In this document: in pieces, positions 1 through 56,718 of the stretch
How positions within the stretch are numbered: position 1 is the first letter of the stretch
Layout: each line of letters begins with the position of its first letter
Source of the DNA: a virus
DNA length: 56,718 nucleotides
IMG/VR virus record: IMGVR_UViG_3300050343_000137
Span: 1-56,718 of that record
Direction: 5' to 3' (one strand)
Notes under the pieces: generated by a model
The model's input: the letters and a program-made list of their open reading frames with translations, nothing else
Told to the model about the DNA's origin: nothing
Databases searched by the model: none
Made by a program: the position numbers and the translations under genes

Positions 1-2
1 AA

Positions 3-754
3 ACTACTTTCACAAACAACGCAGCTGAAGCCGCAGAGGCAGCAGCAGTTGGTGAAGCAGCATTAGCATTTACCGAAAAACTGCAACAATCTCAAAACTT
101 GGTGTTAACATCCCAGTTACAGATGAGTTGATGCAAGATGTTTCTGGTCTTAGAGGGATATTTGAACTCAGACTACAAACAATGATGAGATTAAGATTAG
201 ACAGCCAGTTAATAGCTGGTAATGGTACTTCACCAAACCTTGAAGGTATCTTAGATGCAGGAAAATCCAGTGTTGGATCAACTGCTTATGGATCCTACTC
301 AGGTGGTTTGGGAAGAATTGGTGCTATCTATGGAGCGATCACTGACATTAGAGTGAACGCTTTCACAGAGCCAGATGCAATAGTAATCCATCCAAATGAT
401 TGGGCGCAAATCGTCCTTCAATTAGATGATGACTTTGCTGGTGATGCTACAGCAGGATATGCAGCTAAATCACCTGTATTCACCCAAGCAGGTGGATATG
501 TGGTGGCGGTTGCTAACCAACTTTGGGGATTAAATGTTGTTCCATCAACAGCAATCCTGAAGGTACTATCCTTAGTTGGTAAATTCGGTGGCGGTGAAGC
601 AGCTCATGTCGTAATGAGACAAGGTATCGACATCGCAGTAAGTGATAGTCATGGTGATAACTTTACAAAGAATATCATGGTGATCAGAGCTACAATGAGA
701 GTTGGTTTCCCTGTTTACAGACAAGCAGCTTTCCATAAACTAACAAATATGTAA
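3..754 (+). CDS. Major capsid protein, HK97-fold type (5' end missing, one frameshift)
   Basis: Shell protein of the icosahedral head. The window enters inside the gene. After a frame break it reads VNIPVTDELMQDVSGLR, a stretch typical of HK97-type capsid proteins, and ends in a segment with DIAVSDSHGDNFTKN and MVIRATMRVG, like the family's C-terminal P/A-domain strands. Upstream, bases 3-80 read as an Ala-rich segment ending FTEK. The two halves join in the same protein if one A is restored in the A5 run at 76-80, so I treat this as a consensus error. The TTG at 128 is not a real start. A terminator follows the stop. Capsid identity is confident; the N-terminus is outside the window. Confidence 0.88.
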
Positions 755-775
755 TATCTGTTAGTTGGATATTTC

Positions 776-808
776 AAGAGAGCCGGGTAAAACCGGCTTT
801 CTTGTTTT
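776..808 (+). terminator. Rho-independent terminator after capsid gene
   Basis: AGCCGG (781-786) pairs with CCGGCT (793-798) around a GTAAAA loop. The stem extends outward with AAGAG/TTCTT, and a T-rich run follows to 809. It lies 20-50 bases after the capsid stop codon, as expected for limiting or ending the very abundant capsid transcript. Confidence 0.8.
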
Positions 809-830
809 TATAAGGTAAAATGATTTCATT

Positions 831-1082
831 ATGTCAGAATATATAAAACCAGAAAAAACAATTTGGAAGATGGCTGATGGTTCTATTTTTGAAGGACCAA
901 TGGCTGAACTACCTAAATCTGGGGCTTCAAAGATTGCAAAAGCAGGCGTGGAAGTTTCTAAAGAATGGTTAAAAGCTCAAGGATGGGCAGACCCTTCAGA
1001 GAAAAAAGCAGCACCTGTTAAAAAATCTGCTCCCAAGAAAAAAGTAGAAACCAAAGCTGTTAAACCATCAGAAGATAAATAA
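831..1082 (+). CDS. Small basic protein of the head-neck region
   Basis: An 83-residue protein of unknown function, directly after the capsid gene. The first 55 residues look folded (tryptophans at IWKMADG and KEWLKAQGW). The last third is a low-complexity Lys/Ala/Pro tail (AAPVKKSAPKKK) that could bind nucleic acid or be disordered. The next gene starts 11 bases downstream after AAAGGAG, so the two are co-translated. Head decoration or DNA-end stabilisation would fit the position, but no residue pattern shows this. Confidence 0.7.
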   Translation: MSEYIKPEKTIWKMADGSIFEGPMAELPKSGASKIAKAGVEVSKEWLKAQGWADPSEKKAAPVKKSAPKKKVETKAVKPSEDK

Positions 1083-1093
1083 AGGAGTCCTAA

Positions 1094-1738
1094 ATGGCTC
1101 TTTGTAGCGTTAGTGATGTAGAGCAATTTCTTCAAGTTGATTTAAACTCAACTGTTGAATCCTCAGTCACAAATACTTTCATACCTTATGTTGATGCTGC
1201 TATTAAGCGTTATTTAGGTCATGATGTAGAACAAGCTACATACACAGAAACTTTTGACGGTAATGAACAACAAGATTTATTTCTTCGTCATATTCCTATT
1301 GCTTCTATAACATCTGTTACTGAAGATGGAAACACATTAGTTACAGGCAATGAAAAAGATTATGTTCATTACGATAACGGTAGATTAAGAAGAATAGTAG
1401 TTAGATGGTCTGGTATAAAACCTAAAAATATTTCAGTCACTTATGTTGGTGGTTATCAATCTTCTAACATTCCAGAACAAATTAAATTTACTTCTGCTAA
1501 AGCTTCAGCAAGAATGGTTATGACAGCACTTCAAATTTCTGCAAAAGCAGATACTGGAGAAGTAGGCTCTCATTTAGCTGACAATACCTCTAGTTCAAGA
1601 TTTGATGTTCCTATAACTGAAAGAATAGGAGACTATGATGTTGCTTACGGAGATGTGGTAATACAAAGTCTTACTCCCGTTCTAACACAAGCTGATATGG
1701 CTGTATTAAACCCTTTTAAAAGCAGATTCTTTGTATAA
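1094..1738 (+). CDS. Head-tail connector (HK97 gp6-like / phage connector family)
   Basis: A 214-residue adaptor expected to attach under the portal ring. The N-terminus SVSDVEQFLQVD and the helix FIPYVDAAIKRYLGHD match the helical front half of gp6-like connectors. The strand LFLRHIPIASITSVTEDGN followed by a Tyr-rich strand (VTYVGGY) is the characteristic second half. Strong ribosome site AAAGGAG at 1081-1087. It stands in the usual place between capsid and head-closure proteins. Confidence 0.78.
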   Translation: MALCSVSDVEQFLQVDLNSTVESSVTNTFIPYVDAAIKRYLGHDVEQATYTETFDGNEQQDLFLRHIPIASITSVTEDGNTLVTGNEKDYVHYDNGRLRRIVVRWSGIKPKNISVTYVGGYQSSNIPEQIKFTSAKASARMVMTALQISAKADTGEVGSHLADNTSSSRFDVPITERIGDYDVAYGDVVIQSLTPVLTQADMAVLNPFKSRFFV

Positions 1739-1744
1739 TAGAGT

Positions 1745-2399
1745 ATGGTACATAGAAAAGCTCCATCTTTGGAAGAGGCAAGGGAGCTCTTTTTAACAGA
1801 CCCTAACAAAATGCTCCAAGAGTGGGCAGATGAATGGGGAGTTACACATGAAAGAGTTCGTCAATTAAGAATAGAATCTGGTGTACCTCAACGCGGTGCA
1901 TACAATCAAGAAACTGCTGAGGCAATACTAGAAATAATTAAAACTGGTCGTGGTGGCCTTACTACTCCTAGAACCTATGAAGAACAGTCTATTGGTTTAG
2001 AAAGATTTAAAACATGGATGGAAGAAGAAGAAGGATTAGCAGATAAAGTTAATGAAGCACAAAAATTAGCTGCTAAAAGTTTAAAAGACCCCATTGAAAA
2101 AGAATGTAAATATTGTCGTGAATGGAAACCTGTAGAAGAATATAAAAAAAAACCAAAGATATTTAGACGGTCTAACAAGATTTTGTATTGAATGTATAGA
2201 CATACTAAAACAAAAAAAAGAGCAGTTAGGTGATGAGAAAATGAAAATCTGTTTGTCTTGCAAACAAGATAAAAAATCTTCAGAGTTTGCTAAAAATCCT
2301 AATTCACCAGATGGATTTAAATTATTTTGTAAAGATTGTCACAAAACTTCTAAAAGAAAAAAAAGAAAAAAGAATAGGATAATTAACAAAAATGCCTAG
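1745..2399 (+). CDS. HTH plus tandem zinc-finger protein (frameshifted)
   Basis: Starts MVHRKAPSLEEARELF. The segment LQEWADEWGVTHERVRQLRIESG resembles a sigma-70 region-4-like helix-turn-helix. The open frame stops at 2191, but dropping one A from the A9 run at 2144-2152 joins it to a frame running to 2399. The joined protein (about 217 residues) then holds two copies of the same motif: CKYCREWKPVEEY with a closing CIEC, and CLSCKQDKKSSEF with a closing CKDC. This CxxC-(K)xxxxF-xn-DG-CxxC unit is a common phage zinc ribbon. A second possibility is a separate 52-residue gene from ATG 2241. Role unknown; DNA binding is likely. Confidence 0.62.
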
Positions 2400-2631
2400 A
2401 TACGATTACAAGTGTTTGAAGTGTGAGAAACTATACGAGATACAACACAAAATTACTGAAGAGCCAGAAATTATTTGTCCTGTGTGCTCTTTTACCTGTT
2501 TTAGACAAATATCAAAAAATGTATTATTTGAAACATCCGGAGATTTAGAATGGTCTGGAGACCCTAGCAAAATGGGTAATGATATTAAAAGAAAATATTC
2601 CAAGCTTAAAAAAAGGAAGTACAAGTGGTAA
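2392..2631 (+). CDS. FmdB-type zinc ribbon protein
   Basis: 79 residues. The N-terminus MPRYDYKCLKCEKLYE followed by IICPVC is the FmdB-family zinc ribbon (two CxxC knuckles about 24 residues apart), and the tail is very basic (KYSKLKKRKYKW). Such proteins are widespread in bacteria and phages and lack a firm function; metal-dependent nucleic-acid or protein contacts are assumed. It overlaps the previous gene's reconstructed end by 8 bases and the next gene by 7 bases, so it belongs to a tightly packed block inserted between the connector and the head-closure gene. Confidence 0.75.
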   Translation: MPRYDYKCLKCEKLYEIQHKITEEPEIICPVCSFTCFRQISKNVLFETSGDLEWSGDPSKMGNDIKRKYSKLKKRKYKW

Positions 2632-3269
2632 AAGATGAAGGTAATCAAGAAGTACTGAGTGGTAAAAATAGATATTTTTTGCACTATAAAAATTATTCAA
2701 TACTACAAGACCCTGTTAAAAAAAATAATTACTTAATAACACTGTATGTGCCAATCAGAGAGTTTGTATATAACAGACCAGGACTAAAACAAAGCTTACC
2801 TATTCATCCAAATTGTAATACTGTAGATATAAACGAAAAAAATAAAAGTAATGTTATTAAAAATATAAAACAAGAATTTGGACAAATAGGAACTTTTCAC
2901 TTAGATTCACAAGGAATAAAAATAATTTGTAAAGATGTTGAAATATCAGACACAGGACAAAGAGTAGCTTTTAATATTACAAATTTAGCAAATGAGGGAA
3001 TTGTTGATGGAGCTAATTTATACTTAGCTATAAATGAACTTACTACTGAAGAGATTTCTAAACACTCTTATATAAAAGTAGAAATACATGTACTAGAAAA
3101 TACAAATATAAGTGACAACATGACAGAATCTCTTGATAGCAAAATTTCTCTAGACAATAAAGTTAATTTAACCAAAAAAGAATTGTATTGGCTTGAAGAA
3201 ATTGTTGAACAAACTGATTACAAAGACAAAATAGATTCAATAGATGTATTATGTTATATAAATCTTTAA
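2625..3269 (+). CDS. AIPR-like protein, N-terminal part
   Basis: 214 residues. The segment from TFHLDSQGIKIICKDVEIS to NEGIVDGANLYLAINEL has the order of the AIPR core (family usually FxxxNxGI..., then a strand, then xIxDGxHxYxxI). It is followed by a strand YIKVEIHVLE and a helix beginning MTESLDSKISLD, where AIPR proteins carry RNTS-like residues. AIPR proteins were named from abortive infection phage resistance systems. The frame stops just where the next one opens (3251), and together the two read like one protein of about 390 residues. Either a base was lost near 3240-3265 or the halves are separate subunits. Family assignment by motif order only. Confidence 0.55.
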   Translation: MVKDEGNQEVLSGKNRYFLHYKNYSILQDPVKKNNYLITLYVPIREFVYNRPGLKQSLPIHPNCNTVDINEKNKSNVIKNIKQEFGQIGTFHLDSQGIKIICKDVEISDTGQRVAFNITNLANEGIVDGANLYLAINELTTEEISKHSYIKVEIHVLENTNISDNMTESLDSKISLDNKVNLTKKELYWLEEIVEQTDYKDKIDSIDVLCYINL

Positions 3270-3808
3270 GAAATAACTACTATGACGCAGATGTTAGCAA
3301 TCAACCAACAGACTCATATTGGAATAAGCAAAAGGTAAAAGAAGTATACAAAAAAAATCCTTCTAGCTTTGCTCAATTTGGACCTTTAGTTAAAGACATA
3401 CTTTACTTGCATGATTATATTAATTTTAAGACACAAGAATTGTGGCCAAATAAAAGAGGAAGTTTAAATAGTTTAGGTCTTACAACTAAGTATAAACAAA
3501 AAGCTTATAGCTTAGAGATATTAGATAAAAAATTAGATTATAAATTACATGAAGCAGTTTTATGTGTACTACTTAATGGTTTTCGTTCTTTTGTTATATT
3601 TAACCCAGATAGAAGTGCAAGATGGTCTAAAGACTTTGATGAAATTCTTAAAATTTATGATACTGTAATTTTAGAAATTATAACAATAATAAAAGACTAC
3701 AGTACTCAGTTAGGTCACAACCCACACTTATTAGGTAAGAATGCAATGTTATATAGCATTGTGTATAAAGAGTTTATGATGAGTGATTTACTAAACCAAT
3801 TTTTATAA
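3251..3808 (+). CDS. AIPR-like protein, C-terminal part
   Basis: 185 residues starting inside the end of the preceding frame. The segment FGPLVKDILYLHDYINFKT matches the 'V-D-I-L-L-x-L-F-N' helix that follows the core in AIPR proteins. The rest is all-helical (LHEAVLCVLLNGFRSFV, LEIITIIKDYSTQLGHN) as in the family's C-terminal half. ATG 3251 has no good ribosome site, which favours a frameshift joining it to 2625-3269 over an independent gene. It is very AT-rich compared with the capsid genes, suggesting a separate evolutionary source. A possible defence or superinfection-exclusion factor; unproven. Confidence 0.5.
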   Translation: MLYKSLRNNYYDADVSNQPTDSYWNKQKVKEVYKKNPSSFAQFGPLVKDILYLHDYINFKTQELWPNKRGSLNSLGLTTKYKQKAYSLEILDKKLDYKLHEAVLCVLLNGFRSFVIFNPDRSARWSKDFDEILKIYDTVILEIITIIKDYSTQLGHNPHLLGKNAMLYSIVYKEFMMSDLLNQFL

Positions 3809-3830
3809 ATTTCTGATGTAAAGTTAAGGT

Positions 3831-4166
3831 ATGCCGATACCACATAGATTTTTACCAGAAACAGCAACTATACAAACCGTTTCGGACACCACTGTTGACG
3901 AACGAGGTTTACCTAGTGCTAGCTGGGCAAATACATATACAAATGTTAAATGTAAATTTGAATCTTTAGGTGCAGAAGAAGATAGAGAAGGTAGAAATAC
4001 TACAGTTGAATCTTTTAATGTATTTATAGAAAAAGGTATATCAGTTACTCCAGGAGATAGACTTAAAAGAGGTAGTAACTATCATGAAATTACATTTGTT
4101 CAACCTTTGTTAGATAGGTATGGAGTAGAGTGTTATAAGATGCTTCAAACATTCGTAGCTAAATAA
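3831..4166 (+). CDS. Head-tail joining / head closure protein (SPP1 gp16-like)
   Basis: 111 residues. The layout 'PHRFLPETATIQT...DERGLPSASWANTYTNVKCKFES' followed by SVTPGDRLKRGSNYHEI and VQPLLDRYGVECY matches the phage head-tail joining family: a beta-barrel opening with a name-tag strand, then a GD-turn and a terminal strand. It seals the head after packaging and forms the tail docking surface. It overlaps the next gene's start by one base (TAATG). Confidence 0.8.
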   Translation: MPIPHRFLPETATIQTVSDTTVDERGLPSASWANTYTNVKCKFESLGAEEDREGRNTTVESFNVFIEKGISVTPGDRLKRGSNYHEITFVQPLLDRYGVECYKMLQTFVAK

Positions 4167-6073
4167 TGGGTCAAGTTTATAATTCTAAAAAACGCGAAGA
4201 AAGACTAAAATCCGGTTCAAATGCTCCAGATGTATTTAGAACTGCTTTATATAAATACGGTAAAGCTGCCGGTACCGCACGAGTTGTACCCGGATTAGCC
4301 GGAACAAGATTAGCCCAAGGTTTAGCAAATCAAAGAAATTTAGCATATCCCGTAGCTCGTTGGTTAGGTAACTTAGATGCCTTTTTTAATAAAAATAAAG
4401 ACCCTAATAGAAGTTTAGTAAAGCAACAATTTGGTAGAACTCTTCGTATTGCTTCTGGTTCTCTTTCTGGTAGAGCAATAGATGCTGTTGCAAGACCTTT
4501 TGGAAGTTTTGGATTAGGTTCATCTCTTGGACCATTAGCTTCTCGTGCTATGCGTATTCAATTAGGTAAACAGTTAAGTAAAAGAAACCCTATAGACAAT
4601 GCAATTTCCAAGTTAACTAATAAAACTACTGCTACTGGTAAAGTTGACGGTGCTAAAACAAACTGGGCTATTAGAAAAAATGTTGATGTACAAAAAGAAG
4701 CTCAAAAAATTTTATTAACAGCTTACAGAAATATATTAGCTATGGCTCCAGATGTATCTTCGGGACAGTATTTAATAGGTAAAAGAGGATTTGAAAATAA
4801 ACTTGATACTAAATTAATGAATGATGTAGAAGCTTGGAATAAAATGAGTATAGCTTATAGAAATGATAAAGGGAAAAAAGAATTTAGAGACATATTTGGT
4901 TTTAAGCAACCAGGACTAGCAAGACAGTTTTTATTAAACAGTGTTAATTTACAAAATGTAAGAGCAACTAAAGGTACTAGAGTTGACCATTTTTTCTATG
5001 GAGAAGTTGCAATAGGTGGAGACATGAGAGGATTTCCTTGGATATGGGCAGTTGAATATGGTGGAGATATACCAGTTATGTACCCATCTAAAATGAAAGG
5101 AAAGCATGCCTTAAATAGAGACAAAGATGGAAATCCTATTTATGCACAAAAGTTAAGAGATGTAACAGATGTAGATAAACGAAATAAAATTATGAAAGAA
5201 ACTGGTCAACCTTTAGATAGTTACATTCCACATAATCATTTTATTCAACCAACCTTTTTTGTTCATAGAGCTGCGGAAAAAGCTGCAATGACTGCTAGTA
5301 AAAAAGTTATGGTTCAGCAAGCAATTCTAACAAGCCCAGCGTCAAGATATTATGGGGATTGGTTAAAGGGAGCTAAAAGAAAAACAGCAAAATCTAAAAA
5401 GACAGGTTATGCAGATAAATTTACTAATAAAACTTCTAATCAACAGTTTAGACGAGCTTTACAATTTGATAGAGGACAAGGTGCAAGACAGTTAAGCTTT
5501 ATGGACCAAAAAATACCTGGTCCACGAGTTGAAATGTCTCATGGAGGATTTTATTCTAAAGAACTATCAGATGCAATAGGTGTAAAACAAATACCAGAAG
5601 AATTTGCATTTTCTTTTGGCTTTCGTACAAGACAAGGAGACTCTGCCGCTGTTCTTAAAAAAGCAGCAGATGTTTATGTTAGAAATGGTGGTCTTACCTC
5701 ATCTTTTAATAAAGGAGTAGTAGATAAGATAGAAAAAGCAATAAGAAATGTTCCGGGTAGAAGTAGAGTTAGTGATGAAAGAAATCGTGATGATGCTGAA
5801 CGATATGCTAGATTATTTAAACAATATAATACTTCACAAGGTAATGTTAAGTCATCACATAGACGAGCTGAATACTTAGATAAAGTGTATGACTTCAGTG
5901 TTAAGTTATCTCCAGAAGGAAGAAGTGCAAAGGTTAATCTGCGAAGAAAAAGAGGTACTGTTAAGGCAGATAAACAAAGACGCATAGAGCAGACTAAACA
6001 ACAAAAACTAGCTAAAAATATATTTTCAGATTTAGACATTCAGACACTACTTAAAGAAATAGGTGACTTCTAA
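4166..6073 (+). CDS. Large basic neck protein with HK97 gp10-like core
   Basis: 635 residues in the place normally held by the roughly 140-residue HK97 gp10-like neck protein. The centre carries a gp10-like stretch: FPWIWAVEYGGDIPV (family: YAxxVExGT) and later HNHFIQPTFFVHRAAEKAA (family: PHPFLRPA...A). Around it are a Gly/Ala/Arg-rich N-terminus (residues 30-150, possibly membrane- or DNA-contacting) and a strongly basic C-terminus (residues 530-620). So the usual neck fold seems embedded in a much longer chain. A gene fusion or an added scaffolding role are the alternatives. TAATG overlap with the upstream gene. Confidence 0.55.
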   Translation: MGQVYNSKKREERLKSGSNAPDVFRTALYKYGKAAGTARVVPGLAGTRLAQGLANQRNLAYPVARWLGNLDAFFNKNKDPNRSLVKQQFGRTLRIASGSLSGRAIDAVARPFGSFGLGSSLGPLASRAMRIQLGKQLSKRNPIDNAISKLTNKTTATGKVDGAKTNWAIRKNVDVQKEAQKILLTAYRNILAMAPDVSSGQYLIGKRGFENKLDTKLMNDVEAWNKMSIAYRNDKGKKEFRDIFGFKQPGLARQFLLNSVNLQNVRATKGTRVDHFFYGEVAIGGDMRGFPWIWAVEYGGDIPVMYPSKMKGKHALNRDKDGNPIYAQKLRDVTDVDKRNKIMKETGQPLDSYIPHNHFIQPTFFVHRAAEKAAMTASKKVMVQQAILTSPASRYYGDWLKGAKRKTAKSKKTGYADKFTNKTSNQQFRRALQFDRGQGARQLSFMDQKIPGPRVEMSHGGFYSKELSDAIGVKQIPEEFAFSFGFRTRQGDSAAVLKKAADVYVRNGGLTSSFNKGVVDKIEKAIRNVPGRSRVSDERNRDDAERYARLFKQYNTSQGNVKSSHRRAEYLDKVYDFSVKLSPEGRSAKVNLRRKRGTVKADKQRRIEQTKQQKLAKNIFSDLDIQTLLKEIGDF

Positions 6074-6097
6074 ATTCAATGATATAATACTCTCACA

Positions 6098-6612
6098 ATG
6101 GGTATAAAAGCAGTTGGCGTGCAGCCACACCAAGCAATGTTAAATTTCCGCCAGACGCGGAGATAATTATCTTCGTAGAGAGTGGGCTGTGAACACACCA
6201 GTTATTACAAATGTTTGTGGAACACAAGAATTGCTACGAGACTACCTAGAAACGCTGATTTACCCTTCCTGACATTTCTTCGCTGCCGGGGGAAGTTTAA
6301 TGTTAAGTAACACAAGGTGACGCAGCTATAGCTGAAACATTGTTTTTCAATGTAAATTGCTTTTGCCGGTAGATGGGGTTCTGGTAGTCCGGTTCTCAAC
6401 CAGATTATGCAAACGCTTATGCTTTAGCAAATGCTGTAGCTGAATCTGCTTTTAAAATGAAAAGTACAAGAGTTGTTACTCCTACAACTAACACAGCAGC
6501 AGTTATTTACAGCATGGAGGTACAAGGATTACCTTCTCGCATAGAGGAGACTGACACCGGATTAGGACATTATCAGCTATCATTAATAATGTATTACCGA
6601 GGACTAGATTGA
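6098..6612 (+). CDS. Tail terminator / tail completion protein (broken by several indels)
   Basis: No single frame spans this region, but fragments in successive frames assemble into one protein: SNVKFPPDAEIIIF, REWAVNTPVITNVCGTQ, a LPFLTFF-like patch, GDAAIAETLF, then the clean C-terminus from NPDYANAYALANAVAES to YQLSLIMYYRGLD, stop at 6610-6612. About 165 residues, right size and place for the protein that caps the tail tube. Frame breaks cluster at 6120-6420, while genes on both sides are intact, so I suspect consensus errors. A TATAAT at 6083-6088 precedes the ATG at 6098. Confidence 0.55.
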
Positions 6613-6613
6613 T

Positions 6614-6886
6614 ATGAAGAAGATAAAAGTAAAAATTAATCCTTTGTTGCTAGAGAAGACAACTGTTCGAGATACTGTAACAGGAATAGTCTTTAGTCAC
6701 AAGGGATGGGCAGAGATAGACATGGCCGTCTGGGAGCGCCTTAAAGATGCTACTTATAAACAGGGAACACAAAAAATCTCTGTTTTAATAGCTGATGAGG
6801 AAAAACTAGACGACTCTACAGCAGAGGACGACAAGGAATCTGTTGAAGAGGTAGTGGAAGACTTCTTTATTGCTGAAGAAGAATAA
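6614..6886 (+). CDS. Small acidic tail-module protein
   Basis: 90 residues, unknown. Residues 1-60 look globular (VRDTVTGIVFSHKGWAEIDMAVWERLKDA). The last 30 are almost all acidic (AEDDKESVEEVVEDFFIAEEE). Lies between tail terminator and major tail protein, where many siphoviruses have a small accessory tail protein. Starts one base after the terminator gene's stop. Confidence 0.65.
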   Translation: MKKIKVKINPLLLEKTTVRDTVTGIVFSHKGWAEIDMAVWERLKDATYKQGTQKISVLIADEEKLDDSTAEDDKESVEEVVEDFFIAEEE

Positions 6887-6902
6887 CCGGCAAAGCTGAA
6901 AT

Positions 6903-6961
6903 CGACTTGAAAAAGTCGGCTGAGCTCAGCTGATAAGTATAAGTATAAGATATGTTAGGAG
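6903..6961 (+). promoter_or_regulatory. Hairpin leader before the major tail protein
   Basis: CGACTT-GAAA-AAGTCG (6903-6918, GNRA loop) is followed at once by the 12-bp palindrome GCTGAGCTCAGC (6919-6930), then an AT spacer and TAGGAG (6956-6961) seven bases before ATG 6969. No T-run follows, so this is not an ordinary terminator. A 5' stabiliser or RNase processing site for the highly expressed tail-tube mRNA is a reasonable guess. Confidence 0.45.
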
Positions 6962-6968
6962 ATAACAA

Positions 6969-7649
6969 ATGAGCTTCAATACAAGCGGTACTATATCCGA
7001 AGTATTAATAGGTACAGGTGTTCTCTATTACGCAGATAGGACTACAAGTTCTTTAGTATTCCCAGCCGATAACAGCGGCGCATGGGAAAACCCTACAACA
7101 CTATCAGTTCCATTTTCAGAAGTTGGTTATTCTGAAGATGGCTGGACTTTAGAAGTTGATAAAACTTTTGAAGATGTTATGGTTGCCGAAGAAGTAGACC
7201 CTATTAAGACTCTTAAGTCAGCACAAGAAGTAAGACTAACTGGTGAACTATCACAAGCTGGTATTGACAAACTTCAAATCGCAATGGGTGGCGGTGTTAA
7301 AGCAGAAGATACAATTACTGCTACAACAACACAAACCACTGGTAGCGATTTTGATACAGGATATGATTCATATATCCCACCTTTGTCAGATACTTTCACA
7401 GAATATGCGATGGTATTACACACAGATGGTCCAGCTGGTGCAGACAGACAGTTCCACATTCCTAGAGCAGTGAATGTTGGTTCTTTCGCAATGAGTCACC
7501 AAAAGGCTCCAGCAAAAGTTAGTTTGGCAACAGAATTTAAACTTCTTGTTCCAGATTCAACTTTAAATGTTGGTTCTACAAGTGGTGCATACTACTTGTT
7601 CAGAGTCATAGATAACACTAACGATACTGACGAGTTAGATATTAACTAA
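6969..7649 (+). CDS. Major tail (tube) protein
   Basis: 226 residues, builds the tail tube. Family-like features: an early beta-rich region (SEVLIGTGVLYYAD), a central acidic segment (FEDVMVAEEVDPIKTL...VRLTGELSQAG) as in lambda gpV-like tube proteins, and a C-terminal beta half ending in YYLFRVIDNTND. Position directly before the frameshifting chaperone pair and the tape measure supports it. Strong ribosome site (TAGGAG). Confidence 0.82.
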   Translation: MSFNTSGTISEVLIGTGVLYYADRTTSSLVFPADNSGAWENPTTLSVPFSEVGYSEDGWTLEVDKTFEDVMVAEEVDPIKTLKSAQEVRLTGELSQAGIDKLQIAMGGGVKAEDTITATTTQTTGSDFDTGYDSYIPPLSDTFTEYAMVLHTDGPAGADRQFHIPRAVNVGSFAMSHQKAPAKVSLATEFKLLVPDSTLNVGSTSGAYYLFRVIDNTNDTDELDIN

Positions 7650-7671
7650 AAAATTAGATAGGAGAATATAA

Positions 7672-8025
7672 GTGGAAAAGTTTAAAGACTTTGATGAGGC
7701 TTTAGAAGCCGATAATTTATTAAAATTGCAGATGAAGGTAGCAGGAAAAACATACGATTTACCAGCTACCTTACCTGCAAAAGCAGTCCTTTCGCAAATG
7801 AAGATGGCCGAAGACGGAAACAACCAAGACCTATCAGCAATTGCGGACTGGGTGGAATCAATAGTGGGTAAAGATAATTTCAACTCAATGCTAGATGATG
7901 GTGTGGGCTGGGAGAAGCTTAATGACATACTTGTATGGTTATTAGAAGCTTACGGACTAGCATCACCAGAAGAAGTTGAGGAAGCACAAGAAGCCGCTGC
8001 CGAAGAGGGTGATAGCCCAAAATAA
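7672..8025 (+). CDS. Tail assembly chaperone, short form (gpG-like)
   Basis: GTG start at 7672 with AGGAG at 7661-7665. 117 residues: FKDFDEALEADNLLKLQMKVAGKTYDLPATL, a helical middle, and an Ala/Glu-rich C-terminus ending GDSPK. By analogy with lambda gpG it coats the tape measure during tail assembly. The stop codon comes directly after the slippery heptamer C CCA AAA, allowing extension into the T domain. Confidence 0.8.
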   Translation: MEKFKDFDEALEADNLLKLQMKVAGKTYDLPATLPAKAVLSQMKMAEDGNNQDLSAIADWVESIVGKDNFNSMLDDGVGWEKLNDILVWLLEAYGLASPEEVEEAQEAAAEEGDSPK

Positions 8026-8369
8026 CTTGGTCTCCAGGTGACATTTTAAGTTACTGGGGACAAGTAGAAGCAGACTTTCTTAGGTATTACGGCATTGATA
8101 AACCTCAAGATGTTGAATATCGTAAATTTCTTAGACTATTAAGAAACTTACCCGCAGATGGTTCAGTTTTTTACGGCCGACTTCGTGAAGACCAAATTAC
8201 TATTGACGAAGAAACTGGAAAAGTATTCCGTAAAGAAGAGTATAACAAAGAAAGTAAACAAGCTAGAAGAATGCTTCAAAGACAACACAATCGACATAAC
8301 AAACCTCGAGAGAGAGTTTCTATAGACCAGTTTCTTGGTGGTAAATCTGGAATTACAGGCAAAGGTTAA
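7672..8369 (+). CDS. Tail assembly chaperone, frameshifted long form (gpGT-like)
   Basis: Made when ribosomes slip -1 at CCCAAAA (8016-8022). Reading continues as ...SP-K-I-T-WSPGDILSYWGQ, then LRYYGIDKPQDVEYRKFLRLLRNLP and a basic tail (RRMLQRQHNRHNKPRERVS), ending at 8369. The T domain has no start codon of its own. Arrangement (short form, slip, T domain, then tape measure 10 bases later) is the classic siphovirus G/GT organisation. The T part normally recruits tube subunits to the tape measure-chaperone complex. Confidence 0.82.
8016..8022 (+). promoter_or_regulatory. Programmed -1 ribosomal frameshift site CCCAAAA
   Basis: In the zero frame the codons read AGC CCA AAA TAA. C_CCA_AAA fits X_XXY_YYZ and lies immediately before the stop. 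After slipping to CCC AAA the downstream frame is open for 115 codons with good phage T-domain content. Unlike other frame breaks in this window, this one is in the canonical gene and at the canonical place. Confidence 0.8.
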
Positions 8370-8378
8370 TAGATAGCA

Positions 8379-11300
8379 ATGAATCAAGATTTAAGAGTAA
8401 CTTACGAATTAGTACAAACTAAAGTACAAAACAAAGCAGCTAAACAGACTGAAAAGTCTATGAAGAAGTTAACAACTCAAGCTGCACATACAAACGCTAT
8501 GGTTTCTGGTGCTGCTGGTGCAATGGCTGGTGCTCTTGCCGCAGTAGGTGGAGCAATGTTCTTAACAGTAGGTGCTGCTTCTAAATTTGAAGATTCATTT
8601 GCTGGTATTAGAAAAACTGTAGATGCAACCGAAGCACAATTTAGTACACTAGCACTTCAAGTAAGACAACTAGCGCAAGATATACCAGTTGCTGTAACTC
8701 AGTTAAATCAAATTGGTGAACTTGGTGGTCAGTTAGGTGTAGGAGTTGAAAACCTAGAAGAATTTATTGAAGTTATTGCACAGGTAGGTGTTGCAACAAG
8801 ACTGTCAACAGAATCAGCAGCACTATCATTAGCACGACTTGACCAGATATTTGGATTACAAGGTAAAAGTTTCGATCTAACTTAGCTTCTTCATTAGTTG
8901 ATTTAGGTAACAACTTCGCAGCTCTTGAAGATGAAATACTTTCTACATCATTACGATTAGCAGCAGGTGCTAAAGTAGCTGGGGCAACAGTTGCGGATAC
9001 TTTAGCGATTGCTACTGCACTACAAGCAGTTGGTGTTCAATCACAAGCTGGTGGTACAGCTATGGCTCGTGTATTCCAAGCTATTACTCTTGCAACACAA
9101 GGCGGTAATAAAGAATTAAATACATTTGCCTCAGTAACTGGAATGACAGCTGAATCATTTAAAACATTAGCTACAGACGACCCTGCTAAAGCTTTGAATG
9201 TTTTCCTCATTGCATTAAAAGACGCTGGTGATTCCGGTAGAAATGTTATTGAAATTTTAGAAGAGTTGGGTCTCAAACAACAAAGAACTATTAGAGCATT
9301 GTTAGCAGTTTCTGAGGCAGGAGACTTGTTATCTGACACATTGAATACAGCAAACCTTGCTTACGATTTAAATGTAGCGTTACAAGACGAAGCAAACAAA
9401 AGATTCGAGACTGCTAAATCGCAAATCAAATTAATGAAAAACTCTTTTACTGAGCTTAGAATAGAAATGGGACAATTCTTTTTACCAGCACTTAAAAATA
9501 TAGTTGCAGGAATGACTGGACTATCAGAGTCTTTACAAGATAGCGAAAAAGGAACTGGTGGCATGAGTAAGGGTGTCGTAGCACTAGTAGGTACTTTATC
9601 TACTTTATTTGGTGTTATTGCTTTAACTATTGGTGCTTTTATAAATGTTAAAATGAAAGCTCTAGAGGCTGGTGTAGGCTTGGTGAAATATTCTCAAGGA
9701 TTAAACTTTGTAACTTTAACGAGTATGGGAGCTACAAGAGCTCAAGCAGCACTTGCAGTAGCTATGAAAACTGTGCTGGTAAATATGGGACCTATTTTAA
9801 TAGCTCTTGCTGCTCTTACTACTGCATTCTTAGTAAATCAAGGAGCAAATGTTAAAGCAAGAAGAGCAACCGAAGCATATGGTAAAGGATTAGCATCGTT
9901 AGTTCCTATGCAAGATAAAGCAAGAAAATTAGAAGAACGCTTAAATGTACTAAGAGAAGAAGCTGCTAATTCTCCATTTGGCTCAAGAATGTCTGCTGAA
10001 TATAAACTTGTACTTAAAGAACAACAAGCAGTGTTAGAAGCTATGGAAAAAATAGAAAATCAAACAAACAGAGCATTTTTAAATATTCCAAAATTTAAAG
10101 TTGATTTAGGTTTGGATGAATCTGTAGAGTTAGTTGATATTTTTAATAAAGGACTTAAAGATTCTATCGAAATTAGCGAACTTTTACAGAATATAGACCC
10201 CTTTAAAACATTTAGAGGCGGTGTACTTAATGAAAAAGACATAAATCCTGTTGATAGTTTTGCAGAACAATTTGATATTGATGTAGATACTGCTAAAGCA
10301 ATATTAGAAAGTGATTTTGATACACTTACACAATTTTTAGTTAGTCAACTCTCAGGAAATGAAGACGCTATTAGAGACGGAGGAGAAATTCTAAATACTC
10401 TTGCCGACCAATATTTTGCTACATTATTAAGAGTAAATACAGGTGTATTTCAAACTTCTGATGCGAATAAAGCTGCATTAAGAGCTCAAGAACCAACAAT
10501 GAGAGGATTTGAAGAGGTATCACAAAGACTTCTTAATATAAACGCCGAATCAGATATGATAATTCAAGATAGAAAAAACATGCTTGACGAATATAACTCA
10601 ATGGCTGCGGATACAGAGGGACTCCAACCGATTATGGAAACTACTTTTAATACAAATCCAGAGGCTGCACTAATTGTTTTTAAAGCTGTTAATGGTTTAT
10701 TGGACATACAAGAAAATAAATTAGAAAATATTGTAGATAAAGGCGAAGATATTAAAAAAGCTTTTATAGACGCGTTAGACCCATTACAAGATATAAATCA
10801 ATTATTAAGTGAAGTAGAAAGTCCAGAAATAATAGACATAGACGAACTTATTAAAGGAAGTCAAAAAGTAAAAGATTTAAATACTCTTTTATCTACAGGA
10901 GTTTTTCAAATATTAGAGGCAGGTTTCCCAGCATTAGCAATGGATTTAGCAGACGGAGGTTTAGAAGCACAGAATTTAGGAAAAATTGTAACAATATTAA
11001 ATGCTGGTATAGAAAACAATATACCATTACTTCAAGAAATGAATGATAGTTTAATTGACAGTAATGAAGACTACAACTCTCTACTTGGTGATGGCCAAGT
11101 TTCAATGGCAGAAATTTCTAATGAACTTCATATACAATATGGCATACAGAGAAATAAAACTAGCGAAGAAGAACGCTCTGCTGCTATTAATAGAGTTACA
11201 GCTGATATGCAAAAAACAATAAAATTTGAAGGAGCAAACTATTTAGATATATTAAAAGATATTTTAAATGACGAAAGAGCAGTTGCAGATGCTAAAGAAG

Positions 11301-12784
11301 ACATAGCAGATTTAACACAAGAAATATCTGATATGCAAGCAGATTTAGTTTTTGATAATATAACAATTACTAATGCTGCAAAAGACCAGTTGACTATTGC
11401 AGAGGCAAAAGCAGCAGTAGACGAAGCTATTAGTGAATTTGGAAGAAAAGGTGTAGTTACTAAAAAAGAAAATATAAATCTTTTACAAATGGAATTAAAT
11501 GTAGCAAAGATGCAAGACCAAATAGATAATAAAATGGACAAACGCCGTCAAAAATCTTTAAGAGATAAAAAGAAAGAAATTAAATTTTTAGAGCTTGCTT
11601 TAGAACAGGGTGTTATTGAACAATTAGACTTAGATGCTGCTAGAGAAGACTTAGCAGAAATGCAAACACCAATATCTGGAAAACAATTAGATTTACTTAA
11701 ACTACAAAAAGAAATAGCAGAAGCAGAATTTACCGCAGCTAAAGAAAGAGCAAAAGGTTTATCGCCAGAAATAATAAGTGCTATTGAAAATTACAATAGT
11801 GAGTTAGATGTTACAACAGACAGAGCTGATGAAGTTGCTAAAATGCAAGAAGATGTTAATAGAAAAACAGCAGATTTAAATATTACATTAGCAGAAAATG
11901 CTGTGAAATATGATGACATAGCTAAAAAGTTTCCAGACTTTAAAGATAAAGTATCAGAAATAGCTTCCATGATTGGTATACCAGAGGAAATGTTAAGTAC
12001 AGCTTTAGGTTCTATGGAAGAAAGTGTTACAGCTTTTATTGATTATGTTGATTATGCAGAACAATATAAAGATAAAGTTATGAGTGGTTCATCTGCTGGT
12101 TTTGATACTGGAACTGGCAAAGGAGAAAGGCCAATTGTAGATGACAAATATTTACAAGACCAATCTGATGACGAATTTGCACGAGACAAGTTAGCAGCTG
12201 GTGAGTTACATACATATGAACCAGAAACAAAATATGTTCCACCATCAAAGAAAAATCTTCCTTTTACAGGTTTCGGAATGTATCCTGGTATGAAAACTCA
12301 AAGAGAATTACCAGATGTAAGCCTTAGTAGTAACCCATATTCTGGTTTTGGAATGTATCCGGGTATGACTTCTAACATAGATTTTTCAAAATTTAGTTTA
12401 CCTAAATTTGAGGTAAAACCATTTAATATGCCAGAGTCACCTGTTGATACTGATGGCTATAAAGGCATTACAGGTGGATATGAATTTGACCGTTTTAAAA
12501 ACATGTTTAATAATGCTTATGGTGGAAATGTTCCTGTAGGTAGAAGTTCTGTTGTTGGAGAAATGGGACCGGAAGTTATTATGTCAACACCGGGTGGAAC
12601 ATCTGTTTTTTCAAATAAAACAGGAGGTAGCTATGGAGGTGTTACAGTAGAGAATATGAATGTAAATATTACAGGACTTCCCGCTGACCCAATAAGTGCA
12701 AGAAAAGCTGCTATAAATATTAGAAAAGAACTTACTAAGTTAGAAAACGAAGGTAGTGCAGGAACAGGTTTAAGAAATAGATGA
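8379..12784 (+). CDS. Tail tape measure protein (one frameshift)
   Basis: Sets tail length and is probably injected ahead of DNA. The frame opened at 8379 stops at 8885. The continuation (RSNLASSLVDLGNNFAALED) is open from about 8873 in another frame, and restoring one base in the TTC at 8871-8873 joins them into about 1,468 residues (roughly 220 nm of tail at 1.5 angstrom per residue). Domains: hydrophobic segment 43-67, TP901-type tape measure core about 70-350 (FAGIRKTVDATEAQF, RLSTESAALSLARLDQIFG), two more hydrophobic segments about 399-423 and 470-488, long coiled coils about 690-1190, and a Gly-rich C-terminus with the motif VGEMGPEVIMSTPGG. Confidence 0.9.
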
Positions 12785-12903
12785 TTGATAACAAAGAAAA
12801 ACATTATTTAAAAGCTTGTAAATCAGACTGGAATTGCGGCGAGTATTTTTATGGTCCTCAATATAAATATTGCAAAAAATGTAGAGCTAAGGAGATGTGC
12901 TAA
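12781..12903 (+). CDS. 40-residue Cys-rich mini-protein
   Basis: ATG overlaps the tape measure stop (ATGA) and its own stop overlaps the next start (TAATG at 12901-12905), so it is translationally coupled on both sides and not an accident. Four cysteines, CKSDWNC...YCKKC, plus aromatic and basic residues suggest a zinc knuckle. A related pattern occurs in the mini-protein at 44938. Function unknown. Confidence 0.6.
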   Translation: MIDNKEKHYLKACKSDWNCGEYFYGPQYKYCKKCRAKEMC

Positions 12904-14165
12904 TGTCTAATGAACATCAAATAACAATAGGTCATCTTAATTTTACCTCACCTAGCTCTTTAAATTTTGCTACAGACCCAACATCAAGAACATTTACTTT
13001 AAGTGGAACAATAGCACACACCAATACTTCTCAATTAGATTTAGCTGAAGTCAAATATATTAGAGATGAACTTTCTTCTATGTCTAATTATGGAATATTT
13101 TATCCTCTAACATACACAGGAGATTCTACACTCAAAGGATACTGTAAGATAAACAGTGCGAGTGTAGACATTACAAGATATGGTGGAGCAGGTATAAAAT
13201 ACAACATTATGGGAAACTGGTTAGGAAATCCAGGTGAGATAAGATTTGAATCACAATTTTCTGGTGCTTTACTAGATAATGACCATAGTGTAACTTCTAC
13301 AACTTCTCAATTTTTTGCTGTACCTTCACAAGCTTTTTCAGTGCATATACCTGCTGTTGGAACTGGTACAACACCGAATGTAGAGCAAAGAATTGCTTCT
13401 TATGGAACAGGAACTACTACGCTTAACTATTTTAGTAGTAGCAACATAAGAGCTGATAATGTAGAATTTGAGTGTAATCCCATAGATTATCTAAAGGGTG
13501 CGGTAAAGATTTCTACTAATGGAAAAGTAAGAAATGGCTTACTAAGTCCTAATGACAATGTTGACCAAACAGTTATAGAAAATGGATTAGTCAAGATGGA
13601 GTTAACCGAAAGTAATACTCAATCAAGATTTACAATTTATGTTTGGGAAAATGATGACTGGAGAAGTGCTAAACAATTTGCGGTATCAAAGGGTACATCT
13701 AAAACAGAGTGGGATGGTTGGAATACAGTAAATATTATTAAAAATTATGCTGAGTGCGGTACAGTAAGATTTACTTCGCAAGCAAATACTGATGGTAGTG
13801 GAAGACTGACATTCGATGTTTCTTTAAGAAGAGGGTCAAGGTACTTTAGCTTGATTATTAATTCTTATGGAAATGCAGACGAAATAAGAATACAGAGAAC
13901 AGCAACAGAAGCATCTAGCTCTGGTACTGGATATATAGTTTCATCAACAAATGACTCAGAAGGTAACTTCTTTATTCTTGGTTCGCCGAACACCTTTAGT
14001 TCAGATTTGACCGAGGGTGGGATTTACCTTACTGCTACACAAATGAAAGCATTTGTTGGGTACTGTTTAGATGGTACATCAGCTGCTGGAGAAAATACTC
14101 CAGACAATATGCGAGATTCTTATTTTGATTATTTGTATGAGCATGTAAGGTCAATCAAGTCATGA
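12903..14165 (+). CDS. Distal tail (Dit-like) or minor tail protein
   Basis: 420 residues from ATG 12903 (an upstream in-frame GTG at 12897 lies inside the previous gene). The first 120 residues (ITIGHLNFTSPSSLNF, YGIFYPLTYTGDSTLKGYCKI) look like a phage tail-distal beta-sandwich. The rest is beta-rich, and one part (WENDDWRSAKQFAV...) resembles a carbohydrate-binding beta-sandwich. Placed between tape measure and tail tip, the usual site of the Dit protein; overlaps the next gene by 4 bases. Confidence 0.6.
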   Translation: MSNEHQITIGHLNFTSPSSLNFATDPTSRTFTLSGTIAHTNTSQLDLAEVKYIRDELSSMSNYGIFYPLTYTGDSTLKGYCKINSASVDITRYGGAGIKYNIMGNWLGNPGEIRFESQFSGALLDNDHSVTSTTSQFFAVPSQAFSVHIPAVGTGTTPNVEQRIASYGTGTTTLNYFSSSNIRADNVEFECNPIDYLKGAVKISTNGKVRNGLLSPNDNVDQTVIENGLVKMELTESNTQSRFTIYVWENDDWRSAKQFAVSKGTSKTEWDGWNTVNIIKNYAECGTVRFTSQANTDGSGRLTFDVSLRRGSRYFSLIINSYGNADEIRIQRTATEASSSGTGYIVSSTNDSEGNFFILGSPNTFSSDLTEGGIYLTATQMKAFVGYCLDGTSAAGENTPDNMRDSYFDYLYEHVRSIKS

Positions 14166-17158
14166 GCGTAAACGAAAAATTAATGACTCCAGGTACATTT
14201 AATGTACTACTTAATCTTGAAACAACTCCTAACTCAGTAGTCAACTCTATAGAGCCTTGGGGTAATATTGTTCTAACTCCTACAAGAATAAACCCAGAAG
14301 AATTTACAGACACGCAAATAAGAAACATGTCTAGGTATGTAGGTATTGTTACTTCACAAGAAATATCTGAAGAAGGTATAGATGTGTCTGGTAAAGGTGT
14401 TCTTGCTTATCTTGGAGATACAGATTCTCGTGGTATGGTCCTTGCTAGAAATGCAGGTGTCGGTGCAGTAAGAAGTTATGTTGACGACACACTAGATGAT
14501 GTTGTTGATAGAAGTACATCAACTCCTTATGGATTACTTAGAGATGAGGATGCACTACAAAGAGCTGTAAGAAAAGGTACTGTTACAGAGGTAACTTACG
14601 ATGATACAGTTTTACTTTTAAATTTTGAAGGAACTAACGGAGATACAACTACTACTGATGGTTCTGCATTTACTCAAAATCAAGTAATCAGTTTTATAGG
14701 AACTTCTGATATATCTACCGACCAAGCTAAGTTTGGAAGCACAAGTCTTAATTTAACTACAGATGGCGTAGTAACAATTGCTGACCGACCAGAGTTTGAC
14801 TTAACATTTAGAGATTTTACAATCGAATGGTGGGAATACAGAAACTCTGGAGGAACTAATCCTACTGTTGCTGCTAGAAATAATGATACATACTCCCCTT
14901 GGATTGCAGGAAAATTATCTGGTGGTAATAATACATTTTTAGCAACACATGATGGAGATGGTTATAACGAAACAGAAGACTTAAACATAAGTATGGGTTC
15001 TATAGATTTAAATCAATGGAATCATTTTACTGTAACAAGACAAGGACAAACATTTAGAACTTTTAAAAATGGTACAAAAATTACAGAGGTAAACAGACCA
15101 GACTTATATATAAGAGTTAATTCAGACGCAATGCAAATAGGTAAAGCACAAGGTGGCAATTTCTTTAATGGATACATAGATGCCTTTAGAATTGTAAAAG
15201 GTACAGCTCTTTATACAGCAGACTTTACACCAGATACATCTGCTCCTGTAGCAACAACAGCAGCTAAAAAATATACTGGTAAACATTATATGGAATCAGC
15301 TTATAAAGCTTTTAAAGATGTAGCTGTAGCAATTGGAGCAGAGTTCAAAATGAATAATAATGGAACAATTGATGTAGGACCTCCAGAAGCTTTATTTACA
15401 GGACACGAGAATAATACTCCACAAGGAATGATTGTAAGAGATATGTCCGGTGCAGACCCTTCTATACAGGGTTATTCCGGTATTGATTTAAGTACAGAGT
15501 TTAATGCAGAAGATTATGTAAGCCGTGTAGAACTAATAGCTTCTAACTACGGTCTAGAAATAAACTTAGGTCAAGCAGATGCCAAAAGTGTACCTTACAA
15601 AGATTTGTTTGGAAATGAACTAGAAAGAATACAGATATTATCTGAAAATGATGTACCAGATTCTTTGCGAGATATCAGAGCAGAGGCATACTTAAATGAA
15701 TACAACAAAATACAAAAAACTTTAAATGTTGGGTTAGAAGATTATGATGTTTCTGGCGATATAGGTGTTGGAGACATTATATTTGTTTGGGACCCGGATG
15801 TTGGATTTGAAGATACAGCAACAGATGCCACATTAGAAAATAGAGATAGACACGAGATAACTTATCAAGGTCAAATATTACATCCTATAAAAATTAGAGT
15901 TATGGGTCTTTCTTTTCCTATTACAGAATCTATGGGTGTTTTTTATAGAGATGGTAATGGAAGCTATACTGACTTAACAGATTATATTGAATTTGAAGTT
16001 GGAGTAACACAGATAGAAGTAGGTTCTACAACTAAAAACATTAATGAAGATTTAAGAGGTTCTGCTTCTATTATTTCTGTAGGTGGAACTAACGAGTTTA
16101 CTGTACCAGATGCTCCAACAGGATTTTCAGCAGCTACAGGAACATATCAAGACGGCACAGGAAGACCCTTTGCCTTTGCTAAATTAAACTGGGTAGAGCC
16201 AACAAACACAGATGGTTCAAGAATTACTGATGGTAATATGTATCGAGTTAGGTACAGACAGGTAACTGATAGCGATGGTAATAATTTAATTGACCAAAAT
16301 GATAATCAAGTTATTGACTACGAATATCTGACTATAGAATTTGGAACTACTGCTGCCGTTATAAAAGGTTTAGGTTCACAAAATACATACGAGTTTGGAG
16401 TTGCAGCAATAGATAACTCTGGATTTTCTGGAGGCTTCTCAGTTCTTACAGCTGTCGCTATGCCTTCTGATGCTACAATACCACCAGAGCCTTTACCTCC
16501 TACAGGTACTTTTGGAACAGTTGCAGCTAACCCCACTCGTGTGCAGATACAACATAACTTAGGTGCTGCTAAAGATGCAAATGGTAACTCAATTAGTTCT
16601 CCAGTTAACTTTTCTTTACCTGTTGATATAGACCATTTAAATGTTTATAGAGGTACAACTTCTAATTTCACAATTAGTTCAAGCAACTTAGTAGGACAGA
16701 TAGAAGCTAAATCAGCTCATGTTACTTTGGGAATACCTGCTATCGGAGATTTTCCCTCTACAACAGAAGGTGTTGCATACTATAAAGTTACAGCAGTTGA
16801 TGTTGCTGGAAATGAATCAACAGCTTCTACAGCTGGACAAGTAACAGAAGAATTAGTTAATACGGCATTTATTTCAAATGCAGCTATTACAGAAGCAAAG
16901 ATTGAAGACTTAGCAGTTACTAGTGCAAAGATAAATAGTTTGGAAGCTGGAAAAATAACAGCAGGAACTATTAGTGGTAAAGAAATTATTATAGATACAG
17001 ATACTACAGATTCTTCAAACCCTGTATTGGGAACAATAAGAAGTAATAACTATGTATCTGGAACTGCTGGTTGGGTTATAAAGTCAGACGGTACAGTAGA
17101 GTTCGAGGGCGGAGAGTTCCGTGGTACACTTAGAGCTGGAGAGATACATCTAGGATAA
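14162..17158 (+). CDS. Tail tip / baseplate hub protein with LamG-like and FN3 domains
   Basis: 998 residues. N-terminal hub domain (to about 140). LamG/concanavalin-like domain about 143-358 (FTIEWWEYRNSGGT, LNQWNHFTVTRQGQTFRTFKNG, GYIDAFRIVKGTALYTADFTPD), a fold that commonly binds sugars. Hub resumes about 370-640. FN3 domain about 648-767 (VPDAPTGFSAATG ... FGVAAIDNSGFSG), a second FN3-like domain about 780-893, then a helical trimerisation stalk (AAITEAKIEDLAVTSAKINSL). The LamG domain seems inserted into the hub, so it may be a receptor-binding addition. TAATG links it to the next fibre gene. Confidence 0.8.
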   Translation: MSVNEKLMTPGTFNVLLNLETTPNSVVNSIEPWGNIVLTPTRINPEEFTDTQIRNMSRYVGIVTSQEISEEGIDVSGKGVLAYLGDTDSRGMVLARNAGVGAVRSYVDDTLDDVVDRSTSTPYGLLRDEDALQRAVRKGTVTEVTYDDTVLLLNFEGTNGDTTTTDGSAFTQNQVISFIGTSDISTDQAKFGSTSLNLTTDGVVTIADRPEFDLTFRDFTIEWWEYRNSGGTNPTVAARNNDTYSPWIAGKLSGGNNTFLATHDGDGYNETEDLNISMGSIDLNQWNHFTVTRQGQTFRTFKNGTKITEVNRPDLYIRVNSDAMQIGKAQGGNFFNGYIDAFRIVKGTALYTADFTPDTSAPVATTAAKKYTGKHYMESAYKAFKDVAVAIGAEFKMNNNGTIDVGPPEALFTGHENNTPQGMIVRDMSGADPSIQGYSGIDLSTEFNAEDYVSRVELIASNYGLEINLGQADAKSVPYKDLFGNELERIQILSENDVPDSLRDIRAEAYLNEYNKIQKTLNVGLEDYDVSGDIGVGDIIFVWDPDVGFEDTATDATLENRDRHEITYQGQILHPIKIRVMGLSFPITESMGVFYRDGNGSYTDLTDYIEFEVGVTQIEVGSTTKNINEDLRGSASIISVGGTNEFTVPDAPTGFSAATGTYQDGTGRPFAFAKLNWVEPTNTDGSRITDGNMYRVRYRQVTDSDGNNLIDQNDNQVIDYEYLTIEFGTTAAVIKGLGSQNTYEFGVAAIDNSGFSGGFSVLTAVAMPSDATIPPEPLPPTGTFGTVAANPTRVQIQHNLGAAKDANGNSISSPVNFSLPVDIDHLNVYRGTTSNFTISSSNLVGQIEAKSAHVTLGIPAIGDFPSTTEGVAYYKVTAVDVAGNESTASTAGQVTEELVNTAFISNAAITEAKIEDLAVTSAKINSLEAGKITAGTISGKEIIIDTDTTDSSNPVLGTIRSNNYVSGTAGWVIKSDGTVEFEGGEFRGTLRAGEIHLG

Positions 17159-19113
17159 TGGCAGTAGCAGACGGATTTCATGTAGATAGCAACGGAAACC
17201 TTTGGTTAGGTTCCAACCGAGAAACTTTTGACGCAACAACTCGTTCAGAAGCACCTTTTTATGTTTATGCTAACGGTAACATGGTTGCTAATTCTGGTAC
17301 CTTTGCAGGTACACTATCTTCTGGAATTTCTATATCTGCTCCAGTAATAACTGGAGGAAGCATATCCGGTACTAGTGGTAGTTTTACAGGAAGTATATCT
17401 GGAGCTAGTGGTACTTTTACTGGTGATTTATCTGGTTCTGATATAACTGGTGGAACAATAGATATTGGTAGCGGAACATTTACTGTTGATTCCCTTGGAG
17501 CTATGGTTGCAACCTCTGGAACTATTGGTGGTTGGACAATAGGTTCAACAGATTTATCTGCTGGAAATATATCAATAGATTCTGGAGGAACAATATCAGC
17601 TAACTATTCAGCAAATACTGGATGGAAGGTAGAAGCAGATGGAGATGCTTTTTTTAATAAAGTTGATATAAGAATAGGTGGAGCTTCTTCACAAAACCCT
17701 ACTACAGGATTTACTACATTAGATATTGGTAGTGCAAAATTAAGCGAATTTAACGATGATTTGTGGATAAATGCAAAAAGGGTATTGATTTATGACCAAG
17801 ATGCCACTGCTAGTGCAAGTAGCCCTTCTTTGTTTCTTTTTGCGACATATGGTCAGCCGGGTTGGTATGTAGATGATGGACAAATAGGCAGAACAAAATT
17901 ATATTATTCAAATGGTGTAAATAATGTTTTTCATACTGAAAGCGATAATACTTATTTACATTTAGATGGAAGTGGTATTCAAGTAGGTACCGCTACAGGT
18001 GGCAATAGTCAATATATAGGTAAAAATAGCTCTGGTTCATTTGGTTGGCATAATTTACCTTCAACTGGTGGTTCACATGCAGATAGTGACCATACAAGTT
18101 TCGCATCAACAACTTCTTTAAATAATCACACTGGAAGTACTAGTGCTCATAGCTATAGTCCAATATCTATAAATGGATTATCAATGCAACATGGATATGG
18201 GATAGATATTATCGGCACTGGAGATATTTCAGTTTCTGCTTATAATAGTGGAGGTTATAAAGTTGAAATTAATCATGATGATAGTGACCATAGTTTTAGC
18301 TCTAGTAATGTTTCAGTATCAGCAGGCGCAGTAACTTCTAATGCAGGATACTTTCTAAGAACTTTATCAGCTAGTAACAATGTTATTACATACAACAGAA
18401 GTGATTTTGGTTCTGGTTTAAAAATAAATAGCCAAAGACCTTCTTCTAATAACAACAGTTCAGTTGGTATATCAACAATAGAATATAATGAAATGCACTC
18501 AAGAAATGGTAACTTTACATTTGTATATGGTGCTAATTTAGGTTCTTCTTCTCAAGAAATTAAAACAGATATTACTGATTTAGATTTAGGCTTAAATTTT
18601 ATAAATGATTTAACACCAAAAAAATATAAATATGTCGGTCAAGTAAAGGAAAATGATGATAAGTACGGATTCGGATTTATAGCTGAGGATATAGAACAAG
18701 TATTAGTAGATAACAGTGAAACTGATTCTAAATTATTTGTTGAGGGTAAAGATGATTACTCGTCTTATGGTAGATGTGCTCATGAATTAACTTGTACTTG
18801 TGAGGATGAAGATTGCTGTTCATATCCAACAGAAACTTATAATGCCGATACAGGTGAACACACATCAACAGAAGGTTGTATGTTTGATGCTAAATGTGTG
18901 CAACCTTGTTGTACTGATACAGCAGGAGCAACAATAGATGGTGTAAATTATATACATGCTACTGAAGATGAGTGTGAAGAAGAATTTATAGTATCACAAA
19001 AATATCCGTCACTTAAATATGATGAATTAATTGCACCATTAGTAAAAGCAGTACAAGAACTCTCAGCTAAGAATGATGAGCTACAATCAAGAATAGAAGA
19101 ACTGGAGGGATGA
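17158..19113 (+). CDS. Tail fibre with C-terminal S74 intramolecular chaperone
   Basis: 651 residues. Residues 40-150 carry short beta repeats (GSFTGSISGASGTFTGDLSG) typical of triple-beta fibres. The S74 self-cleaving chaperone begins near 463 (SSSQEIKTDITDLDLGLNFIN, KKYKYVGQVK, YGFGFIAEDIEQVL) with the conserved Ser and Lys of the SxxxxK region visible, and ends in a coiled coil (ELSAKNDELQSRIEELEG). Unusual: a Cys-rich insert of about 70 residues (10 Cys, about 539-607) sits between the S74 core and the final helices. The chaperone is normally cut off after trimerisation. Confidence 0.85.
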   Translation: MAVADGFHVDSNGNLWLGSNRETFDATTRSEAPFYVYANGNMVANSGTFAGTLSSGISISAPVITGGSISGTSGSFTGSISGASGTFTGDLSGSDITGGTIDIGSGTFTVDSLGAMVATSGTIGGWTIGSTDLSAGNISIDSGGTISANYSANTGWKVEADGDAFFNKVDIRIGGASSQNPTTGFTTLDIGSAKLSEFNDDLWINAKRVLIYDQDATASASSPSLFLFATYGQPGWYVDDGQIGRTKLYYSNGVNNVFHTESDNTYLHLDGSGIQVGTATGGNSQYIGKNSSGSFGWHNLPSTGGSHADSDHTSFASTTSLNNHTGSTSAHSYSPISINGLSMQHGYGIDIIGTGDISVSAYNSGGYKVEINHDDSDHSFSSSNVSVSAGAVTSNAGYFLRTLSASNNVITYNRSDFGSGLKINSQRPSSNNNSSVGISTIEYNEMHSRNGNFTFVYGANLGSSSQEIKTDITDLDLGLNFINDLTPKKYKYVGQVKENDDKYGFGFIAEDIEQVLVDNSETDSKLFVEGKDDYSSYGRCAHELTCTCEDEDCCSYPTETYNADTGEHTSTEGCMFDAKCVQPCCTDTAGATIDGVNYIHATEDECEEEFIVSQKYPSLKYDELIAPLVKAVQELSAKNDELQSRIEELEG

Positions 19114-19412
19114 TGGCTGAAGAAGTAAAAAAACCAAAGCCTAAAAAACAAGAATTTGAATATAAATTATTAGGTCATGGAGATAAATTAGGTCTGTTAT
19201 TAGAAGCAATGCTTGATTATGAGCAAGCTCTTTTTAATCACAATATAAATATGCTTGATGAAAATCATTCTGAATATAGTGCATGGAAAGAAACAAAAGA
19301 TGAAATACAAAGAGAAATTATGAGATTAAGATTTCTTTATGAAAAACTAGGAGGCAGTTGGGAAAACTTTCAAGATTATCCGGAAGTTGATGAACGCGGC
19401 GAGTTTGAGTAA
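19110..19412 (+). CDS. Small fibre-associated protein
   Basis: About 100 residues; ATG 19110 overlaps the previous stop, and ATG 19113 in the same frame is equally possible (GGAGGG lies 1-4 bases upstream). Helical: LGHGDKLGLLLEAMLDYEQALF and EIQREIMRLRFLYEKLGGSWENF. Possibly a fibre chaperone because of size, helical content and position. It ends with TAATG into the next fibre gene. Confidence 0.6.
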   Translation: MMAEEVKKPKPKKQEFEYKLLGHGDKLGLLLEAMLDYEQALFNHNINMLDENHSEYSAWKETKDEIQREIMRLRFLYEKLGGSWENFQDYPEVDERGEFE

Positions 19413-20560
19413 TGGCACAAACTAATCATGTTGACACAAGTCTGGAGATGGCGACAAGTTCATCTTATACAAATACATTTCAAGGTTTTCAAGCAAATAA
19501 CTATGTAACTAAAATAGAATCCTTACAAGATATTCTTTATCTTGACGGTAAGTCTATATTTTCCGATGGTGCTTTATCTATTGGTACATCTAACAGTAAC
19601 CCAGTGTACTTAGGTAGCTGATTCTACATGCTTATTTAAAAATTGAAACAGATGGAACAGATAAACTTTGTATCTGGAAAAATGTCTATTGATGGTGATA
19701 CTGGTTCTGTAGGTCAAGTATTATCTACTGATGGTAAGTGGTAATATGTCTTGGCTTACTGTAGATTTTACCCAATACGCCTTTTCTAACATTGCTGTAT
19801 CTGGCGAAGTACAACTATACAAGCTAGCTCTACTAGTGATACTTTAACTTTTGCTGCCGGTAGCTGGTATTAGACTTTGCAACTTCTGGCAGTACAGTAA
19901 CTATCTCGAGTGACAGTTCTGCTCACAATACATTTAAATTTATAGCACCAGTTAGACGGTGCAGGTTCTAGTATCTGGTAATACTATTACAGCCGATAGT
20001 CAAAACGATACATTAAGTTTTGTCGCTGGTTCTGGAATAATCTCTATCTTTTGATGAAAATAACGACAGAATTACATTTGAGGCAAGTGCAAGCAGGCGA
20101 AAGTAACCAGAACGCTATCACTTCTCTTTCTGTGTGATGGTCAGTCTACACTATCTGCTGGTCAAGCTAGTGATGCAACAATTTTTGATTCTGTAACTGA
20201 CAGAAATATTGTAGAGATTACAGTACTGATACCGCTACAAAAAAAGTTAACTTCAAAGCTAAATTACCAAGAACTTTAAGTATGAGTGGTAGAATACCTA
20301 CAAGGTTAAGTGACGGAAACTTATCTGGAATGCCAATAAACAATCACTTTATTAACAGAACTGTATCTGGTGCAGAAGTTAGTGGAGGTGGAACTTCAGT
20401 AGGTTTCAGTACACGAGCTGTTGTTTGTAATGAGGCCAATGGAACTGTTCATAAAATAACAATGCCAGCTTCAACAAATAATAGTCTTTTATTTAATCTT
20501 AGAAAACCCGATAATAGCTTACAAGAATTAGAGATAGATATGGCAGAAAGCAATATATAA
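19412..20560 (+). CDS. Fibre protein with beta repeats (broken by about eight indels)
   Basis: Open only at 19412-19621 and 20282-20560 in single frames, yet the frames between read smoothly when pieced together: KIETDGTDKL, MSIDGDTGSVGQVLSTDG, NIAVSGEV, SDTLTFAAGSGI, ITADSQNDTLSFVAG, RIPTRLSDGN, ending DMAESNI. This gives about 382 residues built of the repeat type 'IAVSG-x6-DTLTFAAGSGI-x8-ITI' also found in the next gene. Breaks lie near 19620-19640, 19740, 19815-19860, 19960, 20040, 20095-20135 and 20222; many are single bases gained, which suggests raw-read quality here. Confidence 0.5.
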
Positions 20561-23500
20561 ATGACAGTTAAAAGTCCAATTAGGTATGTATTCGATGCTA
20601 GCGGTAACATAACCGAGTTCTCAGAATTTCAAGCATCAGACTTTATAGCCATAGCAGACGGTGGAACCGGGGCAATAACAGCTTCGGGTGCAAGAACGGC
20701 TTTAGGATTAGAGATAGGCGTAGACATTCAAGCCTACGATGCAGAACTTCAAGCATTATCTGGATTAACACCAACTGATTCTAATTTTATTGTTGGTAAC
20801 GGAACTACTTTTGTTACAGAATCTGGTTCCACAGTTAGAAACTCATTAGGTTTAGGGACAGCTGACTCTGTAGAATTTAATACAATACAAACTGCTAATT
20901 TAACAATAGGTGGTCCTTCTCTTAACATTAGAGGGTGCTACTAATGATTCCTTTGAATCTACTTTAGTAGTCACAGACCCGACTGCCGACAGAACAATAA
21001 CTTTTCAAGACGCGACTGGAATAGTTGCTTTATTATCTGATGTAACAGCACAAGATGTTGATTTTGCAGGTGATACAGGAACTGGTGCAGTAGATTTAGA
21101 CTCACAAACTTTTACAATTCAAGGCACTACTAACGAAATAGAAACTAGTGCTAGTGGTCAGATTTTGACAATTGGTTTGCCAAACGATGTAACTATAGGT
21201 AACGACTTAACTATTACAGGTAACTTAACTGTTCAAGGAACTCAAACAATATTAGAAACAGAAACCTTAACAGTAGATGATAATGTTATAGTCCTAAACT
21301 CTAATGCAACTGGCTCTGCAACTGTCGATGCTGGTATAGAGATAGAAAGAGGAGATGACTCTAATGTAACTCTTGTATGGGACGAAACAAACAACAGATG
21401 GACTGTTGGCTCAGAATCTTTTGTTGCCTCTACCTTTATAGGTAACTTAACTGGTAATGTTACTGGAAATGTAACAGGAAATGTTGCAGGAGATTTAACA
21501 GGTAATATAACCGCGACATCTATACTTGCTGATGGTGTAACAGCTAGTACTCAATCAGTTGGAGATAATTCAACTAAAGTTGCAACTACTGCTTATGTAG
21601 ATGCACAAGTAGCTACTGAAGATACATTAGCAGAAATGAACGATGTAACACTTACAAGTTCACAAAACGGAGATTTCTTAAGATACAACGGGAGCGTATG
21701 GATTAATGACGCAGTTGATTTAGCAACAGATACTGTAGGTGATTTCGTACAAAGCATAACTGCTGGTAATGGTTTAGCAATAGATGTTACTTCTGGCGAA
21801 GCACAAACACCAAGTCTGTCTGTTAATGTTGATGATAGCTCTATAGAGATAGATACTGATACATTACAAGTAAAAGCTCTAGGTATTACAAATGGAATGC
21901 TTGCTGGTTCTATTGACAACACAAAACTTACAAACAGTTCGGTAACTATAAATGCTAATGCTCTATCACTTGGTGGAACATTAACATTAGTTACAGACGA
22001 TATAGCAGAAGATGGTTCACCAACTAATCTTTGGTATACAGACGCAAGGGTCGGAACTTACCTTACAACTAATAGCTACGCTACAGAAACTTATGTTAAT
22101 AACGCAGTAGCAACCGAAAACGAAATAAGCGAAATGAATGATGTTACATTGACATCTTTAGCTACAAACCAAGTATTAAGATACAACGGTTCAGCTTGGG
22201 TTAATGTTACTTTAGACACAGATGATATTGTTGAAGGTTCAACAAACCTTTATTACACAACTACAAGGGCTAATACAGATATAGATGCAAGAGTAGATAA
22301 AGCGTTTGTTGATGCTCTTAATGTAGATGCAGATACCTTAGATGGTATTAACAGCACAGGATTTGCTACAGCTGCTCAAGGAACATTAGCTGATAGTGCT
22401 GTACAACCAAGTGATAATATATCAACTCTTACTAATGACAGTGCATTTATAACTCTTACAAGTTTATCTGGAACATCTGGTGTTACTTATAACAATGCAA
22501 CTGGTGCAATATCTATTGGACAGCCAGTAGCAACTACTGACAATGTTACATTTAATAATATAACTGTAGATGGAGTACTTAATTCAGACGACATAACAGC
22601 TACAACTATGACTGTTTCTAATGATTTAGTTGTAACTGGAGATTTAACAGTACAAGGAACAACTACAACTCTTAATACTGACACAGTATCTACTGAAGAA
22701 AATATGATAAAACTTGCTAGTGGTAATACTGGTAACGGAACAGACATTGGTATATACGGTAAAGTTGTTCAGTCGTCCACAACTAAATATGTAGGTTTAC
22801 ATTGGGACCCAGGTGTAGGTCAAAATAAATTTAAACTGTTTGACAGTCTAACTGTTGAACCAACAGGTACAGTTGATACTGCTGATGCTTCTTATAACAA
22901 AGCAGTATTAGTAGCAGACATAGAGGGTGCTTTAACTGGTAATGCAGATACTGCAACAGCTTTAGCTTCTGGACAAAACTTCTCATTAACTGGAGATGTC
23001 ACTGCTAGTGCAATAAGCTTTGATGGAAGTGGTGCAGTAGCGTTAGCAACAACAGTAACTGAAAGTGCTGTAACTCAGCATCAAGCTGCATTAAGTATTA
23101 CTGAATCACAAATATCTGATTTACAGTCTTACTTAACTGCTGAAACAAATGATTTAACTTCTGCTGTAACTTGGGCAAATGTACCAGATACAAACATAAC
23201 ACAAAGTTCTGTTACACAACATCAAGCAGCTTTATCAATAACAGAATCACAAATTTCTGATTTAGGAAGTTATATAACTGCTACATCTAGTGATACTCTT
23301 ACTGGTAAAACAATAAACTTTGAAAATAATACTGTAATAGTAGAATATGCAGTAACAGTAGCTGGTGGTAAATTCCTCATAGATGGAGAGTCACAAGCAA
23401 CAATATCATTCAACCCAGGTATTACATATAGATTTGACTTATCAAGTAGTTCAACATCTTCACATCCATTTGCTTTATCTACAACAGACAATAACTCTGG

Positions 23501-26197
23501 TAGTTCAGAGTACACAACAGGTAAGACAGAAAATGGAACACAAGGTCAATCTGGTGCTTACATTGAGTACACAGTTAACGGTGCAACTCCAGATATTCTT
23601 TACTACTATTGTGAATCACACTCTGGTATGGGTGGAACTGTTACAGTATTTGGTTCATCTTATGGTGATGCAGATGTTTATTCTTTCTTAGATGAAGGTA
23701 CTGGAATAACAATATCTTCTTCTGGAGAAATTGCTACAACAATTACTCAATACACAGACAGCGATGCACAAGGTGCAATAACTGTTACTGATGCAGGTGG
23801 TGACGGTTCTTTAGCTTACTCTGGTGGAACTTTAACTTACACAGGTCCAAGTGCCTCTGAAGTTAGAGCACATTTTTCTGCTAGCACTGGAATTACTATA
23901 TCTGGTTCTGGAGCAATATCATCAACAATAACTCAATATGCTGATTCAGATGTAGCTTCTTATTTAACAGCTAATAGTTATGCAACACAATCTTATGTAA
24001 CAACACAAGTAAACAATGTTATAGATTCAGCACCAGGCGCTCTTGATACTCTTAACGAACTAGCAGCAGCTTTAGGTGATGATGCTAACTTCTCTACTAC
24101 TGTTACTAACTCTATTGCTACAAAATTAGCCACATCAGATTTCACAAGTACAGCTAATACTTGGATAGCAACAAAAGACACAGATGATTTATCACAAGGA
24201 ACAACTAACAAATATTACGCTACAAGTTTATTTAATACTGATTTAGCTACAAAAGATACAGCTGACTTATCCGAAGGTACAAACTTATACTTCACTAACG
24301 CTAGAGCAGATGCACGAATTGCAGCTGCTAACTTAGAAGACCTATCTAACATAGGCTTCACAGCACCAGGCGCTACAGAAGACCAAAAAGTTGTTACTTG
24401 GGATAACTCTGCCGGTAGCTTTGCTTTATCATCTGTATCGGGATTATCTGGTTCTGGCGAGACAAACACAGCTTCTAACATTGGAACAGCAGGTGTAGGA
24501 ATCTTTGATGCTAAGGTCGGAGAAGACTTACAGTTTAAGAAACTAAATGCAGGTTCTGCAAAGATAACTATTACTGATGATACAAGTAACAATGAAGTAG
24601 ATATTAACTTAGGTACAGTATCAGTCGGAGATTTATCAGATGTAGACATTACAACTTCAGCTCCTTCTGATGGGCAAGCTCTTGTTTGGAATGCTTCTAA
24701 CAGTGAGTTTGAGCCAGGCACAGTAGCTTCCTCAACAAACTACTTCCAAAACATCGCAGTATCTGGACAAACAACTGTAGCTCCAGATAGCACAACTGAC
24801 ACACTTAACTTTGCAGCTGGTTCAAATATAACTATAACAACTGATGCATCAACAGATACAATTACAATTGCTTCTGCTGATACCAACACTCAGCTTACTC
24901 AAGAACAAGTAGAAGACTTCGCAGCTAATGTAGTAGTTGCTGGTGCAAACATAACTAAAACTTATGACGACTCAGCAGGAACTCTTACAATCGCCGCAAC
25001 TGGTGGTGCAGCAAACGCTTTCTCAACATTAGCCGTTGCTGGACAATCAAATGTAGTAGCTGATGCTACAACAGATACATTGACTCTTGCAGCTGGTACA
25101 GGTATGACCCTTACTACAGATGCAGGTTCAGATACAATAACATTTTGCTTCAACTGGTGGTGGTGGTGGTACAATGCCATTTACAGAATTTGATGGAACA
25201 ACAGATAACATAGTCTTTAAGTTATCAACAAATGCTGGTGCTTTACCAGTAACACTTGCAGGTGGTTCATCAGACCCAATAGAATGACTGCTACTCTCAA
25301 CATTAACTTCTTATGCTGATGCTGATGGTGATACAAAAATTGAAGTAGAAAGAACAACTGATAACGATACAGTACATATTAAAGCTGGTGGTACAGATGT
25401 TATAACTGCTACAAGCTCTGGAGTAACAGTAACTAACTTAACTGTTACTGGAACAACTACACAAGCTAACGAATTAAAGATTACAGATACTATTTTGAAT
25501 TAAATGCTGATGGTGGTTCATTAACTACTGATGCAGGAATGATTATAGAAAGAGGCTCTACTGGAAATGCAGATGCTGCATTTATATGGGATGAATCATC
25601 TGATTCTTTCGCAGTAGGACTTGTATCAGCAGATAGTTTTGTTAGCTTTACAAAAGCAAGTGGAACACCACAAGACTTACCAGTATCTAGTAACGAAATA
25701 GTATTTAACCATGCAGATGGTACAGCAGATAATATAGCAATAACATCGGGTAATTTAGATTTACACGCTGGTAACTTCTGACCCTATAGCTTCACAAGCA
25801 TACGGTCCAGAAACTGATATGAACATCAAGATGACAGATGCTACATTAAAAGCTAAGACACAAACTACAGGAGATAATACTATGTTGCTACAACAGCTTT
25901 CGTTCAAGGTACTTAGGCGGAGTTGAATCAGATACTGTTAAAGATGCTGATAACGATACAAAGATTGAAGTAGATGTTTCAGATGCAGATGAAATAGTAA
26001 TTACAACTGCTGGTCAAGAAAGAGCTAAGGTTGACAACAATGTTTCTATGTCAGCTAGAGGTGGTTTCTTTACACATAACTTAGCTATGCACGCATCAGA
26101 AACATTTACAATAGCTGCTACAGAAGGAACTGTTGCTGCTGGACCATTAGATGTACAAGGAACCGTAGATGTTCAAGGAAGTCTGGTAGTATTATAA
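20561..26197 (+). CDS. Giant tail fibre, about 1,870 residues, with cupredoxin-like domain (frameshifted)
   Basis: Begins MTVKSPIRYVFDASGNI, ends with PLDVQGTVDVQGSLVVL and stop 26195-26197. Open through 20910-25193 (1,427 residues); breaks near 20930, 25145, 25285, 25495, 25780 and 25880-25915 are bridged by continuous fibre-like sequence. Repeats of the form 'LTITGNLTVQGTQT-x8-LTVDDNVIVLNS...GIEIERG' occur at least three times, as known from marine phage fibres. A roughly 105-residue domain at 23340-23655 (FLIDGESQATISFNPG, SHPFALST, YYYCESHSGMGGTV) resembles a cupredoxin and keeps His, Cys, His and Met at ligand positions. Head-near repeats, distal receptor contact. Confidence 0.65.
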
Positions 26198-26207
26198 TGG
26201 GAGAATT

Positions 26208-26810
26208 ATGAGTACAGTACAAGTAGATGCAATCAACGAATCCACCACTAATGCTGGTGTAACTGTTGATGGTGTATTAATAAAAGATAGTACAGTTGAT
26301 GGCACAATAACAGACCTAGTTTCTACAGGAACTATGGCTTTAACTTCTGAGATTACAAGTGGATTAGTATTCGGTACAAACATTTAGATTAACAGCAGGA
26401 ATAGGTGGTAATGCTAGACCTAACATTGCATCTAACTGGGAAGTACCAGATACAGAAAATCAAGGCAATATGGGAAGTGTTGTATCTTCTGGTGTGTTTA
26501 CTTTTTAGAAACAGGATTATAAAGTTAATATTGCACAAGCTCAACTAATAGTAATGGAGCATCTGAAATGTACACTATTGAAGATTTAGAGATGGTTCTA
26601 ATGATAATTCACATATTCACAGGTACTGGTGGAAAGACATTATACACAACATATGAATGATAGTACCTTTGACTGCTTACAATAATTGATGTGACAAATG
26701 TAACTAATGATAACGCAGAGGTTTTATGCTGATGTAGATAGGTCAGATTGTGAACTAAGAGGAAGTACTAACAAAATACTTGTGTGAAATTTATTAATAG
26801 GAGCAACATA
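26208..26810 (+). CDS. Minor fibre protein (broken by several indels)
   Basis: Starts MSTVQVDAINESTTNAGVTVDGVLIKD. The first 60 residues match the head-module style of the later fibres, continuing in shifted frames with LTAGIGGNARPNIASNWEVPD, MGSVVSSGVFTF, NIAQA, SEMYTIEDL, IDVTNVTNDNAEV and CELRGSTNKILV. The second half resembles a TNF/C1q-like phage adhesin tip, but too many frame breaks (26385, 26510, 26560, 26640-26760) prevent certainty. The exact stop cannot be fixed; the next ribosome site is AGGAG at 26799-26803. Confidence 0.4.
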
Positions 26811-27148
26811 ATGACAATAGCTGTATCTGATGTTATGACAATACTTTAATCAAGGAAAAATGCAACGGTGGGGTTGGAAGATACTTCTGCTGGTGAATTT
26901 TAATTAATTAAAATGGATATAGATGAACAAGCACCAATGCCTACTGAAGATGTATTTCATTTAATCCAGATAGGTACATTTTCAGGTACAGGAAGATACA
27001 AAAATATGCTTATCCAGCAATTGCAGAACAATTGGATAAACTATTCCACGATATAGATGGTGGACTTTTAGGAGAAGATGCTAAGACAGGTTCTTTGTAT
27101 CTTGCCTTAAAAGAAGTAAAAGACGACAATCCGAAACCGAGTGAATAA
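26811..27148 (+). CDS. Small fibre-region protein, EYPSIADQLD family (frameshifted)
   Basis: The C-terminus YAYPAIAEQLDKLFHDIDGG...YLALKEVKDDNPKPSE is clearly the same family as EYPSIADQLDDIFHNGLDAWKA at 32741-33035. The front part (MTIAVSDVMTIL; MDIDEQAPMPTEDV) lies in other frames; breaks near 26842-26905 and 26960-27010. This family is very common beside tail fibre genes in marine phages; its function is not known to me, perhaps fibre attachment. Start chosen by AGGAG eight bases upstream; the stop overlaps the next ATG (TAATG). Confidence 0.5.
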
Positions 27149-28050
27149 TGGTAAGTAAAATAAAAGTAGATGAAATAGAATCCAGCCAATCTGGTGGTTC
27201 TATTGCATATAATTCTTCACTAAAGTTAAAACAATATACTACTGCACAGATAGATGCTCTTACTGGTATGACTGAAGGTGAAATGGTATATGATACTGAA
27301 GCCAACAAAATTAAATTTTATATGGGAACTGCTTGGCATGTTGCTGGAGACCCACCAGTCGGCACAGCCGTAGGTGGAACTCAAACAACTTCTGGTGGAT
27401 ATAAGATACATGCTTTTACTTCCTCTACAACATTCGTTGTTTCTGACGCAGCACTTTCTTGCGACTATCTAGTAGTTGCAGGTGGAGGAGCTGGTGGAGC
27501 TAGAATAGGTGGAGGCGGAGGAGCTGGTGGATATTTAGCTGGTTCTGGAGTAACTTTTGGCATTGGAACCTATAATGTTGTTGTTGGTGGAGGAGGAGCA
27601 GGTACTGTTGCTAACAATGACCAAAGAGGTGGTAATGGTGATGATTCATCTATAAGTGGTACAGGTGTAAGCGTTACTGCAACTGGTGGTGGCGGTGGTG
27701 GCTCTGGTGATGATAGTAATAATAACGCTGAAGATGCTGGTGGTGGCGGCGGTTCTGGCGGTGGTGGCTCTTGGACAAATGGTGGTGGAGGAGCTGGTCA
27801 ATCTGGTCAAGGTAATAATGGTGGTAATGGTCACGCAAGACTAGCATCACACGCTGGTGGTGGCGGAGGAGGCAAAGGTTCTTCTGGTAATAATGGTGAA
27901 ACTAATAGCGGTGGTCATGGTGGCACAGGTTTACAAAGTAGTATATCTGGTACAAATACTTATTACGCAGGTGGTGGCGGAGGTGCTGTTATAACAAGTG
28001 GTTACACGAGAGGTTCTGCTGGAAGCGGCGGTGGTGGTATAGGAGCATAA
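27148..28050 (+). CDS. Glycine-rich tail adhesin 1
   Basis: 300 residues. Head module 1-66 (IKVDEIESSQSGGS, LKLKQYTTAQIDALTG, EMVYDTEANKIKFYMGTAWH), then a strand pair opening DYLVVAGGGAGGA, then about 180 residues of GGGG-rich sequence probably folding as packed polyglycine-II helices, as in the distal adhesins of some phages. It ends GSGGGGIGA without the usual closing strand seen in its paralogues, so its tip may be truncated. TAATG overlaps on both sides. Confidence 0.7.
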   Translation: MVSKIKVDEIESSQSGGSIAYNSSLKLKQYTTAQIDALTGMTEGEMVYDTEANKIKFYMGTAWHVAGDPPVGTAVGGTQTTSGGYKIHAFTSSTTFVVSDAALSCDYLVVAGGGAGGARIGGGGGAGGYLAGSGVTFGIGTYNVVVGGGGAGTVANNDQRGGNGDDSSISGTGVSVTATGGGGGGSGDDSNNNAEDAGGGGGSGGGGSWTNGGGGAGQSGQGNNGGNGHARLASHAGGGGGGKGSSGNNGETNSGGHGGTGLQSSISGTNTYYAGGGGGAVITSGYTRGSAGSGGGGIGA

Positions 28051-28640
28051 TGGCAACACATAGATTAATACATGTAACAAGAACAGGTAATGATACCGAT
28101 GGTTTAGCAGAGTTTACTAACGCTGATACTGTCTTATTGCCTACACACTCTTCAGACCCTACAGGTACAACTGAAGGGGAGATGATATATAACTCTACAG
28201 ATGACAAAATTAAAATATACGATGGCTCAGCTTGGGTAGTTGTTGGTAATACAACTGAACAAATACAAGACATTATTGGCGGTATGGTCACAGGTAACAC
28301 AGAAACTAATGTAACTGTTACTTATGACGATAGCGATGGAACTTTAGATTTTGTTGTATCAGCAGATAGCACAGCTATTGTTGATGGTGATAGTGATACA
28401 AAAATACAAGTAGATGAAAATGGTTCTGATGAAGATAAGATTAGATATGATGTAGCAGGTACTGAAGTAGCTGTACAAGATGGAAGTGGTATGGCTTTTA
28501 CTACTAACTCTGGAACAGTACGACATAATCAGACACAAGCTGCAACTTATACTATTCCTACAGGAGAAGGTCAATTAATGGCTGGTCCAGTATCAATTAC
28601 TGGAACCATAACAAACAATGGGACATTGGTGATTATATAA
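28050..28640 (+). CDS. Tail fibre protein with head module
   Basis: 196 residues. Head module variant 1-68 (RLIHVTRTGNDTDGLAEFTNAD, GEMIYNSTDDKIKIYDGSAW), the same style as 33039 and 35165. The distal part is beta-rich (NVTVTYDDSDGTLDFVV, ADSTAIVDGDSDTKIQVDENGSDEDKIRYDVAG), similar to repeats in the giant fibre. Ends ITGTITNNGTLVII. Coupled by TAATG to both neighbours. Confidence 0.65.
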   Translation: MATHRLIHVTRTGNDTDGLAEFTNADTVLLPTHSSDPTGTTEGEMIYNSTDDKIKIYDGSAWVVVGNTTEQIQDIIGGMVTGNTETNVTVTYDDSDGTLDFVVSADSTAIVDGDSDTKIQVDENGSDEDKIRYDVAGTEVAVQDGSGMAFTTNSGTVRHNQTQAATYTIPTGEGQLMAGPVSITGTITNNGTLVII

Positions 28641-28831
28641 TGGCTACTTTAAAAGTAAATACAATATCTAAAAGCTCTGGCAATAATGTTTCTATGCAAG
28701 ACCCTCTGAACTTAAAGTCATATACGACTACACAGAGAAACGCATTAACAAGTGCTGCTGGAGATATGATATATAACGAAACAGATAACAAAGTACAATT
28801 TTATAACGGCACAGCGTGGAATGATTTATAA
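28640..28831 (+). CDS. Stand-alone fibre head module
   Basis: 63 residues that are nothing but the shared head module: MATLKVNTISKSSGNNVS, LNLKSYTTTQRNALTSAAGD, IYNETDNKVQFYNGTAWNDL. It could be an adaptor that binds the tail tip without carrying a receptor domain, or a remnant after loss of the distal part. The TAATG junctions and intact frame argue that it is expressed. Confidence 0.65.
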   Translation: MATLKVNTISKSSGNNVSMQDPLNLKSYTTTQRNALTSAAGDMIYNETDNKVQFYNGTAWNDL

Positions 28832-29822
28832 TGTCCACTCTCGAAACAAACTCTATAGGTAAATACTCTGGTAACAATGTATCAGTTGATGATAGTTTAA
28901 ATTTAAAGTCATATGACACAGCTGGTAGAAATGCACTTACATCACAAGCTGGTGATACGATATACAACTCTGACTACAGGAAAATAGATTTTTACAATGG
29001 TTCAGCTTGGGTAGCAAGTGGTGCTACTTCATGTTACAATAGAATATTTAATTATTGCTGGTGGAGGTAGTGGTGGAGGTTCTAATCAAACTGGCTCTGG
29101 TGGTGGTGGAGCTGGAGGTTATCGCAATTCTTATAACAGTGAAACTTCTGGTGCGAATAGTTCTAGTGAAACTGCTTTGACTGTTACTGATAATACAAAT
29201 CTTACTGTTACAGTTGGTGCTGGTGGACCAGCTAATACTACAAGTCAAGGTTATTCTACAAATGGATTTGATAGTGTATTTTCATCAATAACATCATTAG
29301 GTGGAGGTGCTTCTCATACAAACGCTGCTGCTAAAGCTGGTGGTTCTGGTGGTGGAGCAGGTTATCAATCATCATCTACTGCTCTTGGACAAGCAAATCA
29401 AGGTAGCAATGGTGGTGCAGGTAGAACTGGAAACCCATACGCAGGTGGTGGTGGTGGTGGAGCTGGTGCTGCTGGTTCTAAATGGTGGAAATGGTTTAGC
29501 TTCATCTATAACTAACACATCAGTCACAAGAGGTGGTGGAGGAGCTGCTGGTCATCAAGGCAGTATAACAGCAGGAACTGCTGGTACTGGTGGTGGAGGA
29601 ACACAAGGTGGAGGAAATGGTACTTCTTATACTGGTGGTGGTGGAGGTGGAACAGGTGGTAGTTCGCCGGGTAATGGAGGAAGTGGTGTCGTTATACTTA
29701 GTTATCCAAGTGATAAAACTATTTCGTTTGCTGGTGGAGCATCTAGTTCTGCTGGAGAACAAACAGTTGGTTCAAGAAAATATGTAGAAATACAAACAAG
29801 TGGAACAGTGAGCTTTGCATAA
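28831..29822 (+). CDS. Glycine-rich tail adhesin 2 (two frameshifts)
   Basis: About 330 residues. Head module (MSTLETNSIGKYSGNNVS, YNSDYRKIDFYNGSAWVASG). A frame break near 29025-29040 leads to IEYLIIAGGGSGGGSNQTG, RNSYNSETSGANSSSETALTV and a poly-Gly region. A second break near 29480 leads to NGGNGLASSITNTS and the closing strand GGSGVVILSYPSD...VEIQTSGTVSFA. Same architecture as 29822 and 30847, which makes the two breaks likely sequence errors. Confidence 0.65.
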
Positions 29823-30841
29823 TGAGTGAATTAAAAACAAATAAGATTTCAACAAATGATACAAACAATGTAGCAATAGATACTGCACTTGGATTAAAGT
29901 CATACGATACAACTGGTAGAGATGCTTTAACATCTGTTGCTGGTGATATGATTTACAATACTACTGACAATAAATTAAATTATTACAATGGTTCATCTTG
30001 GGTAGAAACAAGTTCAACACCAGCTTTTACAATTTCTTATTTAGTAATAGCAGCTGGTGGTGGTTCTCCAGCAAGTCCTAATAGAGGTGGAGCTGGTGCT
30101 GGGGGTTATAGAAATAGTTATGCTTCTGAAACTTCTGGTGCTGGAAGTTCAACAGAAACACCATTATCTTTAGCATTATCTACAAACTATACAGTAACTG
30201 TAGGTGCAGGTGGTACAGGTACTGGGAATGATTCAGTATTTGCAACTATAACATCTGATGGTGGTGGTCAAGGTGGTTCAGCTGGTGGTTCTGGTGGTGG
30301 TGGTTATTACAATAATGGTTCTGGTGGTGCAGGTACAGCTAATCAAGGTAATGCTGGTGGTAATGTATCTGGTAATGGAAATCCTTATGGTACTGGTGGA
30401 GGTGGTGGAGCTGGAGGTGCTGGTGGTACTGGAGGTGGCTCATCTGTTGGTGCTGGTGGAGTTGGTTTAGAATCTTCTATAACAGGAACAGCAACTTATC
30501 GTGCAGGTGGTGGTGGTGGTTCATCTGAAGGTGGAGGTAGAGGTTCTGGTGGTAATGGTGGTGGAGGTATAGGTTCTAACGATAGAACTAGTGGTGGCAA
30601 CAATGGTGCAGGTGGTACTAATACAGGTGGTGGAGCTGGTGGTACTTCAGGTTATCAAGGAAGTAACAATATAGTTGCTAGAAATGGTGGAAGTGGAATA
30701 GTTATTATAAGATTTCCTTTTCAATATGGTATTACCATAGGAGCAGGATTAACTGCGACAGTAGGTGCTATAGGTAATAGCACTGATAAAATAGTAACAT
30801 TTACAGAAGGTACAGGAAATGTTAGTTTTACAGAAATATAA
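29822..30841 (+). CDS. Glycine-rich tail adhesin 3 (intact)
   Basis: 339 residues, the best intact member of the array. Head module 1-65 (MSELKTNKISTNDTNNVA, LGLKSYDTTGRDALTSVAGD, YYNGSSWVE); linking strand ISYLVIAAGGG; RNSYASETSGAGSSTETPLSL with YTVTVGAGGTG; about 150 residues of Gly-rich repeats; closing strand GGSGIVIIRFPFQ and a final beta segment ending GNVSFTEI. The Gly-rich body probably forms the receptor-binding tip. Confidence 0.75.
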   Translation: MSELKTNKISTNDTNNVAIDTALGLKSYDTTGRDALTSVAGDMIYNTTDNKLNYYNGSSWVETSSTPAFTISYLVIAAGGGSPASPNRGGAGAGGYRNSYASETSGAGSSTETPLSLALSTNYTVTVGAGGTGTGNDSVFATITSDGGGQGGSAGGSGGGGYYNNGSGGAGTANQGNAGGNVSGNGNPYGTGGGGGAGGAGGTGGGSSVGAGGVGLESSITGTATYRAGGGGGSSEGGGRGSGGNGGGGIGSNDRTSGGNNGAGGTNTGGGAGGTSGYQGSNNIVARNGGSGIVIIRFPFQYGITIGAGLTATVGAIGNSTDKIVTFTEGTGNVSFTEI

Positions 30842-30846
30842 AAATA

Positions 30847-31930
30847 ATGAGTAGATTAAAAGTAGATAACATAGAAGCAAGAAGTGGTAATAACATTTCA
30901 ATGGATGACCCGTTGGCATTGAAATCTTATACAAACGCTCAAAGAGATGCTTTATCTAATCCTCAAGCTGGAGATACAATACAATTTACAACTCGGATGA
31001 AGGAACTATAGATTATTACAACGGAACAGCTTGGTTTTCGAGTTCTTCAAACACATTCGGTGTTTCAATTTCATATTTAGTTATTGCTGGTGGCGGTGGA
31101 GGTAGAGGTTCTACTGCATCTGGAGGTGGTGGAGGAGCTGGTGGTTACAGAAGCTCTTTTTCTACAGAAACTTCTGGTGGCGGTGGTTCTACTGAAACTC
31201 CTCTAACTGTTCTTTTTAATACAAATTTACTTGTAAAAGTTGGGGCAGGAGGACCTTCTGGCGTTAATGGAATTAATTCAGTATTTTCATCAATAACTTC
31301 TATAGGTGGTGGTGACGGTGGAGGTGTAGGTGCTGACGGTTCTGCACAATCGGCTGGTGACACTGGTGGCTCTGGCGGAGGTGGTCGTACAAATGCTGGC
31401 GCAGGAGGAGCAGGAACACCAGGTCAAGGTTATGATGGTGGTAATGCTAACTAGTACAGGAAACTTGCTAGCTGGTGGTGGTGGTGGCTGCTGGTTCTGT
31501 GGAGAAAGTCCAGCAACAGGTAATAATGATAATGGTGGTAATGGAGGTTCTGGAACAGCTTCTTCTATAACAGGGTCAAGCATTACAAGAGCTGGCGGAG
31601 GTGGTGGTGGTAACAATGCAGTTACTGTCGGCGGTACAGGTCAAGCAGGTGGTGGTAATGGTGCTTATGGAACATCAAGTCCTAATAATATTGGTCACAA
31701 TGCAACTGTTAACACAGGTAGTGGTGGCGGTGGTGGTGGTAACACTGGTACTTCAACTTCTGGTGGAGGTAATGGTGGCTCTGGAGTAGTAATTTTAAAT
31801 GGACTTACTTCTGATGCAACATATAGGAGCAACAAGAACTGGTCTTACAGATGGTGGTGTACAAACATCTGGTTCAGATTATAGTTATATAATCTTTACA
31901 CAAGGTACAGGAACAGTGAGCTTCTCATAA
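30847..31930 (+). CDS. Glycine-rich tail adhesin 4 (several frameshifts)
   Basis: About 360 residues when joined: head module (MSRLKVDNIEARSGNNIS, LALKSYTNAQRDAL), break near 30990, YYNGTAW, ISYLVIAGGGGGRGS, YRSSFSTETSGGGGSTETPLTV, break near 31445, LLAGGGGGCWFCGESPATG and GGAGGGG repeats, break near 31800, final TQGTGTVSFS, stop 31928-31930. The CWFC pair inside the Gly-rich body is absent from its paralogues and could be a disulphide or metal site at the tip. Confidence 0.6.
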
Positions 31931-31980
31931 TGACAAATTTTTAAAAACCTCTATTAAGATAAACAAGATAGGAGAATAAT

Positions 31981-32385
31981 ATGGCTCATTACGCCTTTCT
32001 TAACGACAACAATATAGTAACTGAAGTTATTGTAGGTAAAGACGAGTCTGATACCGATACACTTCCAGAAGGCTTTGATAGCTGGGAAGCTTGGTATGCA
32101 GATTTTCGTGGACAAACTTGCAAAAGAACTTCTTACAACACTGTTGGCAATTCTCATACCTTAGATGGAACACCGTTCCGTGGTAATTATGCAGGAATCG
32201 GTTTCACTTATGATGAAGACGAAGATGCATTTTATCCAGCGAAACCATATGCTAGTTGGACACTTAGTGACGACTATGTATGGGAAGCTCCAAATGCTTA
32301 TCCAGATGATGGAGAAGCTTATATTTGGAACGAGAATGCTTATAACGGTGACAATTCTGAAGGTTGGGAATTAGTCAATGAGTAG
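31981..32385 (+). CDS. Small fibre-region protein, MAHYA family, copy 1
   Basis: 134 residues: MAHYAFLNDNNIVTEVIVGKD, TSYNTVGNSHTL, FRGNYAGIGFTYDEDEDAF, and C-terminal Trp/Tyr-rich YASWTLSDDYVWEAPNAYP. A well-populated family in marine phage fibre regions that I recognise by pattern; I know no experimentally shown role. Ribosome site ATAGGAG at 31968-31974. A divergent second copy is at 34671. Confidence 0.7.
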   Translation: MAHYAFLNDNNIVTEVIVGKDESDTDTLPEGFDSWEAWYADFRGQTCKRTSYNTVGNSHTLDGTPFRGNYAGIGFTYDEDEDAFYPAKPYASWTLSDDYVWEAPNAYPDDGEAYIWNENAYNGDNSEGWELVNE

Positions 32386-32741
32386 TGAACTAAAAGTAGA
32401 TACAATATCAAACAAGTAGTAAAATATTAGTTTTAATTGCACAAGAATACAATTTTTCAGCATCAAATACTACTTTTATAAAAGCTGGAATTAAAGTTGT
32501 AAGAACTATTGGTGCTACAGCTACTGATATTAAAGAAACTTCTGGATTGACACTTAATTCTGGTTCTGGTAGTGCTGCTCAATTTGGTGGTATTTTACCA
32601 ATAACTATTTTAGATAGCCCATCAACTACATCTTCTGTAACTTATAAAACTCAACAGCATAAAGAAGCTACTGATACTTCAATATCTACTCAATCAGCAA
32701 GTGAAAAAAGTACAATAACATTAATTGAGATAGGTGCATAA
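32378..32741 (+). CDS. Fibre protein with short head segment (frameshifted)
   Basis: Starts MSSELKVDTISN, the first segment of the head module. The frame breaks at about 32415, continuing SKILVLIAQEYNFSAS and open to TLIEIGA, stop 32739-32741. About 120 residues. The body (FIKAGIKVVRTIGATATDIKETSG, STTSSVTYKTQQHKEATDT) looks like a small beta-sandwich tip, possibly TNF-like. Overlaps both neighbours (8 bases upstream, TAATG downstream). Confidence 0.5.
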
Positions 32742-33035
32742 TGGCAATAACTAAATTGGAAGCTATAAAAAGTTTTAGAACCTAATGCTGAATTTGTTAT
32801 TTCTGGTGATGTCATAACAGAATGGCATAGTGAAGATATAACTCAACCTACTGATGAAGCTATTACTGCTGAACAAGAAAGATTACAAGGTTTATATGAC
32901 GGTGAAGAGTATAAAAGAAATAGAGCTAACGAGTATCCATCAATAGCAGACCAGCTTGATGACATTTTTCATAATGGACTTGATGCTTGGAAAGCTACAA
33001 TACAAACAACAAAAGATAAATACCCTAAGGAATAA
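32741..33035 (+). CDS. Small fibre-region protein, EYPSIADQLD family, copy 2 (frameshifted)
   Basis: About 98 residues. MAITKLEAIK then a break in the A/T run near 32765-32775, LEPNAEFVISGDVITEWHSEDI, EEYKRNRANEYPSIADQLDDI, FHNGLDAWKATIQTTKDKYPKE. A recognised phage family; the DQLD-x-W core is shared with 26811-27148. Typically encoded next to fibre genes; function unknown. Confidence 0.6.
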
Positions 33036-33038
33036 TAA

Positions 33039-33419
33039 ATGAGTACAACATACGGAAATAGACCTATAAGAGTAAGATTTGAGAGTAATAACAGTGATGG
33101 TATTGCAGAGTTTTTTGACGGTTCTGAAACAGGAGCCTCTGGAATACAATTGCCTAAATTTTCTACAACAGAACGAAATGCATACTCTGCTTCTGCTGGT
33201 GAAATAATATACAATGAAACAACAAATAAAATTCAAATTTATAATGGTTCTGCTTGGGGTGATGTAGATACAGACACTGATACTACATTAACATTAATAG
33301 ATGAAGACAATATGAGTTCTGATTCGGCTACCTCTGTACCCTCGCAACAATCAGTAAAAGCGTATGTTGATGCAAATAAAGGTGCATCAATCGGAATAAT
33401 AATCGCATTAGGAGATTAA
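33039..33419 (+). CDS. Fibre protein, head module with alpha-helical linker
   Basis: 126 residues. Head module variant (NRPIRVRFESNNSDGIAEFFDG, LPKFSTTERNAYSASAGEII, KIQIYNGSAWGD) and then VPSQQSVKAYVDANK, a helical stretch common before a fibre tip, ending in ASIGIIIALGD. It lacks a large distal domain, so it may serve as a connector for the next proteins. Confidence 0.65.
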   Translation: MSTTYGNRPIRVRFESNNSDGIAEFFDGSETGASGIQLPKFSTTERNAYSASAGEIIYNETTNKIQIYNGSAWGDVDTDTDTTLTLIDEDNMSSDSATSVPSQQSVKAYVDANKGASIGIIIALGD

Positions 33420-33420
33420 A

Positions 33421-33750
33421 ATGGCAGAGACATTTCACTCAATCAATGCAGCGTTAGGAAATACAGCAGATGTTGCTGTACACACTAACAATACAAGCAA
33501 TAAACAAATAATCATATTATGTCAAGTAGCTAATGTTCACGGAACAAACTCTGCTGATGTCAATATAGATTATTATGACCAATCAGCTACTTCAGCTAAG
33601 GCATTAACATCTACTGTTGCTGTCCCTGCTGATTCAGCTATTAATCCAATAGGTGGAAAGTTAGTTCTTGAACCTAATGATGAATTTAGAGCTTGGGCTT
33701 CTGCTGCAAATGATTTAGAAATAGTTATAAGTTACATAGAAATATCATAG
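33421..33750 (+). CDS. Small beta-rich fibre-region protein
   Basis: 109 residues: FHSINAALGNTADVAVHTNNTSNKQIIILCQVANV, ADVNIDYYDQS, LTSTVAVPADSAINPIGGKLVLEPNDEF. It has the look of an immunoglobulin- or jelly-roll-like single domain; similar small proteins occur in marine phage fibre clusters. Starts one base after the preceding stop; probably part of the same operon and of the adhesion device. Confidence 0.6.
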   Translation: MAETFHSINAALGNTADVAVHTNNTSNKQIIILCQVANVHGTNSADVNIDYYDQSATSAKALTSTVAVPADSAINPIGGKLVLEPNDEFRAWASAANDLEIVISYIEIS

Positions 33751-33756
33751 GTAATT

Positions 33757-34671
33757 ATGGGTAGAAGAAGATTCGGTCATATAGGTACCAAAGTAAAAGA
33801 TATTTCGCAAACTAACGCAAACAACTCTGGTATTTTTGATATTAATGAAGTAGCAATATTAGTAGCAGAAGATAAATGGAGAAAGTTCAACACACAAGAT
33901 ATAGAGTATCTAGTTATATCTGGTGGTGGAGGTTCTTGGAATGGAGGAGGAGCTGGTGGTTATTTTAAAACCAACACAGTATCTTTAACCTCTGGAGACA
34001 CATTTACAGTTACAGTTGGAAATGGTGGAGCTTCTCATTCAAACGGCGGAACATCCAAAATAGAAGATTCTAGTAGCAATGTCGTTGATAGCGGTAATGC
34101 AACTATGGCAGGTGGTGTTCGTGGTGGTTCTCCGGGTGGTGGAGGATTAAGCGGTAATGTAGGTTCTGGAGGTGGCTCTGGACAAGGTGGTGGTACAGGT
34201 TCTTTAGGTGGTAATGGTGGCTCTGGTACAAACTCTTATACAGCAGGTGGTGGAGCTGGTGGTGCTGTAGGTAACGGCAGTAATGGTGGAGGAGCTTGGA
34301 ATACTGGCGGTAATGGTGGTGGCGGAACAGGTGCATTTTCAACTTGGGCTTCTGGAGCTGGTGTAGGTGGTTCTGGTGGTAATTTTTGTGGTGGAGGTGC
34401 TGGAGGTTCTACTTCTGGTAATCATTCTAATGGAGGCTCTGGTGGTGGAGGTATGGGTAGACCCGATAACTCTGGTCACAACGGAGGAACAAACACAGGT
34501 GGTGGCGGTGGTGGAGAAGTTAATCTTGGGAACCAAGGAGGTTCTGGAATGGTATATGTTAGAATACCAAGTGATAAAACATTATCTGCTACAACTGGAA
34601 GCCCAACAGTAGGAACTGATTCCAACTATAGATATTATGGTTGGACTGGAAGTGGGAGTTTTACAGTATAA
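33757..34671 (+). CDS. Glycine-rich tail adhesin 5
   Basis: 304 residues. N-terminus differs from the other adhesins (MGRRRFGHIGTKVKDISQ, ANNSGIFDINEVAILVAEDKW), so it must attach differently. It then joins the common body: IEYLVISGGGGSWNGG, YFKTNTVSLTSGDTFTVTVGNGG, a Gly-rich region with FCGGGAGG, closing strand GGSGMVYVRIPSDKTL and SGSFTV. An example of one adhesin body on a second type of head module. Confidence 0.7.
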   Translation: MGRRRFGHIGTKVKDISQTNANNSGIFDINEVAILVAEDKWRKFNTQDIEYLVISGGGGSWNGGGAGGYFKTNTVSLTSGDTFTVTVGNGGASHSNGGTSKIEDSSSNVVDSGNATMAGGVRGGSPGGGGLSGNVGSGGGSGQGGGTGSLGGNGGSGTNSYTAGGGAGGAVGNGSNGGGAWNTGGNGGGGTGAFSTWASGAGVGGSGGNFCGGGAGGSTSGNHSNGGSGGGGMGRPDNSGHNGGTNTGGGGGGEVNLGNQGGSGMVYVRIPSDKTLSATTGSPTVGTDSNYRYYGWTGSGSFTV

Positions 34672-35045
34672 TGGCACATTTTGCAGAATTAAATGAAGAA
34701 AATGTTGTTCTTAGAGTAACCGTCATTCATAACAATGAAATGTTAGATGAGGATGGTAATGAACAAGAATCAAATGGTGTTGAGTTTTTACAATCTTTGT
34801 ATGGAGAAGATACTATTTGGAAAAAATGCTCTTATAACACTTATGGTAACAAGTATTGGGTAATGGAAATGCAAGAAGATAATTTTGAAAAGAAAGTAGA
34901 AGGCGACCAATCTAAAGTTTTTAGAGGTAACTATCCAGCAGAAGATTATATTTACGATTCAGAAAATGATGTATTTGTAGCACCAGAACCCGATGAAGAT
35001 TATACATTAAACGAAACTACTTGGTTGTGGGAACAAGATGAATAA
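34671..35045 (+). CDS. Small fibre-region protein, MAHFA family, copy 2
   Basis: 124 residues from ATG 34671, which overlaps the preceding stop (TAATG). MAHFAELNEENVVLRVTVIHN, CSYNTYGNKYWV, FRGNYPAEDYIYDSENDVF, YTLNETTWLWEQDE match copy 1 (31981) in order and spacing. An upstream in-frame start at 34641 lies inside the adhesin gene and is unlikely. Confidence 0.7.
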   Translation: MAHFAELNEENVVLRVTVIHNNEMLDEDGNEQESNGVEFLQSLYGEDTIWKKCSYNTYGNKYWVMEMQEDNFEKKVEGDQSKVFRGNYPAEDYIYDSENDVFVAPEPDEDYTLNETTWLWEQDE

Positions 35046-35118
35046 AAACCCTAAATTACAATACGCTGTGTTAATATAGTTAAAACTCTATAAGAAGTAA
35101 AAACATCAACATTTGACG

Positions 35119-35127
35119 TGGTATAAT
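35119..35127 (+). promoter_or_regulatory. Extended -10 promoter for the last fibre gene
   Basis: TGG-TATAAT (35119-35127) in the only sizeable gap (about 120 bases) of the fibre region. There is no good -35 at 17 bases; TGn-TATAAT alone can suffice for sigma-70. AUG follows 38 bases downstream, with GGAGA at 35152-35156. Confidence 0.5.
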
Positions 35128-35164
35128 CATAGTAACAATCTAATACAAGATGGAGAAACAATAA

Positions 35165-36664
35165 ATGGCGAATAGACCAATTCATGTTGTGGAATCTGGC
35201 GGAGACTCTACAGGATTAAAAGAATTTGCAGATGGTGCTGACTCTGGTGTTCAATTACCTACTGGTACTACTGCACAAAGAGACTCATCAGCTTCAGCTG
35301 GTGAAATAAGATTTAATACTGAAAATAAAAAAATAGAATATTATGATGGTGCCAATTGGCAATCAAGTTCTTTTATAAATGTAGACGATGCTGAGTATGA
35401 TGGAGCTTTTACAGTTGAAGGTACAGATTATTCTAATCAAACTGCTGGAGAAAGCAGTGGTGCTCAAAGACCGGGTAACAACGGTACTTGGTTAGACTTT
35501 AGTACAACTTCTCAAATTGGTAGCAGTGCTACTTGGTCATTTCAAAATCTAGTCGGTAATGTTAATTACTCTAAATTTTTACCAGCTGGTCACGACAGAG
35601 CACACGCTGGACTTACAGGAGATGAAGCAAGATTTGGACCTGCTGGTTCTAATACAACTGAAGCAGAAATAACTTCTAGGTATACACCTATTATGGAAAT
35701 AGCAACAAATGCTGAACAAACTGCAATGGGTAACTCTTACAAAAACAAACAAAAAGCAGGAGCTCTTGCTTTTACTACTAGAACAAATGATTATATTTAT
35801 TCTGGTTTTTCACAAAAATTTGGTGGTAATAAAGCATTTGTTAGTGGTGTTACTAACTATATGTTTGGTAACTCTATGGGTTATTATCAAAATACACAAG
35901 GCGTAAATAACTTACTAACATTCTGGAACTCTAACGATAGAGGTGGTCCGATACCTTGGCTTTCTGTTGGTAGAGCATATTATGATGTTAGAGAAAATCA
36001 AATATCTTTCTTTACTGGTGGTACTTTCCAAAAAAGCAACCCCGGTATGAAAGTATCTATTCCACAAACTAGACCTATCGATGGACCTCTAAAAGTAAGT
36101 TCAAAATTTCTGTTAGACTTTCATCCTTCTGGTCATACAATTACGGACAACAACAAAGCTGGTCAAATAGGCTATTTAGATGATGGTTCATCTAACGCAA
36201 TTGTTTATTTTGCAGGAGCTCACGCAAATTCAAGAATTTTACCAATAGATGTACAATCTATCGATAATAAAGAGTTACAGAGAATATTATTCTATGATTT
36301 TAGTAACCAAGAGAACAAAATAAGAGATTACAAGGTTGTATTTTACAATAGCAATAACAGCGGTAATAAAACTCTTGTTATTAATCCAACTAACCTTAAA
36401 GTTGTAGGTGCTTCTGCTAACTTTACTGTTGAAACAAATAGCAGTTCATTAGCAGGTAAGCACGAATCTGTTAAAACATATGCAGAAGCTGCTGCTTTAA
36501 CAACTACATCAACGCAATTTTTTGACTCTACTTTTCCATCAGCTGGTTCACAAACCTCATATACAGTTACATCAAAAGGTATAGTAACAATGAATGTCAT
36601 TCGACACGGTAGTGGTTCACAAATGCACGTTCTTTTTGAAAATCTAAACACACAAGGATTATAA
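35165..36664 (+). CDS. Large tail fibre with head module (receptor-binding candidate)
   Basis: 499 residues. Head module 1-70 (NRPIHVVESGGDSTGLKEFADG, GEIRFNTENKKIEYYDGANWQ) and a non-glycine body rich in aromatic residues (GYYQNTQGVNNLLTFWNSND, KFLLDFHPSGHTITDN, IVYFAGAHANSRILPIDV) that looks like a sugar-binding beta structure. Last fibre gene, with its own promoter, so it could be expressed at a different level from the upstream array. The fold is not recognised. Confidence 0.65.
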   Translation: MANRPIHVVESGGDSTGLKEFADGADSGVQLPTGTTAQRDSSASAGEIRFNTENKKIEYYDGANWQSSSFINVDDAEYDGAFTVEGTDYSNQTAGESSGAQRPGNNGTWLDFSTTSQIGSSATWSFQNLVGNVNYSKFLPAGHDRAHAGLTGDEARFGPAGSNTTEAEITSRYTPIMEIATNAEQTAMGNSYKNKQKAGALAFTTRTNDYIYSGFSQKFGGNKAFVSGVTNYMFGNSMGYYQNTQGVNNLLTFWNSNDRGGPIPWLSVGRAYYDVRENQISFFTGGTFQKSNPGMKVSIPQTRPIDGPLKVSSKFLLDFHPSGHTITDNNKAGQIGYLDDGSSNAIVYFAGAHANSRILPIDVQSIDNKELQRILFYDFSNQENKIRDYKVVFYNSNNSGNKTLVINPTNLKVVGASANFTVETNSSSLAGKHESVKTYAEAAALTTTSTQFFDSTFPSAGSQTSYTVTSKGIVTMNVIRHGSGSQMHVLFENLNTQGL

Positions 36665-36665
36665 A

Positions 36666-36827
36666 ATGAATATTGACGGGTTTATAGACAGAGAGGGATG
36701 GACCAAATGGGAAGACAATTTTGACTTTCTTGGTGAAACTCTTGAAGATATAGCTAATGCATTAGTTGAATGTAATCATTCAGAATTAGTTGCAAAAGCT
36801 CAATATGTGCTTGATAACGTAGTATAA
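36666..36827 (+). CDS. 53-residue acidic helical protein
   Basis: MNIDGFIDREGWTKWEDNF followed by FLGETLEDIANALVECNHSEL and QYVLDNVV; three predicted helices. Begins one base after the fibre stop and ends just before the sulfotransferase ribosome site. Unknown; a fibre chaperone or a partner of the sulfation cassette are both possible. The stop overlaps a TATAAT (36824-36829) that may start the next transcript. Confidence 0.55.
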   Translation: MNIDGFIDREGWTKWEDNFDFLGETLEDIANALVECNHSELVAKAQYVLDNVV

Positions 36828-36848
36828 TTAAAATAAATTCTGGGAGGA

Positions 36849-37670
36849 ATGGTGGACAAAAATATATTTCATTTAGTGGGTATGCCACGTGCTGGTAACA
36901 CAGTATTAGGTGGTATTATCAATCAAAATCCAGACTTACAAGTTAGTCCTTTAAGTCCTTTAAGTAGAACTGTAAGTACTTTACATCAATCTTTTGAAGG
37001 AGAAGCTTGGGAAAACTTTGACTGGTCTGCTGAACAAGATACCTTAGCAAGAAAAGTTGCACAAGCTTGGTATTCAGAATCTAAAGCAAATAATATTATA
37101 GACAGAGGTAATTGGTTTCCAGAAGTAGTTAAAAGATTATCTGATAATCCAAAAGTAATTATTTTACAAAGAGATGTGTTTGAAGTATTTGCTAGTTTTA
37201 TAAAATGGGCAAATGAAAATATAGAAAACTTTATATATACAAATGTAATGTCAAGAAAACCAGAAGATGTTATGTCTTATTTGTCTGAATACGGTAATGT
37301 ACAAACATCAGCAAGAATGATTTATACATATCAAAAATATTTAGAAGAAAATGATGATATTGATGTTATGTATTTAGACTATGAAGATTTAACTGGTGAT
37401 ACAGAAAATTCTATAAACAAACTGTACGAATTTTTAGAAGTGGAAACGTTTGAACACAATTATCAAAATATAGGTCAATTTACATTTGAAGGTGAAAAAT
37501 ATAACGATTCAAGAGTAGGTGCAAATTTACACAAACTTAAAGAAGGTAAAATACAAACTTCTTCACACGATATTGAATGGTTATTTCCAAGAGAACTATA
37601 TGCTAGATGGGTAAATATGAATGAACTTATATATACCCCAGAACAATTAGAGGAGAAATATAACAAATGA
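36849..37670 (+). CDS. Sulfotransferase
   Basis: 273 residues. LVGMPRAGNTVLGGIINQNP is the 5'-phosphosulfate-binding loop (family PxSGTTxL). VIILQRDVFEVFASFIKWA is the 3'-phosphate-binding strand-helix (family RDPxDVxxS). A C-terminal YLDYEDLTGDTENSINKLYEFL helix is typical of sulfotransferases. Transfers sulfate from PAPS to an acceptor alcohol or amine, here unknown (host glycan, lipid, or the phage's own tail protein). Strong ribosome site GGGAGG. Overlaps the APS-kinase-like gene by 4 bases, so the cassette is one operon. Confidence 0.75.
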   Translation: MVDKNIFHLVGMPRAGNTVLGGIINQNPDLQVSPLSPLSRTVSTLHQSFEGEAWENFDWSAEQDTLARKVAQAWYSESKANNIIDRGNWFPEVVKRLSDNPKVIILQRDVFEVFASFIKWANENIENFIYTNVMSRKPEDVMSYLSEYGNVQTSARMIYTYQKYLEENDDIDVMYLDYEDLTGDTENSINKLYEFLEVETFEHNYQNIGQFTFEGEKYNDSRVGANLHKLKEGKIQTSSHDIEWLFPRELYARWVNMNELIYTPEQLEEKYNK

Positions 37671-38101
37671 ATATATTAATTTACGGTCTACCTACAAGTG
37701 GTAAAACTACTTTTGCAGAGAAGTTAGTAGAAAAAGTTGGTACTAACATAATAAGACATATTAATGCTGACAAAGTTAGAGAAGCATTTGGTGATTGGGA
37801 GTTTACTCCACAAGCTAGACAAAGACAAGCTTTAAGAATGTCTGCTCTTGCAAAAATAAATGATGTCGATGGATTTAGTTCAATTGTAGATTTTGTATGT
37901 CCATTTAATGCTTATAGAGAGATGCCTTTATGGGATATGACTATATGGGTAAATACTATATGTGAATCCCCATATGAAGATACAAATAAAGCTTTTGAAG
38001 AACCAAAAAAAGAACCTACTTATACAATTTTTAATTGGGAAGAAGTAGATGATATTGTTGAAGAAGTAGCTTACAAGTTACTCAACCAAGAGGAAGAATA
38101 A
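37667..38101 (+). CDS. Adenylylsulfate (APS) kinase-like protein
   Basis: 144 residues. P-loop GLPTSGKTTFAEKL at 7-20 and HINADKVREAFGDWEFTPQARQRQ (family D-G-D-x-x-R ... F-x-x-x-x-R) followed by an alanine-rich helix are the APS kinase pattern. Later strands SIVDFVCPFNAYREM fit. Slightly short for CysC (about 190), so the lid/C-terminal part is reduced. Would phosphorylate APS to PAPS, the donor for the neighbouring sulfotransferase. Weaker alternative: another small P-loop kinase. Confidence 0.65.
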   Translation: MNILIYGLPTSGKTTFAEKLVEKVGTNIIRHINADKVREAFGDWEFTPQARQRQALRMSALAKINDVDGFSSIVDFVCPFNAYREMPLWDMTIWVNTICESPYEDTNKAFEEPKKEPTYTIFNWEEVDDIVEEVAYKLLNQEEE

Positions 38102-38499
38102 TGTTTGACCCTAAAAAACCTACAGTACAAATGCTTGGTAGATGGCAACCATTTCACGATGGTCACTTAGCTCTATTTAAAGAAGCTTTAAAGAAGACAG
38201 GTCAAGTATGTATTATGGTCAGAGACACTGGTGGCACTGACGATAGTAATCCATTTGACTTTGATTTCGTAAAAGAAAAGATTGAAGAAGCACTTATTCC
38301 AGAGTATGAAGGTAAGTTTGTAGTACAGCTAGTACCTAACATTACCAACATAAGTTATGGTCGTGGTGTAGGTTATGCAATAGAAGAGATTGTACTACCA
38401 GATGAAATACAAAAGATATCAGCCACAGGTATTCGTGCTAAAATGAAAGAGATAGGTAAAGATATTCTCGCTTCGCACGAAAATATAATAGAGCCTTAA
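38101..38499 (+). CDS. Nucleotidyltransferase, HxGH type (possible adenylyltransferase of the sulfation cassette)
   Basis: 132 residues. GRWQPFHDGHLALFKEAL carries the HxGH adenylylation motif, and ISATGIRAKMKE is the closing ISxTxIR motif, so it transfers AMP (or CMP) from the NTP. Compact like NadM. Its operon with an APS kinase and a sulfotransferase suggests it makes APS from ATP and sulfate, but NMN or another substrate is possible; the sequence alone does not decide. TAATG overlap with the preceding gene. Confidence 0.65.
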   Translation: MFDPKKPTVQMLGRWQPFHDGHLALFKEALKKTGQVCIMVRDTGGTDDSNPFDFDFVKEKIEEALIPEYEGKFVVQLVPNITNISYGRGVGYAIEEIVLPDEIQKISATGIRAKMKEIGKDILASHENIIEP

Positions 38500-38524
38500 A
38501 GTTTAACCTAATCACCATTAGGTA

Positions 38525-38565
38525 GAAAGCGGGACTTCACCACAGTCTCGCTTTCGCATTTTTGT
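38525..38565 (+). terminator. Strong terminator after the sulfation cassette
   Basis: A 12-bp stem with one G-U pair: GAAAGCGGGACT (38525-38536) and AGTCTCGCTTTC (38544-38555), loop TCACCAC, then GCATTTTTGTCTT. A smaller hairpin CCTAAT-CACC-ATTAGG (38508-38523) lies just before it. It separates the fibre/sulfation transcript from the following lysis unit. Confidence 0.85.
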
Positions 38566-38611
38566 CTTAAAAAAACTATTTTGCGAAAACTCTAAAAACG
38601 TCATATTACAT

Positions 38612-38620
38612 TGCTATACT
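38612..38620 (+). promoter_or_regulatory. Extended -10 promoter
   Basis: TGC-TATACT at 38612-38620, 34 bases before ATG 38654; no convincing -35. Directly follows a strong terminator, so a new transcript must start here. Confidence 0.6.
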
Positions 38621-38653
38621 GAAAGTGTATAAAAAAATATATGAGGAGAGTAT

Positions 38654-38902
38654 ATGGCTGAAGAACCAAAAATTGATATACAAGAAGTTGCAAATCGTTA
38701 TAACAATCTTCTTGGGGAATATAACAAACAACGTAAGATGATTGATAAGATGGCTATTAAAATAGCTCAACATACAGTCGAAATTACGGAAAGAGATGTT
38801 GTTATTGATACATTAAAAACAATGATTCCTACTGATAAACTACCATCAGCAGAAGCAGCTGTTGAAGCAGCAGTATCTGAAACAGTTCTAGAAGAAGAGT
38901 AA
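38654..38902 (+). CDS. Small coiled-coil protein
   Basis: 82 residues: YNNLLGEYNKQRKMIDKMAIKIAQHTVEI forms an amphipathic helix with heptad pattern; the tail is Ala/Glu-rich. GGAGAG ribosome site at 38644-38649. Followed five bases later by another small gene. Unknown function. Confidence 0.6.
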   Translation: MAEEPKIDIQEVANRYNNLLGEYNKQRKMIDKMAIKIAQHTVEITERDVVIDTLKTMIPTDKLPSAEAAVEAAVSETVLEEE

Positions 38903-38906
38903 TATA

Positions 38907-39167
38907 ATGTCTAAAAATATAGACTTTTACTCTGCTGTGCAAGAACTTCAAGATGAACGCAAGAGACGCAATTTAAAACTAGATGTTGAAATAGATAAAC
39001 TTAAGTCTCAAGGATTTGACCAGACAGTTACTACACTGGTTCAAGCCTTAGGAGACCCTTCTATAACCAACAATGTCATTTCAACACATTTGAAGACAAT
39101 AGAAGTAATTGTTTCTGAAAGCGCAATTCGTAGATGGAGAATAGACAATGGCATCCTCAGAGGATAA
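38907..39167 (+). CDS. Small protein with C-terminal HTH-like helix pair
   Basis: 86 residues. LQDERKRRNLKLDVEIDKLKSQGFDQTVTTLVQALGDPSITNNVI, then VIVSESAIRRWRIDNGILRG, which looks like a recognition-helix pair. Overlaps the metallophosphoesterase start by 20 bases, so it is probably a partner of that enzyme. The HTH call is weak. Confidence 0.55.
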   Translation: MSKNIDFYSAVQELQDERKRRNLKLDVEIDKLKSQGFDQTVTTLVQALGDPSITNNVISTHLKTIEVIVSESAIRRWRIDNGILRG

Positions 39168-40398
39168 AGATAAAGCAAATAAATTTAGAGATGCTCTAAA
39201 TTTTAAAAAAGCAGAACAAGCAGTACCAGATGAAGTTAAAAAACTAGGTTCCTTTAAAGAAGTAGACAAAGCTACAGGTTTAACTAAATTTTCTGATTTT
39301 ATTGAATCTGAAGATGTAGTTGAAAACTTTGATGATATACTTAGACATTTCAATAGAGACCCTAAAAAATATTATGTTGTAGGGAGCAGTGTAAAGTTTA
39401 GACAATGGACAGCAGCAGATGGTTCTACTGCTAATCATATTATGTGCGATATAGCATCTAAAGACCCTAATGTTAATGATGAGATATTAAAATCTTCGAA
39501 AGATGCATTAAAGAACTGGAAACCAGTACGTTTCAATGCAAAAGCCAAGGGCGATTCAAGCTTCGTAGTAATCTTAAGTGACTGGCAACTCGGTAAAAAC
39601 GAGAGAGGTGGTACTGAACAGTTAATAAAAAGAATAGAGATTGGTCTTGCTGAAACAATTTGGAGATTTAAAAATCTTTCAAAATTTACTAATTTTGATG
39701 AAATTATAGTGGCATCCTTAGGTGATATCGTCGAAGGGTGTGATGGATTCTACGCACAGCAAACTTATTCTGTCGAATATTCAGACGCTCATCAGCTACA
39801 GCTTGCTGTAACTTTGATGCAAACGGTATTGTTAGAACTAACTAAGTTGGGATTGCCAATAACATTTATCGCAGTTCCCGGGAATCATGGTGAGAATCGA
39901 AAAAATGGTAAAAGCTATACAGACTTTATGGACAATAAAGACATAGCTTTAGCTTGGTATGTTGAAAATGCTTTTAGATTTGATAAAAAAATATATAAAC
40001 AATTTAAATTTATATACCCTAACAATCTTGATGATGACATTACATTAACTTATAGCACACATGGGAATCTCTTAGGATTTGCCCATGGACACCAATTTCG
40101 TTCGGGCGGAGGGTCTTTAGCTCTGGGTAAAGCACAAGCTTGGCAAAAAAATCAAAAATATGGTGATTGGGAAGTAGGATTTGCAAACATATTGAACTAT
40201 GGTCACTTTCATCACTTTTCAGTATTAGAAGACCCACAACTTATCATTGGGGCACCAGCGCTAGACGGTGGCTCAAAATGGATTGAACAAACTCATGGAA
40301 AAAGAACTCATGCTGGTATCTTGTCTTATACAGTAGATAAAGGTGGCGCTAATAATATATATATTGCTAAGAAAAAATCACACAAAGACTTTGGCTAA
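39148..40398 (+). CDS. Calcineurin-like metallophosphoesterase (MRE11/SbcD-like nuclease?)
   Basis: 416 residues. Metal motifs in order: SDWQLGK (D-x-Q in place of the usual D-x-H), GDIVEG, PGNHGE, THGNLLGFAHGHQ, and YGHFHH near 350. Family members hydrolyse phosphodiesters, often as DNA nucleases with Mn2+. The N-terminal 110 residues are unrelated and contain VVGSSVKFRQWTAADG. Its place between tail and lysis genes suggests a late role, such as DNA-end processing; a signalling-nucleotide hydrolase is another option. Confidence 0.75.
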   Translation: MASSEDKDKANKFRDALNFKKAEQAVPDEVKKLGSFKEVDKATGLTKFSDFIESEDVVENFDDILRHFNRDPKKYYVVGSSVKFRQWTAADGSTANHIMCDIASKDPNVNDEILKSSKDALKNWKPVRFNAKAKGDSSFVVILSDWQLGKNERGGTEQLIKRIEIGLAETIWRFKNLSKFTNFDEIIVASLGDIVEGCDGFYAQQTYSVEYSDAHQLQLAVTLMQTVLLELTKLGLPITFIAVPGNHGENRKNGKSYTDFMDNKDIALAWYVENAFRFDKKIYKQFKFIYPNNLDDDITLTYSTHGNLLGFAHGHQFRSGGGSLALGKAQAWQKNQKYGDWEVGFANILNYGHFHHFSVLEDPQLIIGAPALDGGSKWIEQTHGKRTHAGILSYTVDKGGANNIYIAKKKSHKDFG

Positions 40399-40417
40399 AA
40401 AATATACAAGCATGTAA

Positions 40418-40445
40418 TTGTATTTTATAATATATATCGTATACT
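40418..40445 (+). promoter_or_regulatory. Promoter of the lysis genes
   Basis: TTGTAT (40418-40423), 16-bp spacer, TATACT (40440-40445), 22 bases before ATG 40467. A second -10-like TATAAT at 40426-40431 overlaps the spacer. It separates the amidase operon from the phosphoesterase gene. Confidence 0.6.
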
Positions 40446-40466
40446 CTAAGTAAATAAGGAGTATAA

Positions 40467-41267
40467 ATGGGTTATCATTTAATAGAAAATGAAAATCCTA
40501 ATGCTCGACTTAGGGATAACGGAAAAAAAGGAAATTATTATCCTAAGAGGTCGAGGGCTATACAGGGCATTGTAGTTCACACTGCAGAAGGTGGGAAAAA
40601 CGCATTAGGTGTTGCTAAGTATTTAGCAAGCACCGACAGAACGGCATCAGCACACGTAGTAATTGACGATGAAAACATTGTTGATTTACTTCCAGATGAC
40701 TATACAGCATTTCATGTTAGAGGTCATAATTCTAAATCTCTTGGATTAGAGATGGCGTATTATGCATCTGAATGGGGTACTGACAAAGAATACGAAGATT
40801 CTGTAATCAAGTTATCAGCTAAATGGTGTGCAGAGAAATCAAACCTTTACGACATCCCTATGAGGAGAATCAGTCTAGATGATTGGTTTAAAGGAGTTAA
40901 AGGTTTTATATCACACGCTGAATTAGACCCAGACAGAAGAACAGACCCGGGAATAAACTTTCCTTGGGAGCAGTTCTTTACTGTTATGAAGGGTAAAGCA
41001 TACAGAAAAGCACAAAGGCAAGCACCTAAATGGTATGGTAGAATATTTATAGTGCAGTCTCCATATGTTAAAGGTGATGATGTTGCTCAGTGGCAAGATG
41101 CTGCTGGAGGATTATCTGCTGATGGAATTTATGGAAAAAATTCAGCTTTAAGATGTAAAGAAGTACAAAAAATTTCTGGTTTAGTTCCAGATGGCATAGT
41201 GGGTCCACAAACTTGGTATGCAACATTTGGTATGCCAGAAGATGTTAAAAACGGAGTAATTATATGA
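40467..41267 (+). CDS. N-acetylmuramoyl-L-alanine amidase with peptidoglycan-binding domain (endolysin)
   Basis: 266 residues. Amidase_2/PGRP-type domain 1-165: IVVHTAEGGKNALGVAKYL (zinc His), SAHVVIDD, FHVRGHNSKSLGLEM, and FISHAELDPDRRTDPG with the second zinc His and the DPG metal/catalytic turn. C-terminal domain about 200-258 (GDDVAQWQDAAGGLSADGIYGKNS...GIVGPQTW) is a PG_binding_1 repeat. Cleaves the stem peptide from murein during lysis. TGA of this gene overlaps the next ATG. Confidence 0.88.
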   Translation: MGYHLIENENPNARLRDNGKKGNYYPKRSRAIQGIVVHTAEGGKNALGVAKYLASTDRTASAHVVIDDENIVDLLPDDYTAFHVRGHNSKSLGLEMAYYASEWGTDKEYEDSVIKLSAKWCAEKSNLYDIPMRRISLDDWFKGVKGFISHAELDPDRRTDPGINFPWEQFFTVMKGKAYRKAQRQAPKWYGRIFIVQSPYVKGDDVAQWQDAAGGLSADGIYGKNSALRCKEVQKISGLVPDGIVGPQTWYATFGMPEDVKNGVII

Positions 41268-41842
41268 AATTAGAAGTAATAAGATACAGCTCCCAAAACG
41301 ATTCGACTTTGGGACTACTGTTTGATGTAACACACGGTAAACGACAATTCCTTTGTTACACCATTGAAGATGAATACAGAAGTGTAAAAAAGATGCATGA
41401 GACTCGCATCCCAGAAGGAAGTTATAAATTAAGCCTTAGAAAAGAGGGTGGTTTTCACTCACGTTACCTTAAGAAGTATGGTGCGAATTTTCACAAAGGT
41501 ATGATTTATGTAAACAAAGTTCCTAATTTCGAGTACGTGCTTTGGCATGTGGGGAATTACGAAACTAACACATCGGGCTGTCTCCTGCTAGGAAATTCTT
41601 CAAGCGAAAATATATCTGATAAAAAAGGATATATCGGGGCATCCGTAGCTGCGTACAAACGTGTCTACCCACTTGTAAGAGATGCAATACTAAAAGGTGA
41701 AGAAGTCACTGTCACATATGTTGACTTTGACTACGTGATGGGAAAGCCAACAGTAAAAGTAAAACCACTTAAGCCTAAAAAGCCTTACAACAAGGCTAAT
41801 GCAAAACGCATTATGGGTCGTATTGGTGGAAAATTAAAATAG
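41264..41842 (+). CDS. DUF5675-like protein (possible cell-wall enzyme)
   Basis: 192 residues. YTIEDEYRSVKKMHETRIPEGSYKL, YGANFHKGMIYVNKVPNFEYVLWHVGNYETNTSGCLLLG: the IPEG-Y, VP-F, IH/WH-GN, T-GC-L order of DUF5675, found in many phage lysis regions. His and Cys in WHVGN and SGCLL could be catalytic (L,D-transpeptidase-like). The basic C-terminus may bind the wall. Overlaps the amidase gene by 4 bases. Confidence 0.7.
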   Translation: MKLEVIRYSSQNDSTLGLLFDVTHGKRQFLCYTIEDEYRSVKKMHETRIPEGSYKLSLRKEGGFHSRYLKKYGANFHKGMIYVNKVPNFEYVLWHVGNYETNTSGCLLLGNSSSENISDKKGYIGASVAAYKRVYPLVRDAILKGEEVTVTYVDFDYVMGKPTVKVKPLKPKKPYNKANAKRIMGRIGGKLK

Positions 41843-41850
41843 GAGATAAA

Positions 41851-42063
41851 ATGCCAGATTATTGGAGAACAGCCTTAATAAGAGCGGGACGTACATTTGC
41901 ACAAACATTTGTTGCAGTTCTTATGGCTAACCAAGCAGGAATGTTTGAAGCAGATACAGTTATGGCTGCAACCATAGCCGGTGCTTCAGCAGCAGTTTCT
42001 GCAATTCAAAATGCGTTGGAAGACGCACCATTTCCATTTATGTCAAAAATTCCTAAGGGATAA
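41851..42063 (+). CDS. Holin, r1t-like
   Basis: 70 residues. ALIRAGRTFAQTFVAVLMAN and TVMAATIAGASAAVSAIQNAL form two hydrophobic segments; the R-A-x-R-T-x-A-Q-T opening is typical of r1t-type holins found in actinobacterial and lactococcal phages. Forms the lesion that lets the amidase reach the wall. AGGAG at 41841-41845. Confidence 0.65.
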   Translation: MPDYWRTALIRAGRTFAQTFVAVLMANQAGMFEADTVMAATIAGASAAVSAIQNALEDAPFPFMSKIPKG

Positions 42064-42072
42064 TTTTTCGAC

Positions 42073-42078
42073 TATAAT
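42073..42078 (+). promoter_or_regulatory. -10 element (TATAAT) before the secreted FN3 protein
   Basis: TATAAT 10 bases after the holin stop; expected start near 42085-42088, which would place the terminator-like hairpin of 42090-42114 at the very 5' end of the RNA. The -35 is weak, so the call is moderate. Confidence 0.5.
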
Positions 42079-42089
42079 AGATTAAGATG

Positions 42090-42114
42090 GGGACGTTTTA
42101 TACGTCCCTTTCTT
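42090..42114 (+). terminator. Terminator hairpin abutting a start codon
   Basis: GGGACG (42090-42095), loop TTTTATA, CGTCCC (42103-42108), T-run TTTCTT, and then immediately ATG 42115. It terminates the lysis transcript. Because the ATG begins at the last T, and a -10 precedes the hairpin, it may also attenuate expression of the next gene. No Shine-Dalgarno is present. Confidence 0.75.
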
Positions 42115-44481
42115 ATGCGTAAAGGGGCAAATATTTTAAATAAAATCAATACATTTTTTCGTTTACTTATAGTAGGTTTACTTATTTACCCTATGCCTAT
42201 TGCTATGGGTGCAGAAGTAACAGTCAGTGAAAATTTTAATGATTTAAATTATCAAGCAGGTTTAACTGTTAGTGGTGGTAATCAAGCTGCATATATTTAT
42301 GCAGGCGAACAAGATAGGTATGGAACGACAGGTAGTTCATTGGGAATTACAAGTGGCACTTATTCTTTTGAATTTTCTAGTGACATTGATGTATATGAAG
42401 TAGGTTTTGTTGTAGGTGCAGTAAATTATGCTTGGTCTATCAAGTGGTATTACGCTGATGGAACAGATGAAACTGTAAGTAAGAACGCACAAAACAACCA
42501 AAACTTAGATAATATGTATGAAACTATCTACAAGTCATACACTGATTACAATGCTGTAGCAGAAAACACAGATAAATTTATCACAAAGTTTGAAGTTATA
42601 TTATCTGATTTATCAGTATTAGATACTTTATATTGGCAATATGATGACTCAACTTCTACTGGTAGCTTTGCTACTACAACTACTACAACAACAACTGTAT
42701 TGACAAGTGGTATCGGAGACCCAGCTAATCTAACTGTTTCTGCTAATTTACATAACGGTAGTATATCTATTGACTGGGATGCAGCAACAGGATATCAAAC
42801 TAATGCCGAAAGATACGCAGTAGCTTTTAGTAATGACAACTTCCAAAGTATGAACTATGCAGTGGCAACAGGTAATGTCGGAAGTGCTAATGCTTTAAAT
42901 ACAGAATATACATTTACTAAAACATATTTAGATTCAGAGTTTGATGCAGGCGATACTATTTACTTTAAGGTAAGAGCAGACAATGATACAAACTCTCAAT
43001 ACTCTAACTGGACTTCTATAGCTAGTTATACAATACAAGATGTAGCTAGTGGTGTTACAAATGTAGCAATTACAAATAATGAATACCAAGGCTTAAAGCT
43101 TGGTTGGACACAACCTAATACAGGCTGGTCAACTGTAGAGTCGTATAGAATTGAATATAAACTTTCTAGCGAAGATACTTATACAGGTATAGACATTGCA
43201 GATGTATCAACTGTTTCATACTTAATAGAAGATATATCAGCAGGAACCTATGACTTTGTTGTTTACTCTTGTACAGACAATGGTAGCTATTGTCACGGAG
43301 GACAAGCAGGTCCAGTAACTAATTATGAAGTGTTATCTACTACTGCTGTTACTACTACAACTACTACTACAATTTATGTAGCACCTCCTCCACCTCCTCC
43401 ACCTCCTCCTCCAGCTCCAGAAGAGATTATTGTTGATGTAAAAGTAGAAGGTGTTGATAAGACGTATACACAAGCAGATGTTAATGATGGAACTATTGAG
43501 CGTGACCAAGAGCGTATAGATAATGAAAAAGAGTTTGGTTGCTTTATGACTAATGTTGCTTTAGAGCGCGGCGATTGTGAAGGATATAATATTGCTTTGT
43601 ACAACTCTACTACGACCACTACTATCCCCGAAATTATAGAAGAAGAGGTTGTTGAAGAAGAGATTCTTGATGATACAATTACAGAAAAGGATGATATTTT
43701 AGATGATAAAGATACTAAAAAAGATGAAATTACAGATAAAGAGTTATTACCGGATGATGAAATTCCAATCCTTGATGACGAAATCTTTATTGAAGAAGAA
43801 ATATTTGATGATTCTGAAGAGGTTATTACCGACGGAGAGTTGGTTGAAGATAATGTTGAAGAGCCAATTAAAGAAGAAACCCTAGAAGATTTACCTATTG
43901 TAGAAGAGATAATAGAGGATATACCCTCAGTTGAAGAAACTATAATAGAAGTTATGGAAGTTATAGAAATTCCAGAACAAGACAATACAGAAACTGCACC
44001 AAAAATTAATGTTAGTACATTGACTGAAGTGCAAAAAGAGGTTGTTCAAGAACAGGTAACTAAAGTTACTAAAGCTGAAGATGTCCAGAATATGTCTCAA
44101 GAAGAGAAAACTGTTGCAGCTGCAGCTCTTGGTGTTCAAGAAGAAGAGCTAGAAATTGTTGCTGAATTGTCTGAAAATGATGAGAGTGTATCACAAGCGG
44201 TTGAAGAGTTCGTTGAAAGAGCTTCTGAAGTTCCAGAAGGTAACGAATATACTTTAGCTGATGCGATTACCGAGGTACAAGTAGAAGCTTTCCTTGAGAA
44301 TCCTTTACAAGAGTTAACCGACATAAGTATCGAAGAATTTGCAGAAAATTTAGCAAATGTTAGTGAAATAGGTAACGATATGACTAATGACCAAAAAGAA
44401 AAAGCTCAAGAAGTTGTAGTCCCAGTTATAATTGCTTCACAAATTATTGCTCAAGCAGGTTCGTTAATGAGGAGATTTTAA
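42115..44481 (+). CDS. Secreted FN3 protein with Thr, Pro and acidic linkers
   Basis: 788 residues. A basic N-terminus, hydrophobic core (FFRLLIVGLLIYPMPIAMGA) and AMGA cleavage site form a signal peptide, about residues 1-33. A beta domain, then TTTTTTTV linker, FN3-like domain about 198-310 (LTVSANLHNGSISIDWD), second FN3 about 312-405 (GLKLGWTQPNTGW), Thr linker, ten prolines, a C...C loop (FGCFMTNVALERGDCEGYN), a strongly acidic region about 495-650 and a helical Ala/Glu C-terminus. A secretion signal on a structural-size phage protein is unusual; it may act on the host surface. Start uncertain because no ribosome site is visible. Confidence 0.7.
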   Translation: MRKGANILNKINTFFRLLIVGLLIYPMPIAMGAEVTVSENFNDLNYQAGLTVSGGNQAAYIYAGEQDRYGTTGSSLGITSGTYSFEFSSDIDVYEVGFVVGAVNYAWSIKWYYADGTDETVSKNAQNNQNLDNMYETIYKSYTDYNAVAENTDKFITKFEVILSDLSVLDTLYWQYDDSTSTGSFATTTTTTTTVLTSGIGDPANLTVSANLHNGSISIDWDAATGYQTNAERYAVAFSNDNFQSMNYAVATGNVGSANALNTEYTFTKTYLDSEFDAGDTIYFKVRADNDTNSQYSNWTSIASYTIQDVASGVTNVAITNNEYQGLKLGWTQPNTGWSTVESYRIEYKLSSEDTYTGIDIADVSTVSYLIEDISAGTYDFVVYSCTDNGSYCHGGQAGPVTNYEVLSTTAVTTTTTTTIYVAPPPPPPPPPPAPEEIIVDVKVEGVDKTYTQADVNDGTIERDQERIDNEKEFGCFMTNVALERGDCEGYNIALYNSTTTTTIPEIIEEEVVEEEILDDTITEKDDILDDKDTKKDEITDKELLPDDEIPILDDEIFIEEEIFDDSEEVITDGELVEDNVEEPIKEETLEDLPIVEEIIEDIPSVEETIIEVMEVIEIPEQDNTETAPKINVSTLTEVQKEVVQEQVTKVTKAEDVQNMSQEEKTVAAAALGVQEEELEIVAELSENDESVSQAVEEFVERASEVPEGNEYTLADAITEVQVEAFLENPLQELTDISIEEFAENLANVSEIGNDMTNDQKEKAQEVVVPVIIASQIIAQAGSLMRRF

Positions 44482-44673
44482 GTGAGTAAAATTATAAATA
44501 AAGTATATACAAAGATAAAAGCAATTATGAAAGAATCTGTATCTCAGATTTTTACATTGCTAGGTTTTTTTATTGCTTGGTTAACACTTACAGGCAGTGC
44601 GAAAGATGTTGTAGGAATAGCTATATTATTTTCTATTACAGTTTGGTTGCTAACAATAAACTGGAGAGATTAA
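44482..44673 (+). CDS. Small membrane protein (possible holin partner)
   Basis: 63 residues from GTG 44482, directly after the previous stop with GAGGAG nearby. Two hydrophobic helices: IFTLLGFFIAWLTLTGSA and VVGIAILFSITVWLLTI, amphipathic basic N-terminus. Lies one base before the next small membrane gene. Holin or antiholin are likely roles. Confidence 0.6.
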   Translation: MSKIINKVYTKIKAIMKESVSQIFTLLGFFIAWLTLTGSAKDVVGIAILFSITVWLLTINWRD

Positions 44674-44674
44674 T

Positions 44675-44935
44675 ATGAAATCGTCAATGACAGTATTTCA
44701 AAAATTAAAAATAATCTTAGCAAGAATGATTGCTGTATTTGTAGCAAATGGATTAGCAGTTATCGGGGCAGGTAGTCTTATAGGTGTTGATATAATTAGT
44801 TCAATACTTTTAGCTGGTTCATTAGGAGTAATCAAAGTTGCTGAATCATTAGCAAGAGCTTATATCGACGATGGCAAGATAACTCTAGAAGAAATCAACG
44901 AAAGTTTCGCTATAATGGAGAAGAAGAAGAAATAA
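44675..44935 (+). CDS. Holin-like membrane protein
   Basis: 86 residues: ARMIAVFVANGLAVIGAGSLIGV and ISSILLAGSLGVIKVAESLARAYI are two hydrophobic helices; then a basic/acidic tail EEINESFAIMEKKKK. A strong candidate for a second r1t-like holin by layout. Next gene begins three bases downstream. Confidence 0.6.
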   Translation: MKSSMTVFQKLKIILARMIAVFVANGLAVIGAGSLIGVDIISSILLAGSLGVIKVAESLARAYIDDGKITLEEINESFAIMEKKKK

Positions 44936-44937
44936 TT

Positions 44938-45027
44938 ATGTGTAAAATTTACAAAAAATCTGACCAGAGCTATATTCAAATTTGCAACTGCAAATATGGC
45001 TCAGAAAACTGTGAGGTAAAAAACTAA
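44938..45027 (+). CDS. 29-residue Cys-rich mini-protein
   Basis: MCKIYKKSDQSYIQICNCK and YGSENCEVKN; four cysteines in 29 residues. Stop overlaps the next ATG (TAATG), three bases after the preceding stop; translational coupling supports it as real. Pattern recalls 12781-12903. Confidence 0.5.
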   Translation: MCKIYKKSDQSYIQICNCKYGSENCEVKN

Positions 45028-45227
45028 TGTCTGAACATAAGCATATAAGTAACAACGGTTTAACTCAGAAAGAAATGTTATTAATGGTTTTAGAAGGTCA
45101 AGAAAAAATTAACGAACGCATTGACTCGCTTCACGAAAAGGTCAATACAAAAATGTCAAGACAGGAATTTACAGGACTATTTGTGGGCTTTGCAGCCTTA
45201 GCAGCAGTAGTCAATCAATTAATGTAG
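45027..45227 (+). CDS. Small protein, coiled coil plus C-terminal membrane segment
   Basis: 66 residues: EMLLMVLEGQEKINERIDSL and HEKVNTKMSRQE form a coiled coil, then FTGLFVGFAALAAVVNQLM is a transmembrane helix. It resembles DUF-type small phage membrane proteins associated with holins. Confidence 0.6.
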   Translation: MSEHKHISNNGLTQKEMLLMVLEGQEKINERIDSLHEKVNTKMSRQEFTGLFVGFAALAAVVNQLM

Positions 45228-45250
45228 TCAACAACCCAAGGGGGTTTTAA

Positions 45251-45388
45251 ATGACCGAAATCATATTAGTACTTACAGTCTCACTCACATCTATTGGTGT
45301 ATTAGTTTGGCTAGCAGTGCTTTCTACAAGATTAATAAAAGAATTTATACCAATAGTACAGGAGATTTTAGATGAGAAAAAGAATTAA
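45251..45388 (+). CDS. 45-residue single-pass membrane protein
   Basis: MTEIILVLTVSLTSIGVLVW followed by LAVLSTRLIKEFIPIVQE: one long hydrophobic helix, then an amphipathic tail. Eleven bases upstream is AAGGGGG. It overlaps the next ORF by 17 bases. Spanin or holin accessory is possible. Confidence 0.45.
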   Translation: MTEIILVLTVSLTSIGVLVWLAVLSTRLIKEFIPIVQEILDEKKN

Positions 45389-45512
45389 TAGATGTGATGA
45401 GTGTAAAGAACCACTCAAGAACATACAAAATAATCAGTGGATGTGCGACCAAAGTCCTAAAAAGTGTAATGCTTCAGCAAAAGTTATATTTATACACGAA
45501 GAAGAAGAATGA
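45372..45512 (+). CDS. 46-residue zinc-finger-like mini-protein
   Basis: MRKRINRCDECKEPLKNIQ, then WMCDQSPKKCNASAK: CxxC plus C-x6-C. Starts inside the previous gene (ribosome site GGAGAT at 45361-45366) and ends in an ATGA overlap. One of several similar proteins in this window. Confidence 0.5.
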   Translation: MRKRINRCDECKEPLKNIQNNQWMCDQSPKKCNASAKVIFIHEEEE

Positions 45513-45781
45513 AAGATAAATGGCGTTTTGCTGCGTTAATAGTTTATCTAGTTATATGTGTGTACGACTTTATGCTAGTTCCTATATATTACGGAATAGC
45601 AAGAATGGATTTAGATTTAGCTGACTATATGCAGTATCTAACTCTTATAGAAGACCCATTAGTACAAATGGAATATCTAAAGAAACTTGTATCACAACAC
45701 GAACCATTCACTCTTCAAGGTGGCGGATTGTTTCACTTATCATTCGGTGCAATACTTACAGCTAGTACACTTAAGACATGA
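45509..45781 (+). CDS. Membrane protein, probable 3-TM holin family
   Basis: 90 residues: WRFAALIVYLVICVYDFML and VPIYYGIARM form the first pair, then a helical loop (DYMQYLTLIEDPLV) and FTLQGGGLFHLSFGAILTAS. The GGGLFHLxFGAIL pattern recurs in marine phage holin-like proteins. ATGA overlaps on both sides. Confidence 0.6.
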   Translation: MKDKWRFAALIVYLVICVYDFMLVPIYYGIARMDLDLADYMQYLTLIEDPLVQMEYLKKLVSQHEPFTLQGGGLFHLSFGAILTASTLKT

Positions 45782-45867
45782 GCGAATGGGTTATTATTCT
45801 ATTTTGTACTGGGTTACTGTATGTAGCCTCATATATTGGTTCTGGAAAGAAATTCAAAAATAAATGA
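45778..45867 (+). CDS. 29-residue single-pass membrane mini-protein
   Basis: MSEWVIILFCTGLLYVASYI followed by GSGKKFKNK: one transmembrane helix and a basic tail. ATGA overlaps on both ends. Antiholin- or spanin-like size, function unknown. Confidence 0.45.
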   Translation: MSEWVIILFCTGLLYVASYIGSGKKFKNK

Positions 45868-46037
45868 ATGTGCCATCTCAAGCAAATTTTCATATAAAAT
45901 ACCCATCAACACAACCAGACTGTCCCATTTGTAATACCAGTCTATTAGAGATACATGCAGGTTTGTATTGTGATAACTCAAAATGTATGGGGTATAAGCA
46001 AAAAGTAGTAGCTTGTTGTGAAGGTGGTGCTTGTTAA
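45864..46037 (+). CDS. 57-residue zinc ribbon mini-protein
   Basis: DCPICNTSLLEIHAGLYCDN, SKCMGYKQKVVACCEGGAC: a double-knuckle zinc ribbon (CPIC/CDNSKC) plus a CC-x3-C tail. Overlaps the preceding ORF by ATGA. The HAGLYCxxxxCMGY core matches a small phage zinc ribbon type I have seen repeatedly; function unknown. Confidence 0.6.
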   Translation: MNVPSQANFHIKYPSTQPDCPICNTSLLEIHAGLYCDNSKCMGYKQKVVACCEGGAC

Positions 46038-46039
46038 TT

Positions 46040-46071
46040 AGAAAAGCCTCCTACACAGTGGAGACTTTTCT
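46040..46071. terminator. Hairpin, possibly bidirectional terminator
   Basis: AGAAAAGCCTCC (46040-46051) and GGAGACTTTTCT (46060-46071) with one mismatch, loop of eight bases. The A-rich and T-rich arms give a U-rich 3' arm on both strands. Ends the mini-protein operon. Confidence 0.6.
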
Positions 46072-46214
46072 GTAAGTATTTGCTTTGAATAAGCTTCTAA
46101 TCATGAATTAGCATCTTACTATGGCATATACCGTAGACGAATATATAAAAATATAATACTCTTGTTCTATATATATGTAGGAAAATAAAAAACTTTTCCC
46201 CTATTTAGTATATT

Positions 46215-46382
46215 ATGAACAAAAAATGTATTTTATGTGGCAAAAGACCACAATTAAATGAAAGATATAATTACTGTAACTCTTGTTTACATATTGAGTG
46301 CCGTATATGTGGAAAATGTTCTTTAGGAATGTTGGAGATATTAGATGGTAGAATATGTAATATATGTATTACTACAAAATAG
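46215..46382 (+). CDS. 55-residue tandem zinc ribbon protein
   Basis: CILCGKRPQ, YCNSCLHIEC, CRICGKCSLG and CNICITTK: ten cysteines in CxxC-type pairs, able to bind two to three zinc ions. Overlaps the nuclease start by 19 bases, so probably expressed with it. Unknown role. Confidence 0.6.
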   Translation: MNKKCILCGKRPQLNERYNYCNSCLHIECRICGKCSLGMLEILDGRICNICITTK

Positions 46383-46705
46383 AAATTTTAAGAGTAGTAG
46401 ATGGGGACACAGTAGATGTTAGAATTGATTTGGGTTTTAATGTGTGGCACAAATGTCGTGTTCGACTCATGGGCATTAATGCTCCAGAATCACGAACAAG
46501 AGATTTGGAAGAGAAAGCAAGAGGGCTGGCTGCAAAAGATTGGCTTATAAAAGAGTTAGAAAGTTCAGAAGTCCAAATGCAATCACACGGAACTGGAAAA
46601 TACGGTAGAGTTCTAGGAACTCTAATAATAGATGATGTAGATATCAACCAAAAGATGGTAGATAAAGGACACGCTATTTGGTATGACGGCGGTTCACGCT
46701 CATAA
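46364..46705 (+). CDS. Staphylococcal-type nuclease (SNase family)
   Basis: 113 residues. RVVDGDTVDVRIDLGF (metal-binding Asp), CRVRLMGINAPESR (Arg, then metal-coordinating/general-base Glu), and HGTGKYGRVLGTLII (second Arg) are the SNase signature; QKMVDKGHAIWYDG is the closing segment. No signal peptide, so intracellular. A Ca2+-dependent sugar-nonspecific nuclease that could degrade host nucleic acid or tidy packaging intermediates. Confidence 0.85.
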   Translation: MYYYKIEILRVVDGDTVDVRIDLGFNVWHKCRVRLMGINAPESRTRDLEEKARGLAAKDWLIKELESSEVQMQSHGTGKYGRVLGTLIIDDVDINQKMVDKGHAIWYDGGSRS

Positions 46706-46709
46706 AACT

Positions 46710-46950
46710 GGGGTGGTCTCACATTGAGAAGCTGCTTCAGTCTTTCGACACTCTAATCTTTTCGATTAGAAAGCTGATTATTTTTGCCCACTCATACCGT
46801 TATGAACGGGAATACCTACCGAATTTAATTAGCAGGTTTACTATCATCCCTTGCTCCCTAGCGATAGTCATGCTAGTTCACTTACTTTTTTAAAGCACAG
46901 TAGAGCTACTGAAAATAATCTTGGCTATCTCCGAAAGGAGGGACCACCCC
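46710..46950 (+). ncRNA. Candidate large structured RNA (241 nt)
   Basis: Not coding. P1: GGGGTGGTC (46710-46718) pairs with GACCACCCC (46942-46950). P2: GATTATTTT (46776-46784) pairs with AAAATAATC (46912-46920), extended across a two-base bulge by AGCT (46772-46775) with GGCT (46923-46926). Nested hairpins: CTAATC/GATTAG (46753-46769), CCGTT/AACGG (46797-46809), ACTATC/GATAGT (46840-46868), CTAGC/GCTAG (46858-46876), CAGTAG/CTACTG (46898-46911) and CTCC-GAAA-GGAG (46929-46940). Plus strand is favoured: U-G pairs at the ends of P1 and P2 and a GNRA loop. ACTATC/GATAGT and CTAGC/GCTAG interleave. No family recognised; the adjoining genes are convergent. Confidence 0.6.
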
Positions 46951-46956
46951 TAATAA

Positions 46957-47358
46957 TTAAAAGAGGTTATCTTCTTTCTCTTGAAGCATAATTTGTGCCA
47001 TAGTTATCCTTCTACTACCAAGTTTAGCAATTTCTTTTACCATCTCTATAAAAGCATTAAGCTGACCTGTTCTAAATTTATATAAAGGGTGCTTAGTTTT
47101 ACCTATATCTATACCACTTTCAAACTTCTTACAATACATTTCTATTTCTTTTGCTCTTGCATAGTATGCAACTGCTATTTCGTATAGAGAAGACACACCA
47201 GCTTCTACTGGTGATTTTGTTCTACCAAATAAAGTGTCTGTATATCCTTCTATTTCGTTTTCAAAGTTACGAATAGTTTCCATTGCATTGCCATGATGCT
47301 CAATGTCTTCAAACTTAACATGTAGCAAAGAGTTTTTTTTAGCTAAATTTTCACCCAT
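46957..47358 (-). CDS. Unknown helical protein (weak resemblance to small terminase, P27-like)
   Basis: 133 residues, helical: SLYEIAVAYYARAKEIEMYC, HPLYKFRTGQLNAFIEMVKE, IAKLGSRRITMAQIML. The order 'helix - HP - helix - LGxxR' is reminiscent of P27-type small terminase subunits, but there are no diagnostic residues. ATG 47358 lies in the end of the preceding zinc-finger gene (overlap 8 bases). The last gene of a five-gene minus-strand operon. Confidence 0.5.
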   Translation of the reverse strand: MGENLAKKNSLLHVKFEDIEHHGNAMETIRNFENEIEGYTDTLFGRTKSPVEAGVSSLYEIAVAYYARAKEIEMYCKKFESGIDIGKTKHPLYKFRTGQLNAFIEMVKEIAKLGSRRITMAQIMLQEKEDNLF

Positions 47359-47500
47359 TTACTTCTGCTTCTTTCATCATATGAGCATTTCCACAATCGT
47401 AACATATTTTATGAAGCTCATTTAAAACTCCAAGCCATATTCCGTCTGTCCCGGAATGTACTATATTTTCTTTAGTACCGCAACGTCCGCATTCATTCAT
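47351..47500 (-). CDS. 49-residue zinc-finger mini-protein
   Basis: MNECGRCGTKENIVHSGTDG and HKICYDCGNAHMMK: two CxxC knuckles 29 residues apart, a classic short zinc ribbon. Ribosome site AGGAGA six bases upstream (47507-47512 on this strand). Overlaps neighbours on both sides by 8 bases. Confidence 0.6.
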   Translation of the reverse strand: MNECGRCGTKENIVHSGTDGIWLGVLNELHKICYDCGNAHMMKEAEVNG

Positions 47501-47639
47501 TGTTCTCCTTTTCTTGTAGCAAATCTATAAAATAATTTATATATTGCCTTTTATTTTCTTTCGGTAACCAACACAAAATTATTGCAGCAGCATATTCTAA
47601 ATTTCTTTTAGCTTTTTTTTCTGCCGCTTTAGAGTTCAT
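47493..47639 (-). CDS. 48-residue hypothetical protein
   Basis: MNSKAAEKKAKRNLEYAAAI, then ILCWLPKENKRQYINYF and IDLLQEKENNE: a basic N-terminus and two helices. Overlaps the upstream gene's end (11 bases) and the downstream gene's start, so coupled. Unknown. Confidence 0.5.
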   Translation of the reverse strand: MNSKAAEKKAKRNLEYAAAIILCWLPKENKRQYINYFIDLLQEKENNE

Positions 47640-47868
47640 CTTGTTTCCAATCATTATAAAAAGTTTCTAATCTAGTAAGCATAAGTTTATGACTTTGTAT
47701 ATTGTACTCAATCATCTTAAGCGTATTTCTATATATTTCTTTTAAGTCTTTACTTTCTGGTTCACCCATAAAAGCTAACTCTTTTTTAAACTCTTTAGCT
47801 TCAAGAATTGTATTTTGACAATCTTCTAAAGCATCAAGTACATCGAATAGTGAATCATATTTTTCCAT
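47629..47868 (-). CDS. 79-residue helical protein
   Basis: Start at ATG 47868 chosen because GGAAGGAAA precedes it; the frame is open further upstream, but that part overlaps the structured leader. MEKYDSLFDVLDALEDCQNT and the rest form long helices (EIYRNTLKMIEYNIQSHKLM). First gene of the short operon behind the RNA at 47882-47994. Unknown function. Confidence 0.55.
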   Translation of the reverse strand: MEKYDSLFDVLDALEDCQNTILEAKEFKKELAFMGEPESKDLKEIYRNTLKMIEYNIQSHKLMLTRLETFYNDWKQDEL

Positions 47869-47881
47869 AATTTCCTTCCGT

Positions 47882-47994
47882 AAAAAATGTAAAGGGTGTT
47901 CAACGATAGGCAAGAACAGCAACCTAATTATAAAAATTAGAGTGGTTACTAAAAACCTAGTATGGAGCTCTCTTCCATCTCTAGTCCCTTTACA
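47882..47994 (-). ncRNA. Candidate structured leader or small RNA
   Basis: On the minus strand TGTAAAGGG (47994-47986) pairs with CCCTTTACA (47896-47888), immediately followed by T6 (47887-47882). Inside are four hairpins: CTAG-AG-ATGGA/TCCAT-A-CTAG, GGTT/AACC, CTAATT/AATTAG and TGTTC/GAACA. This is a multi-branch junction with a U-tail at its 3' end, 19 bases before the helical-protein ATG at 47868. Either a riboswitch-like attenuator or an sRNA. No known class recognised. Confidence 0.5.
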
Positions 47995-48102
47995 AAACTA
48001 ATTTTAGCAGACATTTAACTGTATGCTTCACAAATGGAGTTTGAGACAGGTGTTGCATCAACAAAGGGGCTTGTTACAGCTAGTAGCTTTACTACCATTA
48101 GC

Positions 48103-49668
48103 TTATACATCCACACTGTCTCTACCCTCCAATTCGTAATCTTTAATAACTAAACCGTTTTCTATTTTACCAACAGTCGATGGTTTTCTGTACATACTTT
48201 TAACGTACTTACCTAAAAACAATCCATTACCGTTTATACCATAATGAGCCCAATGACCCCTTCTAGTGTGTTGTGCTAATTCACTGGTTCTAAGCGGTCT
48301 TTCTGTACCGTCAGATTCTACAACATAAAGAGATGGCTTAACTTTTAAAGTTTTAATTGTTACAGTAGGTTCATCACTTTCTGTGTTTAAACCCATCTTG
48401 GAACGCTTAATTCTTTTACGCTCTTGCCTAGGTACTGATATATTTTCTCTGACAAAGATACCATCTTTTTCACCATTCAACCATTGTGTGACTCTAAACA
48501 ATCCACCTATGACTGCGTGTGTAATAATTGAGTTAGACAAATAGAAGCGAACAGACTCTGCTTTAGCATTCTGGTGTTGACTTCTAAGCCTTTTAGTAAA
48601 CTCATCATCTGAATCTTTTTGACTGTCTAAAATACCTCCATACAAATCAAGAACACCGTGTGCGTGAGTAGAGCTAGTACTTTGTTGGTTCAAATAATTA
48701 TAAGCGTCACTGTACATACTTCTTTCTTTATCAGACATTCTGTTGTCATGAAACGAAGTAAAAGTATAAGGTCTTCCATAATTGTCTAAGTTGATTTGAA
48801 TATTATTAATCCAAGTAATTTTACCATTAGCACTACAAGTAGCATCGTCGCAACAAAATCTTCTTCCATATATGTCAACAAATTGAGTATATTGTGGACG
48901 AACATCTTCTGCTATATATGGCATAGATGGCATTTCTAAAACCCAATCTCTGTAATTTTTATGTATAGAAATTTCACCTTTTTCTACAAACTTTCCCATA
49001 TTCGGGTGGTCTAAAAATTCTCTAGGTGTTAAGTGTGCTAAGTCTTCATTAAGAGCAAGAGGGTCTTTAACAACCCATTCTCTATGTTGTACATTCTCTA
49101 TTGGTTTGTCTAAGTCAAACTGACGGACAACAACAGATATGTCTTTAAATCTAGGTATATCAACTTCTGAAAGTGATTCATCATCAATAAAATAATTAAC
49201 TAGCTCATCTATTTTGTTGTTTGAATCTAGCATATAAAAGTTATCTTCATATGGCTGTGTCAAAAATACATTGTCTTCATTAAATAAATTAGACAAACTT
49301 TCTAAAGCATCAAAACATAAATCATTTTTTGTATTGTTATCTTTTACTTTAGTAATTAATGAGTCAATCTCCATTTCAAATACTTCACTAGCATTAAACA
49401 TATATGGAACTTTTCCAATTTCTACATTTTTATTTACTTCTTCTGATATGTAATGAATAGACCTTTCAACATTAGTACAAATGTTAGAGACTTTTTGTAA
49501 AAACTCTTTTGGGTTTACATTTTCTTCCTCAAGAGTTTTTAAGAACTCTGGGTTTGATTTCATTTCCTGTAAGTAATCTACTAGATTGTCGTGTATTGCA
49601 GGAAAGTAAAGATTAGGGAACGAAGTGTTAGCTAAGTCTCTGCCTAAAATTTCTGATAGTTGTAACAT
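48103..49668 (-). CDS. Large early protein of unknown function
   Basis: 521 residues from ATG 49668, chosen because AAGGAGA lies eight bases upstream; the ATG at 49698 belongs to the promoter's -10 (TATAATGG). Contains CCDDATCSANG, THAHGVLDLYGG, and a C-terminal TRRGHWAHYGINGNG... KYVKSMYRKPSTVG motif similar in shape to the RGHWR...RG endings seen in several phage early proteins. No enzymatic motifs recognised. Expressed from a strong promoter, so important early in infection. Confidence 0.6.
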   Translation of the reverse strand: MLQLSEILGRDLANTSFPNLYFPAIHDNLVDYLQEMKSNPEFLKTLEEENVNPKEFLQKVSNICTNVERSIHYISEEVNKNVEIGKVPYMFNASEVFEMEIDSLITKVKDNNTKNDLCFDALESLSNLFNEDNVFLTQPYEDNFYMLDSNNKIDELVNYFIDDESLSEVDIPRFKDISVVVRQFDLDKPIENVQHREWVVKDPLALNEDLAHLTPREFLDHPNMGKFVEKGEISIHKNYRDWVLEMPSMPYIAEDVRPQYTQFVDIYGRRFCCDDATCSANGKITWINNIQINLDNYGRPYTFTSFHDNRMSDKERSMYSDAYNYLNQQSTSSTHAHGVLDLYGGILDSQKDSDDEFTKRLRSQHQNAKAESVRFYLSNSIITHAVIGGLFRVTQWLNGEKDGIFVRENISVPRQERKRIKRSKMGLNTESDEPTVTIKTLKVKPSLYVVESDGTERPLRTSELAQHTRRGHWAHYGINGNGLFLGKYVKSMYRKPSTVGKIENGLVIKDYELEGRDSVDV

Positions 49669-49696
49669 AATATTCTCCTTGTTTTTCTGTACTACC

Positions 49697-49725
49697 ATTA
49701 TATCATATAATTAAAAAAAAAGCAA
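49697..49725 (-). promoter_or_regulatory. Sigma-70 promoter for the large early protein
   Basis: Minus strand: TTGCTT (49725-49720), 17-bp spacer ending TATGA, TATAAT (49702-49697), i.e. extended TGA-TATAAT. Same spacing and same TATGA box as the three promoters at 53.9, 55.1 and 56.1 kb, but without their operator. Confidence 0.75.
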
Positions 49726-49793
49726 GTATTAAAAAAACTGTCGTACCCTGTTGGTAGGATGAAATCTGTAATAGTAAAAATAGGAGAGACTAT

Positions 49794-50177
49794 ATGTATA
49801 TAAATAAATTAGAAAGAAGAGAAGCCAAGAGAAATTTTAATGGCTTACCAGATATAGATGGAGAGTTTGACACAGTTCAAATAGAAATAGAAGTACCACT
49901 TCATTCCATACAAGTTAAAGACTTTTATGAGTTTATGAAGAAGTATCCTAAGACAGAAGCTAATCCATACTCTAATGATGATATGCCTACACATATGGGC
50001 GACTGTATTTCTGACTACCTAAAAACACTGGTAGACGAAGGAAGCTTAAAGTCGTTCTTTGGTGGTGACTTTATGTCAACAGATTATTTAAGTTTGCATC
50101 CTTGGACTTTTCATTTAAAAGAATCAAAATTTAATTTTGAAGCTAAGTACAAAGTAGAGAGCGAAGCACCTTTCTAA
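49794..50177 (+). CDS. Hypothetical protein, 127 residues
   Basis: MYINKLERREAKRNFNGLPD, EVPLHSIQVKDFYEFMKKYP and a C-terminal beta segment WTFHLKESKFNFEAKYKV. Divergent from the large early gene; GGAGAG at 49781-49786. Convergent with GpgS, 5 bases apart. Not recognised. Confidence 0.55.
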   Translation: MYINKLERREAKRNFNGLPDIDGEFDTVQIEIEVPLHSIQVKDFYEFMKKYPKTEANPYSNDDMPTHMGDCISDYLKTLVDEGSLKSFFGGDFMSTDYLSLHPWTFHLKESKFNFEAKYKVESEAPF

Positions 50178-50182
50178 AATAA

Positions 50183-51076
50183 TTAATTAATACTTTGCTT
50201 CGGTGGTCTAACAGATTGCTGAGCAAAGTATTCTTTTCTTCTAACTACTGGGAAGCCATCCCATTCACCTTTTTCCCAAACTCTTAAGTATGTAGATGTT
50301 GGGTAATCTATTCCAGCTTTTTTAACTATGGTGTGCATAATATCAAAAGACATTTTACCCAATGCTTGTATGTCTTGATGCGTATGAACCCTTGTCCCCA
50401 TACAAGTTTGTGCAAATCTTCTATGTCCAAGAGAAGCACCATTGTGTATGTCAATCAAATGTGATACTTCAACACCATAACCAGTAGGATATTCTAAAGC
50501 TTCTAATACCTCTCTTCTCCCTGCATACTCACCAGATAAAGGCTGATAAAACTCTTGTATCTTAGGATAGAACATTGCCAACATAGGACGAGCAACAAGT
50601 TCTGTAACTCTACCCATATTACCTCGGTCATAATATGCTTTTACATAATCAACTTCTGGGTTCATAATTAGTGGTCCAACAAGTCCACGAACAAATCTGT
50701 CATCAAAATTTTTAATGTCTCCATCAAGGTAAACTACAATATCTGAGTTAGTTACAAATAATCCTTTCCAAAGATTTTCTCCTTTACCTCCTATAACCTT
50801 TCCTAAGTCTGGTCTAATGTCTTCGGCTAAATAAAAATCTACACCCATAGACGAAACAATTTCTTGTGTGTCATCTGTTGAGCCACTGTCTACTACTACA
50901 AGCTCATCAACCCATTCGGGTATAGCTTTTAAGATTTTAGAAATGTTTTCACCCTCGTTTAAAGTTGGTATAATGACAGCTATAGAGTTATTTTTTTTGT
51001 GACTTAGAATGTATCTTTCGCTAAAGAAACTTTCGTCATATGTGAATGGTTGATACCAAGTGTCAATTCTTTCCAT
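50183..51076 (-). CDS. GT2/GT81-type glycosyltransferase, glucosyl-3-phosphoglycerate synthase-like
   Basis: About 297 residues from ATG 51076 (a TTG at 51091 is less likely). IAVIIPTLNEGENISKIL and ELVVVDSGSTDD are the GT-A nucleotide fold; IVVYLDGDIKNF carries the DxD metal site. The segment YQPLSGEYAGRREVL, then TGYGVEVSHLID and GTRVHTHQ is characteristic of GpgS, which makes glucosyl-3-phosphoglycerate for osmolytes or methylglucose polysaccharides. A stand-alone phage copy may redirect host sugar-phosphate metabolism or use another acceptor. Confidence 0.72.
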   Translation of the reverse strand: MERIDTWYQPFTYDESFFSERYILSHKKNNSIAVIIPTLNEGENISKILKAIPEWVDELVVVDSGSTDDTQEIVSSMGVDFYLAEDIRPDLGKVIGGKGENLWKGLFVTNSDIVVYLDGDIKNFDDRFVRGLVGPLIMNPEVDYVKAYYDRGNMGRVTELVARPMLAMFYPKIQEFYQPLSGEYAGRREVLEALEYPTGYGVEVSHLIDIHNGASLGHRRFAQTCMGTRVHTHQDIQALGKMSFDIMHTIVKKAGIDYPTSTYLRVWEKGEWDGFPVVRRKEYFAQQSVRPPKQSIN

Positions 51077-51106
51077 AAGAAATAATAACACAATTAAATA
51101 GTTCTA

Positions 51107-51145
51107 TAGGTATAGTTAATAGGTTTAGTTATTAGGTATAGTTCC
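51107..51145. repeat. Three tandem 13-bp AT-rich repeats
   Basis: TAGGTATAGTTAA (51107-51119), TAGGTTTAGTTAT (51120-51132), TAGGTATAGTTCC (51133-51145), head-to-tail without spacers. Directly followed by the 22-bp array. AT-rich 13-mers next to iterons are a hallmark of DNA-unwinding elements in replication origins. Confidence 0.7.
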
Positions 51146-51255
51146 AGTTCATCTGACGTACTACTGTAGTTCATTTAACGAACCCCGGCAGTTCGCCTCT
51201 CGAACCCCTGTAGTTCATCTGACGATATACGGTGTTCATCTCTCATACCACTACA
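51146..51255. repeat. Tandem 22-bp repeats (four clear units and a degenerate fifth)
   Basis: Units at 51146-51167, 51168-51189, 51190-51211, 51212-51233 and a degenerate one from 51234. Each begins AGTTC (unit 5 GTTC) and has a CG dinucleotide 12-13 bases in. Units 2 and 3 contain the dyad GTTC-N7-GAAC (GTTCATTTAACGAAC, GTTCGCCTCTCGAAC). A period of 22 bp is two helical turns, so a protein would bind on one face of the DNA. Iteron-like. Confidence 0.65.
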
Positions 51256-51292
51256 TATAGTGGGTAGTAAAAAACATACCACATATGGTATG
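51248..51292. promoter_or_regulatory. Two palindromes with a shared CATA centre
   Basis: CCACTACATATAGTGG (51248-51263) and CATACCACATATGGTATG (51275-51292): arms CCACTA/TAGTGG and CATACCA/TGGTATG around CATA. Related sequences occur at 53603-53620 and 54886-54913. Likely operators for one regulator, directly following the iteron array. Confidence 0.5.
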
Positions 51293-51486
51293 CACTAAAA
51301 ATCAAGTATGATATAATAAAGTATAAGGATATATAAGTGTTTCCTTCACTAATCTCCTTTTTCTGTCGGTATATGTACCCTTTAGCTGTCAAAAGCTTTA
51401 GGGTCCCCAAAAAAACTCGCAGCCGGAACGGTATAAACCCCATATCTAACCCCTTATACCAGAGGTCAAAAATTTTTATTTTTCAC
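51293..51486. other. Non-coding stretch between operators and the small-RNA promoter
   Basis: No credible gene. Contains TATAAT (51312-51317), and an imperfect stem pairing ACCCT-TTAGCT with AGCTTT-AGGGT (about 51377-51404). The rest shows nothing I can name. The minus-strand frame of 66 codons across it has no ribosome site and overlaps the operators. Confidence 0.5.
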
Positions 51487-51515
51487 TTGCTTCATTCCCC
51501 ACTCTGTGGTATACT
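51487..51515 (+). promoter_or_regulatory. Sigma-70 promoter of a small RNA
   Basis: TTGCTT (51487-51492), 17-bp spacer ending TGG, TATACT (51510-51515). Predicted start near 51522. The nearest plus-strand gene begins 700 bases further on beyond a terminator, so it appears to drive a short transcript. Confidence 0.7.
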
Positions 51516-51521
51516 TATATA

Positions 51522-51632
51522 GAGGCATAAAAGCCGGTAAAGGAAGCACATTCGTTACTGAAAGCTTACTTACTAGCATAGATGGGGTAAAACATATTTC
51601 CTATAAGGGTTGGGTGTCGCTCGCCCTTTTTT
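51522..51632 (+). ncRNA. Candidate small RNA, about 110 nt
   Basis: Lies between the promoter and a terminator (GGGTG 51612-51616, loop TCGCT, CGCCC 51622-51626, then T6 at 51627-51632). Only ATG-TAA-type micro frames are present. It contains ATAAAAGCCGGTAAAGGAAGC, with GGAAG-like sites, but no matching coding sequence. The terminator stem is short (5 bp), the weakest part of the call. Confidence 0.5.
51612..51632 (+). terminator. Terminator of the small RNA
   Basis: Five-base-pair G+C-rich stem with a TCGCT loop, and six T. The flanking TTGGG/CGCCC context does not extend it. Confidence 0.5.
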
Positions 51633-51661
51633 AATCTAAACTAAAACTCTAGATTTATTCT

Positions 51662-51673
51662 TGTCATATGACA
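51662..51673. promoter_or_regulatory. Perfect 12-bp palindrome TGTCATATGACA
   Basis: Perfect dyad about 50 bases downstream of the TerS-like gene's stop (on its 3' side) and 30 bases after the small-RNA terminator. Could be a repressor site; nothing else in the window repeats it exactly. Confidence 0.35.
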
Positions 51674-51723
51674 TTACACTGAAATAGCATTAGGCGGCGC
51701 GGAAACACAAAGATACGTTCTTT

Positions 51724-52143
51724 TTACTTATCCCCAGAATATTTAATCTGAATAGTAACAGGTTCATCATCAGCTCCACCCATCTCAATCTTCTGTGGTT
51801 TAGACCATTTATCGAAGCTTCTCTCTAGCCACCAAGCAGCAGCTTGCCATTGTCCTCTACTAGCTGCAGTCTTAATGCTATTAAGGAAAATACCTTCTGC
51901 TTCTGCTCTTGCTTTCTCCATAGAGTTCAGAAAGTCACTATGTAAAGTCTGTAAACCTGCATCTCTATCATCTCTGCCTTTAGACAGCCAACTGTACAGA
52001 GTACCCTTGCTGATGCCAGCCATCCTAGCTGCGTCTTCAACGAAATAGCCCATTCTAAGCCAGTTTTGTACATTGATGATAAGTTCTGCACTTAGCTTAC
52101 TTGGTCGACCTAATTTATTATCTTTTTTCTTTTCAATACTCAT
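51724..52143 (-). CDS. HTH protein, small-terminase-like
   Basis: 139 residues: LGRPSKLSAELIINVQNWLRMG, FVEDAARMAGISKGTLYSWL (helix-turn-helix), FLNSMEKARAEAEGIFLNSI, GQWQAAAWWLERSFDKWSKP. This HTH-helix-'WxAAAWxLER' layout is typical of phage small terminase subunits (TerS), which recognise DNA for packaging. It lies far from the head genes and on the other strand, so a transcription-factor reading cannot be excluded. Divergent from the ORF at 52222. Confidence 0.65.
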   Translation of the reverse strand: MSIEKKKDNKLGRPSKLSAELIINVQNWLRMGYFVEDAARMAGISKGTLYSWLSKGRDDRDAGLQTLHSDFLNSMEKARAEAEGIFLNSIKTAASRGQWQAAAWWLERSFDKWSKPQKIEMGGADDEPVTIQIKYSGDK

Positions 52144-52207
52144 TACATATATATTCTAGCATGGTATTTATTGACTCGATTGAAATATTAGATTACGTAA
52201 GGGTATG

Positions 52208-52216
52208 TGTTATAAT
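52208..52216 (+). promoter_or_regulatory. Extended -10 promoter
   Basis: TGT-TATAAT (52208-52216), six bases before ATG 52222; so the transcript is nearly leaderless and the start codon has no ribosome site. -35 not clear. Confidence 0.5.
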
Positions 52217-52221
52217 ACTGT

Positions 52222-52492
52222 ATGGACTACATTCAAAAGATAGAAGAGCTCAAAAGTAAGCTCGAACAACTAGCCATCATGCGTGGTGACGATGCTCTTT
52301 TAGATTATGTACAAGACATAGATATGACACGTATAGACCCTGTAGTCGCTGTGTTGTACATAGGTACACTCACTTTCATACTTTGAAAACCTAGAACTCT
52401 TCAGCGAAGAGGAGAGAATAGAATTAGGTCTATGTAGAGAATGGGTACATCCAAGTGCTTGGAGAACAATCAAAATGGAGTGGGCAGAATAA
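52222..52492 (+). CDS. 89-residue protein of unknown function (one frameshift)
   Basis: MDYIQKIEELKSKLEQLAIM (coiled coil), DDALLDYVQDIDMTRIDPVV, LYIGTLTF, then a break near 52375-52385 (one base extra) and YFENLELFSEEERIELGLCR with WVHPSAWRTIKMEWAE. Both halves are acidic and helical; the sum is multiple of three plus one. Unknown. Confidence 0.5.
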
Positions 52493-52621
52493 TTTAAAAA
52501 AATTTTTTCGCCTTTACTATACGCTTACGTTTTCAAACCTACACAGATTAGTACCCCCACCATATACACTATACATTCGAGAAATTAGGATTTATGCGCT
52601 CTGACGTCCGGACCCTATTAT

Positions 52622-52683
52622 ATCGCTTGGTTAGCGATTTCACATGAACCCCCAGCTTGTGAAATTTTTCACAATCTAGGGGT
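52622..52683. terminator. Two hairpins between convergent genes
   Basis: ATCGCT-TGGTT-AGCGAT (52622-52638) and a longer one: ACCCC (52648-52652), internal loop, TTGTGAA (52657-52663), loop, TTCACAA (52668-52674), internal loop, GGGGT (52679-52683). They sit between the end of the plus-strand ORF and the end of the minus-strand gene (52698), so they probably terminate from both sides. The TTGTGAA arms recur at 55002-55027. Confidence 0.6.
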
Positions 52684-52697
52684 GCTTGTGTATTCTG

Positions 52698-53036
52698 TTA
52701 TCCTTCCCCTTGAATCACCATTTCTTTATATGTTGCCTTACCGATTCTTTTAGCTTCGGCATATTTACCCCCTAAGCCTTCATTAGAAGGCTCTGTGATA
52801 GGGGTGTAAACGATTGTAGGGTATTTAGAACCTGCATTTTGTAGAGTCTTTGTATACCCTTCACGGTTACCACTGTTTAAGAAATCTTTAACAGTATATT
52901 TTCCAGCATTATTAGGAATGCTTCTAGCACCTAATGGCATCGGTGTTGTACCTTTTTGAGTTGGTATAACGTAACCCTTAAACGCGTTATTGTCGTCGAA
53001 TGTTTTTCCTAATTTACTCATTGTATTTTTATTCAT
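52698..53036 (-). CDS. Hypothetical protein
   Basis: 112 residues from ATG 53036 (MNKNTMSKLGKTFDDNNAF), chosen because a TATAGT element lies just upstream of the other ATG at 53117 and would leave no leader, while AAAAAGGAAAAAATAAA precedes 53036. IPTQKGTTPMPLGARSIPNN, GKYTVKDFLNSGNREGY, SKYPTIVYTPITEPSNEGLG. Basic, Gly/Pro-rich, not recognised. Confidence 0.5.
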   Translation of the reverse strand: MNKNTMSKLGKTFDDNNAFKGYVIPTQKGTTPMPLGARSIPNNAGKYTVKDFLNSGNREGYTKTLQNAGSKYPTIVYTPITEPSNEGLGGKYAEAKRIGKATYKEMVIQGEG

Positions 53037-53389
53037 TTTATTTTTTCCTTTTTGAGAATCTAGAGTTTTACTTGAGATTTTCAAGTGGTCTAAATTCTCG
53101 GTTTTTCTTAATGTCATACTATAAATTTACCATGAACCATAGATTTAGACTGTAGTATTTCACAAAAAAATTTATATTTCCATAAACATATATAGAGGTA
53201 AAAAAGTCAATTGCTATAAGGGTTTTTCATGGTCACCCCTATACCCCCCTATATTTTTTTTTAGATTTCCAAAAATAATTCGTCAATTTTACCTCGAAAA
53301 GTGCTCAAGACTTTTTATTTTAGGTGATAGCTTAGAATCTTTTCTAACCTAAATAAATACCGTGTAACTGGTTACACTCTAAACATATT

Positions 53390-53446
53390 TCAGATTCAGA
53401 ATTTCAGATTCAGAAATTCAGATTCAGATTCAGATTCAGATTCAAA
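53390..53446. repeat. ATTCAG hexanucleotide repeats
   Basis: CAGATTCAGAATTTCAGATT followed by five further ATTCAG-like units with small irregularities (ATTTCAG, AAATTCAG). Possibly a slippage-prone array in the control region; the surrounding sequence is not coding. Confidence 0.65.
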
Positions 53447-53449
53447 ATT

Positions 53450-53530
53450 TTAATTTCATATATAGGATTTTGATTTCCATATATGTAGGATTTCAATTTC
53501 ATATATATAGGATTCTATTTTCATATATTG
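53450..53530. repeat. Degenerate 22-24-bp repeats TTTCATATATAGGAT
   Basis: Four units: TTTCATATATAGGATTTT, TTTCCATATATGTAGGATTT, TTTCATATATATAGGATTCT and TTTTCATATATTGG. A fifth related unit lies at about 53176-53195 (TTTCCATAAACATATATAG). The phase and TATATAG core suggest protein-binding sites or a melting region. Confidence 0.5.
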
Positions 53531-53729
53531 GTAATATTTACCATTTTAAAATCTAAGTTATTTGACGTAAAAAATCTATATAAATTTACTTAGATTTCAT
53601 ATACACTACATATGGTATAGAACATATGTTCGATTTTGCTCCAGTTACTAATTCTGGTCTGGACTTTTTTTTATTATGAGCTCCATTAGTGAGCCCTAAA
53701 TACTCCGGAGGATTTACCATGGAACTGGG

Positions 53730-53891
53730 TTATTTATATAATCCCCAGTTAACCATGTCCCTCACGAATGAGGCGGCACTCTCGAAGTGCTCGTTCCACC
53801 CTGCGGCTTCCTCGCAAGCGTAGAGCGAACAGTATTCACCGCAACCTTCGTCCATTGCGTCTAATACCATTGTGAATTCTTTAATTTTCAT
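53730..53891 (-). CDS. 53-residue protein
   Basis: MKIKEFTMVLDAMDEGCGEY, then CSLYACEEAAGWNEHFES and FVRDMVNWGLYK. Ribosome site AAGGAGA at 53896-53902 on this strand and the strong TTGCAT promoter directly upstream. Three Cys, acidic. The stop codon lies in a hairpin (AACTGGG/CCCAGTT). Function unknown; an early takeover protein would fit the promoter. Confidence 0.6.
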   Translation of the reverse strand: MKIKEFTMVLDAMDEGCGEYCSLYACEEAAGWNEHFESAASFVRDMVNWGLYK

Positions 53892-53908
53892 TGTGTCTCC
53901 TTGTTTGT

Positions 53909-53948
53909 CTTATACTATAAGTATATCATATAATCTAAATTAATGCAA
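53909..53948 (-). promoter_or_regulatory. Promoter-operator unit 1
   Basis: TTGCAT (53948-53943), 17-bp spacer ending in TATGA, TATACT (53925-53920), overlapped downstream by the dyad CTTATA-N-TATAAG (53921-53909). Drives the 53-residue gene at 53891. Two further copies: 55089-55128 and 56112-56151. Confidence 0.8.
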
Positions 53949-53965
53949 ATCAAATAGAAGATTTT

Positions 53966-54265
53966 TTAAACTTTTTTTATGTTCTGGAAATCTTCTAAAG
54001 TGTTGGTAAAAGTCCATTCAGATTTTACAATTTTAGCCATAATAGAATCTTCACCTAATTGCCACGCTATAAAATTAATATAATCTTTAATGGCTTCTGC
54101 TTGTTCTGCTGTGTCTGTTACCGTTGTAAACTCAATAGACTCTTCAGCAATACCTAACCATGAACCGTTACATTCTTTAGTCGTCCAACCGCTAACCATC
54201 TTATTAATACCATCGTTAGCATCTTTAATAACTGCTGGTACTGTTCTTAATGTTAATTCGTACAT
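53966..54265 (-). CDS. 99-residue hypothetical protein
   Basis: Start at ATG 54265 chosen for GGAAGGA seven bases upstream (MYELTLRTVPAVIKDAND). MVSGWTTKECNGSWLGIAEE, FTTVTDTAEQAEAIKDYINF. Looks like a small alpha-beta domain. Follows the 54-residue gene on the same transcript. Not recognised. Confidence 0.55.
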   Translation of the reverse strand: MYELTLRTVPAVIKDANDGINKMVSGWTTKECNGSWLGIAEESIEFTTVTDTAEQAEAIKDYINFIAWQLGEDSIMAKIVKSEWTFTNTLEDFQNIKKV

Positions 54266-54317
54266 TTTTTGTCCTTCCGTTTTTTTGGTGGGGGTAAATA
54301 CCCCCCCCGTTATTTTG

Positions 54318-54482
54318 TTACGCGTTGGTAACAAATGTAATCATAATGAACGTAAGAGACAGCATGTCCAAAATAAATTGGCTGTAGTCTCTTCTTAGTC
54401 CAAGTCCATAACCCTTGGTATCTGTAAAATACCAGTTGCCACGGTCAGTCTTTTTGTATCCTGTAATTGTTTGTTTTTTCAT
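54318..54482 (-). CDS. 54-residue protein with C-terminal membrane segment
   Basis: MKKQTITGYKKTDRGNWYFT, a basic middle (YGLGLRRDYSQ), then FILDMLSLTFIMITFVTNA, a transmembrane helix. The consensus promoter ends 10 bases upstream. There is no clear ribosome site, so it may be translated nearly leaderless. A possible small early membrane protein. Confidence 0.5.
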   Translation of the reverse strand: MKKQTITGYKKTDRGNWYFTDTKGYGLGLRRDYSQFILDMLSLTFIMITFVTNA

Positions 54483-54491
54483 TATGTATAT

Positions 54492-54520
54492 ACTATATCA
54501 CTAAATGTTATTTATGTCAA
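54492..54520 (-). promoter_or_regulatory. Consensus sigma-70 promoter
   Basis: TTGACA (54520-54515), 17-bp spacer ending TGA, TATAGT (54497-54492). Perfect -35 and extended -10; the strongest promoter in the window by consensus. Lacks the CTTATA dyad of the TTGCAT promoters, so probably independently regulated. Confidence 0.75.
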
Positions 54521-54618
54521 ATCCTAAAAGCCTGTAAACACTGGGGTTATAAAATTATTTTATTTTTTTTTCTAAAATCAGTAAATTTTTTTAAAACTTG
54601 TCACTAGTAACTTATGTA

Positions 54619-54852
54619 ATGAAAAATACTATAAAAATCTTAGTCACCGATATAAAGGAACTAAGTAGCCTACACAAGCAAGCGTTGACTATCTTTCACG
54701 ATAATTATGATAGATACGATTTTATTATGACAGCTCTTTCATTTGTATTAATTGCAAGTGGATTTGTTTTAATAGGTCTTAACTTTCAAATTACAGGAAG
54801 GCTCGTTCTCGGTCTTGCTCTATACCTATTCTTTTGGTGGTCTTGTTACTAG
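54619..54852 (+). CDS. Putative small membrane protein
   Basis: 77 residues from ATG 54619: MKNTIKILVTDIKELSSLHK, a helical region, IMTALSFVLIASGFVLIGL and LVLGLALYLFFWWSC as two membrane helices. On the plus strand among minus-strand genes, without a clear ribosome site or promoter. Moderate doubt. Confidence 0.4.
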   Translation: MKNTIKILVTDIKELSSLHKQALTIFHDNYDRYDFIMTALSFVLIASGFVLIGLNFQITGRLVLGLALYLFFWWSCY

Positions 54853-54879
54853 ACCATCAAAGGAAATAGCAAACCCAAC

Positions 54880-55083
54880 ATATTGTGGTACTACATATAG
54901 TGGTACTACATATGGGATGCCCGTCTAGGTCTGGAGACCCAATGGAATTTTCTTGATTCCCTCCGGAGAAACATTACAAACTCGTATATGCTCCGGAGGA
55001 TTTTCACAAGGTTTCAAGATTGTGAAAGTCGGGTACTTCAGAGCCTCTGTGCGAGGGCTATTTCCCAGTCTGTCTTCACAACC
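54880..55083 (-). ncRNA. Candidate structured RNA from promoter unit 2
   Basis: Expected transcript from the promoter at 55089-55128 has no credible ORF but strong hairpins: AGC-CTC/GAG-GCT (about 55042-55059), TTTCACAA (55009-55002 read on minus) with TTGTGAAA, a 9-10-bp stem formed by two CTCCGGAG sites (54991-55000 and 54959-54968), and GGTCT-CC-AGACC (54928-54939). Then repeated TACTACATAT sites. No clear terminator. Alternatively a long leader for the genes at 54482. Confidence 0.4.
54886..54913. repeat. Direct repeat TGGTACTACATAT (15-bp period)
   Basis: Two copies at 54886-54898 and 54901-54913, related to CCACTACATATAGTGG at 51248. Together they look like operator half-sites of the same regulator. 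Confidence 0.5.
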
Positions 55084-55088
55084 TTAAC

Positions 55089-55128
55089 CTTATATTATAA
55101 GTATATCATACCTTTACAAATAATGCAA
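55089..55128 (-). promoter_or_regulatory. Promoter-operator unit 2
   Basis: TTGCAT (55128-55123), 17-bp spacer ending TATGA, TATACT (55105-55100), dyad CTTATA-N-TATAAG (55101-55089). Same as units 1 and 3. It lies between the ArdC-like gene and the RNA region. Confidence 0.75.
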
Positions 55129-55158
55129 ATCATTTATAAAGTTTTTTTTGAAGCTGGG

Positions 55159-56092
55159 TTATATTTCAAACCCAGTTTCAATGTCGTCTAAGATTCTATT
55201 TGCAGTCTTTTGAATTCTGCTTAGAGATTCTTTAACTAATTTCTTAGTGTCTTCTTTGCCCCAGCTTGCGATATAACCGAAGCTGTAAAGCGTCTTCGTC
55301 GCTATGGATGCCTAGCGCTTCAGCCACTATGAAGGCGACGCCTTCGGCTTCTGTCTCATACCTAGCACGGTTTTGGCGATAGTCTTTAATATCTGCGTGC
55401 ATAATCATATGAGCCACTTCGTGAATTAAAGTTTTAACTTTATATCCGAAGTCTGCGTTTTCATCTATAACAATCTGCTTCTCTTCGTGTGAGCAATAAC
55501 CGTCTGCGCCTCGTGCGTTACCCATCACAACTTTGAAGCCATGAACGTCTGCTAATCTAATGAAGTCTGCAAATACATTAAAGTCTGCGTTCGCCACTAC
55601 ATCTTTGACCATTGAAAATGTTGTTGTTAATTCATCACCTTCTGTTTGATTAATTCCAAACACTGGCACCGACATGAACCCCATCATTTTTTTAGCTATT
55701 CTATGTGAAGAGTTAACCCCACAAAAATTTGTTCTAGTGAATTTATTCCATATAGTCTTACGACCAAAAGAAGTACATCCTTTTTGTATGCATACAAAGC
55801 CCATTCTAGGAGCTAATATCCACATAGCCTTTTCACCAGCTTTAATTGTTCTGCCGACTTTTTCCCACTGCTTAGCACCACGTACAGAAGATGGAAGATT
55901 GTCCCAGCCTCTTAATATAGATTCAAGCCAAATCAACTGGGTATTATTCCAGCTGTATGCCTTTTCACCTTTAACAAAGTGTAAGTAGCTTTTCCAGTCG
56001 TTAGATTCAATCAATGCATCAATAGAGTTTTCTAGAGATGCCGATATATTCTCAACAATTTCTTGATTGCTAAGTTTATTTTTAGTAGTCAT
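55159..56092 (-). CDS. ArdC-like antirestriction protein with zincin domain (one frameshift)
   Basis: The open frame ends at 55244 with unlike residues. Restoring one base near 55275 continues as FGYIASWGKEDTKKLVKESL and RIQKTANRIL, a normal ArdC ending, stop 55159-55161. N-terminal domain SWNNTQLIWLESILRGW, AKQWEKVGRTIKAGEKAMWI (ArdC, ssDNA binding), C-terminal domain with HEVAHM at 224-229 and YETEAEGVAFIVA (zincin metallopeptidase). ArdC proteins protect incoming DNA from restriction. Early promoter supports early expression. Confidence 0.7.
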
Positions 56093-56111
56093 TTTTAACC
56101 TTTCGTGTTGT

Positions 56112-56151
56112 CTTATAATATAAGTATATCATATATAGCAAATTAATGCAA
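56112..56151 (-). promoter_or_regulatory. Promoter-operator unit 3
   Basis: TTGCAT (56151-56146), 17-bp spacer ending TATGA, TATACT (56128-56123), dyad CTTATA-N-TATAAG (56124-56112). 20 bases before the ArdC-like start at 56092. Confidence 0.8.
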
Positions 56152-56173
56152 ATCAGATATAGGATTTTTTTAC

Positions 56174-56199
56174 AAAAAAAAGCTGGTACTAAGACCAGC
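56174..56199 (-). terminator. Rho-independent terminator
   Basis: On the minus strand GCTGGT (56199-56194), loop CTTAGT, ACCAGC (56187-56182), then T8 (56181-56174). It ends the gene at 56209-56457 and isolates promoter unit 3. Confidence 0.85.
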
Positions 56200-56208
56200 C
56201 TTTTAATT

Positions 56209-56457
56209 TTAATCTTCAGAATCTAAAAGGTCTTTTAACCTTTCTTGTTCTGCATAATTTTGGTCGGCTAATTCTTCCATTGTTATGATGGAATAGCCGT
56301 CAAAATAATTATCTTCACCGAAAAATTCTGCAATTTCTTCGTCAAAGTCTGACATTATGCAACCTTGTTCAGTTTCGTACACTTCTTTGAAGCGTAATTC
56401 TGACATATCAGTATTCACTGTATACCTACTTTCTATTAGTTTTTTTCTCTTATTCAT
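56209..56457 (-). CDS. 82-residue acidic hypothetical protein
   Basis: MNKRKKLIESRYTVNTDMSE, then ETEQGCIMSDFDEEIAEFFG and ELADQNYAEQERLKDLLDSED. The first ten residues are basic, the remainder strongly acidic. No family recognised. Followed by a clear terminator. The acidic part might mimic DNA, which is common in anti-restriction proteins, but this is a guess. Confidence 0.6.
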   Translation of the reverse strand: MNKRKKLIESRYTVNTDMSELRFKEVYETEQGCIMSDFDEEIAEFFGEDNYFDGYSIITMEELADQNYAEQERLKDLLDSED

Positions 56458-56477
56458 TTAACTAATAGAGACGAATC

Positions 56478-56636
56478 TTATCGCCTTTTAATTACTTGCT
56501 TAGGTAGTACAAATATAATCATGTACATAAAGCCAAGCCACAAGGGTAGCAAAGCTAAATCTAAGCCGTTGAAAATTCCATCACCAGTCAAATCAAAACT
56601 GTTAATGAGATAGTCATTGCAATATTGTTCTTTCAA
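56478..56636 (-). CDS. Small membrane protein with a dockerin-like loop
   Basis: TTG 56636 is preferred: GGAGGAG lies six bases upstream; the ATG at 56669 lies inside the preceding gene. NSFDLTGDGIFNGLDLALLP shows a D-x-T-G-D-G-x6-D calcium-loop pattern as in dockerins/EF-hands, then WLGFMYMIIFVLPKQVIKRR is a membrane helix with a basic tail. 52-53 residues. Confidence 0.5.
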   Translation of the reverse strand: MKEQYCNDYLINSFDLTGDGIFNGLDLALLPLWLGFMYMIIFVLPKQVIKRR

Positions 56637-56637
56637 A

Positions 56638-56718
56638 CTAACTCCTCCATTTTGAAATAGTATCTTCATTTAATAACATTGTTAAGGCACTTAGATAACC
56701 TTCGTCATAGTAAATATC
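56638..56718 (-). CDS. C-terminal end of a further minus-strand gene (partial)
   Basis: In the frame ending at TAG 56640-56638 the sequence reads DIYYDEGYLSALTMLLNEDT and ISKWRS. It continues beyond the window. The short segment looks like real protein (helical, acidic), but cannot be named. Confidence 0.4.
   Translation of the reverse strand, partial: DIYYDEGYLSALTMLLNEDTISKWRS

Follow-up and report, generated by a model that had tools for sequence, protein, structure and literature searches.

In tmRNA, RNase P RNA and 6S RNA, a terminal helix joins the 5' and 3' ends. Phage genomes are tightly packed and, to our knowledge, few phage RNAs are known that compare in complexity with the one described here. 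The ornate RNAs GOLLD and ROOL are encoded by phages or prophages and have an elaborate, covarying fold to which no function is assigned, and the profiles of both are Rfam families (PMC12286853). Metagenome surveys have also yielded candidate structured RNAs without an assigned function, from the kind of evidence that we use, namely a conserved and covarying fold (PMC2864571, PMC8040213); those of their motifs that are Rfam 15 families do not match our RNA.

Our RNA lies between two convergent genes in an IMG/VR virus record of 56,718 bases, which was analysed whole and is called the window below. It resembles GOLLD and ROOL in being a phage-encoded, elaborate and covarying fold without an assigned function (PMC12286853), but is ~240 nt long (vs. 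several hundred nt or more), has another fold, and has no tRNA genes nearby. The GOLLD and ROOL covariance models had no match in the window or in five homologous loci. Our RNA is closed by a terminal helix (P1), as are tmRNA, RNase P RNA and 6S RNA, but it was matched neither by their covariance models nor by ARAGORN, which predicted 0 tRNA or tmRNA genes in the window.

Specifically, a search of Rfam 15 (4227 families) at the gathering threshold returned 0 matches for the window or the five homologous loci, and permissive searches (window at E up to 10) returned chance-level matches only. This agrees with an earlier note, made from the sequence alone, which had recognised no known RNA class in the interval. 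The lack of a match applies to Rfam 15, and the RNA may already be described in a published motif collection outside Rfam. A weak match to RAGATH-12 (RF03149) at the P9b/P2/P1 3' end was limited to contigs L187 and L188 (the window and L128 had none); it scored 18.5 bits against a gathering score of 75 bits, broke several of the model's pairs, and was read as chance.

Structure of the RNA and its genomic setting

The interval 46710-46950 encodes a genuine structured RNA, and its folding is not due to chance. Compared with 200 dinucleotide shuffles, the window's version beat all 200 on both strands (z of -4.86 on plus and -3.27 on minus; both-strand z-scores were computed for the window, L187 and L128). 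The GC content of the interval is 0.42, vs. 0.36 for the window. Its position between convergent genes, as stated in the earlier note, was borne out, with an SNase-fold nuclease gene on the plus strand and the gene of a 133-aa phage protein on the minus strand (Table 1). In most lineages, the RNA is within 4-24 nt of both convergent stop codons, and on the minus strand 5-24 nt separate it from the end of the 133-aa reading frame. AlphaFold predicted an all-helical structure for the 133-aa protein (pLDDT 83), and this model had no significant or informative fold match in the PDB. Elsewhere, the window encodes a sulfotransferase-domain protein among the phage late genes (36849-37670, plus; PF00685, E 3.3e-12), a GT2 glycosyltransferase weakly similar to mannosyl-3-phosphoglycerate synthase, i.e., a phage-borne sugar-transfer gene (50183-51091, minus), and a candidate anti-restriction protein that combines an ArdC domain at its N-terminus with an IrrE-like metallopeptidase domain (55244-56092, minus).

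Table 1 Coordinates of the RNA, its elements and the adjoining genes in the window
Feature	Position	Strand	Remarks
SNase-fold nuclease gene	46364-46705	plus	convergent neighbour; Pfam PF00565, E 1.8e-14
Whole structured RNA	46710-46950	minus, most likely	241 nt including both P1 strands; 12 distinct sequences, covariation
P1 5' strand, GGGGUGGUC	46942-46950	minus	closing helix
Invariant UCCUUUC	46933-46939	minus	between P1 and P2; identical in 12/12 distinct members
P2 5' strand, GAGAuAGC	46924-46931	minus	partner 46726-46732; double changes in 6/6 modelled pairs
P3 5' strand, GAUUAUUUU	46912-46920	minus	P2 of the earlier note
P4 hairpin, CAGUA-GCUC-UACUG	46898-46911	minus	
P5 hairpin, CUU/AAG in the window	46885-46895	minus	100% of cells paired; double change in 3/4 pairs
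P6 hairpin, CUAGC/GCUAG	46858-46876	minus	variable length, up to ~56 nt in L187
Invariant GCAAGGG	46848-46854	minus	
P7 hairpin, ACCUGC/GUAGGU	46814-46837	minus	double changes in 5/6 pairs
P3 3' strand, AAAAUAAUC	46776-46784	minus	sequence and homologue compensation
P9 three-way junction	46734-46774	minus	stem GCUU/AAGC; P9a GAAAA loop; P9b GAAA (GNRA) loop
P2 3' strand, GCUUCUC	46726-46732	minus	homologue covariation
P1 3' strand, GACCACCCC	46710-46718	minus	AGUUUU next on minus
133-aa phage protein gene	46957-47358	minus	function unassigned; predicted all-helical; adjoins RNA upstream, same strand

Read 5' to 3' on the minus strand, the order of elements is P1, UCCUUUC, P2, the P3 domain, the P9 junction, and the 3' strands of P2 and P1; the P3 domain holds P4 (or P5b), P5, P6, GCAAGGG, P7b and P7. 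Both long helices of the earlier note are present at the stated positions, and both show compensatory change in homologues. The closing helix forms 9 perfect base pairs exactly where it had been placed, and pairs as GGGGUGGUC/GACCACCCC in the window and as GGGUGGG/CCCACCC, CGAGGUGUC/GACACCUCG or AGGGUAAGGG/CCCUUACCCU elsewhere. The inner 9-bp helix (P3 in our numbering) has the compensated variants AUUUUCCU/AGGAAAAU, ACCCUU/AAGGGU, GCUUCU/AGAAGC and AAGCUA/UAGCUU. Neither uncompensated changes in these two helices nor a conserved ORF across the interval, either of which the earlier note had named as evidence against its proposal, were found; an antisense 116-aa ORF that starts in the RNA is open in the window only. 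Conservation extends beyond the two helices to a further closing helix (P2), a three-way junction and several hairpins. A small hairpin beside P1 (P1.1) was dropped in favour of P2, which covaries across lineages.

Other structural details of the note fared less well. Its 4-bp extension of the inner helix (46772-46775/46923-46926) is not conserved, and homologues have the three-way-junction stem (46771-46774/46734-46737) instead. Of the two overlapping pairings that it took as a possible pseudoknot or switch, CTAGC/GCTAG corresponds to P6, but ACTATC/GATAGT occurs in the window's version only, which leaves the switch unsupported. The plus-strand GAAA tetraloop (CTCC-GAAA-GGAG) is no conserved hairpin, and its letters complement the invariant minus-strand UCCUUUC.

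Among the smaller elements, P5 reads GCAG/CUGC, GCUG/CAGC or GUAG/CUAC in other lineages, and the P9a loop follows the pattern GANAA across lineages. Some pairings compete: P4 with P5b, an RNAalifold alternative in which the ACU of P4 pairs with a 3' AGU around P5, and P7b with P8 (UUCCC/GGGAA). In P7b, the GGG of GCAAGGG may pair with UUCCC, as suggested by an alignment pair (141-179) with 4 double changes. A CCUUU/AAGGG pseudoknot linking UCCUUUC and GCAAGGG is possible; neither side varies. A short U-run stands just after P1 in most lineages and is missing in L128.

Conservation of the fold in related viral contigs

Viral contigs were searched for homologues with the 133-aa protein and then with the nuclease protein. 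The RNA was detected at the same convergent junction in at least 14 further IMG/VR contigs, giving 12 distinct sequences overall in ~8 lineages: W (window), B (L002/L177), C (L003/L117), D (L004/L111), E (L006/L018), F (L008-L010, L141, L137, L138), G (L030/L128) and H (L187-L189). Two covariance models scored 157.4 bits (R1) and 160.0 bits (R2) on the minus strand of the window, which is itself a model member. Each of the ten records searched whole carried one RNA copy. In lineage H, the RNA follows the nuclease gene and is flanked on its other side by up to 276 nt of available sequence without a notable open frame, and in lineage E an extra gene stands between the nuclease gene and the RNA. 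A single-cluster ferredoxin (Fer4_15) is encoded in L018 (3584-3838, plus; E 1.1e-18), and L174 and L178 have reading frames similar to it after the nuclease gene.

The entire viral collection was also scanned twice for motifs of the RNA, and no homologues were added. An initial motif scan had hit unrelated look-alikes (L101-L103, L105-L107) and one Anaerobacillus locus, which were rejected on inspection. The 133-aa gene is also carried by phages in which no copy of the RNA was detected. Specifically, R1 and R2 had no match in more distant phages that encode the 133-aa protein, Gordonia and Brevibacterium phages among them, and the 247-nt gap in phage GMA6 had no similarity to the RNA. Within the searchable data, the RNA is confined to one marine phage clade that resembles actinobacteriophages. 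An actinobacterial host is suggested because the 133-aa and exonuclease-like proteins are related to those of actinobacteriophages.

The fold is conserved while the sequence diverges. Relative to the window, the RNA was 48-60% identical, whereas the 133-aa gene reached 69-77% and the nuclease gene 69-90%. When the window was compared with L111/L117 and L003/L004, the nuclease genes were 90% identical while the adjacent RNA was only 48-51% and the 133-aa gene 73-74% identical, which suggests recombination at this junction.

When the refined structure was applied to the model-fitted alignment, double changes were present in 39 of 61 pairs (24.7 +/- 2.5 when shuffled), the covariation score was 0.417 (0.191 when shuffled), and sliding the partners by one column reduced the paired cells from 80.6% to ~42%. 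A sequence-only MAFFT alignment (A4), with the structure voted from hand-placed helices, showed both-side changes in 27 of 47 pairs, vs. 16.8 when shuffled. In an alignment-free swap test, base pairs were counted after joining a lineage's own 5' segment with the 3' segment of another lineage. Own segments formed more pairs than swapped ones in P1 (10.25 vs. 5.72), P2 (7.1 vs. 5.2), P6 (5.5 vs. 3.0) and P9a (7.5 vs. 3.5), and the separation was less clear for P3, P5, P7, P7b, P9 and P9b. These covariation and swap numbers need to be interpreted as supportive and not as a blind test, considering that the helices were placed by hand with the sequences known, that the lineages are few, and that the pair counts are partly post hoc.

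The functional strand

Comparison of the lineages indicates that the functional strand is very likely the minus strand. The P9b loop reads GAAA, GUAA, GCAA or GAGA on this strand, all of which are GNRA loops, and UUUC, UUAC, UUGC or UCUC on the plus strand. Cells that pair by wobble on minus only (G-U there) outnumbered those that do so on plus only (A-C on minus) by 33:17 in A4 and 66:28 in A6, the latter alignment being biased towards minus; the homologues thus contradict the earlier note, in which wobble pairs had been taken to favour the plus strand. RNAalifold gave -22.55 on minus and -15.21 on plus for one alignment and its reverse complement, and most helices of the swap test read longer on minus.

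Two observations run counter to this assignment. P3 has 8.25 bp on plus and 6.75 bp on minus, a difference caused by a C.A combination that hardly varies at the inner end of this helix, and the z-score of the window's own fold is better on plus (-4.86 vs. -3.27). Such values would fit the same RNA being made and acting on the plus strand, where P3 gains 1-2 bp; it would then form the tail of the late operon whose last gene is the SNase gene. Nonetheless, the GNRA loops exist on minus only, and the wobble balance, the RNAalifold energy and most helix lengths also favour minus, which makes a plus-strand RNA quite improbable in our judgement. The earlier note's proposal of a new phage-borne structured RNA is well supported by covariation in ~8 lineages and by the lack of an Rfam match for the window and the tested homologues, but its choice of the plus strand is disfavoured.

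Possible role of the RNA

We lean towards a trans-acting structured noncoding RNA, transcribed leftward, as the probable reading of this locus. From its surroundings and fold, we infer the transcription unit, the trans action and the partner as follows. A phage noncoding RNA of ~230-270 nt would be made from the minus strand at the very end of a leftward operon, starting in most lineages 5-24 nt after the 133-aa reading frame stops. It would close on itself through P1 and P2, ending in most lineages at the U-run after P1. This closure would enclose P3, whose domain branches into P4-P7, and the three-way junction of P9, in which one hairpin has a GNRA cap. The invariant, mostly single-stranded core (UCCUUUC, GCAAGGG and bases of the P9 junction) would be expected to be read by a partner, so the folded RNA would act in trans, probably within an RNP or on host machinery.

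Downstream of the RNA on the minus strand, no gene or conserved ORF was found, the sequence being the antisense of the SNase gene (of another gene in lineage E). A 5' leader of the riboswitch or attenuator type requires a same-strand gene downstream, and was rejected because nothing conserved is encoded there. Several points count against the trans reading: a scan for promoter consensus sequences found no convincing promoter, the U-run, which L128 lacks, may be no more than the A-run after the SNase stop codon, and the position at the tail of an operon also suits a cis-acting 3' element. The RNA might then belong to the 3' UTR of the leftward mRNA (or of both convergent mRNAs), where it would stop read-through and block 3' exonucleases without any function in trans. 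Its place between convergent stop codons, both of which lie 4-24 nt away in most lineages, and the U-rich sequence after P1 on minus are consistent with this. However, termination or end protection needs 1-2 hairpins, and here ~10 helices and two invariant 7-mers persist through ~50% divergence. Moreover, the RNA is missing at that position in close relatives whose SNase gene is similar, and no gene precedes the RNA in the available sequence of L187-L189. We thus regard a purely cis-acting element as unlikely, and trans action as likelier, because the RNA is far more complex than a hairpin for termination or end protection would be, and because it retains its fold although its sequence drifts faster than those of its neighbours.

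One form of trans action would be a base-pairing regulator, in which an exposed UCCUUUC, with its resemblance to the anti-Shine-Dalgarno sequence of 16S rRNA, would mask the ribosome-binding sites on phage or host mRNAs. UCCUUUC is invariant and modelled as unpaired; but its complement GAAAGGA precedes 0 of the 52 window ORFs (AAAGGA precedes 1), which weakens this idea, and the CUCC core of the anti-Shine-Dalgarno sequence is lost in lineages C, D and H, so that we consider such a regulator highly doubtful. A compact, multi-branched fold with few invariant nucleotides outside the supported helices could also belong to a new self-cleaving or otherwise catalytic RNA. This is very improbable given that no Rfam ribozyme matched at any sensitivity tried and that no cleavage-site signature was seen.

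A ~240-nt noncoding fold has been kept by this clade through ~50% sequence change, next to genes that are 69-90% identical, and its retention at such cost means that it probably has a specific task during infection. The boldest reading, which we hold to be distinctly unlikely, is a new class of phage RNA machine, fast-evolving in sequence but constant in its fold and core, which would catalyse a reaction or capture a part of the host ribosome or RNA polymerase in infected marine bacteria. Structure probing, the mapping of expression and pull-downs of partners can build directly on the secondary structure and the covariance models.

For the favoured trans-acting RNA, transcription in the L187-L189 lineage may be served by a promoter of its own, as up to 276 nt upstream are without a gene. 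We note that only 80-276 nt follow the RNA before these three contigs end, that this sequence has no long open frames, and that an assembly break or a hypervariable point beyond the RNA is possible. Many related contigs likewise stop just after the nuclease gene.

Follow-up and report, generated by a model that had tools for sequence, protein, structure and literature searches.

The window analysed here is the whole 56,718-nt stretch of the virus record IMGVR_UViG_3300050343_000137, and it carries on its minus strand a structured RNA, reading from 47994 to 47882, in front of a minus-strand operon of small genes. The first downstream gene (47629..47868, minus strand) encodes a 79-aa protein without a PHROG match and is preceded by the ribosome-binding site AAGGA at 47877-47873, and another operon gene (46957..47358, minus strand) encodes a 133-aa protein homologous to hypothetical phage proteins. 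An extended -10 promoter, TG-C-TAAAAT, is predicted on the same strand at 48001..48009, and the predicted transcript start lies at about 47994. No tRNA or tmRNA was detected at the element. A short minus-strand frame (48100-48017; MVVKLLAVTSPFVDATPVSNSICEAYS) looked like the N-terminus of ThyX; a thyX exon or intron at this position was rejected, as Pfam PF02511 had no match in the record.

A second conserved RNA of ~240 nt follows the operon (46700-46960, minus strand), running from GGGGTGGTC to GACCACCCC and then into a T-rich stretch. It lies within ~1 kb and was found in relatives too, in line with the earlier note's remark that two RNA candidates stand near each other. Its motifs CTCCTTTCG, GCAAGGG and GACTGARGCAG are retained, with few exceptions, in seven aligned sequences; it had no Rfam match, and the three-way-junction family model described below does not match it either.

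Architecture and statistical support

The family fold is a three-way junction composed, in order, of P1, AAUAGAG, P2 (capped by a GAGAR loop), AC, a variable P3, ~10 nt ending in URAACA, and P1'. Amid freely varying helices, the core of GG-AAUAGAG, GAGAR loop, AC and URAACA-CC is near-invariant. In the window, the 9-bp closing helix predicted by the earlier note was recovered upon re-reading the minus strand: the P1 5' strand TGTAAAGGG (47994-47986) pairs with the 3' strand CCCTTTACA (47896-47888), both strands being supported by covariation and the former also by the covariance model. The near-invariant J1/2 reads ACUAGAG (47979..47985; family AAUAGAG, from alignment A3) and is followed by the covarying P2 hairpin ATGGA/TCCAT (47962..47978) with its loop GAGAG (47972-47968) and by J2/3, an AC that is invariant in A3 (47960..47961). 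The P3 arm (47907..47959), assigned from the family-wide helix score and the window fold, combines TAGG/CCTA, AGTAACC/GGTTGCT and TAATT/AATTA, and its helix TAGGT/GCCTA begins directly 3' of AC, as in the family. J3/1 is UCGUUGAACA (47897..47906; family NNNUURAACA, with AACA invariant in A3). As had also been claimed, a T6 tract (47887-47882) directly follows the closing helix, and 19 bases separate that helix from the ATG at 47868. The window core thus comprises GGACUAGAG, GAGAG, AC and UUGAACACC, with a single deviation from the family core, A to C, which is common to L086 and AP013544.

The interior of the element differs from the four simple hairpins originally proposed, since what relatives keep is P2 together with a single composite P3 arm, which TAGG/CCTA closes. 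The fourth of these hairpins, GTTC...GAAC, is formable in 11 of 60 members, and its GAACA is a conserved unpaired junction; the GGTT/AACC hairpin clashes with P3.

Covariation was evaluated in alignment A3, which holds 58 sequences. Across P1 and P2, 86% of the cells are standard pairs and 16 of the 17 pairs have changed on both sides; in P2, all six pairs covary and 95% of the cells are paired. The covariation score of 0.859 compares with 0.221 for shuffled alignments and 0.10-0.18 for slid partners, and none of 500 shuffles reached it. In nearly all members, a P3 helix starts directly after AC and ends a few nucleotides before AACA, with a mean score of 11.3 against 7.0 after shuffling. The window matches the covariance model R1 with 66.8 bits (E 8.5e-14), being itself one of the 58 training sequences. 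Single-sequence folding gave modest support: the minimum free energy was -31.6 kcal/mol (z -2.44), and 4 of 200 shuffles folded equally well. This z-score is the one observation that would suit a chance or coding-related structure, a reading of practically negligible probability that is ruled out by the covariation, which beats both the shuffled and the slid controls, and by the model score of the window; the element is, moreover, conserved across unrelated genomes. The RNA of the window is certain because of this homology, that is, the covariation score and the model match, and not because of single-sequence folding, and by sequence comparison the interval is a member of one real structured RNA family. 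The consensus-type fold of the window reaches -27.2 kcal/mol, or -29.0 kcal/mol with the helices constrained, and is less stable than the minimum free energy fold; the core is therefore presumably kept in shape by tertiary contacts or a partner.

Relatives and extent of the family

The 531-aa protein encoded upstream, used as bait in a pattern scan and in tblastn, yielded no relatives, although L027 has a homologue. With the 133-aa operon protein, nine loci were found, followed by two further close ones (L047 and L048). The same RNA precedes the operon in seven of the nine, and two (L031 and L032) gave no match to the element; the RNA is thus not shared by the whole window clade. Hypothetical homologues of the 133-aa protein, 39-45% identical, occur in Gordonia phages (GMA6) and Brevibacterium phage Cantare, where Holliday-junction resolvase genes lie near them. 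Across relatives, the closing helix changes in sequence and is re-paired, as TGTAAAGGG/CCCTTTACA, TGTAGAGAG/CTCTCTACA or ATACAAC..TAGG/CCTA..GTTGTAT. The loss of pairing in relatives that the earlier note had named as its refutation was looked for and the opposite was found: in the covariation analysis that it had called for, P1 and P2 covary, and the proposal of a structured RNA ahead of the minus-strand operon is supported.

A first pattern of shared motifs matched 19 viral contigs, nearly all of them true members. The second pattern, built from GGAATAGAG, GAGA and AC plus one G, and including neither helix pairing nor P3 nor AACACC, gave at least 120 matches, versus 9 when, as a control, the letters of the core were put in another order. 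TAGAG and AC were parts of the search patterns, and the columns of GGAATAGAG, GAGA, AC and the one G are conserved partly by construction because the second pattern contained them; AACA was absent from it. The full covariance model matches 98 of the 100 loci L101-L200 and all 15 of L201-L215, some of which had also trained it. In total, the family counts ~140 IMG/VR loci, some of which share a contig, plus a single GenBank record: AP013544.1, the metagenomic fosmid of an uncultured Autographiviridae phage, has the RNA just before the RNA polymerase gene.

Beyond these, BLAST of elements against phage records returned AP013544 as the sole match, three other elements having no real match; matches in Vibrio were 27 nt long and were not counted as real. 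Apart from this one metagenomic fosmid, no phage record with the element was found. A 15-base seed scan gave 25 matches, and those searched with the covariance model (L002-L010) lacked the element. Two phyla (398 and 296 genomes) yielded no prophage copies under a strict pre-filter run without a positive control, and the genome-contig pattern matches L097-L100 were rejected upon failing the covariance model. In one phage group, the RNA is directly preceded by a further conserved, hairpin-like segment whose loop contains CCTTTC (L079, L081, L083, L101, L105, L107, L116, L119, L134, L172 and L183); CCTCCTTTC, which is similar to the 16S anti-Shine-Dalgarno sequence, is present in the window's second RNA too.

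Expression signals and gene neighbourhood

L027 and L028 have a TGNTAWRAT-type element a few nucleotides ahead of P1, and one can be read by eye in L033 and L047 as well; across the wider family, an extended -10 or sigma-70 promoter at P1 was looked for and not seen. In the window clade, the extended -10 puts the predicted RNA start at P1, so that the RNA would be transcribed from a promoter of its own and would form the structured 5' leader of the small-gene operon. A run of at least four T directly follows P1 in 33% of distinct members, compared with 3-7% in control windows that start 20-40 nt further on and 14% at 45. The U6 of the window has a similar counterpart in L027, and within the window clade U-tracts follow P1 in only two of five subgroups; in the close relatives L028/L030, L033-L035 and L047, an ordinary ribosome-binding site stands there instead. 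The distance from the CC of P1 to the downstream start codon is 4-29 nt in many cases. The idea that the RNA replaces a Shine-Dalgarno sequence was discarded, as most phages without such a sequence at this gene have few of them overall.

An attenuator or an intrinsic end is therefore only putative, as U-tracts occur in roughly one third of the family and in two of the clade's five subgroups. An sRNA would call for a conserved promoter and terminator of its own; the promoter is predicted in the window clade only, and the U-tract is not conserved. The earlier note's suggestion of a riboswitch-type attenuator or of an sRNA that ends intrinsically is likewise only putative. More broadly, a trans-acting small RNA or decoy, binding a conserved host protein or RNA irrespective of incidental neighbours, would explain the predicted promoter and U6 of the window, the unrelated and sometimes convergent neighbours, and the two or three copies in some records, but appears rather improbable given that no promoter is conserved across the family, that only about a third of members have a U-tract, and that no antisense-like single-stranded seed is conserved beyond the junction and P2 loop. 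A ligand-free mRNA element, in which P1 and the folded junction act as an intrinsic terminator or mRNA-end protector, is quite unlikely: a pure stabiliser needs no near-invariant junction core and most members have no U-tract, even though U-runs follow P1 in a third, the RNA often lies directly 3' of a stop codon, and P1 would sequester the 5' end in the window clade.

Genes downstream of the RNA encode RNA polymerase (L113), DNA polymerase (L125), small (L102) and large (L108, L124, L154) terminase subunits, exonuclease (L079, L115), a RuvC-like resolvase (L160) and a PAPS reductase-like protein (L167), and upstream neighbours include replication initiators, exonuclease VIII and an anti-restriction protein. 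Genes of one pathway were not found next to the RNA among the family loci, and this diversity is too great for an ordinary single-pathway riboswitch. An automatic census placed 43 of 60 elements between two co-directional genes and nine before a convergent gene, part of the latter calls being doubtful (e.g. L139); it is indecisive between mechanisms because most phage neighbours are co-directional anyway. At L121, L141, L146, L156 and L204, according to this census with its partly uncertain calls, a convergent gene comes next and regulation has no obvious target. Five loci carry two adjacent copies (L114, L121, L143, L155 and L086, the first L086 copy being taken from sequence reading and a record-wide match). 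In L202, a tRNA gene (7070-7143) stands where the RNA copy (6992-7073) ends.

Such diverse neighbours and tandem copies would be natural if polycistronic phage mRNAs were cut between genes at this RNA, either by self-cleavage as a ribozyme or by an enzyme recognising it as a processing site. The intercistronic position in most contexts, the copy ending at a tRNA gene and the small invariant core in a junction also fit this explanation, which we nonetheless regard as somewhat unlikely, as no Rfam ribozyme family matches and U-tract enrichment is not predicted by it.

Proposed function and comparison with known RNAs

We tentatively favour a cis-acting receptor leader with P1 as its output helix, which fits the window clade best. 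Here, the RNA would most likely act in cis on phage mRNA, the core serving as a receptor for a putative small molecule or a widely conserved protein, and receptor folding would close P1 in a switch-like manner. Since P1 adjoins a U-tract or a ribosome-binding site or start codon, its closing would end transcription in the U-tract members or hinder initiation in the others; in the window, the promoter beside P1 would presumably be used. The covariation of P1 and P2, the model matches in loci found without P1 pairing, P3 or AACACC, the U-tract enrichment after P1, the extended -10 before P1 in the window clade and the proximity to start codons argue for this receptor leader, whereas the unrelated downstream genes, the convergent next gene at five loci, the non-conserved U-tract and the absence of a family-wide promoter at P1 argue against it. 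With less confidence still, the family could constitute a new functional RNA class, either a self-cleaving ribozyme of a new type or the receptor of a general infected-cell signal, spread among many unrelated uncultured phages. A compact RNA with such strong conservation, frequent in uncultured phages yet missing from Rfam, would be a new viral RNA class. Its near-invariant core allows direct tests of function, be it self-cleavage or the binding of a ligand or a protein, and the RNA could reveal a step of control common to phages that differ in nearly every surrounding gene.

Rfam 15 gave no match in the whole window at the gathering threshold, only chance-level matches elsewhere in the stretch for 46500-48300 at E up to 10, and no match at the element in eight relatives at E up to 1; the Rfam search proposed by the earlier note thus left the element without a match. 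No description of the family was found in the literature, in a search that left subscription papers and preprints mostly outside its scope. The manA and wcaG RNA motifs of marine phages resemble the family as conserved RNAs in marine phage DNA, but are listed in Rfam, whereas the window element has no match there at E up to 10. The HK022 put RNAs, antiterminators in early phage leaders, are likewise structured RNAs of phage leader transcripts, and are set apart by their description as two stem-loops, as opposed to a mostly intercistronic three-way junction. Hammerhead and twister self-cleaving ribozymes occur in phage-like contexts with a small conserved core and promiscuous gene neighbours. 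To our knowledge, the core AAUAGAG / AC / URAACA is not that of hammerhead, twister or pistol. The pistol self-cleaving ribozyme is likewise described from phage-like contexts, with a small conserved core and promiscuous gene contexts (PMC4604425). The family shares the small conserved core and promiscuous contexts of all three ribozymes, and is Rfam-negative. Purine-class riboswitches are compact three-way junctions; their core is invariant, and their P1, which is free in sequence, lies near expression signals. Although our family has other conserved nucleotides, no Rfam match and downstream genes without a common pathway, it resembles such three-way-junction riboswitches in its compact junction, its invariant core and its free-sequence P1 beside expression signals.

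Follow-up and report, generated by a model that had tools for sequence, protein, structure and literature searches.

A putative iteron-type replication origin at the inner edges of a long inverted repeat in uncultured tailed phages

Long inverted repeats that divide a genome into invertible segments are known from a few well-described systems. The chloroplast genome has a large and a small single-copy segment separated by two near-identical inverted repeats (IRs), and it exists as flip isomers. In herpes simplex virus, two unique segments are bounded by inverted repeats; the segments invert and the origins lie in the repeats. Among phages, P1 (segment C) and Mu (segment G) invert segments of ~3 kb with a site-specific recombinase and short sites. 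Replication origins with tandem initiator-binding units form a separate body of knowledge. Plasmid iteron origins (RepA_N and others) combine units at 22-bp spacing, AT-rich 13-mers and a winged-helix initiator. The lambda origin consists of tandem initiator-binding units, imperfect inverted repeats of 19 bp, beside an AT-rich tract (PMC7466680).

The phage locus described here resembles both kinds of system and differs from each. Like ori-lambda, it has tandem units, dyadic in some of the arrays, beside an AT-rich tract, and an O-like initiator is encoded as well. However, the array lies outside the initiator gene, so it is not a lambda-type origin in the narrow sense. In addition, its AT-rich part is made of 13-bp direct repeats, and two inverted copies are found per genome at the IR edge. 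It appears to share with plasmid iteron origins the 22-bp spacing, the AT-rich 13-mers and, by a weak fold match, the winged-helix initiator, but it is phage-borne and its units change wholesale between close lineages. The genome around it has the chloroplast-like parts listed above, in a phage, with an IR of ~12 kb and, presumably, a circular map. IR-bounded invertible unique segments, with putative origins in the repeats, are also what likens it to herpes simplex virus, an unrelated virus; terminal repeats are not among the features shown here. As in P1 and Mu, phage DNA appears to invert between inverted repeats, but here the segments are 55-61 kb and ~12 kb and the repeats are long. Iteron origins and quadripartite genomes are each known, whereas their joint occurrence in phages appears to be new. 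In the open-access literature that we searched, which was not exhaustive, we came across no tailed phage described as having long inverted repeats or genome isomers.

The stretch of DNA analysed (the window), an IMG/VR virus contig 56,718 bp long, has no terminal repeats. Its caudoviral late region includes genes for capsid (128-754), tail, exonuclease and endolysin. The array lies close to its right end, between a glycosyltransferase (GT) gene and terS (Table 1). A preliminary description of the sequence had reported three AT-rich 13-mers joined to five 22-bp units, followed by two palindromes. TRF, applied independently of that reading, returned a 13-bp repeat at 51106-51143 (2.9 copies, 88% match) and a 22-bp repeat at 51146-51241 (4.4 copies, 68% match). 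When the whole window was shuffled 60 times under a second-order Markov model, even the best shuffle scored below the observed sequence at both periods: 39 matches against 47 observed at period 22 over 74 bp, and 21 against 23 at period 13 over 30 bp. Together with conservation in relatives, these results confirm that the repeat array exists, and both palindromes could be placed. The finer anatomy needed correction. The three 13-mers are present, but a fourth TAGTT core lies at 51099-51103, at a 14-bp step. Four of the five units keep an exact 22-bp step, while the fifth is degenerate and follows at 21 bp. The dyad GTTC-N7-GAAC was located in units 2 and 3 as claimed (51169-51183 and 51191-51205), although the window's own units are only weakly dyadic by shuffle test (p 0.29). 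The 13-mer block is 72% AT, and the units are 53% AT. Rfam gave no match to the array. The palindrome nearer to terS has a run of T after it on the minus strand and looks like a terminator of the terS transcript.

Table 1. Positions of the array and its surroundings in the window
Feature	Position	Strand	Remarks
Segment A (large single-copy, late genes)	1..51082	+	window begins within capsid gene
GT2 glycosyltransferase	50183..51076	-	last gene of A-right end; abuts array
IR part inside window	51083..56718	-	5.6 kb of one IR, assigned by homology; runs on beyond window end
AT-rich block, four TAGTT/AACTA cores, AACTATACCTAAT type	51099..51143	-	spacing 13, 13, 14 bp; faces segment A
Four tandem 22-bp units starting AGTTC	51146..51233		unit starts 51146, 51168, 51190, 51212
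Degenerate fifth unit GTTCATCTCTCATAC	51234..51248		GTTC at 51234; 21-bp step
Palindrome CCACTA-CATA-TAGTGG	51248..51263		
Palindrome CATACCACATATGGTATG	51275..51292		T5 next to it on minus strand; terminator-like for terS transcript
terS, small terminase subunit	51724..52143	-	within IR

Relatives were gathered by a terS search followed by DNA-pattern searches, and separately by terL. The array is present on dozens of related contigs, and every terS-retrieved relative that reaches far enough has it 0.3-0.6 kb downstream of terS (~470 bp in the window). Absence from close relatives, named in the preliminary description as a point against an origin, was thus not what we found. Given this conservation among relatives, the array is beyond chance as a sequence feature. 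Its two parts evolve differently. The 13-mers (AACTATACCTAAT) are almost invariant across the group, whereas the units, 22-24 bp long in relatives, are uniform inside one phage and wholly different between lineages. Where the window has GTTC-N7-GAAC, the unit motif is GTTCATATATGAAC in L010-L013, GTAGTTCATTAAATAGACTAC in L008, ACCGAAAAATCGGT in L038, CACCTAGGGGTG in L036, GGGGGGGTACCCCCCC in L032 and ACGACAGTTCTGTCGT in L063. Unit dyads stood above shuffles in 6 of the 13 arrays tested, the window array not being among the six. Palindromes of a similar kind occupy the same place beside the array in all lineages. In relatives, the gene adjoining the array on its right (~240-254 aa) had no family match. 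The carriers form one group of phages, uncultured and probably marine. A DNA search of annotated phages returned no relative, a TerS and TerL protein search of the same phages returned distant relatives only, and a scan of GTDB genomes with terL found no close relative.

What the preliminary description overlooked is that the array sits in a long inverted repeat and is present in two copies per genome. In a 71.8-kb contig (L007), a 55-kb segment A lies between two copies of the array in inverted orientation, which share at least 186 bp at 99.5% identity. Another contig, L174 (61 kb), begins just beyond one array, and its other end falls within the GT gene, the gene next to the array in the window. 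Over 17,567 bp that span part of segment C, the IR and the array, contigs L012 and L013, which come from two metagenomes, match at 99.93% identity. Past this shared stretch, with the same C end, L012 enters A-left and L013 enters A-right. At contig level, a single species therefore contains A in either orientation with respect to the IR. The arrangement in the window is also seen independently in L010 and L013. All A ends that we saw are followed by the array and terS, or by a contig stop in or near the array.

The opposite side of the map comes from contigs that contain segment C. One of 23,382 bp (L300/L304) reads 5,709 bp of IR, then C, then the inverted 5,709 bp of IR, with one mismatch. 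A contig of 12,161 bp (L299, 1-12161) consists of segment C, and its two ends are exact inverted copies of each other over 123 nt. The long contigs G009, G011 and G006 open with 99, 81 and 87 nt, respectively, which recur in inverted form at an internal site 11-14 kb away and are likewise inverted ends of C, and the orientation of C relative to the IR is inverted between G003 and G006. Where measured, A is 55-61 kb, the IR ~11.5-12.5 kb and C ~11-14 kb. The genome map is very probably A - IR - C - IR′ with flip isomers, as assembled at contig level from short-read metagenome contigs that end inside the IRs. The genome would be circular, and on this contig evidence the array occurs twice in it, the copies facing each other across A. 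The contigs with inverted ends (L299 and L300/L304) represent a single segment C bounded by the IR, and completeness tools based on inverted terminal repeats could call them complete genomes.

Segment C of the relatives, which lies outside the window contig, encodes a lambda-O/DnaD-like initiator, an Erf-like annealing protein and a single-stranded DNA-binding protein (SSB), along with two ParB-like proteins and a PAPS reductase. The modelled N-terminus of the initiator is a winged helix-turn-helix (HTH), weakly like the plasmid Rep-DNA complex 5kbj (E 0.016), in a low-confidence model (pLDDT 62, pTM 0.38). Between lineages, the units change in step with this protein. G009 and G011 have near-identical initiator recognition helices and a common CCCTAGGGG unit core, while in G006 and G003 both the helices and the units differ. 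In contrast, the TerS HTH is nearly identical between L041 and L038, yet their units are unrelated, and the ParB-like proteins of G006 and G003 are 75-80% identical, yet the units differ. Across these four lineages, unit sequence appears to follow the initiator and not TerS or the ParB-like proteins.

These comparisons bear on the origin-like layout claimed in the preliminary description. The array has the features of an iteron origin, namely tandem units at about two helical turns, dyadic in some of the arrays, an adjacent block of AT-rich direct repeats and an encoded initiator, and the units diverge with that initiator. A repeat scan of C, the scanned parts of the IR and the window found no other iteron-type array. 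The origin reading is not supported by GC skew, which had been suggested as a check; its sign is unchanged at the array and goes with gene strand. Nor does the array lie inside the initiator gene, which is ~15-20 kb away. We put the chance at about even that the array is an iteron-type replication origin at the IR inner edge, in two inverted copies, one at each edge of A.

If so, the dyad units of 22/24 bp would serve as binding sites for the C-encoded initiator and the conserved AT-rich 13-mers as the melting region, and replication forks would enter both A and the IR. The array-side palindrome may keep terS transcription out of the array. The phage annealing protein and SSB, together with host recombination, would prevent divergence of the IR copies and invert the single-copy segments. 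The broader proposal is that the uncultured tailed phages of this widespread group have a flip-flopping quadripartite genome like that of chloroplasts or herpes simplex virus, with a putative origin copy at each edge of the late segment, and that origin-primed replication plus a phage annealing recombinase maintain and flip the repeats. For this whole, the probabilities for and against seem to us evenly matched. If the four-part map holds, long identical IRs would be a feature that tailed phages share with chloroplasts and herpesviruses. It would also make testable why such repeats arise, since an origin-like array is at the IR edge, how terminase packages a flipping genome, and what makes short-read assemblies of these phages break at one place every time. 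A further consequence would be that virus-database contigs with inverted ends may represent single segments and not whole genomes.

The same dyad units could serve transcription instead, with a dimeric regulator bound to them governing promoters directed out of the IR and into A at either end. Palindromes adjoin the array, unit specificity varies as it does in repressor-operator pairs, and in some relatives a promoter-like TTGACA..TATGGT was seen by eye after the 13-mers. In the window, however, the GT start codon lies just ~25 bp from the 13-mers, and the interval yielded no promoter-like site. Operator control also has no need for an AT-rich 13-mer block conserved across lineages. We regard it as unlikely to be the array's role.

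The array could also be a pac or cos packaging start that is recognised by TerS and at which virion DNA begins. Its constant place downstream of terS suggests this, and the best TerS and TerL matches include Halorubrum and Haloferax tailed viruses, with TerL also matching Thermus phages P23-45 and P74-26. The TerS structure matched that of Sf6 TerS only weakly (E 0.43). The position of contig ends also suggested packaging. Among 36 array contigs, 15 start no more than 110 nt from the 13-mers, where 0.37 would be expected; none has its other end near the array, and terL-based retrieval repeats this clustering. We initially read the clustered ends as a packaging terminus. However, the first 123, 99, 77, 77, 103, 127 and 127 nt of array-starting contigs match the opposite A end exactly, and 7 of 10 tested prefix lengths equal usual assembler k values (77, 99, 103, 123, 127; chance 1.6e-6). 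The contig starts are therefore forks in the assembly graph, where the array leads into either end of A, and not proven DNA ends. Given these lengths and the contigs with two array copies, that reading of the clustered ends was dropped. Many contigs break inside the array because it is the inner edge of a long IR. The proximity of terS likewise arises because terS and array both belong to the IR, which counts against packaging, as does the complete change of units between L041 and L038 while the TerS HTH barely changes. A packaging start thus seems distinctly unlikely, and it is possible that the conserved 13-mers are TerS sites.

Alternatively, the array could act mainly in recombination, as a flip site for A or a setter of the IR edge. 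The inner boundary of the IR does lie just beyond the 13-mers; the distance is ~10-20 bp for L007 and for the window paired with L167, and ~100 bp for L012 paired with L013 and L147 with L137. This offset differs between lineages, though; no recombinase is tied to the array, and 11-12 kb of identity suffices for a homologous flip. We consider a boundary element of this kind highly unlikely. The window itself joins an IR that is 92% identical to L002 (51083-53062) to a capsid region (1-755) that is ~65% identical to an L002-like contig, L169, and the window contig may be a mosaic, with exchange at the array, or chimeric. That the inverted-repeat picture as a whole is an artefact of assembly or amplification, made of chimeras, is scarcely credible even with data that are all short-read metagenome contigs and a window of this composition, since the same-base junctions recur in many independent metagenomes and several lineages and, where one contig holds both IR copies, a single base or indel is all that distinguishes them. 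A putative origin in each IR copy remains our preferred reading of the array.

Several smaller features were recorded alongside the array. In the gap between terS and the array (51300-51723 in the window, and in relatives), a conserved hairpin, CCCTAAAGC..GCTTTAGGG, is followed by a Shine-Dalgarno-like ACCGACAGAAAGGAGG. Often a second hairpin comes next, or else a very short reading frame that is not conserved; Rfam had no match for the gap. L033 (1-9230) is 99-99.9% identical to L032 apart from a missing stretch of ~398 bp, almost exactly terS, and has the array. Near-threshold matches of 81-83 nt to both ends of tmRNA (RF00023), with the middle missing, occur at L011:300-380, L012:4392-4473, L002:4114-4196 and L003:1641-1721; ARAGORN called no tRNA or tmRNA at these sites. 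Elsewhere in the IR of the window, ACATATAGTGGTACT, a half-site of the array-side palindrome, is repeated 2.4 times in tandem (54878-54913), and two AT-rich tandem repeat blocks, one TTCAGA-based and the other of 20-22 bp (ATTTTAATTTCATATATAGG), abut at 53387-53529. The IR also encodes, at 55244-56092, a protein with ArdC-N and IrrE/M78 metallopeptidase domains, and homologues are found in the IR of L003, L004, L007 and L008.

Follow-up and report, generated by a model that had tools for sequence, protein, structure and literature searches.

Near-identical extended -10 promoters at the end of a virus fragment probably belong to a one-directional array that may express structured RNAs beside an ArdC-like protein

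The stretch of DNA analysed here (the window, 56,718 nt) is a linear virus fragment. Genes for head, tail, lysis and exonuclease functions lie on its plus strand, and its right end is a block of minus-strand genes and promoters (Table 1). No near-identical phage was present among 50,697 phage records. Searches for the host with TerS, a 531-aa protein and the ArdC-like protein returned distant matches or none, and no bacterial genome with the RNA described below or a close ArdC was found in the search. The ArdC-like protein scores 26.5 bits against PF08401 and 27.8 bits against PF06114, both above the cut-offs, and shows an HExxH-type HEVAH...H motif in alignment A1; the combination of ArdcN and C-terminal metallopeptidase domains makes it a candidate anti-restriction protein. 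Promoter unit 3 lies 30 nt ahead of its gene, and no ORF lies behind unit 2. In the relative L017 the homolog of the last ORF of the window lies ahead of the ArdC cassette and has further promoters before it, and therefore the promoter array is probably cut by the end of the record; only its last units, three or four promoters, are visible in this genome. A match to the L2 ribosomal leader at 54266-54333 was rejected as a chance match (21 bits, with 38 required). Elsewhere in the window, three paralogs (27148-28050, 29822-30841 and 33757-34671) all match phrog_2295, a family of unknown function.

Table 1. Features of the minus-strand block, in window coordinates
Feature	Coordinates	Strand	Remarks
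53-aa ORF behind unit 1	53730..53891	-	Start codon 28 nt past -10; in L017 and L019 the same promoter precedes the orthologs
Unit 1, extended -10 promoter of the 53-aa gene	53909..53948	-	-35 TTGCAT 53943-53948; -10 TATACT 53920-53925; dyad 53909-53921; predicted +1 A at 53913
99-aa ORF downstream of the dyad-less promoter	53966..54265	-	Conserved in L017, L019 and L020
Dyad-less promoter TTGACA-N17(TG)-TATAGT, between units 2 and 1	54492..54520	-	Ahead of 54-aa and 99-aa ORFs
Unit-2 RNA, family F7, about 230 nt	54866..55093	-	3' end approximate; predicted start at 55093
CTCCGGAGcAT-N9-TAATG element	54972..54998	-	Inside the unit-2 RNA; second copy from 53710 downwards
Unit 2, extended -10 promoter ahead of non-coding RNA	55089..55128	-	-35 55123-55128; -10 55100-55105; dyad 55089-55101; predicted +1 A at 55093
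ArdC-like protein, 282 aa	55244..56092	-	ArdcN domain and Peptidase_M78/IrrE-like metallopeptidase region
Unit 3, extended -10 promoter of the ArdC-like gene	56112..56151	-	-35 56146-56151; -10 56123-56128; dyad 56112-56124; predicted +1 A at 56116
Hairpin GCTGGTCTTAGTACCAGC followed by T8, putative terminator of the preceding gene	56182..56199	-	Adjoins unit 3 on its upstream side
Last ORF before the record end	56478..56669	-	Homolog of the L017 52-aa ORF that follows RNA family F6

Read on the minus strand, each unit consists of TTGCAT, exactly 17 nt with a terminal TATGA, and TATACT, and contains a perfect dyad CTTATA-N-TATAAG (CTTATANTATAAG) that begins at the C of TATACT. An earlier note on this DNA had described three near-identical units with identical spacing and a dyad overlapping the -10, and a pattern search recovered all three at the same positions. 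The exact pattern TTGCAT-N17-TATACT occurs at three sites in the 56,718-base record and the exact dyad at three places in the whole 56.7 kb, in both cases the units themselves; a shuffle control of the dyad was run at two mismatches (6 matches, about 9 expected) and is uninformative on exact copies. Over 63 nt the copies are 75-87% identical to the first copy and share an upstream TGATTTGCATTA and an upstream A-tract. The units had also been read as promoters on one strand, ahead of the 53-aa gene, an RNA region and the ArdC-like gene as members of one set, and this part of the note is borne out. TATGA-TATACT forms an extended -10 (TGN) in all three. A promoter score combining -35, -10, extended -10 and spacing was at least 13 at six window sites and at 0-1 sites in mononucleotide shuffles.

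The same build recurs in relatives, contigs whose ArdC is 79-80% (L001/L017 and L002/L019), 67% (L003/L020) or, in the more distant L004/L021-L022 and L145/L146-L148, about 50% identical. Promoters of this type stand in a row in the early region of L017 (11), L019 (13) and L020 (14), all in one direction, and each is followed by a small gene or an ORF-free stretch. In L019, 15 sites within 12.7 kb scored at least 13; L020 had 17 such sites in 18.3 kb and L145 had 12 in 19 kb, where each shuffle gave 0-1. Pattern matches divided between the strands 16:2 in G003 and 15:1 in G002, and the backward pattern gave none in either. The distant relatives have similar promoters with TTGACA, which in L145 lie on both strands. 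The consensus of 46 promoters reads A-N-TTGCAT, a spacer with partly conserved CAA, TRTGA (T18 in 89% and A19 in 72% of the related set), TATAMT and, 6-7 nt past the -10, a conserved TA that we take as -1/+1; since the promoters were chosen partly on TTG, TG and the hexamers, only the other positions of this consensus are independent evidence. A loose promoter pattern applied to viral contigs gave more than 120 stretches, nearly all single matches, and these were left out of the analysis.

We consider it likely that a single early promoter, very strong, factor-independent and served by a host sigma70-type RNA polymerase, is repeated in the units, which are set in an array of single-gene cassettes. 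Such a promoter would comprise the upstream A-tract, TTGCAT, the 17-bp spacer and the extended -10 TRTGA-TATAMT, and initiation would take place at the A of the conserved TA, 6-7 nt downstream of the -10. About a dozen single-gene cassettes would lie at one end of the genome and point in one direction, three of them in the window before the cut, and each would yield either a structured non-coding RNA, as in the case of unit 2, or a small protein, among them the ArdC-like anti-restriction candidate and the 53-aa protein. The conserved T(-1)A(+1) falls within the right arm of the dyad (TATAAG), while the left arm takes in the last bases of the -10 with the AT-rich DNA that follows. CTTATANTATAAG would combine the edge of the -10 with TATAAG, the first bases to be transcribed, and would most simply be easily melted initiation DNA kept in duplicated promoters and not an operator. 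The -35 of this clade counts against such a promoter, as TTGCAT departs from TTGACA, though the distant relatives do have TTGACA.

Arrays of strong early promoters are already known. In the Kayvirus vB_SauM-515A1, 58 early promoters have been measured; they carry TTGACW, TRTGN and TATANT, and transcription begins 6 bp further on (PMC7698491). In both cases there are many near-identical sigma70-type promoters that combine TRTGN with TATANT and with a start, predicted in the present case, 6 bp past the -10. TATGA conforms to TRTGN in all three units, TATACT conforms to TATANT in all three units and TATAMT does so in most of the 46 related promoters, and the 17-bp spacing falls within 16-18 bp; the hexamer compared with TTGACW is TTGCAT in this clade and TTGACA in distant relatives. 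The Kayvirus promoters are early and driven by the host polymerase, two properties that we infer here, the timing from the arrangement and from ArdC. The present array differs in its TTGCAT, in a partly conserved spacer, in its mostly single small-gene or RNA cassettes and in several non-coding units; no sequence-level relation was found or is claimed. It is the RNA content of the array that could be new. Cluster K mycobacteriophages carry short repeats (SAS/ESAS), some with inverted repeats, before many small genes, and their function is unsettled (PMC3203893). SAS lie at start codons (GGGATAGGAGCCC), whereas the present repeats are promoter elements, and GGGATAGGAGCCC had no match in the window at up to two mismatches.

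The earlier note had gone further and proposed that the dyad is an operator defining the set, so that a phage or host repressor on CTTATANTATAAG, bound over the start, would shut down the 53-aa gene, the ArdC gene and the unit-2 RNA at once. This proposal accords with a perfect dyad at fixed spacing in all three units and with a variable central base, as in many symmetric operators. L019 also retains the exact dyad in all three orthologous promoters (ArdC, unit 2 and 53-aa) and L017 in two of the three, with spacers that partly vary, which hints at some constraint beyond melting. In L020, however, the dyad is replaced while -35 and -10 are intact. Conservation of the dyad holds in orthologous promoters of two relatives and breaks down in the third, and loss of the dyad with -35 and -10 kept is the very result that the earlier note had named as fatal to its idea.

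Across the arrays the exact dyad is confined to 3 of the 13 promoters of L019, 2 of the 11 of L017 and none of the 14 of L020, and a dyad-less promoter stands between units 2 and 1. Pairing between the halves was nominally above expectation when one centre was chosen (128 of 270 pairs in 45 promoters against 111 expected, p ~0.001-0.007, with orthologs included and hence not independent). With the best of 15 centres, 46 non-redundant promoters compared with swapped halves gave a maximum z of 2.4 and p 0.12, and 25 promoters of the more distant relatives gave p 0.89 with a free centre. A scan of 25 proteins, of which 15 come from the early region of L020, detected no HTH domain, and the 20-mer TGATATACTTATANTATAAG occurs in about six unrelated viral contexts as well. 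The operator model is weak because the dyad is absent from most array promoters, pairing is not significant with the centre free (p 0.12 and 0.89), the word recurs in unrelated contigs and no HTH protein was seen among the 25 scanned; we regard it as unlikely, and a repressor would probably not be involved. The retention in close orthologs could still reflect a repressor acting on a subset of promoters or a minor role of the dyad. A separate palindrome, ACTTGTTACTAGTAATAAGT, is found at L020:16488-16510 and in degenerate form at window 54598-54620, and has a better operator shape than the CTTATANTATAAG dyad.

Two other readings of the dyad fare worse. A palindrome could provide a -10 on both strands and thereby convergent or bidirectional promoters, and the plus strand does contain TTGTCT-N18-TATAAT at 53905-53934; however, this -35 lies outside the sequence shared by the units (it is TAACCT in unit 2), no gene follows in the plus direction and the motif falls in the spacer, which makes a bidirectional function very improbable. 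Hardly any credence attaches to an N4-like DNA-structure promoter element (a cruciform, or a hairpin on entering DNA) that a phage polymerase would recognise: the dyad could form a 3-nt loop on a 5-bp stem, and the copies CTTGT-TAT-ACAAG and CTTGT-TTT-ACAAG differ yet keep pairing, but array-wide covariation is not significant, the units have a full -35 and extended -10, a build unlike that of N4 virion-polymerase promoters, and the largest ORFs tested in the window gave tail/structural-like proteins or no match. A covarying cruciform dyad had looked promising by eye and at one centre, and failed once the centre was left free.

The stretch behind unit 2 is ORF-free in all frames beyond short ones. 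Compared with L019, identity is 98.7% over its first 75 nt and 90% over its full length, against 78% for the adjoining ArdC gene. Its fold has a z of -3.3 against 200 dinucleotide-preserving shuffles, and a long stem closing around CCCTCGCACAGAGG is predicted in the 5' part. The structure is less secure than the conservation because three close sequences give little covariation. From its sequence, unit 2 would appear to head an RNA gene of the array. A repeated element CTCCGGAGTAT-N9-(C)TAATGG is found at window 54996 (-) and 53708 (-), at L017 1506, 5189 and 6193 and at L020 6918, 7363, 7393, 11493, 15462 and 15491; it lies on the early-gene strand, mostly behind genes or within RNAs.

Many array promoters of the relatives likewise precede long, conserved ORF-free stretches. 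In family F6, which covaries strongly in five genomes (L017, L019, L020, L021 and L146), 14 pairs form three helices with all cells paired, and 8 of the 14 pairs are changed on both sides, against no two-sided changes in slid controls; the slid control is biased in favour of the helices, since these were defined on the very sequences compared, while the two-sided changes are independent of this. Family F1, about 465 nt in three genomes with a mean column identity of 92%, has a closed multi-branch fold of 137 predicted pairs; 18 of these are two-sided, and at 7 one sequence breaks the pair or has a gap. Two-sided pairs number 7 in F3 and 8 in F4. The Rfam gathering score was reached at none of five loci in the relatives, and the window stretch gave one weak match at chance level. 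F1, F6 and F7 had no match in the 50,697 phage records, and words from F1 and F6 were found, among viral contigs, in this group only. A short RNA module, GGTTGA..GAAGCC..ATGAGCGATGAGG..GGACGCTCGGCTTC, occurs at L017:2040-2100, L019:11416-11350, L020:12369-12430 and L145:12166 (-); it fronts different larger RNAs in each genome, as though modules had been shuffled.

A further member of the array in the relatives is a lone 82-nt tRNA-like domain of tmRNA (L017:3673-3754, L019:8384-8464 on the minus strand, and L020:13942-14023), which matches RF00023 with E 1e-10 to 8e-13. The domain has G3-U70, A73, CGN in place of CCA, and a P2 helix with a short-loop cap. With 32-39 bits it stays below the gathering score of tmRNA (47), which is to be expected of a domain that lacks the rest of the molecule. 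The domain is absent at the corresponding place in the window, where about 20 nt separate the two ORFs. In another RNA, an ORF of 39-40 aa has TPLA at its end, and CTTCGGAGG...TTGGCAACAGAA comes after it (L019:8901-9177 on the minus strand, L017:2791-3100, L020:13164-13440, and also L020:7519-7677 on the minus strand). The CTTCGGAGG...TTGGCAACAGAA stretch resembles the 3' end of alphaproteobacterial tmRNA, the matches being weak (21.7 and 24.3 bits), and this RNA may be a second tmRNA-like piece.

Searching the literature on phage early RNA arrays and on phage tmRNA, under those words, brought up nothing. To our knowledge, an early phage region in which several promoters serve large conserved structured RNAs and not proteins has not been described. 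The marine methylophage Melnitz has a two-piece tmRNA (PMC9004378). Melnitz and the present group have in common a marine phage and a tmRNA-derived RNA behind an early promoter, but L017, L019 and L020 have a solitary tRNA-like domain whose mRNA-like counterpart is missing from the locus, and the possible second piece (L019 8901-9177) is a weak match. GOLLD and ROOL are large, ornate structured phage RNAs of unknown function (PMC12286853). The present RNAs are likewise large, structured and phage-encoded; they differ in being smaller than GOLLD and ROOL, several per genome and each behind the same early promoter, with no Rfam gathering-score match.

On balance we lean, with limited confidence, towards the view that these phages run host takeover largely through RNA: a one-directional array of about a dozen promoters would express at least six undescribed structured RNAs (70-470 nt), including a free alanine-type tmRNA tRNA-like domain, beside anti-restriction and small proteins, and unit 2 would be among the RNA genes. 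Any particular role for the RNAs, for instance as decoys of host RNA-binding or translation factors, would be a guess. If real, this array would provide a small collection of RNA tools for host takeover that are open to testing, and the promoter tag TTGCAT-N17-TRTGATATAMT points straight to the 5' end of each RNA.

One more promoter of the window is opposed to the early block and directed towards terS. It lies at 51487-51515 (+), reads TTGC-N-ATTCCCCACTCTGTGG-TATACT and has an unusually conserved spacer; the same terS-facing promoter is present at L017 8399 (-), L019 3449 (+) and L023 14149 (+), and may produce an antisense RNA to terS.
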